This document shows, piece after piece, positions 1-64,000 of a stretch of DNA of 64,000 bases. Source of the stretch: Marchantia polymorpha subsp. ruderalis (Eukaryota; Streptophyta; Marchantiopsida; Marchantiales; Marchantiaceae); assembly GCA_037833965.1 (NCBI GenBank), contig AP031352.1:26662501-26726500 (forward strand), given 5' to 3'. The notes below the pieces were generated by a model. That model did no database searches and was not told the DNA's origin. It was given only the letters and a program-made list of their open reading frames with translations. A program made the translations under genes and the position numbers. How positions within the stretch are numbered: position 1 is the stretch's first letter; every line of letters begins with the position of its first letter.

Positions 1-1000
1 ACTTACGAATTAGGAATCTACATGTTACTTGCAGAATCTAACATGAAAATGTATAACTACGAGATTACGTAATTGTATGTTATTTTCAAGATTCAAATTG
101 GGAGTAGATGCTAAACAAGCAGCAAGCTTGTTTAGCATCATCACCTTTTTATAGATTGGCGAAAGAGTTGCTCTCAGCCCCCTCTCTTCCCAGTTAGGCG
201 ACCGCCCACATGGAAGCGGAGAAGATTACATGTCTTTCCTCAGCCCCTCTCTTCCCAGTTAGGCTATCGCTCACATGGAAGCTGAGAAGATTACATGTCT
301 TCCCTCAGTGATCAATCAATAATCATAATTCAAATTGGGAGACATATCTTTACGAATTATGAAACTGTATGTTATCTGCAGAATCTAACGTGGGAGTCAT
401 ATACTTACGAATTAGGATTCTACATGGTACTTGCAGAATCTAACGTGGGAGTCATATACTTACGAATTAGGATTCTACATGGTACTTGCAGAATCTAACG
501 TGGGAGTCATATACTTACGAATTATGATTCTACATGTTACTTGCAGAATCTAACATGAAAGTCATATATCTACGAATTACGAACTTGTATGTTATTTGCA
601 AGATTCAAGTGGGGAGTAGATGCTAAACAAGCAGCACGCTTGTTTTGCATCATCAGCCTTTTAGAGATTGGCGAAAGAGGTGCTCTCAGCCCCACTCTCT
701 TCCCAGTTAGGCGATCGCCCACATGGAAGCTGAGAATATTTTATGTCTTTCCTCAGTCATCAGTCAATAATCATAATTCAAATTGGGAGACATATCTTTA
801 CGAATTATGAAACTGTATGTTATTTGCAGAATCTAGCGTGGGGGTCATATACTTACGGATTATGAAACTGCGTGCTATATGCAGAATCTAACTTGGAAGT
901 CATGTATTCACTTACTATGAAACTGAAGTTATTTGCAGAATCTAACGTGGGAGTCATATAGTCACTAACTATGAAACTGCCAGAAACTAGCAGAATTGGG
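1..1000. repeat. Degenerate 55-bp tandem repeat with higher-order duplication
   Basis: The motif GCAGAATCTAACGTGGGAGT recurs at 378, 433, 488 and 543, exactly 55 bases apart, and in more diverged form at 598, 826, 881, 935 and 990. Each unit continues into a TACTTACGAATTA-like segment. On top of this there is a longer duplication: roughly 31-378 and 543-826 are copies of one another, both carrying a GC-richer insert (CTCTTCCCAGTTAGGC, then CACATGGAAGC). In the first copy that insert is itself doubled with a period of about 65 bases (near 187 and 252). Short open frames here only reflect the 55-base period. The array is probably cut by the left window edge. It could be a local minisatellite or the edge of a larger satellite. 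Confidence 0.85.
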
Positions 1001-2040
1001 AGGTATGAGATGCAATCGAAACGAAGTCTGAAAGATATATGTGTGAATTTCCGCTGTTTCGAATAATGCATTTTATCCTACAACTTGTCGATAACCACAT
1101 CATTGGAAAGTCGGCCACCTTGACTATTGACTATTGGCTCGGAATAATCACGTTCCACAATGGTCTCCTTTCCAGTAAAGGTAAATTTAGAACATATAGG
1201 CTTCCAATTGGGAAGTTTTCGAAGGGAGAATTGTTTCTCGTAAGCTCGCTTTAAAAAATTCGAAAACACCACCCAAATAAAAGAATTACCACAGACCGAG
1301 GATGAAAGTGAATGCATGGGTTAATTTGCAAGCTTCAAGCAGAGATGATTCTCTCATCCAGGGCAAAAGAATGGAAGGCATGCGACCATAGTCAGAGAAT
1401 GTAAGACTCCTGCTGCACTTGGGCAGGAGGGCCAATTTCATGCCCATGTCAACGCAAAAGATGTCAAATACAAATTTAGAGCGAGCAGAGAAATGAGGCG
1501 AATGGAGGAAGGACCTACAACGACGACTGGAGAGTACAGTACACAATGAGAATCTCAACTGGGACGGAATAAGATAATGGCAATCTGCCGGACTCCGTGG
1601 CCGTGTGGCTGAAGAATCGCGAATTCGAATTCGTGATTTGGGAGCGAAAAGTGTGTCCTGCTCATTGCCGATCGCCAATATTTGGGGTATACATGTTGCG
1701 CCAAGACAACATTTAGATACGGGCTGTGGTACTTGAGGCGCATTTGGGGATCGGGGTCGGCCAAGCGCAGCGAACTGTAGCATCGCGGATAGAGAAAAGC
1801 ACGAAGAAGATGACCGAGCGAAAGAGAGGGCGGAGTTAGCAGGCCCGAAGGCGGAAGGAGGGAAGAGGAAGGAGGGAGCGAATGCGTGGAATTGACGAAG
1901 ATCGGCTTCGTCTCCAGCGAGCGACTGGCATGAATTAGGGCGAACGGGCACGAGAGGGGAAGCACGCCAGGCCAAGGGTTGGCCCCGGCGAGGCGAGAGC
2001 TTTTGTGGCAGCGCTATTAATTGAGTTTCATAAGTGGCGG
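1001..2040. other. Non-coding stretch, no recognised gene
   Basis: I see no conserved coding exon. The sequence becomes more GC-rich rightward. A 229-codon open frame on the minus strand (1286-1975) has low-complexity Ser/Pro/Leu content and no recognisable domain, so I do not call it. The likeliest role is distal promoter of the HAC gene to the right. Confidence 0.5.
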
Positions 2041-2630
2041 TGTCTTCGTTCGAGGCGAGGCGAGGCGAGGCGAGGCCAAGAGAAGAGCAGAGCAGTGCAG
2101 AGGAGAGGGAGGAGAGGAGGGCCGGGCAGGGCAGTGGTGCGCTGGTGAGGTCAAGGTAAAGAAAGAGATGAGGATCTTCGCGTCAGACGTAGGAGGACAA
2201 AGTGGTACATTACGGTGTAATAGGGCTTTAGTTATTTTTTTTGGCGTACTCTTGCCAGAATACTCGTCCTGACTCCTGAGGGCGCCCGAAGCAGAAGCAG
2301 CAGCAGCAGCAGCAGACGAGCGGAAGAAGAGCAGAGGAGAGAGAGAGGAGGGAATGAGAGCCGGGGCGAGGGAGGCACGGCTTGGAAAAGGAAAGGGCCG
2401 CAGAGGAGAGGCGAAGAAAGAGAGAGAGAGGGGAAGGGAAGAAAGGGAAAGGCCGAAGGGGAGAGGAACGGAGGGGAGGGCAGGCGAGGCGAGGGGAGAG
2501 GAGGGGAGGAGAGGCCCGGAGGCGAGAGGAGAGAGGTGAGAGGAGGAGACGAGACGAGAGGGGAGGGGAGGGGAAGGGAGGGGAGGGGAGGGGAGGGCAA
2601 AGGAAAAAGAAGGAAGAGAAGATCAGGTCG
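2041..2630. promoter_or_regulatory. Long purine-rich (GA) tract, likely upstream region of HAC
   Basis: From about 2041 the plus strand is dominated by G and A (repeats such as GAGGCGAGGCGAGG, GGAGAGGAGGGGAGG), interrupted near 2200-2280. Such tracts can form triplex DNA and in plants often mark promoters or 5' leaders. Open frames of 60-120 codons appear in several frames on both strands here; that is a by-product of the biased composition. Assignment to the HAC promoter is inference from position. Confidence 0.5.
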
Positions 2631-2663
2631 GGTTCTCTGCTGTTCCCTCTCTCTTCCTCTCTT

Positions 2664-2695
<32 letters not shown>

Positions 2696-2900
2696 GCCTT
2701 AGTGGGCTTGGTTTGGCGTGGGCGTGTAACTTTTCTTCTGCTTCTTCTCCTCTGCTGGTTCTTCTTCTTCTTATTCTCTTCTCTTTCGAGCTTTTCCTCG
2801 GCTTTCTGGCTTGTCACTTGTCTATCCATCTCCTCCCTGTACACTTTCTCGTCCGTCTCGTGCGACGTCCGGTCTGGCTTGTGTTTTCTCTCCTCCTTTC
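2631..2900 (+). promoter_or_regulatory. Pyrimidine-rich tract with (CTGG)n microsatellite
   Basis: Directly after the GA tract the plus strand turns pyrimidine-rich (TCTCTTCCTCTCTTC, CTTCTTCTTCTTATTCTC). A pure (CTGG) microsatellite of about eight units lies at 2664-2695. CT-rich leaders are common near plant transcription starts, so the HAC transcript may begin here. No splice structure of the leader can be fixed by eye. Confidence 0.45.
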
Positions 2901-2984
2901 TCACTCTGTGTGTCTCCCGCTGGTGGTGCTGGAAATCACTGGGCCCTGGGACTGCTCGCCCGTGTGGCTGCTTACTTGTGCGGT

Positions 2985-3003
2985 GGGGTGGGGTGGGGTG
3001 GGG
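2985..3003 (+). promoter_or_regulatory. G-quadruplex motif
   Basis: Four runs of GGGG (2985-2988, 2990-2993, 2995-2998, 3000-3003) are separated by single T bases. Four tetrads with one-base loops is among the most stable G-quadruplex patterns known. If transcription starts in the CT-rich tract just upstream, the motif would be in the 5' leader RNA of the HAC gene; otherwise it is a promoter element. Confidence 0.7.
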
Positions 3004-3005
3004 TA

Positions 3006-4697
3006 GAGAAGAACGACCTTAACACGCACGCATGCCTAGTGCACGTACTACACGTAATTTCTCCCCGATTGTCACGATTCCGATTCCAATCTTTTTCTAT
3101 TTCATCAGTCAGTGTGCCCCCGACCCCCGCCTGCTTGTAGTCCCCGCTGCCAATTCGTTGTCTGTCTGATCCTCGCCCTACAGGATTTTTCCTTCGCGCT
3201 TTTGGCCTAAGCTCCCTGCCCATATCTGCACTACCTTCAGCGCATTTCACCACGGGCTTTCTAAACCCGTAGCCGCACTCGCTTTTACGGGTGACTGTCC
3301 ACTGAACCTCTGTGCTTTGCTTGCTCAAATCTCACGCCAGTGTCTATGTCTGGCCTGCTCGTACATTACCATTTCATCCTCGAAGACTTTCTAAGCCCTA
3401 TCGCTGCGAACCCTCTTAAGCTCTGTCAATTTGCTCGATTGGGGAATATAGTTTTGAATCTTTGCCCACCCAAATTGTCTTAGGTTGGAAAATTCCTTCA
3501 TCCTGCTTTCATGGTCTACCTTAGATTCGACCCTACTTTGGCTTATCATTTCGGTTGTTCGACTTTACAGGCCTGAGATGCGGAGATCTTTAAATCGGTG
3601 GCTGCTTCTCAGCACGTGACACACACACGAGCGTCCAAATTGACAACGTAGGCAGGTCTATCGCAGCCCGTATACACTACAAGCTACATGCGAAGAATTT
3701 ATCCAGGTACGTTTTGATGATACTGCCCCATTTGCTGATTATGTTCCGTCTGCCAGCATGGTTGATGATCACATATTACCCTGTTGGCAGGGCGTTGGAC
3801 TTGACCATCTTGTCATTCTTATCAAGTTTATTGATTGTAGACTTAGTGTTTGTCGGCCTCTCTGACCTGTAATTTGAATAGCAATGAACCTCACCAGTTC
3901 GCTGGAGTTCCAAGTGCATTGCTTACATACATCTGTCAGTTCACTCAAAGCCTACTTGTTTAATCTCGTATTATGAGCATCTAATAAATTCTCTCATACT
4001 GCTGTCATGAGGTTTGGGAGGGCTTCCTGTCGCCTATCACTGAGCTAGAACATCTCATCCTTGCCGTAAATGATTACCCTGACCCTGATCTCATCTTAAG
4101 TTATCGGTTCTTAAATCCATCATTCCAGTAGGATCCCTCAAATAGTTCGAGAAAGCTTACACCTCTTTTCAGAATTCAAATTAAGCACTGTCTTTTTGAT
4201 ATCATGTGTGGAACTTCCCCTGACCACATTTGAAATCTCTGCTTGACAGGCCCTTGGTAGCCGTACGTGGCACTGTACTTTGACTTTTACCTCATGGAAG
4301 CAGAGCGTGCTGGGACGTTGCAACTAAATGATTGATGTCCTTAAACAGGATCCAAATAGACCGTTAGGTACAAGAGAAATCTACGAGCTGCTTTACGGGC
4401 ATGGTTTGATTTTACCACGGAATCAGGTTGTAGTAGAGATGCTGTCTGGTCTTTGACAAGAAGATAGAGCCTACGGTCCAGCTATATACATTAGGGGGAA
4501 AGTACAGGAGCATTTCTCTTGATAGAAGCTGTTCTTTGAAGAGAGGAGAAATCGGGTCATACTTATGGTCTGTGGAATGACGCCATGTATCTACCTAAAC
4601 AGGAAAAGAAGGATGTAGGGCGATTTGGTGGACATGGGCTTGTACAAAGTTCTTCCAAAGGGCAAATTAAAGGAGTTGCTACAGTAGGTGGAGCGTG
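3006..4697 (+). other. Probable HAC 5' leader and leader intron(s)
   Basis: No conserved protein-coding exon is visible. A CTACAG at 4679-4684 just before the first HAC coding exon would serve as a 3' splice site, so part of this stretch is probably a leader intron. An in-frame TAA at 4668 closes the reading frame upstream of the proposed start codon. Confidence 0.4.
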
Positions 4698-7600
4698 ATG
4701 CATGCCCAGTCTCAGGCTCCCAACCAAAGCTTAGGGCAGGTTTCGCGGATGGCTCAACCAAATGGAAGTTCTCTTTCAGGGTCGAGTGCCCAAGGTCACA
4801 GGACCTGGCACCAAGAAAGTGACAATTTAGGACTTCGCCGAACTGTTGTAGATAACATGTAAGTCTGCAATAATATTTTGACGTTTAAATCAGTTTTGCA
4901 GGTTCGTTGCTAAGACTGAGAACTTTAGTTGTCCGTCCCTGGTAGGTGTAGTTCTTGGCTGATCCTCTGCTACATGCGGTACTTGTTATTGATCACTTCG
5001 TCTGAGTATATGCAGAGGTTTGTCGGGATGTCCTGTATTGACATACCCGAAATCTTAGTATCGATTCGCGTATATATATCAAGGCATTGTAGTCTGTTGT
5101 TAATTGAGGAGATCCGAATTGAAGAGAGTAGACAACGCCATGACCCTTGGTTTCTTTTCCAGTTTGTCACTATTTCAGAAGCGCAGGGGCCCTGTCACTG
5201 CAGAATGGCAGCAGAAGCTGCCCGATTTTGTCAAGCGACTAGAGGAGGGATTGTATCGTCAAGCCATGACTAAGGTTAGCTTCTGCTATCAAGCAACAGG
5301 TGACATGCATCACTAAAGATCTACTAGTCACTTGGGAACATTTATTATTCGTCCGGAGATTTTATGATTAGAGGCTAAGGGCAATAGTTTCAGATGGATG
5401 TAGGTGAACTTTATTTTTCAGGTAAAGAGGTTTGGGAGAGTTTGATTAGAGATACAGAAGACCTGTGCACAGCATGGAAAGTTGTATTGCATTGCATCAG
5501 GTAGTTAACATCGACATGAGGAGCTCTGTTGATAGCAGTGTACTTCCTCTGTGCTTGTTCTCTCTGGAAATGTGACAATAGTGATGTATAGATGTGTTGT
5601 CCCGTAAGTAGTTGTTTTAGTTCCTGTTAATCAAGTAAGCTGGTACGTATGAATTTTCACGTCCAACATGAACTTCCTTAAGATACTGTCTTTTGGATGT
5701 TTTCTCTATTCCCACTTTGCTTACAGATATTTCTATTTGTTTAGGCCGTATGTCTTATCTCTCACTATATTCTGTGTCCAATTCTCGTAGATTATCATAT
5801 ATATTCAAACTCCCTCGCTAGTTTCATGTACGCTAGATGCACACGCTTCGCCGAATCTTACACATAAGGTTAGCTGAATACGTAGCACACCTTCTGGCCT
5901 TCACTGCTATGTGGTTAGTCGACCAGCCAAATTTACTAATAAACTGGGAACCACAGCAAGGACTGAGTTCCTCTTCTAGGAGACGGGACCAGGTAGGCAC
6001 ATCGCTCTACCAATCCCGCATGTTATTCATCGAATGCATGGTGTAAAACAATACCAAAGCCAAGGACAAAGCTGCACGTGAAGCACAAAACTAGATCAGG
6101 ACCAGTGCACAACGGACGCGGCTGATCGTTACAGCACCGTACGAAACTCTGGCAAACAGATCATACCCACAGGTAACTCTGGATTCGACATCCTTTTACG
6201 TCGACCGCGGAAACTCGCGATCTTGCAGAAGATTACAAACACTGCGGCATTTACCTTTCCCGGAGGCTTTGAAGGTCCGGACCAACTCCCCGCTCACGAT
6301 AAATAGACGGTCCTCGTCCGCCGAAGACTAATTACAGCGGACTGGACCCGTCCGCAGGACTGAGACCGTCATTCTCTTCTCTTCGCGTCACTTCTTCGGC
6401 ATGTAGACATGTGGATATTTAGTTCCGAAGTCCACTAGTCTCCTCTCCGCTCATTTAAGCGCCTAGACCACAATGAGGTAGAAATGTGGATATTGAGTAG
6501 CAACTTTGTGTTTTTTATCGTGATTTCTATTTTTCCTATCACGCAATTTCTTTTCTTTGTCCTAGCCAACATCTAACATTTGTATGTGCAGGCAGCGCTA
6601 GGTTTGCCTCGTAGGTAGTACTTGTCAGGCTTTGCCAAGTAGGACATCAAAGTCATTGACTGTAGTGGTAGGATTCGAGTCAGAACTGCATACAGAATGA
6701 CGCCGCCCAAGCTGTATGATTTCAACCGTTTCAAATTATAGATTTCAGTTCACAGCTTTTTATTTCCTGTACTGGTAGGACTCGAGGCAGAAACTTATGC
6801 ACACAGTAATGACGCCGCCCAACCTTAAAGATGGCTACTATTCTCGATCTTCTATTACACCTTTGTATTTCTCTTTGTCCTAGCCTACATTTAACACTTT
6901 TATGTGTGTGTAGTTAAAGTCTGTTATCTACACACATCCATACTGGTCATGCAAATTGATGTCTTGTATCCATGGAATTGGCTTGTAGATGAGGAAGTAG
7001 CGTTTGTGATTGTGCAATCTAGTCAATCATCCAATTTTATGTGAACCGTCTGTTTTGTTCATCAAGACAAAGATAGTGATATTATAATACTTGGGTAGAA
7101 ATGCTTGAATCAATGTTCAATCATTTGTATCTGTTCAAATATATGATCTATTTCACTGATCCAAGGCTAATTGGTCATATGGGATATGGAAACAGTTCTT
7201 GAATCATGTTAAAGATTTTTGTAAGCAGGTTGAGTGACACTGGATTCTTGGAACTATTATAGACCACATTTGGACCTTTTCAAGACCATTTGAGTTGGTC
7301 TTGTTATTTGGATTTGAAAGAGGGCATTTTAATTGTGTACAATTGATTGTCCAATATTGGTCTTATCGACTGAATGGAATCCCAACTCGACAACTTCCAT
7401 TGAGAACTTCCAGTGAGAACGAGAGGTGTTGTGGCTCTCAATTCTCAAAAAGTTTCCTAGTGGACTGGCATGGCCTCGCCATTACATGAGGTTTGGTGGT
7501 TAGCGGGAGTTATTACATGTATTATCTCTACGTTAATTATGGCCTCCATTACTATTTAATGTGAATGAAAGTCAAAGTTGCATATTCCGATAACCAGTTG

Positions 7601-10600
7601 ACTCTTATCTTCCATCTTCTTAGTCAGTTCCATGCTATGATATTCTAATTTTCATATTCGCATCATTCCCATGAGATCAGGCTAGTGCTTCGGTTTATTT
7701 CCATAGCTTTTGACATCAGACGCCCTCCCTCGATCCGGTACTGATTAATCATATTCGGTCTGGCAAGTATAAGCGTTTGTTGCTTTATTGGTATTTTATT
7801 TATGTATATCTATAATTGTGCCATAGAGGATGCAGCTCAGATTCCCTTACTATTTGGAACATCCCGGACTTTGCCCGTTAATGTGACTGTTGTGGAATTG
7901 TGCTACTATCTTGCCGGATTCTAGTCGAAATCGGTTGATCTTTGAATATTTCCATAGTGATACAACCATATATAACTACTCTAATGTGGAGGAAGGTAAC
8001 TGTTGCATACATCGTGCTATGTTGTATCACGGCCTATTTTCTTCCTTTTTCAAATCAGGTCATTTTCATCTGTTTGAATTGATTGTTTTAGTATTTCTTC
8101 CTTATTTATATGGGTTCTATGAAAGTCTGCCTTTCTTTTGCGGGGTTTCTTTCTTCTATATGCATTAACACGTAGATTGAATAAACTACGTGTCTTCTAG
8201 ATATCCTCATGGTTTGCTTTGAACTTAATTTCTCTTGTTGGCTGTTCAATGCCCATTGTTACCTCCATGTTTTTAACGCCACTCCTGCCCATTTTGTCTC
8301 CTGATATTATTTCTCCTGATATACTGAACTGCATCGGATGGTTTTGCTTCAAGCTTGAATCAACAGGGTTCACCTCTCCTGTTTATCTTTAGATGTTCAA
8401 TCATTACTACCGAATCATGTAGTCACAGTGCAGACCAGATCTGCAATTGAGGTTACTGCGACAAATGTATCAGGTCTTGATAAAATAAAATAGTGTTAAA
8501 ATGACGATACAAGACTGATGATCGGAAGGCTAATGAATAGTGTTTTGACCGAAGGTATGAACTCAATGTGAATTTTATGTAGCAGGGAGATTTGTTAGTC
8601 CATAAATAAACTTTGTCGTCTGTGTATCTTCCTCCCGGTCATCCTCTCTAAATTATTCTCTTTACGACTTCCAACATCATCCAAGTTCTTCATACTCTCA
8701 ATAAGTAGTGGTAATGTACTTGTTCAGGGTGTGTGGGTCTCACCTAAAACCCCTTTGGGCAGAAATGATGCTATTTCAAAGGTAAAGATGATAGTTCCAG
8801 TAGTCTCATCACAATTTCCGTCCTAAAATCACTTCCATGGAGAAAGTGCGGTATTGTCGGTTCGTCAATACCGCACTACAACACATTCACTCTGGAACTC
8901 TTATAATTATGCCATGGCATTCAAAATGCGAATTAAACTGATGTGGGTTATTTCTGACAATGGTTACCTTGTAGGATACATGTATGGATAAACCCTTATT
9001 ATTTACCTTGTAACGCATAAAACTGTGCACTATAGACTTGCATTTATTTTTCTTACAAGTGCAATAGCGAAAATGTGAGTTTTGTGTCATAGTTTCAGTG
9101 TTTGGGTCAAGTTGTTTTTTCTCATGGGAATCAGGATCAGTTGTGTTCTTGGATGAGTTAGAGATCAAAGTGAACTTACTCTGCTTAAAACTTACCTTTC
9201 CCTGTGCGTGTTGGTTTGCAGGAGGAGTATGCAGATCAAAGTACCCTGGAAGCTCGACTTCAAACGGTGGCCAAACGAATGACGAAAACAACTCAAGTTG
9301 CCCCTCAGCTTGGTTCCCACGGGAATCTGCCTTCTTCCTCTATGGGTAATATGATTCCAACACCTGGAGTTGCATCCACGATGATTCCAACTCCTGGTGG
9401 TACTGGAAATTTGATGCCTGGTCCAGGTGGTGTAAGTGCCATGGTTCCTACACCAGGTGTTGCAAGCAATATGATTCCTACTCCAGGGAATATGAGCAAC
9501 ATGATCCCAACTCCGGGTGGTATGAGTAACATGATACCAACCCCCGGGCATGGGCATTCAAACAATATGTTACCTGGGATGAATAGCATGATGGCTTCAT
9601 CTGGAAAAGTCAACAACATGATGCCACCCTCCGGGAATGGTGGTAATATGATGCCAACTCCAGGACATAGTAACATGATGTATAACAGTTCAGGTGGAAA
9701 TATGATTCCCACCCCGGGGGCCAATCCTAACTCATTAGTCTCACAACAGGGCATGAGTGGGATGAGGATGTCACAAAATGGTAATGTGGGCATGAGCATG
9801 GGTATGCCAACAGCTGGGAGCCAAATGATCCCAACTCCTGGTCTTACCTCTAGTCAAGGAATGGGTATGAATCAGTCTTCTTCGACGGGACTTCTACTGG
9901 CAAATGTCACACCTGTAGGTATGCAGCCTCCACAATCCTTTGGAGGGGTGTCTGGGAACCACATGTATCGTAGTATGAACGGCCAAATGGGTGGTCTAGT
10001 AAACAATATTGTACAACAGCGGAAGAATGCTCTAAGTACAACAAATGGCATGAATAATGGGATGCCGATGATGGGAAATAATCAACACCTTATGAATGGC
10101 AATTCAACAATGCACAGTCAGCCCAGCCACCTAAATTCAAATCAGTTTTCGGGGATGCAAGCTTCGCAGCAACATCAACAACGCACAAATCAACAAAGAC
10201 AGCAACAGCAACAGCAACTTCGAATGCAACGTAAGTGTCGTAATATGGTTGAGTAGTTTTGTACGTTGTTTATCCTGTGAAGTAGTCCCAAGTTCAAGGG
10301 TAAAGTCATTACTTTGATCACATATGAATTCTGATGCTGCCACCCTGTATTAGCTTTGAAAGAAACCTGGGATGTCAAATGTGTTTCTTATAACTAGATT
10401 TAAGTAGGGTTGATTCACATGATTGACGGAAGTAGAGCTTTTAATATCTTCATATCAACTGCTCTCACTGTAAACCTTGTTCTCATGTGTTCTGCCTTCC
10501 TCCCCTACAAATTATAGGGAGAAAACTCTTTGCTTGCAAAATTGTGCAGGCTAAATTGGTCGAGAATCAACTATACATGTGTTAGTTGGTCTGAAGTAGT

Positions 10601-13600
10601 TTTCTTGTACCAATAGCGCTTGCAGTTGATCCATTGTTATTTCGCATTGGTCTACAATCATTATGCCTAACTTAGGTGGTCTCAACTCGTTTCCTTGCAT
10701 CATAAGTCCTTGCGGTGGATCATTTATTATTTCATTAGTCTCCGATGGGATTCTCCGGGCCTGCTTGGTAGCCTGCAGATGCGTTATTGTAATGCAAACA
10801 GGCATCCTGTAAGAGCAATTTTCCTTCCCGATTAAGTTATGCAGCTCTCTGGCCCTGCCTGGTAGCCAGCAAATATATCTTGTGATATAACTCCTTCTTT
10901 GAAGTATTATGCACAGAAAACTTTGAACATTTTCTAAGGGGGCCTGACCATTGCGTCTCTAGCAGTACTCACACTTATTTTGGTTTCACTTTTATCCTTT
11001 ATGCTTCTTCTTTCATAATATGTTTTTGTGACTGTTGTCTTGTTATACTTATTAGTTCGTTAGGAATTCCTACCCCACTTGGGGTAATCTCATTTGTAAA
11101 CATCGCATGTCGTTCTCTTGATATCCCTTGGGGATTTATCTGTAGCCCTTCTGGTTGGCCCCATTGACTCCCCGTTTGCTGCCATGTCCTTTCTTGGAAA
11201 ATTCATATAGTTATCCTGTTTTATCACAGCCAATATACCTGCACACGTTTCATGCTTTACGCCTCGTTATGTTCCCTGTTCTAATCACAGCGTTCTACCG
11301 CCGTTTTACTGGCATTGGCACCATGTTGCCCATCACTTTTCTGTTTAGGAAGTTTTTTAGACTGTCTTACGCATTTTTTGATGAATCCTCTTTACCAATC
11401 AAAGTCTCGTCAATGTGGTGGAAAGTATAAAATTTGTTAACAGGCACACTTCGTGGCCGTTATTTTACTAAAAATTTTCTCAGCTGGTTTAGGCAGTAGT
11501 GTTATCTGGATTCTTAGCATAGGTTTAGAGTTTCTTCTCATCTGGTTCCCAAATTTTTATCCTCTTGATGGAGACCTGGTTCAGCTAGGAAAGAATGTCC
11601 TGGCTGTAACTTTGAAACATTCAACTTACCTCATTTATTTGGACAAAGTTTAACAATAGTGAAAATTATTTCTATGTAAGTAGCTCTCTCTCTATCTCTT
11701 CCTTCTCCTTCCCTTGTGACAGGCCAGCCAGGGCGATACCATAGACAAGGGAATTTTGGAGGATCATGGTCTTTGGCTATGATTCCCTTACGTACAGTTT
11801 AAAGGAATAAGCTACTTAAAGACTACAGGACACACTTCTAGAAGAGTTTTATTGTGATATCTACCTTCTGCTTGATCGAGTCTATGAATTCGCGATTGAA
11901 GCACATCAGATTTTGTCTTTTGCTTGCTTTTGTACGCATAAGTTAGATCATTAGTTTCTCACTTAAATCGCTGTTGTTTGATATTTTTCTCTATCAGCAG
12001 CATCAAGTCTTGCAATTCCAATGGGTGATGGCTACGCTATGAATGCGGCAGATCTTGCCGGGCCGGGGACAATGTATCCTCCCGTCTCATCTGGAGGGCT
12101 TACTGGCAGCGGTCTCAACATGAGTTCAAATGGCTCTCAGACACAGAAGATGATCCCTGTCCCCGGTTTGCCGTCGTCCCAGCAAAATACTTCACAGCAA
12201 CATCTGCCGCAGAACAACCAGTCGCAGCAACTGCAGCAGCACTTGCAACGGAGTAGTTTCGCCCAAAATTCTACTGGTTCGAGGACACAGCAGCAGCAGC
12301 AACAGGCCCAAATTCCTAAAAGTCAGGGGATGTTTCAGTCGATGCCTCCTCCAAGCCAATCAACGCAGAAATCACAAAGTGGGAGTATGCCGCAAGAGCA
12401 GTCACAGCAACAGTCACCCACTCAGAAGGTGTCGTTGGCATCGGGTCGTACCCTCTACGATTCCCAGCCTCCATCACCTCAGTTGCAGCGTCAGCAGCCC
12501 GTTGCCCTTCATCAACAGATGAATATGCAAGCTCAACAGCATCAACGTCAAACGTCCTCGCAACAACAACAAAGCTCGAATCACTCCCAGCAAGGTCGTC
12601 AGCAGATACCTACTGCGCAGCAAAAGCTCCCTGACCAGACGCAGCAGCCACAACAGCAGCAGGAGCTGTCTTCTTTCTCTCAGCAACAAACAACCACGAA
12701 GGCACCTTCTCAGGTAACTGATGTTGTGTGGAAGAAGTATCAAAGGATGCTACACGAGGTTGGACGTAGTTTTTCATACATGCTGTATTGTATCACATTG
12801 ATCCACTCCATGGTCTCTTCGAAATCATCTTTGATGAGCTTCCTCTTCGTTGATTGTGACTAGCCTCCAAGCTCAGTTCAACAATCAAGACCACAGCAAC
12901 AAATGCCGCAACGCTCGTTCGCACAAACGCAGCAGCAGCAGCAGCAGCCGCAGCAGCAGAGGCCTCAGGCTCAAAGTCAAGTGTCACAGCAGGAGAGTCA
13001 GCCACAGCCGGCCCCATCTCCTTCAGGGGACCAACAAACTCAACAGTCTCAACCACAGGTGCAACCTGTTGCAGCTCCTGCACAGGCACCACAGCAAGGC
13101 CCTGCAAATGGCTCAACTGCTTCTGCGCAACCAGCACCTCGCACTGGGAGCAATTCAAACGGTGCTCTTCCTGGAGGACAACCCCGCCCTGGACAGATCG
13201 ATCCTCAGCGTGCCCAACAGTATTCAAAGCAGCAACGATGGCTGCTCTTTTTAAGGCATGCTAGTAAGTGTACGGCAGCTGAAGGACAATGCAACATAAG
13301 CCCTCACTGCCACATGGCCCGACAGCTATGGACTCATCTTGGGTCGTGCCGCGACGGGGCTTGTACTTATACACGATGCAACGCTTCTCGATCGCTTCTT
13401 CATCACTACAGGATCTGCAATGATGCGTTCTGTCCTGTGTGTGGACCAGTGAAGACCATGATAAACAAGAGACCTCATCCCAGTTCAACATCGTTGCAAC
13501 TCAGTCAGGGCTCACCAGGCCCCGCGCCTTCTCCTGCAAACAATACCTCCAGTGCTGGAAGTGGACTTTCTGGTGGAAATCTGCCTGCATTGCCATCAGC

Positions 13601-16600
13601 TGTAGATTATGACATCCAAGGACCTCCAAAAAGAGTGAAGACCGAGAGTGGAACGGTCAGTGGGGCCACTAGCATGCAACCGCCTCAACAGCACTCCACA
13701 TCTGGATCTGTTAAGACGCAAGCACCAGCTACGGTTTCCACACAATCTGGTGCTCAGCAGCAAGGATCGAATCGACCAATGTCGTCGGTGAAAAGTGAGA
13801 CTTCAACAGCGGTAAAAGTAGAGAGTTCAACGACTGTGACCAAGATGGAATCTCAGGGAAGTGCCCAGACTATGACTACAACCCACAGGCAAGTAACGGT
13901 CAAAGTAGAGACCGCAAGTCAAGTTAAGTCGGAACCTTCATCAGGAATATCCCAAGCTGCAACGTCTGTTAAGGCCGAGCCTGCTCCCGCACCCCCTCCC
14001 GTTAAGCAAGAGGCTAGTTCTTCCGGCGCTGCAGGTGCTATTATTGTCGCTCCAAATGCGAAACCGGGTAAACCGAAGATTGTTGGCACATCTTTGACAG
14101 AGTTGTTTACGCCGGATCAAATAAGAGAACATATCATCGGTCTTCGACAATGGGTTGGCCAGGTAAGCTCTAAGTGCCCCTTGCAGCATTCCACGTAAGT
14201 GCTGTCGAATGTCAGTGTGAAGCAAATCTGGATCATACGAATTGCAAGGATAAGTGTTTTTTCTAGTCCGATTTAAATTGAATTGAATTTCGTATTATCC
14301 TAATTGCTAGGGTCATGGATTGGAACTGTGCCAGTACTGGTTTGCCAGTAAAGCACACGATGAAATAACTGTCATACAATGAAAAAGTCACAAACTGAAT
14401 AGGAATGAATTTGGACGTGAGAGAACAGCGTATATGAAGGATAAATCAGAAAACTCGTTAAATGTGAGAGTGAAGAAAATACTGGTGTAGTAATTATGGA
14501 AAGTGCGTCAGAAATATTGTGGACGTCTCGCGTCTGTATGTATGAATGAAGTCAAAAGTAAGTCAGAAGTTTAGGTCATTCTATCAGAAATGCGCGAGAA
14601 TATTGTGAACAAGGATAATTCTTAGTGCGTGCCTGCGTGATCTGAGGACCTTAGAGCCGTGGAATAGATTTTCTATTTTCACTAGGGAGGGTGAATACAT
14701 GACGGGAGAGCTATGAAAATGGGCTAGCACTGTACTTAACCTCTTCATTTTTAAACAAGTTGAAATGACAAGCATAGTCGTAGGGAATTGTAGTTGTTTA
14801 TCGTAGGTCGGCTTTCTGACCAATACACTTGGCTATTGTCCCCCAGTAAGAGGCAATTTGACAACTAAGTTACTAAGAAGGTTCCAACTGGTGCATCTAG
14901 GACTTGCGTTAGAAAACTCTCCATTGCTGAGGTAAAATATTTCTCTGTTCTGTCTCAGAGCAAGGCCAAGGCTGAAAAGAATCAAGCTATGGAGCATCAG
15001 ATGAGCGATAATGCTTGCCGATTGTGTGCCGTGGAGAAGCTCACTTTTGAGCCGCCTCCCATATATTGTACCTCTTGTGGTGCTCGAATCAAACGTAACG
15101 CTCCATTCTACACCGCTGGTTCTGGTGAAACAAGGCACTACTTCTGTATACCATGTTACAATGATTTACGAAGTGATGTGGTCGAGATGGACGGAATGTC
15201 CTACTTGAAGACCAAGTTGGAAAAGAGGAAAAATGATGAGGAGACCGAGGAAGCGGTAGGAGGATGCCTCTCTCATTGGATTGTCTGTTTTGTGTTTTTT
15301 AGCCTTTTGACCCTTTGGGTCCCACGGGCTATTTACCATTTACCATTTACCATATCATTGCAGATTTCATTTCCCAGTCTCGAATAAAATCTGTTTTTTT
15401 ATTGAGGAAATCATTGAGCTCTAACGATGTTCTTTGCTTTTCTCGATCGTGCTTCTTCGTAACCGAAGGTCTTTTCTGCTTTGTCCTGCAGTGGGTTCAA
15501 TGCGACAAATGCAATCAATGGAACCATCAGGTGTGTGCTCTTTTTAACGGCCGGAGGAACGAAGGTGGAGAAGCAGAATACACGTGTCCTCAATGTTGTA
15601 TGCTGGAGATCGAGAGGGGTGAAAGGAAGCCACTTCTTTCCTCGGCAGTTTTGGGAGCTAAGGATTTACCTAAAACGTTTCTTAGTGATCATTTGGAACA
15701 AAGATTGGCGCGGAAACTGAGACAAGAAAGAATAGACCGTGCGCGCGCACTTGGGAAAAATGTCGATGAGGTCTTGGGAGCAGATTCATTGGTCATTAGA
15801 GTGGTCTCTAATGTCGATAAGAAGCTAGAGGTAAAGGCTCGATTTCTGGAAATATTCCAGGAGGAGTACTACCCGACCGAGTTTCCCTACAAGTCCAAGG
15901 TACACTCATGGTCTCAAAGTTTGCCGGTTTGGACCTGATTTATTAAGGTGTTACTTTACAATTTTGTGATGCAGTGAATCCTTGGCAAGCATGAGTACAA
16001 CGTGTACGACATACTTTGGTGGCGAATCAAACCCTTTTCTGCCTTAAGAGAAAGATTTCGTTGGGATGAAGTGAGTCTTGATTTGGAGTTCTTGTTTTTC
16101 CCAGGTGGTCCTACTTTTCCAAAAGATAGAAGGCGTGGAAGTATGCTTATTTGGAATGTATGTCCAAGAGTTTGGGGTCGAATGTGCTCCCCCAAATCAA
16201 CGGCGAGTGTATCTATCATACCTGGACTCTGTGAAGTACTTCAGGCCTGATGTGAGAACTTCTGGCAACGAGGCCCTTCGTACTTATGTTTACCATGAAA
16301 TCTTGGTAAGTTCTCAAAGTCTTCTTTCTTCTTGCTATTCTCACCGAGGTCATGATTTCGTTCAGATCCAGTAAGCCATTCCCCACACTCGTTACGGAGT
16401 CTAATAAGCTTCTAATTTGCATCGCTAGACTAGAGTTGTAGATGACCATTTTCGTGTGGATGTGGTTGTTTTGCAGATTGCTTACCTTGATTACTGCAAG
16501 CTACGTGGATTTAGTAGCTGCTACATTTGGGCTTGTCCGCCCCTTAAAGGCGAGGACTACATTCTGTATTGTCATCCAGAGATACAAAAGACACCGAAGT

Positions 16601-19417
16601 CTGATAAGCTGCGTGATTGGTAAGCTGATGATTTACTTAACTTGATGTGGGAACACAGACTGAGTATCGCGTGCTGCTAGTCACAATGTCGTCATCCAAC
16701 TATAGATCTCTACGACTCGCATAAAGCATCGTACTAGCTTGTTAGGACTATGCGTTCAGTACTGTTGATACTGTCAAGGGGCCAAGTTGTTTACTGAAAT
16801 CTTGCTCATCCACTCCAATTCAAATGGAGCTGCTAGAGTATTCACATTTGACGGGGAGACTCTAATATTTTGTTCCTTTATTGTTAACAGGTACTTGACA
16901 ATGTTGAAAAAGGCGACTGCCGATGGGATTGTTGCAGAAGTGACCAATCTCTATGACCATTTTTTCCAGTCAACTGGAGAATGTCGAACTAGAGTTACAG
17001 CTGCTCGTCTACCGTATTTTGATGGAGACTACTGGCCTGGAGCTGCGGAGGATATGATAGTTCAGCTTCAGCAAGAGGAGGAGGATGGACTTAAGCTACA
17101 GAAGAAGGGTAAAAATAAGAAAACTGCAACCAAGCGTGCTTCTAAAGCAGCTGCTCAAGCAGAACTTGCAAGCAATGCTTCTAAAGACGTTCAGCTTATG
17201 TATAAGGTCTGTCTTCACCGTACAACCCCGCAACCTCTGACACATGTCGCATCGTGCTACATTAAAAGTGACGTTGTGTCTTGAAAACTTAGCCTAAAAC
17301 TTTCACTGATATTTAGAGGGCATAGGTGAGGAAAGGTTGCGATTATCGTACAAGCTTCGTTCAAGATAAAATATCATCTATCCAGGACAGAGTTGGTTGA
17401 TACAAGCGCGTCGGTTGGGCTATTGCGCTGGTTCAAGAATTTCGTCCCAAAAGATTTTAAAATTTATACCTGTAAGCGTATGGTTTGTTCCCATCTACAA
17501 ATTTGGTTTCTAACGTCAATGATTTTTTGCTTTTCCAGCTTGGTGAGTCAATTTTGCCAATGAAGGAGGATTTTATTATGGTGCACTTGCACTTTTGTTG
17601 TACTCATTGCCGTAACTTCATCATTAGCGGCTGGCGATGGACATGCAAGCAATGCAAGAGCTTTAATCTATGTGATAGGTGTGTACGACTGTGCATCTTA
17701 TTCTGTATTAAAGACGGTTCATACTAGTTTGATTTAAATTCGGATACGCTCCTCCTTGTGATCAGTATCATCTTATCTGACCCACTCTCTCGTGATTTCA
17801 GTTTTTATCGCCTATTAAACACCTGGTCTTCTGCTGTGCATAAGTCCTCTAACATGGCTTTGGTGACAGGTGTCATGATTCTGAACAGAAACGTGAAGAA
17901 AGGGACCGACATCCCACCACGAGTAAAGAGGCTCATCAACTCACACCTGTAAGAATTTGGACAAAAATCAAAAGTTATTATCACTTCAGGCATCTTAGCA
18001 TCCTATCTTTCTTTCTTTCTGTAGCGTCGGGTGTCGGAACTCTTGATCTATCTACGCACTCTTTTCGTTTTATTTGGGATCATTGTTGTTAACTGAATCA
18101 AGATTTCCAACTGTACCAATTGCAGATCGAGGTAGAAAAGGTTCCCGCAGATACGAAAGACAAAGATGAATTCATGGAGAGTGAATTCTTCGACACTCGG
18201 CAAGCTTTCTTGAGTTTGTGTCAAGGGAATCATTATCAGTATGATACTTTACGACGAGCTAAGCACTCCTCGATGATGGTCCTTTACCATCTCCACAATC
18301 CTACAGCACCTGCTTTTGTTATTACGTGCAACCAATGCCATCGTGATATCGAAACAGGTCAAGGGTGGAGGTGCGAAACCTGTCCTGACTTCGATTTGTG
18401 TAACAACTGTAAGGACGTTGTTAAACATAATCACAAGCTGACACCACATCCTTCTGCGTCTGAGCGGAATGCTCAGAACAAGGAAGCCAGGCAGCAACGT
18501 GTCCTACAGGTCAGCTCTCGGTTTCTATTCTTCGTAAACTGTTTTTATAGAATACTGACTGTCACCTGTTTTTCTTGCAATGAGTGGTTCTCTTTAACCT
18601 GCAATAAAAAAATCTGCAAAAAATCTGCAAATGGTATTTCAGGGTAAAAATTCATGTCGATGATTTCAGTACTTAGTTTCCTCTTGAACATGACGAGGAT
18701 TTTAATAGATTTTGTGTTTAAAATATCTTTGCTGATCTTTCCGCCCTTGATTCTGATTATTCGACCTTGTCACAACAGCTGCGAAAGATGCTGGATTTGC
18801 TCGTGCATGCGTCTCAGTGCGGCGTACCTAGTTGCGCTTATCCGAAGTGTCGTAGCGTTAAAGGTCTATTCAGGCACGGGATGATGTGTAAAGTACGCGC
18901 ATCAGGTGGTTGCGCTCTATGCAAGAGAATGTGGTATCTGCTCCAACTTCATGCCCGTGCTTGCAAGGAATCCGAGTGCCGCGTTCCTCGTTGCAAGTAA
19001 GAACAGAAATCTATTACCGATCTGTGATAAATATTCGCCGCCCTTTGACCTTCAAGTTTATGGTGCCTTGTTTAGGAGAAGATGTTTTTATGGTAAATAT
19101 TGAATTTTACACAACTGGGGCTTAATTTCTCGTACTCTTTGGAGATATGCAGTTAAGACTCGATTCCGCGGGTGCTTAAATAACATGTTGAAAACAACAT
19201 GTTGAATTAATTTTTCTGAAAACAGTTTTGTCCCTATATGTAGGGTTTAGGGTTCAACCCAAGTTTCGGGGTTGACTCACATTTAATTTTCTTATGTTAC
19301 AGGGATTTGAAGGAGCATGTTAGGAGATCAAATCAACAGCAGGAGTCCCGTCGCAGAGCTGCAGTAATGGAGATGATGAGACAGCGGGCTGCAGAAGCTG
19401 CGGGTGGTACAAGTTAA
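4698..19417 (+). CDS. HAC: HAC-type p300/CBP histone acetyltransferase (15 coding exons)
   Basis: This nuclear enzyme acetylates lysines on histones and other proteins and acts as a transcription co-activator. My exon model, all phases agreeing: 4698-4858, 5163-5274, 9222-10230, 11998-12713, 12864-14162, 14959-15255, 15492-15899, 16105-16305, 16477-16619, 16891-17206, 17539-17678, 17870-17948, 18126-18509, 18779-18996, 19303-19417; 1865 residues, against about 1700 in Arabidopsis HAC1. Domain order: N-terminal conserved segment ([14 protein letters not shown]), MIPTPG repeats (about 130-330), Gln-rich region, TAZ1 zinc finger (about 788-868), Cys-rich/PHD region (about 1110-1240), catalytic core (to about 1550) with [20 protein letters not shown] and DWYLTML, two ZZ fingers (about 1565-1625 and 1690-1735), TAZ2 (about 1756-1828), basic tail. 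The Trp of YIWACPP and the Tyr of DWYLTML match catalytic Trp1436 and Tyr1467 of human p300. The start is supported by resemblance of [15 protein letters not shown] to the HAC1 N-terminus and the upstream stop; a leader exon may precede it. Confidence 0.95.
6650..6830. repeat. Diverged direct repeat inside HAC intron 2
   Basis: Two segments share TGGTAGGAYTCGAG at the left and AATGACGCCGCCCAA at the right, one at about 6663-6712 and one at about 6772-6825. Spacing is about 115 bases. No coding meaning is seen. Confidence 0.6.
8845..8877. repeat. Perfect 12-bp inverted repeat with 9-base loop
   Basis: AGTGCGGTATTG is followed after nine bases by its exact reverse complement CAATACCGCACT. The stem is more GC-rich than the surrounding intron. 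It lies 345 bases upstream of HAC exon 3. Confidence 0.8.
9346..9850 (+). repeat. M-[IV]-P-T-P-G coding repeats in HAC exon 3
   Basis: About nine copies of a motif of the form [NTQA]-M-[IVM]-P-T-P-G, plus degenerate ones (LMPGPG, MMPPSG), are spaced 7 to 30 residues apart by Gly/Ser/Asn/Met-rich linkers. Related HAC proteins carry only one or a few MIPTPG motifs. The DNA copies differ at synonymous sites (for example ATTCCAACTCCT against ATCCCAACTCCG), so the array is not a fresh slippage product. Confidence 0.8.
10231..11997 (+). other. HAC intron 3 (1.8 kb)
   Basis: Phase-1 intron with a canonical GTAAGT donor. It contains a degenerate doubled segment near 10585-10740 (TTGGTCTGAAGTAG... 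against GTGGTCTCAACTCG..., about 95 bases apart). Near 10761 and 10855 there is a second pair, CTGCTTGGTAGCCTGCAGA and CTGCCTGGTAGCCAGCAAA. No embedded gene is recognised. Confidence 0.65.
11995..12000 (+). promoter_or_regulatory. NAGNAG tandem 3' splice site of HAC exon 4
   Basis: The acceptor reads CAGCAG. Splicing after the first or the second AG keeps the frame and adds or removes a single Ala (Pro-Ala-Ser-Ser against Pro-Ser-Ser). Tandem NAGNAG acceptors are known to be used alternatively in plants and animals. Confidence 0.75.
14163..14958 (+). other. HAC intron 5
   Basis: Intron between the Gln-rich/TAZ1 exon and the exon beginning Ser-Lys-Ala-Lys-Ala-Glu-Lys. Donor GTAAGC, acceptor GTCTCAG. 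I see nothing else in it. Confidence 0.7.
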
Positions 19418-22400
19418 CGGTAGAAATTTGGACGGCTCCAGATATGTGGCGGTGGAAAAGTAGATGCTACTGTCTGCGTTTATGTGAAAGACGACTGTTA
19501 ATGTTGACAAGGGCTCAAGTGTTTAGGCATTGTCTTCTATACATCTTAGAACAGAATGGAAACCTTCTAATGAGTCTGTTGTGGCGCTCGGACTGGAGAA
19601 GCATACACAACTTTGCACAAGGGACATTCCCTGTAAAAGGCAGGTTATTGACTTGCCAAATTATGCGGTTGTCTTGCTTTGTAGATAGAAACGTTCGAAG
19701 CACGCTTAGCCACACCTTACTGATGCTTCAGAGGTATCCTGTCTTGAAAATAATATCTTAACGATTGCAAGCTTTAATGGGTAGAATTATCCCTTTGGCT
19801 TGCAACGTCATGCTTGTGCTGATACAAGCATGAGTAGTGAAGGATGCTACTTTGCCTGGACCCGTCAATGTGAGCGAGTTTGTCCACGGTCGGATCGAGG
19901 TGTGATAACTCACGTGTGGACATATCGACTCGATCCATATAAGCAGCCGTAGCTTCCCCGAGCACAGCGACTCAGACAGGTTCGATTTCAATAATCTTTT
20001 TCCTTGGAAGGTTTCTGTTTCTTCGAGGTTGTAACATTCGTCAGTCTTTATTTTGTCGTATGCCTAAATTTGCCACCTACTTTCTCAAGGTGAGTGGTTG
20101 TGCACACGAAGTAATGGCAGGTTGTAGGAGGGTTAGACGAAGTTTTGTCTCTTCCTCTCATCTTCTTCGGTCGTTTGAGAAGGTTGTTATTGTTATTGCT
20201 GTTGATGTTGCGTTTATAGGCGGGCCACAATGTAGTCTTAGTTTAATCAATCTATGAGGCGTGACACATGTTAACATCTAGATGCCTTATTGACTTAGTA
20301 ACGCCGACGTTTTAACATACGTAATCGCGGTGTAGACGTTGTTTGACTTCGTTGATTTATCTTCAGGTCGGAGAATGAAATATCCATACTGCGTTTGACA
20401 TTTCGTTCATGTTGATCTTAGCAGATTGCATCAAGGAACTTCATGTACTGAAGGGTCATCATGAAAATGGGAACTCATTTGTTCTTGGATTGGTCTGGAA
20501 CACGACAATTTTCCAAGGTGTAAGTTGCCCGTTGTACCAAGTTCAGTTCCCACGACGAATACTGTTGTGCTGGATGAATTTGCTACTCGATATCTTCGCA
20601 AGTCACTTCCAGTGGTGGTTTAAGCTAAATCTGTGACCATTGCGTTGCTGGTTTGATTGGCGGGCTGCAAATGTGTTGGTTCTGCTTTAGTACTGCAGCT
20701 GCGAGATGGTTCTTTCAACTGTCAGGAGGTCGTGATTAATCATTTGAACAGGAAAATCCGTCAAATGATCGGCAACTTTGAGTCTGGTATTTAGAAGATT
20801 GTACAGAGCACAATTAGAATGAGATGCACTGTTTCATCCTGTGGTTTATTTTTCGAGCAAATCTAAATCAATTTTGCGGAATCATCGTTGTAATCATATA
20901 ATGGGTTTCAAAGGCTTCTCTCTCGGGGGAATTTGCTGAACAAGTTTTGCAACCCCCGAGAGTTCTAGAGATGAGGTTTGATGGTAACTTGGCGGTTTGT
21001 TGCTTTAAAGGTTTAGGGTATATATGGTTATTTGGATAGGTTTTGGGTGGTTCCGGCTGAAATGTCAACATTGGCATATAGAGAGCAAGGCAGTTAAGTT
21101 CTTCAGAGCGCAATTCATTCGCTACCTGCTTGCTCCTATTTTCACCTATTTACCATCTGATGGGGATGATTGCCCACACAGTTTAATGGGTTACTTCTCC
21201 ACTCTTCCCTGTTATTTCTTGACGAGACACACATATTGGATGGTGGTGATACAGACAAGCTGGTGTAGAATTATAGCCTAGAGGCAAGTGAAACAGAGGC
21301 CACGAGTAACTCTTGTTTTTGGTAGATCTCCCTTGAAAATTTGGGGAACATTACATGAGAACGGCGGGTTTATGCTCGCATTTTTCTTGGATATACCGTC
21401 TCTTATCATATGTCTGGATGGCTGCCGGACCTTCCAGCAGAGGAGTGCCATTTGCGTGTCCAGTCATTGTCTCCTCTCGTGCGGTCTCTGTTGACCACAT
21501 GGTCACACCGGTCTCCTTCTTCATTGAGGACCCAAGAACCCAATAAGTGTAGATTTTATTACTTCGAGGACTGTAAGTGTGCGAAGGTGCACAGTGTACT
21601 TTTACCACAATAAAGGTCCTCTTCTGATGCTACTCCCGAAGTAATTGAGCATGCTTATTCTCTGAGTAAGGCTTATTATCCCCAATGTGAACCATTTTTC
21701 ATTGCTCTGTTCAGCATTGCATTTTTCATTGTTCTCAAGTAAGAACCAACTCAGCAGTAAGCATACTCCTGGGTTATGAAGAGGTCCCTGATGTGATTCT
21801 GGAACTAATCAATAAAGGTTGAATTCATCAACTGGCTCGCTAACTGACCGTTGTCAGCCAGCGAGCCGAGAGAGTAATACGTTTGTATATTTTACGCTCA
21901 AATTTCCTTCCACTTGCGCTGACCACCATTGCCGAATGCTCGCTTCGGAAAAGACCATACACAAATATTTCTACTTTATAATATCGTCACTTTTGCTGGA
22001 ATGATGATCATGTACGATCAGTTCTTACATCCTTCCTTTGAGCTTTCAATGTCTTACAAAGAGGGCGTCTGTCAAAAGGCTGCCGCCTGCCAGACACCAG
22101 AAAAGAAACTCAAAACGAGAACAATAGTAAACAGACTTTGGCTACCATGAAAATGAGTGGAAAACATGTCTTCATGATTAGAAGGTGAATTGAAAGTGGA
22201 ACTTCGTTGCATCACTTGGAGAATCCTAGAATAAATGTTTGTTCTATTATAATTATTCAGTTTCTTGATTTAAACAAAATATCCGCATAATGTAGAGTCG
22301 CGAGGTTAAAACTCTTGATAGAAGATAATCAAATCCGACATTTAAGGCGAGCTGAATTGAATGAAGTCCGAGGTTACAAGGAGAATTGGAGAGTTAAAAC

Positions 22401-22455
22401 ACATTTCTTTCTTATAGATGTAGTCTTGAGATAATGTAACTAATTCGTTTCCAAA
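19418..22455. other. HAC 3' flank and intergenic DNA
   Basis: The HAC 3' untranslated region begins here. Several open frames of 60-105 codons are present on both strands, but none shows a recognisable domain or splice pattern. An AATAAA lies near 21610 and AATAAAT near 22231, either of which could be a polyadenylation signal for some transcript. No gene is called. Confidence 0.5.
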
Positions 22456-22459
22456 GTAT

Positions 22460-23100
22460 ATCTCAAGAGAGATTTGCTTGATGGGACCCCTACAGAAAGT
22501 AATTTGCTTGATGGGACCTATGAACGATGCACGGTTACCTATGTTCTAATAAGTTCTAATGACTTGAGTTTTAGAGAGAGTGCAACGAGTTAACCACACC
22601 CGCGTACAGAGTTGGACTTCGCCCTCCATCACACTCACTTGTTTTTATTTTGTCATTCTGTATCCGGCCACTCCCCCAGTTGACGAGCAAAGAAATGCTC
22701 ACCCGGAGTTTATTTGTTCGCCACAAATGGGTGACCGCGAGACTTGAGCTCGGACCACTTTTTGGTACGAGCTCCTCGTCGCATTCGCAGGGTTACGGAA
22801 GGAGTGTGTAGGCGGAAGCAGCAGAGAAATCCGCGAATTAGTGCGATCGGGAGAATTGAAGCACAACAAATTGCACTTCGGGCAAAATCGATATTTATCC
22901 CCATGATAATACACCAGAAATTATAATCAGATATTGATCTCTGATTGTAATCCCCGCATTGTAACTATCAATCATAGTTACAAGAACTATGGCCGACGGC
23001 ACACAGTCATTGGGGTCCCATCGGGTAAAATTAAATCTGAGGGTATCCATCAAGCAAATTACTTTCCGCAGGGGTACCATGAAGCAAATCTCTCTATATC
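22460..23100. mobile_element. Inverted-repeat (MITE or fold-back) element, about 640 bp
   Basis: A segment at about 22466-22520 (AGAGAGATTTGCTTGATGGG, then ACCCCTACAGAAAGTAATTT and a second TTGCTTGATGGGACC) is repeated as its reverse complement at about 23041-23095, with a handful of mismatches over some 55 bases. Each arm contains two direct copies of ATTTGCTTGATGG about 31 bases apart. The centre has no transposase. CTAATT lies just outside both ends, too short to prove a target-site duplication. It is probably a non-autonomous DNA transposon, family unknown. Confidence 0.65.
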
Positions 23101-23115
23101 TCAAAGTATAAGTTG

Positions 23116-23731
23116 TTGCTAATTATCATTTATCTAGCGTAGTGGTCGAGTAGATTATTTACAAATATATGGATCATGTGGATTGGGAAAATTTTTTTGT
23201 TCAGAAAGATCTAATAAAGAAGTATACTAAATTGAAAGTGAAATGCTGAAAAACATAAAACTCAATAGCTTGAGATAAACAAAATTTAATGGTGACTTTG
23301 AGAGTTTGTTAATCTGTTATATTTAAGGCTGATTAAAATTGTTTTTTTTTTAAATAAAAAATTCATTGGATGAAAGAGATAGTCATGTATAGATACTATA
23401 GAAATAAATATATATCACAATATTAGAAATAGTTGTACTTGATTTTTCAGTAACAATATCTTAAGTCAGCAGTTCATAATTTGATCATCATTTAACTTTT
23501 TAATGAAATATGTTTACAAAGATCAATACTGTTAGATTAACTCAATATCGCTCAAATTCTTCTCAGCTCAAGGTTTGCATAGCTATTGGTTGTCGGCAGT
23601 TTTTTAGACTTTGAATATTTTGCTAGTCGTCTGTTGTTAGTCGGCCGACGAGTCTCCTCGTCAGGTCATCTTTATTGTCTCCAGTAAAATGATTCAACTA
23701 TCTGTTCTCACTACGTGATTTTTTATTGACA
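23116..23731 (+). mobile_element. AT-rich DNA ending in a decayed Ty1/copia LTR end
   Basis: The stretch ends in TTGACA followed by TGGTGTCAGAGC at 23734-23745, one mismatch from TGGTATCAGAGC, the initiator-Met-tRNA primer-binding site of plant Ty1/copia elements. This marks 23731 as the 3' end of an LTR and 23734 onward as the start of an internal region. The 5' boundary of the LTR is not visible. The element is a broken fossil. Confidence 0.55.
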
Positions 23732-23784
23732 AATGGTGTCAGAGCAAATAGTGGTCTTTTCGTTATTTTACTATTGCTGCTAGT

Positions 23785-24840
23785 GACGACTTGTAAGACC
23801 GGGTGTTGCACATATGTACTAAGTCTTAGAAGTGGTCAAGGGAATAAGGATGATTAGCCAAGGCATAGCTAAGACTAGCTAGCTATGACTAAACTAGTTA
23901 GTTATAACTAAGTTTATCTAGTCATGACTAAGTTTAGCTACAATGTCTATAGTTGGCGGAATAATTAGCGGAGTTCTAGAAGAATGGAGTGAGCACTTCT
24001 ATTTTGTCTTTTACAAGGAGTGAGCACTTCTATTTTGTCTTATACAAAAGTTCTAGATTCCAAGTGATTAGATATTTGACTAGAAGCTTGGATTTGATTG
24101 GTTTGACTAAATGTATGAAAGATGATTGGCTAGACTAAGTCTAATGTTGACTTAGTGGCTAGGAAGCTTGTAGAAGTTTAAAAGCTTCAAATGGCATGTC
24201 GCCACCTCAACCTTGGATTCCGGAAGCTTCTAGAAGGTTTAGGTAGGCCAATGGCATGTTGCCATGTAGAGGGGGTTAGTCAAACTTACCTAGGTAAAAG
24301 TAAGTTAAGAGAGATTACCACATGTTACTATGGTAACTTCTCAAGTAGTATAAATAGAGAGGTAGAGTAGCACCTCTCAAGCAAGTTTGGAGAGTCATGT
24401 GTGAGGACTTGTTTCAGTAATGAAGGAGTGAAGTTTTTGAGTATCTTGGAGTATCGACGTGTGTTTGCATTTATGTGAAGAGGGTGATGTGAGGAGAGTT
24501 TGTGTGTGAGTTGGAGTGATACATGAGAGTTTGTAAGAGAAGGTGTTTGGGACATGAGTGAGAGTATGAATCTTAGTCTTCTAGAACCATGATGCGCTAC
24601 CACAAAGCCATCAGAGGTAAACCTGAGTGAGAGTCAGCCCGGAGGTTGCAGACCGATTAGAGTTGTGCGTCATATCCGTAGAGCTTCGTCGTCGCATCAA
24701 GGCGCGACTCGAGCAAGGCTGTCAAGGCCGAGGCGTTAAACCGTAACATCGAGTTTGACAGTAGCTCACGACGACAGGCCACCAGTACTACGTTCACTAG
24801 TTCTGTCACGACCTGGAAGTGCCCCTTCACGTCTTGTAAA
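23785..24840 (+). mobile_element. LTR-like fossil with TATA box and tandem upstream repeats
   Basis: The segment starts near TGTAAGACCGGGTGTTGCAC. It has repeated motifs (TAGTYATRACTAAG units at 23.88-23.94 kb; GAGTGAGCACTTCTATTTTG twice near 23.98 and 24.02 kb; AATGGCATGTYGCCA twice near 24.2 kb) and a TATAAATAGAGAGG promoter at about 24348. A more decayed copy of its right half recurs near 33.96-34.45 kb, which supports its being an LTR. It is old and broken; whether it is copia- or gypsy-derived is not settled. Confidence 0.5.
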
Positions 24841-25829
24841 CTTGGAGGACAGATTAGCGGTCATATTCTATTGCTATTTTGGACCGTGATGAAGAACCTA
24901 CGAGCGCAACAATCTCACGTCTTTTGTTCGCATCGAACACTCTCTCTTCGTGACGGCGTGACGAACAAGAAAAAATTACAAACATGGAAACTGATTTGAA
25001 GAAGACAGCAAAAGACAGTTATCTTGGCTATGACTGAAAATTCTAGACACAATGATTCATCAACGATATTGTTCACTAGATTCAGTTTTTGATTTTCAAC
25101 TATTGTGTCATGATTGTCCAACTTCCAATGAATGAAACTGATGAGCAGCCTGCTTCTATTTGACACAATCGGTATCTTGCAAACAATTACATTATCAAGA
25201 AAACAAGATCAAGAACCAAAGAAGTACGGCAACAAAAATTTGGTTGTCTCTTCTCTGAACTAACAATAACTATGTGAAGCCAAGAATCACTGAATCCAAA
25301 TCAAGTTCGGCAAACTTGTTGTAAGCTACAAATGATAGCTTTAACATATGCTATTTATTTAGCATGATGATGTTTGGGATCCAATTTCCATACAGGCAGT
25401 TGGCTTGGGACTAAGATACAATACCTTCATGTTTTGTTCACAAGCATCCGAGCAGCCATTTTTGAAAACCTTGAAGGTTCTTATACACCACAACAACATG
25501 TCCAATTTCATGCTTGACTTCTCTCATATGTTAGTATCTTACTCGATCAATCCACACGCCTTCACTTCCCAACACCATCACCGAGCTTGAGACAAAGGAA
25601 TTCCTGACCTTAATTTTTTTTAATAAAGCAGCAATAACAAAGAATAAGAAGCTCCAGAAGAGTGAAGGACCACATGACAAAAGACCAAAACATGGTGGAC
25701 GAAGTTTACTTCAACGGAGTACGCACAACCGAAGGGTTCACTTAAGTCAATGAATTTGGTCAAGATGATTGGGCCAAAACCACCCACATACAATGACAAG
25801 AAATGATAAGATATCCAAGAACATGCGTT

Positions 25830-27725
25830 GAGTATAGTCATACTTTATTTGCAACCTTGTAATCTGAAGCAAATAGATGAGTATGACGATTGTACTTTAT
25901 TGTTTGAGTATCTTGAGGGACATTTTTATGGCAAAGAACTATCAAACAGGTTGTATGTATTATTGAAGTTGATGAGCTTTAAGATGAAAGATTTTAGCAC
26001 AAAGATTCAATATCACATCAATGCATTTGATGATTTTGTGATAGGTCTACAAGTTTCTGAATAATAGCTCACTTATGAGAAAAAAATTCTTCATCTTCTG
26101 AGTATACTACTTGGATGTTACCAATCATTATCACTTGTCTTGTTTCATTGTAATAGACAAAAAATCTCTTACAACAAGATTGTAAATGTAAATGTTTTGT
26201 TGACTGATGTTTAACAATAGAAGATGTTGTCATCAACGCCATCTTCTTTTTCTAACATGACACTTAATATGATTTGAGGTTGGTTATATTTACAAAATGA
26301 CAAGGATGATGAACATTTTGGGTTTAAAGTTAGATCCAAATATAGAATTAGATTACTTCAAAAAAGAAGGTGATGTGTTGGCGATGTGGCAATGTCAAGA
26401 AAGACTTTTGCATGAAAATCAAGGAGTTATGACATTTCATTAGCCAATGTCAAGATTTTGACCTTAAGGAGTATGACTTGCTAGAAGATGGATTATGATG
26501 CCAAAGGTATGCCATATGCAATTCATCAAAGATTGTGGATGATGTATGAGATCTAAATAGTGCTTGTTCTTATCACATTTGTTAGGTTAGAGGGTTTTTT
26601 AATATTTTTTCAATATCAAACAACTTAGTTTGTATGGAAAATGATCAATCACGTAAGATTGAGGACATTGGATTTGTTAAGATTTGCTTATATGATGAAG
26701 TCCAACGTATATTGACTCAAGTTAGATTTATATCTGACATGAAAAAGAACCTTATCACTCTTGAAATGTTAGACTCAAATAATTTTAAGTGTAGCTCTAT
26801 TTAAGATCATCACAATATTATCTTTAAAAGTCATAAGCATAACAATCTATACTTTCAAGAATTTATAATCATATGTGAAAAGGTTAATCTTACTAGATTT
26901 TGAGTTGAGATGTTTTTCTTTGGTGGAAAGAAATTGTTACTTGATCTTGGTATAATGATTTAGAATTCTACAAATATTGTATCATGAGCAAACATCATAG
27001 ACAAAGATTTGGGTTTGAACTCACAACTCCAAGGAGTTTCTTGAATATGTAGATAGTGACATGTGAGAATACTCTTCAAAAATCTCAATGTCTAGAAGTT
27101 TTTACTATGTATCATTTATTGATGATTATTCAAGGTTTTTTCACATACAAGTCTGAAATATTTACAACTTTCAAAAGTTGAAAAGCCCAAGTTGAAATTT
27201 AGATTGGACTTGAAATGAAATATTTACATACAGATAAAGGTAGAAATTATACTTTTGAGGAGTTTTGAAGTTACTTTAAAGAGAAAATGATTACTCTTCA
27301 TTTCATCTTGGTTTATACTTTGCAATACAGTGCTGTTCTAAAAAACTCAATCTAATAGTGCAGGAGAATGTGCAAATCATATTAAATCAATCAGGTACAC
27401 CATATGAAGTTAAAATTAAAGCTATCACTACTACTACAGTGTATTTGGTTCACCTTTCTTATTCTAGTGTAATCAATATCTTGATATTTGTTTTAATTGA
27501 GACACAAACGGATGGTTCATTATAATCATTTGAGAATTTTTGATTGCACGATTTATCCTCTCATATGTAAAATGCATAAAAATAAGTTAGATCCTACATC
27601 CAAAAAGTGTAATTTTCTTAATATGCTAATGATGTGAAGTATTATAAGCTTTGGGATCCAAAAACCTATGAATTATTATCAATAGGAAGATAAAAACTAG
27701 AATATCTCTATAAGAAAAAGGTGTT
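25830..27725 (+). mobile_element. Decayed Ty1/copia internal region, plus strand
   Basis: In order along the plus strand I recognise blocks resembling copia gag (about 25.87-26.07 kb), a Cys/His zinc-knuckle region (about 26.37 kb), the protease and pre-integrase region (about 26.5-26.85 kb) and integrase (about 27.0-27.7 kb). No long frame remains, so the copy is inactive, with many breaks, and ancient. Composition is strongly AT-shifted. At about 27.73 kb it abuts a related copy in the opposite orientation. Confidence 0.7.
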
Positions 27726-27729
27726 TTTT

Positions 27730-30700
27730 CTTCCAAAATCAACACAATGTCATCACCATGCTCTATATTAATGTCACGTTCTCCAAGAATGGATGAATCA
27801 ATCCATATCAATACCTCACAAGAGCTCTATTGATCCGATTTGATAGTCCCATAGTAAAAGATTCTAGTTGATAGAGATCAATTAGGATCTTACCTTTGAT
27901 GCAAGTATGTGAGGTTCACCAACAAAAATCTGCTACTTTGATTCTTATTCCAAAGAAACTTGTTCCGACTGTATCAGAACAACGCCTTGAGTTACATCAT
28001 TAATCTTATAATGATCAAACATCCGTGAGTGGAGACGTTTCAATGTCAGTATGAGGAATCTGAGAACTTTTTTCTTCATTAAAAAAATATCTCTACTGAT
28101 ACCATATCTACATGCTAATGGATCCCATATCATGTAAACCTTCACACCACATATATATTGAAGAAAATGACACTTCTTGGATGTAAGATCTAAGTTAGTC
28201 ATATTCTTCTTGCATATGAGAGTGTAAACAGTACAAGCAAAAATTCTCAAACGAATATAAGCAACCGATTATTTGTGATTCAATTCAAAAAGTGTCATAA
28301 ATTTGGTTGCATTAAAATGAGAATGATTTATCTAGTATACTACAGTATTAACATTCTGTTCAAAATTCATATGGTAAACCTGATTGGCTCAACATACTAT
28401 TCACCTTTTCCAACATTGTTTGATTCAGATTCTTAGAATCAACATTCCATTGCGGAGTATAAATGATGGTGATATTACGGAATTGTAATAGTAATACCAT
28501 ACTCTTTGCAATAATTCTAAAACTTTTCAAAAAAATATTTTTTGCCATATGCCGTCTTAAATATATCACCTAATGTGCAGTATGAATCTCAACTTGCGCT
28601 CGCTAACTTTTGAAAGTTGTAAACAACTCAGGCTTGTGTGTGAGAAAATATATTCATACAATCTTTGAATAATTATCAATCAATAATAAATAGTATATGA
28701 AGAAAAATATCCATACAATCTTTGAATAGTTATCAATCAATAATAAATAGTATAACTTTTTAGAAAGGAAATGAGGCTGTAAAAAAAAGTTTCCACATCA
28801 CATGTATGTACATACTCAAATAACTTCTTGAATTCGTGACTTGCATATACGGCTCATTCATGATACAATGTTTACAAAACTCCAAAACAACTTCATCCAT
28901 GCTAGGTAATAATTTTCTCTATTATAAGAAGAACATGTACATAAAACTCAGGTGTCATAATATAAAATATCACACATGAGACATCTCAACTTGAAATCTA
29001 ATAAAGCTAACTTCCTCACAGATTGTACTGAACTCTAGCAAGTATAGATTATTGTGCTTATGTACTTATGATCTTATCATATATTCTAATCTCAAGCACG
29101 TCTTTCTTAGAACTTCACTCAAGGTCTTATGTGTCTAACATTTCAAGAGAGATCAATTTATTTCTCATATCATATATGAATCTAACTTGGATCAATATAC
29201 ATTTGAGTTCATCAAACATGTTGATCCAACACTCTCAATCTTACAAGCTTCATCATTTCATGTTAAAACTTATCCGTTTGAGAATGTACAAAAGAACTCT
29301 ATAGTGTAACATATGTGACAAAAACAAGCATTATCAACAATCTTTGATGAATTGAATTGTCAATCTTTAGCATCATATGCCATCATACTAAAAGTCATCC
29401 TTCTCAGAGTCCAAATGTTCAATCACATCTGCCAAAAAAGCATCATCATCCTTGATCTTCACATGTCCGTTTTTCTTGACGTGATCACTTTTGCCATATC
29501 GCCAACATATCAACGTCTTCCTCTTAGAGATGTTACGCTTAGATTTAGGGTTGGATCCAAAACAACTCGCATTCTTGATGTCATTCCTCGATTATGATCA
29601 ACCTCAAGTCGCATTCAATGTTGTATTGGAAGAGATGAAGAAAGTAGATGATGTCATCATCAACTCCATATCATCCGTTAACAAAGCACTTACAACCTCG
29701 TTGTAAGTGATGATTTGTTTATCACGATAGAGCAATACACGTAATAACGATTGATATCATGACTACAGCGAGCTAAGGAGATCCAAAGCTTTCCTCTCAT
29801 TCAATATTTCCTTGCCAAGATTGTTCTGATCTATCATAAGATCATCAAATACGTGAAAGTCATTTTTGATCTAGATGTCAGACTCTTTCATCTTGAAGCT
29901 CATCAGCTTCAAAAAGGCATTCAACGTATTCGTCAAGTCTTTGCGATAAAATCAAAGTTCAAATGCCTCAAACATTTGAGTTATCTTGTCATATTTGTTT
30001 CACCTGCTTCAAGATCAAAGAGTGTGGATGAAGAATAACGATATTCACTGCTTGTTCTTAGGTTCCTTTCATTTGCTATCGTTGAAGTTAGTAGGTTTTG
30101 TACTCAACATCATGCTAAGATTTATGGCCTTCAATTTCTCCTTCACCTGATTTTCCCAAAGCAAGTAGTCACTACGTACATCCTACCTAACAATCTTGTA
30201 ACCTCCTCCTTTGGCCTTACTTGCTACCATCTCAGTCCAACGAATGCTGGATAACAGTTTCTTCCTTTGCGCTCGTCCGTTATCTTTATAGTAGATCACT
30301 AATTGTACCTTGATTGTCAGAGTACATTTTTTGTTGGATGAAATATTTGGTCGGAAGTCAAAGTCAATGGCCAAAGTTGATTTGCTAGCTCACACCTGCT
30401 TGAAGCTACCTACGCATGCCCAAACCTATCTCAGCATGCCATCGTGTCTGCACAGATCATGTGCATGCGGCTATTTTCTGCGCATCGCGCTATTGCTTGC
30501 ATCCGTTTACGTCCGTTGTTGCATGCTCGCTCACGGACCTACCTATCGCCTTGCTTGTCGATTGATCCTTTGATTGATTGAAAAAAATTGTCAAATTTGA
30601 TCGACATATTTGTCACATATCTGTCAAATTTTTGTTCATTGGCATGAATGTTTAATATTCTGCATATGCGTGCCCGCTTGACTTTGCTTGCGTGTTGAAT

Positions 30701-31400
30701 CCGCGTTCGCTTGCATGTTTGATATCTCGTTTGATAGTCACCTGCTTGTTGCTATGGAGTTGTTATCATTCAGCTTGTGAATTTTGGGTGTTAATCTTTG
30801 TGCACATGTAGCTCTATACAATGGAGGAAGCCGGAAAACTAAATGTCTTGGAAATCTTGTCACTTACACTTGTCAGAACTCTAACACCGGCTCAAAAAAA
30901 TTTGATAAAGAAACGCGCATCAATTGATGGCTTTTATCACATTCACTCTAAAAATTTTACACACATTTTACACACAATCTTGATGATTAGATCCTCCCGT
31001 AAACAAGCATCAAATGTACCATCCTTGAGTAGATCTGAAAGACAAGACTTCAAAGTTTCCCAAACCCTCGGATTGTGAGACAACCGAAAAGCACTAAGTT
31101 AACAATAGAAGACTTCAAAATTTTTGCTTCAATATCATTGTTCAGAAGTAAACTTGAACTCTGACAATAGTAAATTTGAGAAACATACAAGATAGTAAAA
31201 AGCAAGAAATCATCAAGACAAGACAACATAATGTACGTGGTTCACGCCAAGTTAGAGGTTACATACACTAATAAATTTCAATGAAATAATAATGAAGTTC
31301 TTTGAGTCAAAATAACAAATGCCAACTACTATATATAGTGACAGCTAATCTTAACAATTAACTAGAATTATTTTAATTTAATTAGGAAAAACTAATATAA
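27730..31400 (-). mobile_element. Decayed Ty1/copia element, minus strand
   Basis: Read on the minus strand from right to left: an LTR-like segment near 31.08-31.40 kb (TATATATAG box near 31.33 kb; GTGAACCACGTACATTATG-type leader near 31.24 kb), gag-like sequence (30.2 to 29.75 kb), a zinc-knuckle block (about 29.5 kb) and integrase-like blocks (28.57 to 27.95 kb). The copy stops in the integrase region, where it meets the plus-strand copy. It is broken in many places and old. Confidence 0.65.
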
Positions 31401-33230
31401 TAAAATATCATAAATGTGATATTTGAATTATATTTTTACTAATTTCGCAAATTTAATACAAATTGGTAATTTTTATTACAAATATTAATTCTCTATCAAA
31501 TTTGAATGTCAATTATGTTGCCATCACATTGACATTAATTTTAATGAGATTAAAGAAGCATAATAAATCTGATTAATAAAAAATTTGAATTATTAAATGA
31601 TACATTGTATAGCTTCAAAATTATTTGAATAAATTTGAGTATAAAAAATACATATAACATTTCAAAGTGAAACTATACGTATATTTATAAAGTTTGGAAA
31701 ATTACATATGTTTGAATATTCAAAGCTACAAACTTTGCATACTGAAGCTTTAGCTAATATGCAATAGCATACTTGGTGAGAAAAAATCAAAAACAATATA
31801 TCACTATATAGATCTTGAAAATCATTATGTAAAAAGAATTTGAAGAGCATTTTAAAGATAATAATTAAAAAATGACTAAAATGAAGCAATTTCAACATGA
31901 TTAATCAATGCAAGAGCGTTCAAATATAAAGATTAGAATTTTATTTGTCCACTTATTTTAAAATTAGAAATAAATATAATAACCGATATTAAAATTTAAT
32001 GTTTCTAAATTTTAGAATCATGTTTTTGCTAAATTAAAGATAACAAATCATTACCTTGCATTTGTTATAAAACTTTGCATAAATAGTAATCATTACATTT
32101 TCATATTTGAGAATGTCAAATGGAATTTCACTAATACTACGTGGTAGTTATCTTTTGAAGTTAAAATCTTGAATTTCTCTTGTTTTGTTATTATTTGATA
32201 TTTAAACTCATCTGCAAATAACAAACAAGATCTTAATATCCGTGCAAACAACAAGAAATATTTTTTTGTTTTATTCTAATGTCTTAATTATAATGTTTAA
32301 TTACAATTAAATATCTTATTGCGTTATAATTAAATAACACACAAAAAAAATTTGTATTAAAAAATTAATGCAAATAATCTTGATCAATTATTTAGATGCA
32401 ATAATTGATGATATTGGATTAAAATTAGTTTGTAAGTTTTATTTGTTAGGACAAAAATAAAATAAAAAATTAACGTAAATTGATTTTTTTTCACATTAAT
32501 ATTTGGTTATTTTAATTTTTCAGTATAATTTTGTCATTGATTTACAATTGATGCTTTGATGTTCAAGAAAAAATCATATGCAAAAATATCTTTCAACTCT
32601 TTTATGAAATAAGCTCCAATAATAATCTGTACATATCATGATACTTTCAAGATTGTTCATAATTTAATTTGCACATTCTTTTTTTTTTCTGATATTGATG
32701 TTCATTAATCTAGTCACAATGATTTAATCATGATAAACATTGTTTCTTGATTTGACATAAATTTTTTGTATTTCGAACATGAAAGTAATGAAGTGAGCAT
32801 GACATTTTTTTTAAAGATTAATTTTGTTTTTTTATGAAATAAAATAAAATCAAAAATCAAAAAGTATTTATCAAGCAATTGGATTTTAGAGTTATTTGTG
32901 GTTTGTTTAGTGTGAAATCAAATAAAAAATAACTTCTAACTTGAAAACAAGATGAAAATGTAAACAAATTTTAAAAGTCAGCATATGCCTAACCTGTTTC
33001 ACAACTTTAAAATTTTTGATATCAAATTTCTTGAATTCATTTGAGTTGAAGAGAATGTTAGTGAATTCTATACATTATTCTCTTATGATATCAATAGCAA
33101 ACACAACTGATTTGAAATTTGGTCTTATTTTTTATATACACTCAAGTATCAAATTTAGTCTAGTTGACTTAAATTGATTAAAAATATAATTTAGATATAA
33201 TCTTAATGAGAATTACTAATAGCTAATATA
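31401..33230. other. Very AT-rich non-coding DNA
   Basis: No gene, clear repeat boundary or domain is visible. Composition suggests long-decayed repeat DNA, consistent with silenced, deaminated heterochromatin. Confidence 0.5.
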
Positions 33231-33960
33231 TATAAAAGTCAAGTCACTATTCTATAGGATTTTTATTAAGATCTTGTTGTTCTTGTGGACGTAACTCGGG
33301 AGTGAGAAACCACATACATGTTGGTGTGTCTTTAAGGTCGTATGTTCTGTTTTCTTTATTCTTGTTAATTTTATCAATGATTTAATAAGTGGATTAGGAA
33401 TGTAGTGTATACATTCAGCTTTCTTTATAAACTAGAATTGAATCTGTTAAATTCAGAAGATGAATAAAAGAAGTATTGAACTACTTGACTGATTCTCTGT
33501 TTGTGAAATTCGTGAATGATGAATGGGAGATTATACTAGCCATTATCATGTAACCACTTGAGTATAGATGAATTTCTTTCTACTTTTTTTCCTTCTTGAA
33601 CTTCAATAGATTTGACAGATTTGATTAAATCATCATTATAGTGATTTCATTCCTCCAATATTGTAGTATATTTCAACAGAGATTGCTACAATTTGTGTAC
33701 CAACCATCCTGTACACAAATTTATCATTGAGTTTGATCATTATTAAGATTAACTATCAAGTCTATATTTGGAAAATTAATAAAATATTTGAATGAACATT
33801 ATTATTATTTTTCATATTAAATTTTAGATTTTAATGAAAGAGTAATTTTTTGACATGTTAATTTTGATTAGTTTGAATTAGTAATAGATACTTTTACTAA
33901 ATCTAAAATTTGACTTGATGTCAAGAAAAAATTCTAAAAGTTTCAAGATCTCAAATAATA
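33231..33960 (+). mobile_element. Possible copia LTR fragment in AT-rich DNA
   Basis: GTTCTTGTGGACGTAACTCG followed by GAGTGAGAAACCACATACAT (about 33280-33320) resembles the conserved leader near the 3' end of plant copia LTRs (GTGGACGTAGGC...GAACCAC). The remainder is AT-rich with no coding block. The call is tentative. Confidence 0.35.
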
Positions 33961-34450
33961 TGTTGTACTTTCAACCTAGAAACTACATAGCTTCTAGAGA
34001 TTTTAGATGGATCAATGAAATTTTGCCATGTAATAGAAATTAGCCATAACTACCAAGATTTTGATTTTAATTTTCATCAAATCAATAGATTGATCAAATC
34101 TATTGATCAAATTATTTTGATCAATATTTTTCTTCTTGAGCTACAATAGATTTGATCAATTTCTTTTTTTGATCTTAATTAAAATAAGTCGGATAATGAT
34201 TACCATGTTTTTTCATGGTATATAATGAAATGGAAAGTAGATTTTAAAGCAAGTTTGTAGACTTCAGTGCAAGTATTTGTTTCATTAATGAAAGTTTGAG
34301 TTTATAAATAATCTTGAAATGTTGATGATTATTGGACTTGAATGATGAATGAAGAAAATGTGTTAGATTTGGAGTCATGTAGATAGATTCTTCATTTCAA
34401 GAATCATGAAAAAACCATTTCAGGTAAATCCAAATAAGATTTAGATAAAA
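33960..34450 (+). mobile_element. Second, more decayed copy of the 24-kb LTR-like repeat
   Basis: Segments align in order with 24.2-24.65 kb: CTTCTAGAGATTTTAGATGG, TTTTGCCATGTA, GATTACCATG...TCATGGTA, CAAGTTTGTAGACTTCAGTG, TTTGTTTCATTAATGAAAG, and an AGGTAAATCC near the end. It is AT-enriched relative to the 24-kb copy. It lies directly left of a copia RT-RNase H remnant, as a 5' LTR remnant might. Confidence 0.5.
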
Positions 34451-34639
34451 AATCACAATACAAAAAGATGAAATTTACGAAAAGTAGTAATAAGAGCAAC
34501 ATGTTAATTTGATGAGACTCAAAAATCTGCATCATATAATGGAGATCAACAAGGATGGTCTTCCAGAAGATAATTGAATTGAATTAATAGGACTCTTGTA
34601 AAGTATGAATTATGGACTGATTCATCTATTTTTGATAAT

Positions 34640-36260
34640 CATAATGTTGTAATTAAGTATAATGACGACATTGCGTTGATCTTGGAAGATAATAAAATAA
34701 AATTTATAGAAGATCTCAAGCTTTTATTAATAACCTTGAATGAAATGCTAATATGGAACGTGAGATGCAATCGTTGATTGATAACAAGATATGAAAATTA
34801 ATGAAACTTTCATGAAATTAGTATTTGATTGATTGCAAATGGTTGTACATACTAAAAAACAATTCAACAAATGACAATATAAAAATCTTCAAAGTTCAAT
34901 TGTTGGCAAAAAATTTCATGCAAGAAAAAATTATGTATTGCAACAAAATTTTCTCATCTTTAGTAAAATATATCACAATTTAATGAGTATGTGCACTTGA
35001 TGCAATATTTAATATGTTTACGGATAAAATGGATGTAATTAAAAAATTTTTGATGAATTTTTGGAAAAAAATGTATATTAGAGAACTAGTTGGTTTTGAA
35101 AAGAAAAATCAAGAAAATTTAATTTTTGGATAGTTGAAAACATTATATGAATTGAAACAAGCTCTTAGGCAATGTAATTTGAGATTTGATGAATTCATGA
35201 AGGCATAAAAATTCTCACACATTATATATAATAAATATATATAAATGAAAAAAATGACAATGAAATTTTCAATCTCATTATTGTGATGATTTACCTGAAT
35301 GATATGCTTTTTTTGGCAAGAATAAATCTGATGTTGAAAGATGAAAAAGATACATGGAAAAGTTTATATTTGAAACAAAGAATTTGGATAAGTCCAAGAA
35401 AATATCATAAATGTATAATCATAAAAATTTGTAAAAAAAAAACTATGATTGAATTAAGGCAAGTAGGTTCAACATGTGCTTATTATGTTTAAAATGGCAT
35501 ATTCTAAAACAGTATTGATTTTTAGGCATCACACTTCAAAATCATGTAGCTTTCTTTTCAACCAATATCATTAAGAATGAAAACATGTCATTCATTTCTT
35601 ATTACAATGTTGTGAGCCTAATGCATTTGATGATATGACTCTATCTAATATTTTTTAGTATTGGACAAGGTGAATAGATACATGTTAAAATCCAAGAATT
35701 TGCATTGGCAAGTAGTGCAATGAATTTTCATGTACATAAAAAATACTAACGATTATAATATATTGTTTGATGATTTAGTATACAATGTAAAAGTTTGGCT
35801 ATGCAACATTGATGCTAAAAATGGTCAAAACTTGGACAACAAGATATTTATCATTGGATATATGTTTACACTAGATAGTATATGCATTAATTAGAGATAT
35901 ACTTTGCAGAATTGCATAGCTCAATCCACAACTTAAGCTGAACATGTAACTACAGTAGAAACAATACAAAAGATTAATTGAATGTGTTCTTCATTATTGA
36001 AATTGAAACCTAAAATTGTTGATTTTCATTGTGATAGTCAAAATGCGTTACATGTTGCTGCAAATCAAGTAATGAATAGCAGAGTGAAATAAATTAACAT
36101 TGAGTATCATTTTATCATATATGCAATTTTTATTGAACTAGTCAAGATTGATATAAATTTCAATATAGTTCATGCATTGACCAAAGTTAATTTTTTTGGA
36201 AGTTTTAGTATACATTGTGCTTCTTTGAAGATTTTTCAGGAGGAGCACAAGTAAAGTTTA
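34640..36260 (+). mobile_element. Decayed Ty1/copia reverse transcriptase-RNase H region
   Basis: Blocks in copia order are recognisable on the plus strand: start of the RT domain (about 34.75-34.85 kb), the mid-RT region ending in an ELKQALRQ-like block (about 35.05-35.2 kb), the site of the catalytic-motif region (about 35.28 kb), then RNase H blocks (35.8-36.1 kb) and a short tail with a purine-rich GGAGGAGCACAAG (about 36.24 kb) that may be a polypurine tract. The region is heavily broken, AT-shifted and old. Confidence 0.7.
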
Positions 36261-36334
36261 CAAATAATATTTGTAATCTTTATATTTCTTTACTCTACCA
36301 TGTTTTGGCTTAGGCTTTATTCTATTTAGCTTTA

Positions 36335-37133
36335 GATTAGAGATATGCATGAGAGTCCTACATTGAGCTTCAAAACTTTACCCAACCCAATTCATATCCA
36401 TAAGTGAGTCAATTGAATCCACCCATTACCCATAGATTATCCATGAATTCATATCCAACTCATACTCAAGACTTCATCGTCTATACCCAATTCATATCCA
36501 TGAGTCCATCATCAAATTAAATTTACTTAAGAGCACTTAAAGTGTTTATTAGAAAATTTTGAGAAGAAAATTTGGACAGTTATAGTTTCACTTCAAGCTG
36601 CAAAATTGTGTTTAACCAACAAATCGATAAGAACATGAACAGCTTCAGCAGAGGCGTCACAAGATGGAACGAGAGGAGTACAAATCATGTGACAAGAGTT
36701 TTGTGATCAAAATTTTGAGAAGAAAATTGAGCAATATAAAGTTTCACTTCAAGCTGCAATATTGTGTTTAATCAACCATATGATAAAAGCACGAACAAGT
36801 AATAGACCGACAATCAGTACATAATGTCACTCTATGCAAGTGAGCTCTTCAAACGTGTGACATGACCATTGCCAAAACATAATGTCTCATTATTTTTGGA
36901 TGGAGCATGCTCATTGACTCCATTTGTCGAGACCATATAAAGTTGCGAAAGAGTTTTTTCTAGAGGTGGACATCAAAGTCATGCAATGGGTACTCAATAC
37001 CCACACGTTCCTTGTAATCACCCATGCATCCTAGCCCATATCCATTACCCATGCATTTAGCCATGAGTATGGGTGGGTATTGAGTATCCATGAATATGAA
37101 TATCCATTGCAAGACTCTGATGTGCATATGATA
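36335..37133. mobile_element. Probable hAT-like non-autonomous element
   Basis: The left end reads ATATGCATGAGAGTCCTACA; the reverse complement of the right end reads ATATGCACATCAGAGTCTTG, an imperfect inverted repeat. Just inside both ends are clusters of CCCATTACCCAT, ATATCCATGA and GGGTATTGAGTA in opposite orientations, the kind of subterminal GGGTA/TACCC repeats seen in plant hAT elements. No transposase is seen. Target-site duplication could not be defined. Confidence 0.45.
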
Positions 37134-38470
37134 AATTTCATTCTAAATCTATTAACTTCTTAAACTTTTTAAACTAAAGCAAAGTAATTACATGAATTAC
37201 AAAGATTATTGTACTCACAAAATGAAATGAGATAAGGGAAAGATTGTAAGTATTAACTCAAATCTCGAGCCAACTCTAGTTAACCTAACTTGAATTAAAA
37301 TTAGTTGTAAGCATAATGAGGATTGAATTATAGATTTTACTCTTTAATATACATATGAGCGCAAGTCATAGCTCGCATTGAACATTTTTTAGGTGCTTGA
37401 AAAATATTATTTTTTCTTGACAACGTAATTTAATAATGACAAATCAACTATAAGTCGGTTTGGGTTTGTGTGTATGTTGTATTGCTCTATGTTAGTTAGT
37501 TTTATAGATGTTTTAACAACTATATATTACAATGCATTTTAATCAATCTCTAAAAATTTTAATGAGTAATTGTACAAGAATAGTATAGTTGAGAGTTTAG
37601 AGTTTCAAACACTCAAAGTTAAAAATGGGAGTAAACTTGCCATTTAGTATTTAAATAAGAAGATTATTTGCTTTACTTTTCACATCATATGATGTAAGTA
37701 TGGGAATATTGAACTCAAAGATGTTCTATAATGTGTTGTTTCATCGGTATAGAAGAACAGACAAAATTGATAAGACTTTCAAAGATTGGATACTATATTT
37801 GCATGAAGATCCTATCTTTGTACTAAATGATTTCATGTATGACTTTAATAATGATATGTTCTAACTGTAATGTATGAAAACACATGTTAAATCTATTATG
37901 TTATATATACTAACATGCAGTAACATGATAATGTAAATTAAGTTTATAGTTAAAAAAAATGATAGATGAATGACGTGAAGCTCTAAAGAACGGTAGAATC
38001 AAAATGTAGAAGCCTTCACACAAAGTAAAAGAGTTGATCAATTTGGATTAGTTGGAGAAAGCTGAATCCAATAAAAATGCTAAAAATACACATATATCAA
38101 AGTATGTTGTAAACTTTATGGTCAAGCGGATGCATACGAGATAAACAAAGCAACTGTAATTCACGGATTAAATTGTACTTCGTAATATGCAGAGTAACTA
38201 CAGAATATATCATATGCACCCATGTATCTGATAGAAAGAAATGCAATAACAAATAATCACTTCGATACATTTCCATGGTTTCTTTTGATGAATTGTACTG
38301 CAAACTTCAAGTCGGTGTACGAGCATCCTAGTGGTCAGATTCTGTGGCTGAATTTCTCATAAAAAAACTGAGGATTCTCTTCTGGTGTTTCGCCTCACCG
38401 ATAGTTTATGGAATTTCCAAAAGCTGTAACAGAACGCTCAAGCGAGGATTCGCGAAAGTCGCGAAACTCT
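37134..38470. other. AT-rich non-coding DNA
   Basis: I see no gene or ordered repeat. Composition shifts to GC-richer sequence at about 38.4 kb, which marks the right edge of the repeat-laden block. Confidence 0.5.
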
Positions 38471-39740
38471 TTGATGAATCAACATTCACTTCTTAGCAAT
38501 GTACCACTCTGAATGTCACGTGCTGGATAAAATTCTAATTGATACCTGAAATTCTGCCGTAGTCTGCTCGTCTCGTCATCCGAATCTTCTTGACGATAAC
38601 TGTGAACGTGGACAAAACCAGAATAGTCACCGATCAACTCCTCATCTTCGCTTCTCTTCAACTCACTCTAAGAGACCTTCTTAGCAATGTTCGAGAATTC
38701 AGGCGGTGTTTCATCCCACAGCGTAGAGGCTGTCTTCTCATCGCACCTAAAGTCCATTTCGACGATCAGTGGGTCAAGTAGAGTTCCGAAATCTCAACTC
38801 GAGAGGTTTACAGTAAATGCCCCGAACTCCAAGCGCTGCGGAAGCAGCTCGTTCGGAGTCAAGCAGGAGACAAGGCGAACATGATGAACATGCGAACCAC
38901 GTGAATCACGAGGGACAAGCCACCGGGACCACAACTGCGACGTGGTAGGACTCGGTCGCCGAAACTCGTCCATGGTTCTCGTCATGGATGCGTCCAGATC
39001 CTTTGCAGTAGTGCCCGCCGACGTTACTGTGCTGTCAAGGTCGGACCCTGTCCTACCTTTACAGCACAGTAACGTCGCATCCAAATGTCGAAGATCAGAA
39101 TATTCACAAATCGGTCAATGGGAATTATCCTTCGCTGCGGACACCGACCGGTCGCCGCTAGCGCAGTTGGCCGCGACGGCGACCGCGAACGTGGTGAGCG
39201 GTGGGTGCATGGAAGAATCCCCAACCCGGTGAGGGGAGCGTGGAGTCGAGAAAGAAGGGCTGGAGAACGTGGACTTTCGGGCCGCAGGCGATCGTACCCA
39301 TGAGAGTACAACGAGTGAGTACGGTGGAGCGGTTGTCCGCTGGACGCATGCAGGACGTGGACCGGGCGAGTAGTACAGAAGTCGGCAATTGTACGAGCTG
39401 ATTGTCCTGCAGCGGCACCCATCGACGCGATTCATATGACGCGAATTGCGATCGATGGTGGCCACATTGAGCAGAGCTGGATGCTGCACCATCCCATCGC
39501 TGCAGCGGCCCGACCCTCGACAGCCTCGAGACTCAGCGCAGGACGACGTGATGCTGCTGATGCTGCTGCCGTCGGTCGCCATCGAGACCAGCGCCCGCGC
39601 TTTCTCGAGGTGTTATATGGTCTGACAGTCAGGGGCGATTCTCGTGCGGCGGCAGGAAGGAATCAGTTTGTCGAGGACGGTGAGGCAGCGAGCGGCGAGC
39701 GGCAAGAGGGCAGGACATTAGGGTCGAGTCGGTTTTACAG
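38471..39740 (+). promoter_or_regulatory. GC-rich upstream region of the ZIP gene
   Basis: About 1.2 kb of GC-rich DNA precedes the ZIP start. Many overlapping open frames on both strands (up to 155 codons) look like composition artefacts without domains. The segment holds a long perfect hairpin (39019-39077) and probably the ZIP promoter and leader. No TATA box is evident. Confidence 0.4.
39019..39077. repeat. Perfect 17-bp-arm hairpin, 59 bases in total
   Basis: CGACGTTACTGTGCTGT (39019-39035) has its exact reverse complement at 39061-39077. Inside, AAGGT pairs with ACCTT and GGA with TCC, separated by single mismatches, leaving a five-base CCCTG loop, so nearly the whole segment can fold. 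It lies 664 bases upstream of the ZIP start codon. It could be a microRNA-like precursor, an RNA structure in a leader, or the remnant of a small transposon. Confidence 0.85.
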
Positions 39741-41429
39741 ATGGGTTTCTCGATGAGGATGGTTCTCGCGTCGGCTTTGTGGAGTTTGGTGCTGATTTCC
39801 GCCTTGGTTGGGCCCGCGGCCGCGCACGGAGGGAATGGGGACGGGCACGAGGATGAGAATCTGGATTTACGGGCCAAGGATTTGGTTTTGGTGAAGGTTT
39901 ATTGTTTGATCATCGTGTTTTTTGCCACGTTCATTCCTGGAGTGTCGCCGTACTTTTTCCGCTGGAACCAGGCATTTTTGGTTCTGGGAATTCAGTTCGC
40001 TGGAGGGATTTTTCTGGCCACGGCCATGCTTCACTTTCTCAGCGACGCCAATGAGACTTTCAAGGACCTTACGTCCAAGCCGTATCCCTTCGCTTTCATG
40101 CTCGCCTGCGTCGGGTACTTGATCACCAATTTTGCAGATGTTTTGATACAATTCGTCTACGCTCGTCAACCTGTAACCAATCACGCAACGGATATCGAAT
40201 GCACCCCAGGTATGGAATCATTAATGCCTTCGGATTTTACGGGAAGCAAACTTTTCTTCTATCGCGTCAGAAGCCATCAACTCACACCTACTGGCATGCC
40301 TCTGACAAAATTTCTCGTTGACCAAATCCAGCGTGAGGATCACCACCTCGCGTATGAAATCATGAGAGCATGTTGTTTGATTACCTTCTCTAGCCCAGTC
40401 ATTGGCACTTTTCCATTCCTCAGGAGGTAAACCTTGCAAACCTGTCGGCTCGGACGGAAAGAGCTGCTGCGACGCTAGTCGCAATGGTGCAGAATGCAAG
40501 GTGCCATCTCTGCACAATCTTTTGAGTCATTTCTTTCAAAGCATGTGCGTACATGCGCTACCAACTTAATTGTGGTCATCCTACTATTCGTGTCTGTGAA
40601 CATGATCCGAACGATTTTTAAGTGGAGTGCATGATATTTTGAGTCTCGAAGCTCAGAAACGTAACGAAATCGTATGCTCTTGTTCTGGTGGCAGTGTCCA
40701 GATGAAGTCCCATATACCAAAGATGCGGGGAGTCTGGTCAAGGCAACCTTGATTCCGAAAGTTTCCTTCGGAGACGCAGTGCTGTTGGTCTTTGCTTTAT
40801 GCTTCCACTCCATTTTTGAAGGCATTGCTATTGGTGTAGCAGGTGCGCCTCTTGCTCAGTTTCCTTGATTGGTACTACGCGTGCTTGTAAGTTTCAGCTG
40901 TATATCGCAAAAACTAGATCTGATACTATCAGGGGATTAGAGGCAGAAACGATCGTGCCGGAAGTAAAGCCTGAATCGTTTTCCGCTATCACCATACATC
41001 TAGCTGTCTTGACAGAGTGGATCATTACCTTGTGCAGCGACGACAAAGGATGCTTGGAGATCACTCTGGACAATTACGCTTCACAAAGTTTTTGCAGCTA
41101 TCGCCATGGGCATTGCGTTGCTAAGAATTATCCCAGACAGGCCGTTGTGGTCTTGTGCGGCTTACTCTTTCGCTTTCGCCATCTCAAGTCCTATCGGCGT
41201 GGCAATCGGCATCCTAATCGACCAAACGTCGCAAGGAAATACTGCAGATTGGATCTATGCTGTCTCCATGGGTTTTGCAGCAGGAGTGTTTATTTACGTG
41301 GCCATCAACCATCTCCTCGCAAAGGGTTACACGCCTCCCTGTAAAATTGGAGTAGATCAACCATTCTACAAATTTTTGTTCGTTACAGTGGGGGTCGCCG
41401 TCATGTCCGTAGTAATGATCTGGGATTAA
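39741..41429 (+). CDS. ZIP-family zinc/iron transporter (3 exons)
   Basis: ZIP proteins move Zn2+, Fe2+ or Mn2+ into the cytosol. Exons 39741-40209, 40703-40843 and 41038-41429 join in phase to 333 residues, normal for plant ZIPs. A signal-peptide-like leader (about 1-29, ending [11 protein letters not shown]) is followed by a short acidic/His segment and eight membrane spans. Signature residues are present: [12 protein letters not shown] in span 4 and [13 protein letters not shown] in span 5, whose His and Glu residues line the metal site. The loop between spans 3 and 4 is short and lacks the His-rich repeat of many ZIPs, with only [10 protein letters not shown] and PYTKDAG, which points to the ZIP2/ZIP11-like group (tentative). 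The first intron's 3' site is CCAG at 40699-40702; using the earlier GCAG would break the frame. AATAAA lies at about 41514. Substrate metal is unknown. Confidence 0.93.
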
Positions 41430-43390
41430 TGAGGTAATCCTGTCCCATGTATCTTACCCTTATACAGTTCGTATGTTCGGCTGGATCTAGATCTGGACGC
41501 TCCACTATGTTTAATAAAGTAGTGAAATTGTAATTGGAAACAGTGTGAAATTTGCACTGTTTCGACATGACTCGGATGAGAAACTGCCAAAGTTGATATT
41601 ATTACTCGCTATGCCTGTCATCTAAAAGATGAACATAGAATGACGCGTTAAAACGTAGAATTTATGGAAGAGATAAGTTTTGCAAGGATAGCTGTAGCCG
41701 TTTACTGAAGTTGAATAGTTGAATTTTCTCCCAGAATAGCTGATACGTCATAAACATTTCTAACGATTTCTTCGCCTGGCAGGAAATTGTCTTCAATGTG
41801 TTCCTGCTGCTGCAAAGTGGAGCACACAATTGATTATGCACGAGTCGATAACGTTTATTCATTGCCAGGTTCGCACAGAAACATATTAAATGCTGTAAAA
41901 TTCGAGCCAGGAGCGTGTCTAATGTGCTCAAAGATTACTGCTACAGGAGTACAGTTGCGTTTTATTTGCATCCGCTACCCAGCTCATCAGAATTTAGGAG
42001 AAGTTGAAGTGCCTGCAACAACGTTGCTAACCAAGGCGAGGTATACCTCTCGAGTCACAGAACTCTCTGTAACTTCAACGTCTGCATACTTTACAAATTG
42101 CAGGCCGAACTTTGGTTTCTGATGTTGTTCACCTTGGAAGTTCCGCGGTTTCGCCTTTTCTGGTACAATATCAATACTCAACACCCTTTGTCCAGTAATA
42201 GGGGTAAATCTATACTTTTAGTTTTAGTCTGAGAAGAAAGTTAGTGCTGTTGTGGGCCACAGAAAAAAGCTGAATGACCCATACGTCAGTGTTTGTAATT
42301 TAGTGACACTCTCGCCAATGGCCCTCGTAAAAAATTGGTATTTCAATAAATAACTGCCATAATGTGTAACTTCGTTTTACGCTGGCCAATACTGTTGACT
42401 GAAATTCGATTTTCAAGTTTTTCTTATCTTGAGGGTAGAGGATAAGAAAAAGGTTGATTCATGAGAAGAAAGATGATAGATCCATCTGAAGTAATGAACC
42501 TAAAAATGCGTGTGGTAGGTAGCCTTGCTCGAAGAGGAATGCCGATGAAAGTGGGTTATGTGTTATGTCATCCACTTCTAATTGAAAATATCTTCAGCGC
42601 ATGTTATACGAAGTTTCGACATTTGCGATATTGCGTGTAAAAATTGTCCTCTCATAATTGCAGTAGCAGTGCATTAGTTATTCTACTGTGCAACAAGATA
42701 AATGTCGATTTTGACGATGAAACTATCTCGAAATGGCTTTCAAACTCATCGATATTTCGTTACGAAATACGGATTCTCCTACAAGTTGAGGTAGCTCTCA
42801 TACATGCGGAGCGTGGAGCTGACTTGCAGTGTCATACCATCTTTTGAAACACTAACAAGAAGTTTATGATCATTACTTTTTTGCAAGACTTGGAAATATA
42901 ATTCTTGCTACCAAATCATTTCTTTTCTTTTGATTGGTACAAATCAACCAGCAACGTGCGTGTTGTTGTAGCAAGCCTCTCAACGCAACCGAAATGAACC
43001 GGATACATGAAGTAAAGATTGCTTATTACCTTAGTAAAGTAGCCTACTTCGTGCTCAAATGATAGAGTAGTAAGTGTACGTGCACGTCAACATTCATGTG
43101 TAATTATTATGTGCTGAACACGAAAGTTATACAGGTAATACTCTTCGTGGTACGATAATAGTCATGTTTGACATATTGGCCAATTATAACTGAGGGGACC
43201 ATTACATGGAAGAGGAAGCTTCAAAATATCTGAAGAGATGCATGTGTACTTGAACATCTTAACATTCACCTACTTTAACTTCTCAATTTATGTAAGAAAA
43301 GAAAACATTGTGTAACCATCTTTAGTTAGTTAGAACTAAAGTAGAGGTTACTCTGAATATGGAGGTAGATACTTTAGTGTGCATTAGTCA
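41430..43390. other. ZIP 3' flank and intergenic DNA
   Basis: The ZIP 3' untranslated region with TTTAATAAAG near 41511 is followed by unremarkable sequence. Open frames of 60-111 codons show no domain. A small stem (CTTTAGTT...AACTAAAG) lies at about 43320-43341. Confidence 0.5.
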
Positions 43391-43560
43391 TAGTTGTCAC
43401 GTCAGCGATCCGCGCACTTGGTAGGTACAGAGTGTATGTGTTAGTTGACAATGCCACGTCAACAATCCGTGTGCTTGTAGGTAAGGATTGAGTGTGTTAG
43501 TTGGGTGCGCCACGTCAGCGATCCGTGTGCTTGTTAGGGTTATCCGCTACGTCATCCATC
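43391..43560. repeat. Three tandem copies of a 57-bp unit containing CACGTCA
   Basis: CACGTCAGCGATCCGYGYGC-like starts occur at 43398, 43455 and 43511 (spacing 57 and 56). Each unit continues with GTAGG and GTGTTAGTTG. A partial fourth CTACGTCATCC follows. The array sits just upstream of CTATATAAGGG (about 43622), so it has the layout of a repeated upstream element before a TATA box. Confidence 0.75.
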
Positions 43561-43564
43561 CACT

Positions 43565-43720
43565 ATGAGTGGGATGGATGGTGGGGATTAGATCTTATCA
43601 CCTTGTACTTGTTGGTGAGAGCTATATAAGGGAGAGGAGAAACATTGTTGGTATCTATCATCTTCAGAGTTTACGTTTCTATCTTCGAGTGAATTTCTCT
43701 CTAAACCCTAGTGTTACACA
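43565..43720 (+). promoter_or_regulatory. TATA-bearing promoter-like segment, possibly a solo LTR
   Basis: GAGCTATATAAGGGAGAGG at about 43619 is followed by a pyrimidine-rich leader-like stretch to AAACCCTAGTGTTACACA (about 43702-43719). No recognisable gene follows; the next kilobase is AT-rich. Together with the 57-bp array this could be the U3-R part of an old LTR, but no partner LTR or primer-binding site was found. Confidence 0.3.
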
Positions 43721-44752
43721 TTGTCATGGATATAAAATATCATTATCGAACATGATTCTTTGCTACCAAAGTTGTCTTCGCCCATGTAAAAGTTATACTC
43801 TCAAAATGAAATTACGAAGGAATGGATAATTTCAATATTTTGGCCAATCTTGAATTGGATTGATTTTTATTTCAAATGCTAATTTGATTTTGGGAAGAAA
43901 GAATTTTTGTTTTTCATGTCATGTTTGCATCTTCTTTTTCCAAAATATTAAGTTAAATACGGTAAAGTGGTAAAGTTGAATAATGAAATTAAAAACACCA
44001 TTCAGATGTGTGACAATAAGTTATGTATTCAAATGAGGACAAAGTTAAAATCTTATTACCATGAGAGAGTTTCAAATCATTAAACGTTTAGATCAAGTAA
44101 TCGGGATTTTGGTAGCATATGAAAACACATCATTTTTAAAAAATACGCGTCCCAACATAAAGAACTATTTGGAAACAAATATAGAGCTCAACTTCAAGCT
44201 ATAGACAAAATATGTACTTGATTTATGTTAGAGCTACATCAATTACTCCATTGTCTGATAAATCTTAAAAATTTACTTGATGTTCAAATCATTATGAACA
44301 TATCTGAATCCAATTTAAGAGCAATTTAGAATACATGATAGATTGATGGATTTGTGTTTTTTATTCATAATAATACATACTTATCAACTTTTTAAAATAA
44401 TTCTGAATCATCAATTTTAATCACTCGCATCTTGAATGCTGATTCTATAATCTAAACAGTAATGAAAATTTGGAGTAGTGAGTCTCATTATTTGGTAATA
44501 TAATTTCAATTCCAAGAAAAATCTTAACATTCAAATTTTGTTATTACCTTTTTCCCCCAACTCTTTTTTATCTTTGACAACACTCTATCGCATCATAATT
44601 ATCAGCCCATGTGAAAAAAAGAAGCTAGATTACATCACCTATCTATTCTGGTCGCCCATAGTATTATTTGTCTTCGTTGTTGGTAGATATGTATCAAAAG
44701 ATAGGTTGGTGATAGTAATACTAATGTACTCTTTTCAAGAGAAAAAGAGAAC
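43721..44752. other. AT-rich non-coding DNA
   Basis: An 84-codon open frame at 44538-44792 has no recognisable domain and runs into a palindrome, so it is not called. Nothing else is visible. Confidence 0.45.
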
Positions 44753-44793
44753 ATTAGTTGAAGTCAAGATTGTCAATCTTGACTTGAACTAAT
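44753..44793. repeat. 41-bp near-perfect palindrome
   Basis: ATTAGTTGAAGTCAAGATTG, one central base, then the reverse complement with a single mismatch. It can extrude as a 20-bp hairpin with almost no loop. Such sequences are unstable in replication and may be the tips of a collapsed inverted duplication. Confidence 0.85.
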
Positions 44794-46245
44794 GATGCAA
44801 GCAGCAAACGGACAAAGAGAGTTTCAAAGTGAATGAGTAAAGAGAGAACTTTGCGGGATGAAGTGATAACGACAAGAATCAATTATCAACAGCCAGGTGA
44901 TACCTGTTGTTTTATAAATTATAAGTTATAAAAATCCATGCATGGAATGAATAAATTATAAAGCTTTGAAAGATGACTTTTGATTACATTCATGGATGGA
45001 TGAGATCCACAAAAAGACTAGTACACAAAGGTTATTTCAATTATGGACCAAGTTGCTAGAACCCAAAGAAATCAACCACATACCACATTGCAATTGGCAG
45101 AGAGCGTCAAGTGCATGATAGAGCGAAAAGGTCACGATGAAGAGTGAGACTTTGAGTCCACTGAGCAACAACGGCTGCAGGTTATATTCGTCACAAATGA
45201 ATGACTGAATTTGTTGAATTAACTGATGTTAAACAACGAAATTTGTTTCTTAGGTGTGCTTAATAAAGAGTTAGAGTTGGTTTCCATTGGTTCAGATACG
45301 AGTCGTGGATCTTTTCCCCATTTGTCTACGGCACTTACCGCTACCCTTCGAGATCCATATTATCTGTAGAAGTATGTCAGGATAGAATCTCATCGCAGAT
45401 AGGAAGATGCTCGACTGGGGGACCACATCTATTTCGATGCCTTCGGTTTCCTTCTGTAACGATCCGATCGAAGTTGTTTCCAAGATAAGTGTTCGGTGGT
45501 TTACGAGCTGATATGCTCCTGGAGCTTTAACTCTTCAATTTCACATCTAATAGCTTTCCAAAATTGTGCAGTTGATCACCTTCATCCCCTCATGTCTTCG
45601 CAACACACACAGGGCGGTGTTCGTGAAAATACCACAACACCTCGTCGGGAATTAAGCTCAGCAAATTACTGCAATCGCCAGTTGTCTTTGCAATTTCACA
45701 TTTAATCTGCCAGCATATTAATAGGAACCTTCGGATCTGTCTTTCTGCTTTGGCTGTTGAAGTGCACTCAGAAGAGCGAAGACTCTGTCCGCAGACATCG
45801 AATGTGGTAAGCCAAGACTTGCAGGAGCATCGCAATTTAACCTTGCCACTGCAAAATGTACCGTTCGTGTCAGATCCGGTCTCTCGAATGGCAGAGTCCA
45901 AATATCTCTGTTGGCCTCAATTCAAATCCCAGCAGAATCAATCCTTTCAGAGTTCACAGCACCACCCATGCCTTTCGAGACTGGCCAACTTTGAAGAGCT
46001 AGTAGAAACTCCGAAGTTGGCGTCTACAAATTGTTGGGGTTCAGAGTCAGATTTCGCTGCGCAAGTGGTCCGATCTGTTGGAATTGAGCTGAATAAGCAG
46101 CAGCAGGAACCGAAATGGCCGATGCGGATTACTGGGAATCTGAATGTCGGTCCAGCTACGACCACGCGCACATTCAAAACTGCACGGTATGTACAACAAG
46201 CCCTTGGGTGAAGTCGAATCCACGACAGGGCGACAAGATAGAAAT
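44794..46245. other. Intergenic DNA and probable MATE 3' flank
   Basis: Open frames of about 100-150 codons at 45590-45901 (-) and 45750-46211 (+) lack domains. The region adjoining 46245 should hold the 3' untranslated part of the minus-strand MATE gene. Confidence 0.45.
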
Positions 46246-47907
46246 CTAAGGCAGCTGCTGAAGAGCGAGAATGGCATGCGAAGGTTCATCGAGGGGAGGA
46301 GGAGGAGGAGGAGGAGAAGGAGGAGGACGGGGAAGGCACGGAGTTTGAGATTCGGACACAAAAGAGTCCGCAGGACTGGCCAGATCCGCGTGGGAGGAGT
46401 CTGTCAGGTGCTGGGCCCGCAGAGCTTCGAGAATCCAATCGGTTCTCAGCACGACAGTGACGGTGAGAATGGCGCAGGTGAGCACGGCTGCCAGGAGCCC
46501 GAGCCACAGGCCCAGCAGGCCCAATCTGCACGAGAAAGCCAAATAGATTCCGAGCGGAATGCCGACCAGATAAAACGCGCCGAGATTGGCGTACGCCCCC
46601 GTCGAAGGACGAGCACTGCCTCGCAGAACACCGCAGCAGACCGTCTGCGGGAAGTTGCCGAATTCACAGAGGCCCATGATCGGGAGCAGCCTGGCCACCC
46701 CGAGCAGAATGTCCTTGTCCGACGTGAAGAGCTTGCCCCAAATCTTCCTCGCGCAGATGAGCCAGGTCGCGCCCAAGCACGCGAGCGCGACGCTCACGCT
46801 CAGCGCCGCCAGAGAAGCATGGTACGCAGCTAATGGAGAATTGGCCCCGAGCTCGTTGCCGACACGAGTCGAAACGCACGAGCTCAGAGCCACTTGCAAT
46901 GCGTAGCACACGGTGTCGCCATTGAGAACGATGGCCATGATGGCCACAGCTTTGTGCGCGTCTGGGAGGAGGCCCGTCAGAAGCGTCATGGTTTCATAGC
47001 ACCACCACTCCAAGCATGTCATGAGGCACGCAGGCCCTGCGAGTTTTATGAACGGGCCCCAATCTTGCAAGCTCGCCCTCGACCACCCGGGCCAGGATCG
47101 TCGATGAATTCCCGTCTGGTGGATGTAGATGACGAGCATGATAATCAGATTGAGGTCGGTAAGGGCTGAGGCCAAAGCTGTTCCGGAAGCGCCCAGTTTC
47201 AGTCCGAACACGAGGAAGAAATTCAGGGGAATGTGCAGAGACATGGCCAGGGCGGAGCACAGCATCATGGGCTTCGTGATGCACTGCGACCGGAGATAGA
47301 TTCGCAGCGGGCTCAGCACGGCAGTGGCCACCAAATCTGGCAGCAGGTAGATGAGATATTGCTTCGCCATGGCTGCGATGTCGCGGTCTTGGCCGAACCA
47401 GAGCAGGACTTTCTCCACGTTCAGCCAAGCGAACGAGACGGGGATGCAGGCGAGCAGCATGAGCAGGATGCCTCGTTGAAGGGCGAGGCCGATGAGCTTG
47501 TGGCGCTTGGCGCCGAAGGCCTGGCAACAGAGGGGCTCCATTCCGCCGGACAGACCCATGAGGATGGAGAATCCCGTGACATTTGCGAAGGTCAGGGCCA
47601 TCGTTCCTCCTGCAAGCTCCAACCCTCCCAGGTGGCCCAAGAACATGGTGGATATGATGAATCTCGCGAACCACATTATGTTCATGGCTGCGATCGGACC
47701 TCCGATCTTCTTCTGCTTGCTGATCTCCGACAGAATTTGCTTGATGGACGGCCATGCCTGCAGGGCATGGTGCAACTCATTTAGGGTTTCCTCCTCCTCC
47801 TCGTCTCGCCCCACTTTGTCGTCCGAAGTCGCGGGCCATTTTGTGTGCTTCTTGAATGGGATTCTCTCATCCGCCTCGGGGTCCGACATGTCCGTGTCCA
47901 CATCCAT
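46246..47907 (-). CDS. MATE-family efflux carrier, DTX49-51-like, intronless
   Basis: MATE carriers export organic compounds in exchange for H+ or Na+. From the first in-frame ATG (47907) the protein has 553 residues; the open frame extends upstream to a GTG at 47949, so a longer start or a leader exon is possible. About 12 membrane spans lie between residues 70 and 490. Family marks include a GHLGGLELAGGTMALTFANV-type stretch, SGGMEPLCCQAFGA, LEWWCYE, STRVGNELGA, GLCEFGNFPQT and CGVLRGSARP, matching plant DTX49/50/51 proteins, some of which act at late endosomal or Golgi membranes in hormone or iron handling. Substrate here is unknown. The N-terminus is acidic, with a Glu run encoded by GAG repeats. 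The tail carries a proline run (PPPSPPPPPPP) encoded by GGA-type repeats on the plus strand near 46290-46330. The gene is GC-rich compared with its flanks. Confidence 0.93.
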   Translation of the reverse strand: MDVDTDMSDPEADERIPFKKHTKWPATSDDKVGRDEEEEETLNELHHALQAWPSIKQILSEISKQKKIGGPIAAMNIMWFARFIISTMFLGHLGGLELAGGTMALTFANVTGFSILMGLSGGMEPLCCQAFGAKRHKLIGLALQRGILLMLLACIPVSFAWLNVEKVLLWFGQDRDIAAMAKQYLIYLLPDLVATAVLSPLRIYLRSQCITKPMMLCSALAMSLHIPLNFFLVFGLKLGASGTALASALTDLNLIIMLVIYIHQTGIHRRSWPGWSRASLQDWGPFIKLAGPACLMTCLEWWCYETMTLLTGLLPDAHKAVAIMAIVLNGDTVCYALQVALSSCVSTRVGNELGANSPLAAYHASLAALSVSVALACLGATWLICARKIWGKLFTSDKDILLGVARLLPIMGLCEFGNFPQTVCCGVLRGSARPSTGAYANLGAFYLVGIPLGIYLAFSCRLGLLGLWLGLLAAVLTCAILTVTVVLRTDWILEALRAQHLTDSSHADLASPADSFVSESQTPCLPRPPPSPPPPPPPLDEPSHAILALQQLP

Positions 47908-50900
47908 GAAATTGACGCTTCCCTCCCCTGACTTGCAGGCGGCGTCCACTGCCGCTCGACCATTCCACTGACTACCACTACTGCACCAACAAAATCCTTG
48001 AGATCACATGCCCGGAAATCTTAGCAGGTGTCACCCAGATCCCCGCATAGTCAAGCTCGCAATTTGCATGCTTCCGTCTGGAGAGAAGGAAAGGAGAATT
48101 TACACGGACGACATGTCTCTCTCGTACACAAACCAGCCATTGCCACGATGTGGGCTGCGCATTGTGCTGGCAGAGCCATAAACTTCTGCTGTGGATCTTC
48201 CCATTAAGGCAAGCATCGCCAAATGCGAGCACGCGAGGACGACGCTGGACAATAGTTCAAATGCAGAAGGGTTTTCCTCAGCGCAGAAGGGATGCGATGA
48301 CCACTTCAATACAGGCGCAGATAGATTGTGAAGATGTACAATGCGCTTGATGGCTAATGCTCGATGGGAGTTTGTAGGACGAATTCACCATGAAGGAAAT
48401 CAGAGCAAGAGAGGAGAGACCAGGAAAGGTTACCCGTGCAAGTCTAAGAACCGGTTGGCGTCGCTGTCAGACACATCCCAGTGACAGAAAAACGTTCTCT
48501 CGCCGCAGTCAGCCATGGCTCATGAGCGAGGGCGTCGTGGCAATTAAAGAGGGATGAAGGTTGACGTCTGGTCTTGATGAATCTCGTGGATCCCCGACCA
48601 TCCCACCAATTGGCCAAAAGTTCACGTATGACAGTTCTCACTTCCGTGGAGCACCGCCCTTCCTGCAGCACTCTGGCAGATGGCATGACCCCAATTCAAT
48701 GTTTCAGGCCTTTTGATATCTCTTTCCGAAAGCGATCCGATCACACCGTGGCCTAATCCTAATCCGAATCCGAATCCTCTCAGCAACAGGCGCAGACGTC
48801 CGGGGAGACCAGAATGCCTCTCAGGTCCTACAGACTTGCACCCACTGCAGAGCTCGGATGCATGAGTACGATGAAATTCTCGAGCAAATGAAGCCACGAA
48901 AGAACAACCGCCCGCCGGCGACTGTTGGAAGGCCGCAGCAACGCAACCAGAAATCTATCTGTCAGTTACTCTCACTAACCACTCCCGTGACTCGATTCAT
49001 TGACTCGGCTTCGATTCTGTTATTCAGGGTACAGATCCTCCAGCTCGATCTCCATCGGAGTGCCAGCGATTTCATGCGCACTGGAGAAACTGCTGGTCGA
49101 GAATGACGGCAATGACGGCAGACACCCGGTGAGACATTTGAGGACATTCGCAGATTTCTGTCTGCTGCCTCAAAGGAGGCATCGAAGGCCCGAAGGACCG
49201 TCGGAGCAAAGGGCAGCACAGCGACCGTTGGGCACCCGGCAGGCAGGGCTACGAAGAGGGGATTTGGGCAGAGCAGAGCTTGTCTCCTCAGAACTTCGTC
49301 GTTGCGGCGTTTGCAAAGCCGACATTTGGGGAGTGACCGATGCGTCATCGAAGACCATAATGATCTATCATGCATGTTCCTAGGCGTTAATCCAAATGGT
49401 TGCAAAATGGTACGCCACTGCGAACATAAACTTGCCAAGAAACAATCAGAGAAACATAACTGCCTCAAATCTGGCTACGGTCGAACCTCAGATGTGCAAT
49501 TATTCCGCAGAGTAGTGTGCGCACATGGATCGTAGAAGGTCGTGCTTATAGTGAAGTTCCTATTTTACTCGTGGCTCAGATTCAACCTGAGATCCGAAAA
49601 GCGGACAAGCTGCTCGCCAGCTTATCCTTGGCACCATCAAGAATGATCGAGCACGCCACTGCATGAACTTTGGACTTTAACAAGCATTACTGCAAGTAGA
49701 CCAACAGCACTCAAAGTGCCGCATCTACGCACAACATTCATGTTTGTGGCCATGATATTCTAATAGTATCCCAAAATTCGGAAGGTGCTTTGAGTATAAT
49801 GTGGAAAGGGGACAAGAAATACGTGGGAGGTATCTATGAAAACTTTCGAGTATGAAACCCGAGAAACCTAGTCTCCAGTACTATTTACTAATACGTAGAT
49901 GATCAAATGAGTTATAAAATTGCTTAAAGTTGGATAGCAATAGCAAGTGATCTCTATAAAGCAATAGATTCCGGAAATAAAAATCCTAACGTCTCGTCTT
50001 GTAGGATAAGCTTTTGTACAATCTGAAAAAAGCATGTCGAAATTCACATCCAGAACCTATAGCTTGTGTATAAGCTCTAAGATTACAATAAGAAGTAGAT
50101 AAGATATTTGCAAAGTTCTATACAAAGGCTGATGTAATCACCCTCTTTTCCCGTTTTAAGAAAGGAGTAATTATCATTCTTAACCTATTTTACATGTAAC
50201 ATATATATCCATCACGTTTGTAATATCCAATATAACACTCTAAACTTCACTACACATATGCTGAGATTCTATCATTACAACCCGTATTTTAGGAAAATAT
50301 ATAATCACAAACAATCATAAGCATTCAAACAATCAAAAGCTTGCGAGAATCTTTGTACATACATTGGAGCATTTGAAAGTTGTAAAAGATTATGTAGTAA
50401 ACAATCGTAAGTTGAAGTCCCTATATGTTGCCAAAGTCTTTTTTGATCCAATTTTCGTTCACTAGACTATAATATAATAAAGTGTACATTTGGCTCCATG
50501 TTACATAAAAACAACTTGAGATAAACACAACTAACGTCTCTCAACATTAATTGATTATATGTCTTTGTTTATTTATTTAAATACATATGTATGCTTCAAC
50601 GAATCCATCCTCATGCATTTGAGTATGTCATCCATGCATTTTTTTCCCACTGAAGTATTTAGTGTAACAAATTAGAGTTGTCTAGATTTCTCTACATAGA
50701 TCCAAGTTGATAGACGCTGCTGAAGACTAGTAGCTTATGTGTCATAATTGCACATGATTATGCCAAAGCATATGCGAATTGTACAACTTCATCGGATGAA
50801 ATAGAGTCATTAGCATTTGTAGATATCGCCACATGCTCTAGCAATATTATGCTCCAACTGCTCTATTCGAGGTATCATGACTAAAATTGGTGTTTTACGT

Positions 50901-52640
50901 ATTCTGCACATTGAAGTCGTGCAGTATCATTGCTTCAAAATACAACTGGATAAATTTCCGGTTTCTTCCTTGTCAAGACTTCCAGGAGTAACACTACAGA
51001 TGCTTTAATAAATGATGATAAACTTGGTATGTAAGATACTATTCAGACCTAGTATCTTGACATCCATACGATCCTACCTAATCATGGTTTAGAATAGAAA
51101 CTCTGAAATGTAATGATTGGTTTAATAGCATTTAATGTAGACCTTCTTAACTTATGAAATACATGCTTCATTATCTTCATTTATGAGCATTGGAGTAGAA
51201 AAAACATTTGAAAAATCACGAGTTTCTCTTGAAAGATATTGCAAACTTAAAGATGAAGTTTATTCCACTGCTATTATTCACAAAGCTCTTTCAGGCTTGA
51301 GACCTTGAACTTTGAAACTGTCTTTAGCAAAAACAGTTAGTGGTATATTTCACATTCAAGCTGCCATATTGCCAGGCAGTTTCGACATTCATCATCTAAG
51401 CTTGTGAAATGCATTACTTGATAAACAACCTTATCTGACAGAAACTATCACTTGGAGTAAGTCTTCTTCTAATCGATGGCTTCATGTTTGGTAAAACCTT
51501 CAGCAAGAAACTAACATTTGTACCAAGTTGAATTCCCTTACTTATCATGTATTTTCACAGATGATTATACGCTTACCAGCAGAGGCTAACATTTTACTTC
51601 AAATTTGTACGAGACCAGACCGTAATCATCAGCGGCTACCTATGCCCACCCAGAACATTACCTGTGCCACCCATGCTATTCAAATTACGCCCATGTATTC
51701 AAAAATTATGTAATGTGTATTGATTGAGTCCTTGATCCGCTAATCGAAAGATTGTATTGCCAGCTCAAATTTGCGCTTCAAAGCTGGAGGTAAGTGATTG
51801 ACGGGTCTGACTGACTGATCGAGTTCCACACTCTTGCCCATATTGAGCAGCATGGCGTTGTGTGAAGTCTGTAGTCTATTATTGACAAGCTACTCAATCT
51901 GGTAATCAATAGAAGCAGGAAAAAAGGGGCTATCAATTTCCACAGCTGATACTTGATCTCCAATTGTAGATTCAGAAGAATGAAAGAGGTAGTTTAGCCA
52001 GGTGATGCATGTCGGCACAGTAGTCCGACGACTTCAGACTGCATCATATGTTTTTAGTAGATTATTATATATTACTATCATATAATATATAGTTTATTTG
52101 AAACCTCAAATCTTTGACAAAAGATAGACGAAAAAATGTTTTGACTTTCAAATCTCCCAAGTTTTGGAAACGGCGTTCTAATTGAAACTTGCCCTCGAGC
52201 TTAACGTCACTTGAAGTGAACAAGTCTCTGACCGCTGTATCCACTCTAACTGTAAACACGTACCGAAAATTGGGTGCTACCAAGGCAGAGAAGCAATTCG
52301 AATACCAATTCATGATGAAAGAGAAAGCACGCAGTAAGGACCTTCCCACTTCAGTTTAAAGCGCTGTTGAGATTATCGAGCACTTTATAAGCACGTCATG
52401 CATGTGTTCGGCTGAATGACTTACACCCATCTTAGTAAAAGCAAATATGGTGCCGCAGATGTCTTTTGTGAATCTGCTTCTTCGGAAGGTTAAGGTTAAT
52501 TAAATTGAGCTGGAAACAAATGTATTATAGCTGAACTCTCAGAAAAGTTTGTGGAATAGTACATATGATGGTAAAAGATTATGACAATGATGATGCCAGG
52601 AATCAATCTCCAGCGAAAGTTATGAGACTCGGTGGTTGGA
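47908..52640. other. Long intergenic stretch, no recognised gene
   Basis: The first 0.3-1.5 kb (GC-rich) probably contains the MATE leader and promoter. Open frames there (for example 48962-49468 minus, 49000-49383 plus) overlap one another and show no domain. From about 49.7 kb the DNA becomes AT-rich and looks like decayed sequence. No LTR or transposase motif was recognised with confidence. Confidence 0.45.
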
Positions 52641-52669
52641 TCCTCTCTCTCTCTCTCTCTCTCTCTCTC
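52641..52669 (+). repeat. (CT)n dinucleotide microsatellite
   Basis: About 14 uninterrupted CT units. Confidence 0.95.
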
Positions 52670-55450
52670 AGAACTTGCACAATTGATCTGAAAACTGGAA
52701 GCTTTTGCTGGAAAGCTCAATCTACTTTGAGAATAGGACATCTCTATTCATAGCGAAGGAGTCAGAAGGACACATCTATATCGAATTTCGTATCTGTCGC
52801 AGTCATCAATCAAGTTACAGTAGTGTAACCAAATTTATCCTCGTGTACGACTGCTCACAAGCGCTTGTCAAATTGGTCACATGCTTTCTCGGAGAAATTT
52901 CAACTAAACCACCGTTACCAGCGCAAGTCTAGTTTGAAGGAGTAATGGCAAAGAGGATAATAACATCGATGAGGTGCACTGTTCGTCGACATCCGTCACT
53001 GTTATCAAGTGTACATGAGAAAATCCAGGGAGCCCTTCGATATAAGCTATACCTGAGTAAGATCTGGAGTCAGGAGACTTTCCAAATTCAAGTCTTTCAT
53101 CAGGACTTCGAAAACCTTTTCTTCCTTGGAGAACACAAGGAGGACCTATGGACATAGCTCGATGGATGCTTGCAATCTTGGAGGTGCAGGTCGCATGTGC
53201 CAGCAGTAATCACCAGTGTGATGTCTTGATCTTGCATATGACTATTCCGAATCAAGCTCATCGTACCTCTCTGTGGGCCATGATTTAGAGTTCGTAACGT
53301 TGAAAAGTTTGACTCTTGAGAAGTCAAAGGGGAATTAGCACAATCTCCGGCAGAACTGGTGGCGACCATATGTTGACGGCTGTTGATGGTCGTCTCCCTC
53401 CCTGACAGTCAATCCAAATGGAAGACTACTGGTCGTGATTTGCGTGTCGACTGTCGATGTGGTTGCAGCGCTCCTTTCATTCCATGCGACGCAGTTTGTC
53501 TATCGTGAGTTGATGACTCTCGCAATATTCGGATTGCAATAAACTTTGTTGTTCTCAGGTTGCGGAAATTCGAAGAAGTCATTGCATTCATGTGGTGATA
53601 CATTTACCAGCCTCACTAGTGTAACGGTGGTCCCTCTTTTCGAAAGCATGTACTGCATGGAGACTGTGTCCATCAGATTTCTTCTGGAATTTTATTACCC
53701 TGAAAACACGAAATTGCCCATCTATGGTACGTCTAGGATTTGTAAGGGCGGAAATCAGATTAACTTCAAAAGTATGTCTGAGTGTTGTGAAATACGTATC
53801 TGAGGTTGAATACCACTGCCAGGATCAGTACTACAGTTGAGAAACATGAATAAGTCTAGAATGTTCTCAAAGTTGGCAATTCCTGAAACCTATAAGTGAT
53901 TTTTATATGCGGTGAGCTATATACAACGCCCATAAAATCCTAGCTTGGAAAAACTAGCCGCATTCTGTAGAAGGTTAACTTCAACATTCAAATAAGTTCG
54001 AGGATTAGAATCTCTTTGTGATTTTTCTTCGTATTAGGCACTGACCTCTGATTTGAAATAATCAGTGATTTTACTCTTTAAACTTGTCTTAAGTGGCATG
54101 TGAATTGATAACGCAAACAATGATGTGTAAGCCATATGCAAAGTCAGGACCACTTTCTATGTGGAAGTTATATCTTCACTCACAATACAACCTAAAGTGT
54201 ACAGTAGATGCTCAGATCTCACACTCCTGAACTGCCTTGTTGACAATTTGTGTACGGCCATGTACGTTGCAAAATGACTGCACGCTTCGATACTACTTGA
54301 GAATACACAAGTTTGACTATTTCATCAGCATAGATCAGATGAGATCATAGAATCATAATGATTAGTAGTAATCATGATTCTCTCGATGTGATTCCCCTCT
54401 GCTGTGCGGAACCCGCTTCTCATTTGTTACAAATGTAGTGATCTGGTAAAAAACATTAGAAAAATGGGGCACACATGCAGACAGAGATTTATAAACCTTA
54501 GAATGGGAGATACTAATTAAAAATTAATGAGGGAAAGAAATGAACCCATAATATCATTAGAAGATGTAACGATGAGGGCGCCCTGTGGAAAAGGTAGGAA
54601 AAAATTGCAATTCAGATCATGAAGAGGTTCAGTGCATTTAATATTCGGAATCGTTCTATTGTAGCACTGTTATCATATTTCCTAAGCTGCTTGGACTAGT
54701 TTGCAGATCCAAACGTCCAACCAATGGTTCAATAAGATGGACCAAATTTGGACGGTTTAAGAATCCTGTCCCCACTCCAGGTACGCTCCCGGAATTCGAG
54801 GCCTCGAAGGCTGTTAGCAATTTTCTAAGACAATGATTGGTATCTGTTTCACTTTTTCAAGTCAACCTACGTGAGACCGATATCTTCTTTACAAACTTGT
54901 ATATAATTCGTTGATAATTTTAACATAATTATATTCTTTACAACTGCTTGACCTTTCACATCAGTCGATTCTCCAAAGTTTTGGTACTGCAGTTCAGATG
55001 TTTTCTTTTACAACTGAAGAAGAAATACAGAACAATGTAGTACCAACTGACATTTGTATAAGCTTCGACTATTCACGATAAGGCTTGTACAAGAATATCA
55101 GTTAAGAAAATATCAAAATTTGTTGATTTAGTCTGACACGTGTAGTATTTGGAAATATGACCAATATTAGGAATCTGTTCAAGTGTGGGACCAGTGTGCA
55201 ATCCTATGAAACCTAAATGACAATATCATTGGAGATACCTTACGGAGCAATTATGCATGGTTCCATCAATGAAAGTCCACGAGTTTTCAAATATTAGGAG
55301 GGACTGATTGTCTACTCCGTGGTATCATGTCTTGCCTTGGCCAGATTCATTCGTACATCCATGCTGATTGATCAGCCCCATCCTTGGGCACCGTTCACAA
55401 GAAACGTGGACTTCTACAAAGCCAACTTTTTAAGAAGCACTGAATCAGTC
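52670..55450. other. Intergenic DNA, no recognised gene
   Basis: Several open frames under 90 codons show no domain. A small imperfect hairpin (GAATCAT...ATGATTC with TGATTAGTAGTAATCA at its core) lies near 54350-54385. The right part should include the promoter of the small HLH gene. Confidence 0.45.
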
Positions 55451-55458
55451 GTTGAGTG

Positions 55459-55465
55459 TATAAAG
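55459..55465 (+). promoter_or_regulatory. TATA box of the small HLH gene
   Basis: TATAAAG lies about 35 bases upstream of a leader-like segment (from about 55495). That segment ends in a good 5' splice site (GCAGAG/GTAAGC at 55548/55549). Confidence 0.5.
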
Positions 55466-55548
55466 CATAAATCTTCGTTAATCTGAAGTAGTTGTCTTCA
55501 TTTTAGAGAGCCCTCTTCACCCAGAGCCACTCATCTCGCAAGGCAGAG

Positions 55549-55805
55549 GTAAGCCATTTCTAAGAAAACTTTTTCGTTGATACGCTGTGATTTTTGCATA
55601 AAAGAATGTTTTCGATCGTGATATTACTGATCAGATTTTCTTCTTTCGACGCTAAATAAGAACTTGCTTTTAGAAAGCATCCAATATGATGAGCTTCAAA
55701 ACTTGTAGACTAAGTAATTTTCTTCATGAAGATGAAGACTAATAACCGCAAAAGTGTCGATGTTTTGTTGTAAGTTGATCAATTCTTCCATGATGGGATT
55801 TCCAG
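55549..55805 (+). other. Leader intron of the small HLH gene
   Basis: Donor GTAAGC at 55549 and acceptor TTTCCAG ending at 55805 enclose 257 bases. The acceptor lies six bases before the ATG. Such a tidy intron supports the neighbouring short frame being a real gene. Confidence 0.55.
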
Positions 55806-55811
55806 ATCATC

Positions 55812-56183
55812 ATGTCGTCGGTGTCGACAACAGCAACTGAATCTGTATCAAATGGTGTCGAAGGTGGTCAAGTCTCGCCAAACACAAGTGAGGGATCTGA
55901 CTGCACTTTCTCATCCTTGAACTCTGAGGACATATCCTTGGGTTTTGAATCTCCCGAAGAGATTGAAAAGTTGAACCGAATGATATTTCTGTTGGGCAGT
56001 CTCTTGCCAGGATTACCTCGTGTGGACGAGGAAACCATCCTCAATTGTGCGATTGAGACCATCTGCAAGCTGAAACATGATATTCGTGCGCTAGAGCAGG
56101 AGCTAACAATCTGCAATGAAACCAGTGGTCCCGTAAATCCCGATGAAACTGTGCATGCGAACTTCTTTGAGAATCAGAAATGA
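55812..56183 (+). CDS. Small helix-loop-helix protein without a basic region
   Basis: This is a 123-residue protein in one coding exon. Residues 1-45 are Ser/Thr/Glu-rich. Residues 47-98 fit a plant bHLH dimerisation domain: helix 1 EEIEKLNRMIFLLGSLLPG, loop with LPRVDEETIL, helix 2 CAIETICKLKHDIRALEQEL. This resembles the KMDKASI..DAIEYIKELQ pattern of typical bHLH factors. The segment before helix 1 is acidic (SPEEIE) where DNA-binding bHLH proteins carry Arg/His/Glu residues, so it probably cannot bind DNA and may act by pairing with other bHLH proteins, as Id or PRE proteins do. That role is inferred. A TATA box and leader intron lie upstream. No symbol is given because the orthologue is not known to me. 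Confidence 0.65.
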   Translation: MSSVSTTATESVSNGVEGGQVSPNTSEGSDCTFSSLNSEDISLGFESPEEIEKLNRMIFLLGSLLPGLPRVDEETILNCAIETICKLKHDIRALEQELTICNETSGPVNPDETVHANFFENQK

Positions 56184-57596
56184 ACACGGTCTCCAGAAGC
56201 ATGCACAATGTGTATATATTTATTTGGGTGGGACTGGAAGAAGCTGGTAGCAGAATTTTGGTCAAGTCTTGACTATTGCAGGTACTATAGTATTTTGTAG
56301 GTGATTGCTTGTCATCGTGCTGTGGACGACTAGGGATCAAGGAGACGACGACAAGGATATAGTCATAAAGGATCGTTATGTATTTTCTCCGATGTGGATG
56401 AGATGTTCTCTTATCCAAGTTAATCAAGAAAGATTTGATGTCTTGGTTGATCACCTTTGCTATGAGATATCTTTGTTTGATCACCTTTGCATTTTTCAAC
56501 TCAATGCCAGACTTTATTGCATGATGATGTGGAAATTAACATCCATAAATCTTATATTATGTAAGTTTTTTTGGCATTTGGATTATCGATCAGTCAGCTC
56601 TTCAAATTTTTTTCATCTACGTCATGGTGGCTCTACAATTGCTCTTGGTGTCTGCTCTTTCATATGATGATACCTAAGTTTAAGACCTAAACTTTGACAA
56701 GTCAAAGTTTGGGTATTAGACTTGGGATTATAGTAACTCAGGTTGTATATGATTACCCTGTGAACTATCACAACTTAATCTGTAAATCTCATATTTTTCT
56801 GAACAAATTTTTTCTTGATTGATTATGATATATTTTCAACCTTTTTAGTAGACTGAGAGGCGCTTAATTTACGCAGACAATTTTTAGTATAAGTATATAA
56901 ATCCGGTTATAGATAATATGTCATTTAAAAATTTTCTATACCAGTATTTAGATAGATAATCAACGGTTTTGGTTTTAAAAAATTAACATCAAATACAAAA
57001 GTTACATATTCCTTTGAATTTCCTAGACTTTTAATTCTATAATGCTCCAATTTAGATTTTCTTCTGTTCAATACACATTTGTAGGTAGGTTACCTTACAC
57101 TGCTCAAGGTACATACAATGCGAGAGCAATGTAAGTCCTAGTGAAAACCACCAAATACACAAGACTTAATAACTTTCAAAAATTTGGATTTCAAAGTAAA
57201 TTCATCATATTCTTTTTGGAAACATCCATGAAAACTTGAAATATTAATCTAAAAATTTTTACAACTTTGCTATTGTACGTGCTAAATTTTACATCTTTGT
57301 AGCAGATACTTTCCGAATAAGCCATAAGTTTTCTTACTTTAAAATTTTTTTATACTTTCTTACTTTGGGGGCTACTCTGGATTTAATCCAAGGCATATTC
57401 ATCGCCTTTGATCTCCGAAGAATCATATCAACCAGTAAGACCGAAGTGAATTTGAATTGATAAACTTGAAACACTAAATTCAACAGTATTTTCGTTTGTA
57501 AAAAATAATTACAACAAATTTGACACGGCGAACGGAGGCTAAGCCTCCGGTCTTAAACCTTCGCCTACCGTCGATCTCAATCGTTGACTGGTTCCT
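56184..57596. other. HLH gene 3' flank and AT-rich DNA
   Basis: No further gene is seen. AAGTTTAAGACCTAAACTTT followed by GACAAGTCAAAGTTTGGG near 56670-56713 gives overlapping short inverted repeats. At 57532-57552 CGGAGGCT and AGCCTCCG form a small GC-rich palindrome beside the next open frame. Confidence 0.45.
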
Positions 57597-57902
57597 ATGT
57601 GGGCTCGGATCCTTCACGCACAGAACATGACGGACCCGCACCTGGGTAGCGATTTGGAATGGATGAATAATCTAGACAGGTTGACCTGTGTCACAGGTAA
57701 GCGAGGCCGGTTGCCTGAGAACTTCAGGTCTCGGCGAAAAGACCTAATTCATCAATTGCGTCCGTCCGACGTCCGTGATCGGTTTCAGAAAGTGTCGGAC
57801 GTATATATGTCTTCGGACGATTTAGTGAGAGTAGTCAAACACCGGAGCTTCAACGACGAAGAGATTGCGCCGTGGTACCTAGGCCTTGGCAAGGTAACGT
57901 AA
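57597..57902 (+). CDS. Hypothetical 101-codon open frame running into a transposon end
   Basis: The frame is GC-richer than its surroundings. It encodes a charged, soluble-looking peptide (Arg/Asp-rich, for example LRPSDVRDRFQKVSDVYM) with no domain I know. Its last eight codons lie inside the left terminal repeat of the element at 57879, so the original 3' end, if this was a gene, was altered by the insertion. It may be a captured or truncated gene fragment or chance. Confidence 0.25.
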   Translation: MWARILHAQNMTDPHLGSDLEWMNNLDRLTCVTGKRGRLPENFRSRRKDLIHQLRPSDVRDRFQKVSDVYMSSDDLVRVVKHRSFNDEEIAPWYLGLGKVT

Positions 57903-58761
57903 AAGTTAAACGGGTAATAAAATGAGTTCTACCCCTACCGTTACCACGTTGGTCGCGCTTTACTTATACCTTTACCTCTACTTTACCCATACATCGGGTA
58001 ATTACCCAATAAAATTTAAAATTACACTTTACCTTTACTTTAAGTGTTAAACGGGTAATTGTCCAATAAAAATAAAAAATACTTTTTCTCTTTAATTTAT
58101 CCGTTAATCAGATAATTACCCAATAAAAATAAAAAATACATTTTACCTATATTTATTCATCTACGTTCTTGAATCACCAAATGGTTGCATTATGATAAGA
58201 GTTTCTGATGACAACTTCTGAACATCAATACAAAGATTATCAGTTTGCCAATAATAAGTGAAAAGGTTATTTTATTATCTAAATAATATAAATAAGATGT
58301 GTAAATATATTTTTTCTAATTATTAAAAATCTTTCGATATAAAACATGAAAAACTGTCTGAAGGATGTGAATCCTTCATCATTTTCTATTCTTAACCTAC
58401 TCTTTTAGTCAAAATATGGAAAGCTTGAGCACCATTAGACAATTGTATTATTTATGTCGATAAATTAACAATCTTAGCATTTCTTACAACTGGAAGACAT
58501 GTCAACGCTTTGCTCTGATATAGGATTATACACGTATTTATAATTATTATTCTAGAAGCCATAAGTTTTGTTATATACAAAAAATCTCACAAATAAATAC
58601 TGCCAACTTAAGAGATAATTACTCGGGTAATGGGTAAATAAATGGGCATTACCTTTACTCACCCTCTCCGTCACCCATTGAAAATCTTCCTACCTTTACC
58701 CCTAACTTTTACCTTTTACCCTCGAGTAAAAGGTATTTTAAGTTACCTTGCCGAGGCCTAG
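57879..58761. mobile_element. Non-autonomous DNA transposon with 26-bp terminal inverted repeats (hAT-like)
   Basis: The left end starts CTAGGCCTTGGCAAGGTAAC and the right end, reverse-complemented, starts CTAGGCCTCGGCAAGGTAAC; the match continues for about 26 bases with two differences. TGGTA flanks both sides (57873-57877 and 58762-58766), a possible short target duplication. The 883-bp body is AT-rich, with many GGGTAATTACCC-like and AACGGGTAA motifs near the ends, like the subterminal repeats of plant hAT elements. No transposase is present. Confidence 0.75.
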
Positions 58762-59194
58762 TGGTAGGGGACCACAGTTCCGGCCAGGGAACAGAGATGT
58801 TCCTGGATGTTAGATTATTTCGATGGTTTTTGATGATTAACTGCTTCGATGTTGGGGGATGATTGTGCTCAAGAACCTGCTTGTTTGATGGAATGTAGAG
58901 CTATAATAACATATACGACTCTACGACTCTAACCTTTGCTCCAAGGAAATGTCCCGATATTGAATTCAATTCATACATTCACATTACATATCCAGTTCAA
59001 ACTTCGCTTCTAAGGAGATGTTCTGTACGTTGTACCAAGTCCACAACTTACTCGGTACGAATTTTTCTACAAGATAGATTTTCAGAACTTCCGACCTTGT
59101 ATTGTGGAGTTCTCTCACCGATGCATCTGTAATGGTAAATTTCCTTGCTCTGATTAGGGACACTGTCAGGAATGTTTCCAGTGACACTAACTTT
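58762..59194. other. Intergenic DNA
   Basis: No gene recognised. An 86-codon minus-strand frame (58984-59244) overlaps the 3' end of the next call in another frame and has no domain. Confidence 0.4.
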
Positions 59195-59683
59195 CTACAA
59201 CACCTTGCTAAATTGATCAGTTTGCATTTTAGTTTTCTCAACAATTTGTGCTCGGGCGCATAGCAATTGGTACAGTTTGAAGAACATTACTGTCATATAT
59301 AGAAAGAAAATTCCAGCTGGAGTGCACGCCAAAGTCGATAAAATTAAAGAGATGAAAACAAGTCTCCCGATGATCGCAGTTTGACTAGCATACGGACAGA
59401 AGTGTTCCCCGTACCGAACAGAATACATGCAGAATATCCGACTTTTCGTTGCAACAACTTCACGCCACTTCTTCTCACTGTTCTCTGTCTGAGATGATGT
59501 GAAAGAAAAACGGCTACTGCATAGTATGCATGACAACGAGGATAGAAACTGCACTATAGCGGATATCCATGTCCAGAATAGATCAATGTACGACAAGTCT
59601 CCCAACATTGCGAAGAGAAACGGGTCCCGCCACGAAGTGTACAGTGCAGGAAGAGAGGAACATGATCGTTTCCTCAGGACCAA
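59195..59683 (-). CDS. Hypothetical membrane-like open frame (162 residues)
   Basis: Two or three hydrophobic stretches are visible: around residues 24-58 (MLGDLSYIDLFWTWISAIVQ followed by FLSSLSCIL) and 105-140 (GRLVFISLILSTLA, GIFFLYMTVMFFKLYQLL). No family is recognised. It may be an exon of a spliced gene or a chance frame. Its Cys/Ser-rich composition is not clearly that of a real protein. Confidence 0.25.
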   Translation of the reverse strand: MVLRKRSCSSLPALYTSWRDPFLFAMLGDLSYIDLFWTWISAIVQFLSSLSCILCSSRFSFTSSQTENSEKKWREVVATKSRIFCMYSVRYGEHFCPYASQTAIIGRLVFISLILSTLACTPAGIFFLYMTVMFFKLYQLLCARAQIVEKTKMQTDQFSKVL

Positions 59684-60289
59684 ACGTTCGCTGCGTCATG
59701 CATCAAAGAGTCGATGATCCACGGTCGACTGCTTATACCTCCAAAGTCGCTTGCGCTAAAGTACACCTCAAAGGCTGCAGCTATGTAACTCCCGAACTTT
59801 GGCACCGTCATGCTGGTCATGTACGAGTTCCTAAAACACTACGGAACTTGGTGAGCGCTGCTTAAATATACGTCTGCAGAAGTTGGAACCCCAGTGCAAA
59901 TATGGATCAAGTCCTGAGGATGTTGAAACCCAGGCTGATGACTAAAGAATGCTTGCTGCAATTAATGTACAAATGTTTGAAGGCTGAGTCAACACTAAGT
60001 TGTATACACTAAGCTAGCTAGCTACCCATTTTCAGGAAGGTGACGCTAGCCTGCTTGGCAAGGCCAGCTCCCATTGACAGATCCAAGGTTCTCATCCGTT
60101 GCTGTACGGGAAGGTCTAGCATCCAAACGCAAGACCCACCTGAGAACCTTGCAGTTCATTTTGGATCGGTGTCTTGGAGGGCAATCGGGTGAGGCAGATC
60201 CTCGAAAAAAAGATGAGGTTCAATATTTTTTGCCGCATGGAGAAAAAAACTCGCGTGTGTTGTGTATCCAATGTTACCTACAATTTGCG
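59684..60289. other. MRG gene 3' flank
   Basis: Contains the 3' untranslated region of the minus-strand MRG gene. Overlapping plus-strand frames (59499-59865, 60074-60307) show no domain. Confidence 0.5.
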
Positions 60290-63200
60290 TTAGTCGCAGC
60301 CATCTAAGTCCTCTGACTCAGGTCTTATTCCCTCCTCCGCAGATTCATTCTTTTCTATCTTATCCAATTGCCCCGAGATATCTGTGTTGTCTTTCTTGTC
60401 ATCGACTTGTCTTGAGGGTACTTCGTCTTTAGAGTCATCTGAACCTCGCAAACAATCTTTCTTCTCCTTCTCTTCAGAACTCTTCGAAGTTTTCTTCTCC
60501 GTTTTATCTTCGACAGCTTTTCCTGTAATCTTTCTTTCCTTCCTTTCGTCCCCATTTTTCGTGCCATCTTTCCTGTCCTTCTCTTCCAATGCTTTTGATG
60601 CATTGTTTTTATCGGGCTTATCGTCTGGTCCCTTCGACGCCACCTTCTTCTCTTTCTTATCGTCAGAAGATTTAGGCCCGTCTTTCTTCTCTGCGGGCCT
60701 AGACCCATCCCTCTTCTCCTTCCTGTCACCTTTCGGTCCATCCTTCTTGTTGGCTTTCTCACTGGAACCACGGAGTCCATCTACTTTCGCTCTGGGATGG
60801 TCCTTCCTCCTCTTCTCATCTGAAGCTTTCGTAACATCCTTTTTATCCCGCTTCTCATCTAAGGACTTCATTGCATCCTTTTTGTCCTTCTTCTCTTCTC
60901 CTGTCCTACCTGCATCCTTCCTTTCGCTTCTCTCGTCCGAGAATTTAGAGCTATCCTTCTTTTCTCTCTTGTCGTCCGCAAGTCTCTGACCACCCCTCTT
61001 TTCCTTTTTATCCTCCATCACTTTGGACCCGTCTTTTCTTTCTTTCTTATCATCCTCAGCTTTTGAATTGTCCCTCTTCAACTTCTTTTCCTCTGGCTCG
61101 ACTTTTGTGCTAACCTTAGGCCCGTCATACATTGACATAAAGAAGTTACTCTGATTTTTCTGCAAGAATCTGCCAACAACACAGTGAAGGAGTTAACATC
61201 ATCCAGTGTAAACCGTTCAAGGAAATTTACATATAGAGAAACAACAGTTTCTCCGAAACGGTTTCACTTACTTCAGGAAATCTTGCAACCTTTGTTGCAG
61301 CTGGTTCAAAGCTTCTTCTTCCATATTTATGAAGACCAAAAGCTCAGGTAGTTTCACTGGAGATACAGAATGGTAAAGTCAATGTCCGTACAGTGTAGTG
61401 AGATGAAATAAAACTGAGAAGAGGTGATCCGAGATATTCTTAGAGATACCTATCCGTAACCACAACAAGCGACTTCCTTCAAGAAACTGGCCTCGCCAAT
61501 CCAGTTAGATATATATGATAGAAGGGCACCTACAACCAAGATTATTAATTACTTATCTCTGAAATCTAAGAGATTCTTACTGCACTCAACAGGACATGCA
61601 AACTTCTCAACGATCACCACCAACTCGTACCTCTTCGGTACGCAGCTCTTTTTCATACGATACCACTGTTAGTGAATTCTTTAAAACCAAGGAGTTAAGT
61701 CCGACAATGAGAAAAAGTTGACAATAACAATACCAAATAATCTGAGTAGATGTTCAGCTCCGTATATTAGCGATGGACGTTTAGAGCTGCCCTCTGAGAC
61801 AGCTTCAGCATACTGAGCACGTTCTTGCTTGTATAACAGCATGGCCGGTAATGCTCTATCGAAATAAGCTTGAAGACCATCTAACACTTCACCAATTGAA
61901 TCTTCATCCCTGCACATAGACCTACCCGGATCAGCTTTTATCTCAGTGTGACGTTCGCAGTCTATGAGCGGCCCAATCCATAACCTTGATAGAATCAAGC
62001 GACTCTAAGGTCAAGGGCACGGCCATCTGAGAGGAATATCCAGCTAAGGGAAGAATCACTAAGTCACACCAACTCATAGCCATATTCAGATTATACGATA
62101 CCACTGCTAGTGAATTCTTTAAAACCAAGGAGTGAAGTCCGACAATGAGAAAGAGTTGACAAAAACAATACCAAATAATCTGAGTAGATGTACCAATTCA
62201 TGGCCACATATCATATCACGATTTGACAATCTCCAATATAATCTAGGTGATATGTTACACAAGAAATTTTACTCATTTTTTTTTCATAAATATAGGAAAT
62301 ATGCAGGACAAATATAAGCCAAAGGCAAGAAAAAATCACTCACGTGCCTTCCCGTTTGGTCTTCAGCTCACGATACGTTTTCAGTATTTCATCCACGCTA
62401 GGCTTTCGGGGAAGCTTGATAGACTGAAACGTCATCGCGTCGCAAATTATCAAAAAATAACCATAACCGATGCTACTGCCTCTCCATCAACACCAGATAA
62501 TCTTTATGACAAAAAATACATGCGCAACTCAAGATAAATAAAGGTGGACATATATATTATCCAGGTTTCAAAGAAGTGAAGTTGAAATTGTGCATGCAGA
62601 TCCACATCACGGTCATAAAACATATGACATACCTTTCCAGACTGGATGAGCTCCCAATCGTCCACGAGCTGTTTCTTCAGAACAGGTGGTAGAGGAATTT
62701 TCATCACTTGATCTGGCTCATCCGCATCCTTCTCCTGGATGGCATTTCACAAAGCGTGTTGAATAAAGCTGAAAGAAGTCTCATAATGGTTGTGTGAAAC
62801 TTTGACACTAAGTTATAAAGACACCAAAGAATTAGCTGCTAGCTCTGAAGAATTGACGCTTAGTTCAAAAAAGAATCCCCACAAATGATTCAAGAAAAAA
62901 AAGTGGCAGCAGTATTCACAAATTCCAACCTCTGAGACAGTTGATTCCGATTTGCGCTTCTTCCCTTTCGGCACTGTTCCACAATTCCAGCAGAGATAAT
63001 TCAGTTTAGTCCCTTGAGCAAAATGCCCTCGCAGATATCCTTGATGATAGAAGACCAACAAAAGATGGAGTACCCCGGGCCGCACAGGAAAAGACGTACT
63101 TCCTCTGAGCCACAGAAGAAGAAAAGCAAAGCATAAAATGACGATCCACCCAAATATAAAAAGAAGATCAAATGACCGATTCCTTCATAAATAGTGAATG

Positions 63201-63720
63201 GATGGAACTCTGACCAGAATTAGTTTTGCCACCTTCCTTCTCCCCCTTAGACTCTGTAGAGAGGCAGAAAGACTTAAGTTCCACGTTGAAGACTCCGAAG
63301 AACGCTCGAATATGTCTCACCAATGTCATCTCTATTTTGAACTACCCTCGGAAAAAACATGACAAACCTAGGCCAAACGCAGCTTGAAGAACAGAGCGCA
63401 TCTACTTCTTTCAAAAGACTGGAACAAAAACTGGCCACAGAAATTCACATAGATCACATAGTACTACATGGAAACTAATACTAGATGGAACACCAATTAT
63501 TGGATAAATCTTGGAAAAACTACAAACACAATACACCAATTCTCCAATTACAAATAAATCAGTAGATCATACCGGTGAGTGTCTTCTGTTTTCCTTGAGA
63601 AACGCGACCCTTAGATTGTTTGTCAACATTCTGGTCCTTGAACAACTTCTTCTGTCTCTCGAGATTCTCATCTGACAATTCCATGAGACGATTTGTACCC
63701 ACCCACTCATCCCAGCTATT
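60290..63720 (-). CDS. MRG: MRG15/MRG-domain chromatin protein with long Lys-rich tail (5' part outside window)
   Basis: MRG15-type proteins bind H3K36-methylated nucleosomes with a chromodomain and recruit acetyltransferase or deacetylase complexes with the MRG domain. Minus-strand exons, in transcript order: 63720-63573 (5' edge tentative), 63253-63215, 62973-62930, 62734-62633, 62423-62344, 61909-61734, 61356-61272, 61169-60290; all phases agree. The first visible exon has the chromodomain end (NSWDEWVGTNRLMELSDENL). A basic linker (VPKGKKRKSES) follows, then the MRG domain from MKIPLPPVLKKQLVDDWELI, through LPRKPSVDEIL, QERAQYAE, YGAEHLLRLFVKLPELL, to FLQKNQSNFFM. The last exon then continues for about 280 residues of a 13-residue Lys/Asp/Glu repeat, absent from ordinary MRG15, which ends near the MRG domain. 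The first chromodomain exons lie right of 64000 or were not recognised in 63.7-64.0 kb. Confidence 0.92.
60430..61035 (-). repeat. 39-bp coding minisatellite (13-residue repeat) in the MRG tail
   Basis: Successive units follow the pattern D-[GAS]-x-[KR]-x-x-[DE]-[DE]-K-[KR]-[ED]-[KR]-[KR], for example DGSKVMEDKKEKR, GGQRLADDKREKK, DSSKFSDERSERK, DAGRTGEEKKDKK, DAMKSLDEKRDKK. There are roughly 14-16 units, some shortened by one to four residues near the middle. The DNA is strongly strand-biased (TCTTTCTTCTC on the plus strand). Confidence 0.85.
61655..62193. repeat. 100-bp duplication copying an exon end and its 5' splice site
   Basis: About 61655-61755 and 62094-62193 are near-identical (GAATTCTTTAAAACCAAGGA at 61674 and 62112, offset 438). 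Seen on the minus strand, the left copy is the end of the MRG-domain exon (...CTCAGATTATTTG), its donor and part of the next intron. The right copy places a second such exon end and donor inside the preceding intron (62343-61910). Confidence 0.8.
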
Positions 63721-64000
63721 CTTCATTGACAGGTCCAACATGCACAATCAACCATGAAGGATTAGAGCCTGGTCTCCTGCTTACGATTGAATACTATAAA
63801 TTCGGCGCTCCATTCTATTTCAAAACGACGTTAATTCATGATTGATTGAACATTAACAACTGGATACAACAGTGCCTACAAGAATCGCTTATCTGTGCTG
63901 AGAAAGTTCCCAATGGACCAGGCAGGGAAGATGGGTCTAAAGAGCACTTGTCTAACACACTCCTACAGTCTTTCCATCCATCAGAGGGCTCAAAGGGATA

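Follow-up and report, generated by a model that had tools for sequence, protein, structure and literature searches.

The locus raises the question of why a chromatin protein should carry, directly behind its MRG domain, a long tail of densely mixed positive and negative charges, and whether such a tail has a role or merely reflects repeat growth. MRG proteins connect H3K36 methylation to histone acetylation (PMC7047200), and a gene of this family lies near the end of the window, by which we mean the whole 64,000-nucleotide stretch of Marchantia polymorpha subsp. ruderalis DNA that was analysed. Papers are cited here by PubMed Central identifier and for excerpts of their text.

A predicted MRG gene with a charged tail

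Spliced translation of the minus strand yields a gene of eight exons and seven GT/AG introns that join in a single frame between 63720 and 60290 (Table 1). The exon borders were set by eye on the window sequence, so that this is a predicted gene model, and those of the linker exons are less certain than the others because their donors, GTCAGA and GTTGGA, are weak. Within the window the predicted product has 517 residues and an open 5′ end, with earlier exons past position 64000, and it runs from the end of a chromodomain-like region through an intact MRG domain into a tail of 276 residues. The MRG domain occupies residues 68-239 of the spliced product (Pfam PF05712, E 2e-50, 171.2 bits with a cut-off of 22.8), and human MRG15 aligns to residues 2-237 in a search of PDB sequences (E 8.8e-38). 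Judged by these matches, the gene is predicted to encode an MRG-family chromatin protein (MRG15/Eaf3/MRG1/2). The sequence-only reading had spoken of an MRG15-type reader: the family assignment stands, whereas the status of a methyl-lysine reader is inferred from family membership, since the larger part of the chromodomain falls outside the window and the match to the MSL3_chromo-like Pfam profile covers positions 50-76 of 78 and stays under the family cut-off.

The last exon (61169-60290) follows the acceptor ...TTGGCAG/ATTCTTGCAG and closes with the stop TAA at 60292-60290. Joined to exon 7 (61356-61272) it encodes ...LQDFLKFLQKNQSNFFMSMYDG, the end of the MRG domain, and then 276 residues without a stop; the tail begins after ...FFMSMYDG, inside this exon. 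In-frame joining of the exons, together with the PF05712 match, thereby bears out the initial observation that the last exon completes the MRG domain and continues into a charged tail in the same exon and frame. Searches for relatives of the MRG domain confirmed none of three pattern matches in viral contigs and none of 43 in prokaryotic contigs, a result of little weight given the type of collection; a scan for bacterial promoters and terminators near the gene end returned none of either and has no bearing on a eukaryote.

The tail might be absent from the main protein if alternative splicing or an early transcript end removed it, and three GT sites in the last exon (after 61115, 60910 and 60730) do agree with the donor consensus in 7 of 9 positions, where the real donors of the gene match at 4-8. 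Plant introns require U-rich sequence, and the tail, with 13% T against 35.5-40.1% in the seven introns, does not resemble one; in 60-base windows the values overlap, the last exon reaching up to 32% and the introns going down to 20%. Removal is also opposed by the coding frame and pattern that the repeat has retained, and we consider it very improbable.

Table 1. Features of the predicted MRG gene and its tail (positions in the window)
Feature	Position	Strand	Evidence
Exon, C-terminal part of chromodomain-like region (NSWDEWVGTNRLMEL...)	63573..63720	-	Pfam sub-cut-off match; aligned to human MRG15 SWDEWV; splice sites AG/GT
Linker exon, weak donor GTCAGA	63215..63253	-	Phase-consistent splicing
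Linker exon, basic KGKKRK stretch, weak donor GTTGGA	62930..62973	-	Splice joining
Exon, MRG domain start	62633..62734	-	Splicing, Pfam, MRG15 alignment
Exon, MRG domain	62344..62423	-	Splicing, Pfam, MRG15 alignment
Exon, MRG domain (...YGAEHLLRLF)	61734..61909	-	Splicing, Pfam, MRG15 alignment
Exon, MRG domain (VKLPELLVFINMEEEALNQLQQRLQDFLK)	61272..61356	-	Splicing, Pfam, MRG15 alignment
Last exon start, MRG domain end (FLQKNQSNFFMSMYDG)	61121..61169	-	Splicing, Pfam
276-residue mixed-charge tail and stop TAA (60292-60290)	60290..61120	-	Splicing, translation
Seven contiguous 13-residue units (tail residues 10-100)	60821..61093	-	Iterative fit, profile, lag test
Nine further degenerate, irregularly spaced units (tail residues 101-249)	60374..60820	-	Profile score 44.0 against a maximum of 12.8 in 200 shuffles
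Acidic C-terminal end (tail residues 226-276), which takes in all of the weak last unit and the end of the one before it	60293..60445	-	NCPR -0.216

A degenerate 13-residue repeat

The 276 residues of the tail include 65 K, 22 R, 43 D, 34 E, 25 S, 19 G and a single aromatic residue, which leaves a net charge of +10. Identity at a lag of 13 residues amounts to 0.266 against 0.119 in shuffles (z 7.7, and z 9.0 with a reduced alphabet; 0 of 2000 shuffles as high in either case), and the period is echoed at lags 12, 26 and 39. The consensus of the unit is [DE][DE]KKEKKD[GA]SK-x-x. An iterative fit at a fixed length of 13 found 14 units with a score of 177, compared with at most 120 in 200 shuffles; the copy number of this fit does not separate from chance, as shuffles reach 14 units too. 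A second approach was a profile that admits unit lengths of 9-15 residues, was trained on the first seven contiguous 13-mers only and was then run on the untrained rest of the tail. There it found nine more units with a score of 44.0 (200 shuffles: mean 4.3, maximum 12.8, with a mean of 2.8 units and no more than 7), so that 16 units in total cover 201 of the 276 residues. These nine later units have lengths of 10-13 residues and an irregular spacing and are more degenerate than the first seven, the weakest scoring 2.5, 4.8 and 5.2 against 13-15. Since both the profile score and the number of units exceed the shuffles, 16 is a fair count even with a weakest score of 2.5. The 14-16 copies of a Lys/Asp/Glu 13-mer and the length of about 280 residues first given for the tail agree with the fixed-length count, the flexible count and the translated length.

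The repeat fades as the tail proceeds: at lag 13, the match in charge declines from 0.86 (residues 1-105) over 0.54 (106-230) to 0.33 (231-276), the final stretch of about 46 residues shows no 13-residue period (z -0.6), and the last 51 residues are acidic (Table 1). At the DNA level the repeat is weak, with Tandem Repeats Finder giving 2.3 copies at 77% match (60812-60899). A source for the tail elsewhere in the 64-kb window was sought by tblastn, which matched only the tail itself at E values up to 1. Pfam holds no matching family up to E 10. The PDB sequences likewise gave no match to the tail up to E 10, which is uninformative because an artificial KKE/KKD string went unmatched as well and the search may be blind to such composition. 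The last exon probably gained the tail long ago, as a 39-base unit multiplied in tandem. A recent minisatellite was also considered, and is ruled out by the saturation of synonymous sites (pS 0.83-0.90).

Apparent coding constraint on the repeat

No stop interrupts the gene's own frame over the tail, against 8 and 28 stops in the other sense frames; on the antisense strand the three frames have 8, 1 and 8. An open frame alone is weak evidence for coding here, since K/D/E codons by themselves leave one antisense frame nearly open. Comparison of the 14 units gave a pN of 0.397 and a pS of 0.828, and the resulting pN/pS of 0.479 lies below a register-shuffled null of 0.875 (minimum 0.808, n = 200). 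For the seven contiguous units the ratio is 0.392 against a null of 0.811 (minimum 0.645, n = 200). The other two sense frames yielded ratios of 1.47 and 0.79 for the 14 units and of 1.98 and 0.64 for the seven, the last value (0.644) being at the bottom of the null range. The 14 units were picked and aligned by a protein profile, which biases pN downward; constraint is therefore tested more fairly by the seven contiguous units and by the lag test, which needs no alignment. By codon position, the excess of identity at lag 13 has z values of 6.1, 4.5 and 3.2 for the first, second and third position. Identical codons at this lag are slightly over-represented (40 of 70 against 31.6 expected, p 0.024), so that shared descent accounts for part of the similarity among units. 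In every one of the 13 columns, 10-14 of the 14 profile-chosen units have kept the most frequent charge class, with synonymous sites at the saturated level given above. Counted per site, synonymous differences between the units exceed non-synonymous ones; the repeat is therefore old, and the pattern of its amino acids looks constrained.

Charge patterning and disorder of the tail

The whole tail has an FCR of 0.594 and an NCPR of +0.036. Its kappa of 0.051 is lower than in any of 200 shuffles (mean 0.126, sd 0.024, minimum 0.064), and the repeat part (NCPR +0.066) has a kappa of 0.035, a value that none of 500 shuffles within 13-residue blocks attained (minimum 0.044). As a control of the code, (EK)25 gave 0.0009 and E25K25 gave 1.0, as the definition of kappa in PMC7503639 requires for the two extremes. 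The tail is thus a strong polyampholyte whose charges are more evenly mixed than its composition predicts. Its low kappa could be a by-product of tandem growth alone, since 48% of 3000 sequences made by ordering the consensus 13-mer at random and repeating it in tandem have a kappa of 0.0355 or less.

This last result bears on the possibility that the tail has no function and is simply tolerated at the C-terminus, as an old expansion of minisatellite type whose frame stayed open because the product is soluble and harmless. C-termini tolerate repeat growth, and the decay of the units towards the 3′ end and the low kappa obtainable from tandem growth would both be expected of such an expansion. 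What speaks against idleness is that the charge class has been kept column by column while synonymous sites became saturated, at pN/pS ratios of 0.39-0.48. On balance we regard an idle tail as unlikely.

The tail is consistent with a disordered chain. Its mean hydropathy (0.263) falls under the Uversky boundary of 0.426, and AlphaFold2, run on the tail without an alignment, predicted no secondary structure at a mean pLDDT of 50.2, which is weak evidence for disorder. Charge patterning and disorder had been suggested as informative predictions when the tail was first noticed, and the values of kappa, hydropathy and pLDDT now provide both. A stiff single alpha-helix of the ER/K type, serving as a rigid spacer, would suit the high content of K and E/D. 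However, opposite charges at i,i+4 (53) barely outnumber like charges (45), every one of the 14 units contains G, S or P, and the low-confidence AlphaFold2 model has no helix. The i,i+4 balance and the G, S or P in every unit led us to reject the helix as scarcely credible.

A further alternative is that the tail acts like the KKE/D lysine-rich domains of the nucleolar proteins Cbf5, Nop56, Nop58 and Rpa34, in which lysine doublets contact RNA while the domains self-associate and help to bring the protein close to nascent RNA or into the nucleolus. The consensus unit does contain KKE-KKD, and the tail has 11 KK[ED] motifs against 4.3 in shuffles (reached by 1 of 1000) and 21 [KR][KR][ED] motifs against 7.7 (reached by 0 of 1000). 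PMC11528048 describes KKE/D tails as strong polyampholytes that lie at protein ends, are disordered and have their lysine doublets separated mostly by E/D; such tails self-interact in yeast two-hybrid assays and can send GFP to the nucleolus. The Marchantia tail departs from them in that its kappa of 0.05 is outside the 0.1-0.4 given for Cbf5 IDRs and self-association (PMC11528048), its NCPR is only +0.036 to +0.066, and KK doublets taken by themselves are no more frequent than in shuffles (14 against 15.1). Moreover, it is blocky and not alternating mixed-charge domains that reach the nucleolus in PMC9324279. Net charge is the stronger difference from KKE/D domains than kappa, because a pure (KKE)16 string also has a low kappa (0.017). 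We therefore think a KKE/D-like function improbable.

Proposed role as a spacer or bristle

The reading that we prefer, with a confidence that falls a little short of even, is that the tail serves as an extended, weakly basic and hydrophilic bristle or spacer that makes weak basic contacts. The chain, its opposite charges lying near one another, would be swollen and soluble and would neither fold nor condense by itself. It would project from the MRG domain as a long hydrophilic bristle or spacer, which could maintain the solubility of the protein and keep neighbouring complexes apart. Through its slightly basic repeat part the chain may engage DNA, RNA or histone tails weakly and in a salt-sensitive way, and the acidic C-terminal end would restrict such contacts. 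MRG domains are known to form homodimers (PMC5084153). Chains of low kappa are described as expanded and with little inter-chain attraction, the neurofilament side arm, with a kappa of 0.074, acts as a polymer brush, and a Ddx4 permutant with a kappa of 0.053 is cited as having lost phase separation (PMC7503639).

The same literature also contains points against this spacer. Electrical neutrality permits polyampholyte collapse (PMC7503639), which counts against a swollen chain as the tail is near neutral. Furthermore, alternating Arg/Asp chains go to nuclear speckles and blocky ones to the nucleolus (PMC9324279); chains that gather in speckles are not inert, and this counts against an inert spacer. 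Net positive charge increases the condensation of both alternating and blocky chains (PMC9324279). With peptides alone, droplets formed only for the fully segregated D12R12 and short alternating peptides gave none; in favour of the spacer, (D4R4)3, which has a kappa of 0.046 by the code used here, showed no phase separation (PMC9324279).

The sequence-only reading had proposed condensation and nucleolar targeting, besides nucleosome binding, as possible functions of the tail. Condensation and nucleolar targeting are both weakened by a kappa below that of every shuffle and by an NCPR so close to zero. Alternating Arg/Asp chains went to speckles and not to the nucleolus in PMC9324279, and phase separation was lacking in the short alternating peptides and in the low-kappa Ddx4 permutant. 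We favour the spacer over both, since in the excerpts cited they are tied to charge blocks or to strong net positive charge, which are absent here. In its most specific form, which we hold to be doubtful, a land-plant MRG protein would carry a selected polyampholyte bristle, with a 13-residue charge code kept while synonymous sites became saturated, and this extended, non-sticky chain would set the spacing and exchange of MRG complexes on transcribed chromatin.

A natural MRG protein with a long and evenly mixed tail would offer a clean test of low-kappa polyampholyte tails on chromatin. Deletion of the tail, or re-ordering of its charges at constant composition, would separate roles in spacing, solubility and condensation. 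Should the tail turn out to be idle or restricted to one species, it would represent ordinary repeat growth.

Other features of the window

The MRG gene also contains a 99-base direct repeat (61655-61753 and 62093-62191, 96% identical), in which the final 20 bases of exon 61909-61734 and 79 bases of the next intron, donor included, have been copied into the preceding intron. This duplication looks recent and could mislead splicing. About 2 kb downstream of the MRG stop lies a 57-base tandem repeat of 3.4 copies (57966-58155), and two blocks of 55-base tandem repeats with similar units are found at 336-980 (4.4 copies at 336-579 and 3.6 at 784-980). On the plus strand, 9189-18647 contains exons of a probable CBP/p300-type acetyltransferase gene (TAZ finger, E 6.5e-18; ZZ finger, E 3.6e-8), upstream of which runs a reading frame rich in MIPTPG repeats, and 39684-40430 holds an exon of a ZIP-type zinc transporter (E 9.2e-18). 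A MATE transporter is encoded on the minus strand by one long open frame (46246-48003, E 2.8e-65), and other open frames of more than 150 residues lie there on both strands. Rfam gave no match at the gathering threshold over the whole 64-kb window.

Comparison with known systems

Proteins of the MRG type are marked, beyond the MRG domain, by an aromatic-cage chromodomain at the N terminus and by their binding to H3K36me3 and to HAT/HDAC complexes as partners. With the MRG family (Arabidopsis MRG1/MRG2, rice MRG701/702, human MRG15 and yeast Eaf3) the predicted protein shares a chromodomain-like end, a linker and a complete MRG domain. The difference lies in what follows: the three longest MRG chains in the PDB, which may have been trimmed for deposition, stop 11-27 residues past the end of the alignment (human, 362 aa with the match ending at 347; S. 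pombe, 337 and 326; S. cerevisiae, 401 and 374), whereas the Marchantia protein continues for about 280 residues. In this small sample, known MRG proteins thus end soon after the MRG domain, as had been assumed when the tail was first described. Among the matches listed from open-licence PubMed Central text, no comparable tail on an MRG protein is reported, and the excerpts of PMC5084153, PMC7047200 and PMC4161306 make no mention of one.

The KKE/D domains of snoRNP and Pol I proteins resemble the tail in their terminal position, disorder, strongly polyampholytic composition and lysine doublets set apart by E/D, and they self-associate, coacervate with RNA and can serve as nucleolar signals (PMC11528048). 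They belong to proteins of rRNA production or modification, such as the snoRNP protein Cbf5 with its higher kappa, whereas the Marchantia tail is near neutral, evenly mixed and attached to the MRG domain of a chromatin protein. Closer in taxonomy are the KED-rich repeat proteins published from moss, liverwort and hornwort (PMC9994729), which also have direct repeats rich in K, E and D, for example an 11-residue unit repeated nine times in Marchantia; charged direct repeats are thus a known bryophyte habit. These bryophyte proteins consist of 67.9-79.1% K+E+D, compared with 142 of 276 residues (51%) in the MRG tail, which also falls outside the published plant KED range of 55.8-79.1% among the table rows listed (PMC9994729). 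Unlike them, the tail is joined to an MRG domain and every unit of it includes small residues (mostly G, A and S), and its 16 units are degenerate whereas the bryophyte KED repeats are highly identical. KED proteins of the vascular-plant type have, in addition, a conserved domain of 19 residues at the C-terminus.

Two further systems share its physical character. The side arm of the neurofilament heavy chain is likewise highly charged, near neutral and low in kappa (0.074, with an FCR of 0.429; PMC7503639), but it is cytoskeletal, and we claim no homology. In the Arg-rich mixed-charge domains of nuclear speckle proteins (PMC9324279) opposite charges also lie close together, while the MRG tail is rich in lysine, at about three K to each R. 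The KEKE motif appears, among the matches listed and judging by title, for a dehydrin, calsequestrin 2 and fungal PR-1-like genes. Mixed-charge repeat tails are therefore already known, and it is the MRG domain as their partner that looks new within the matches listed.
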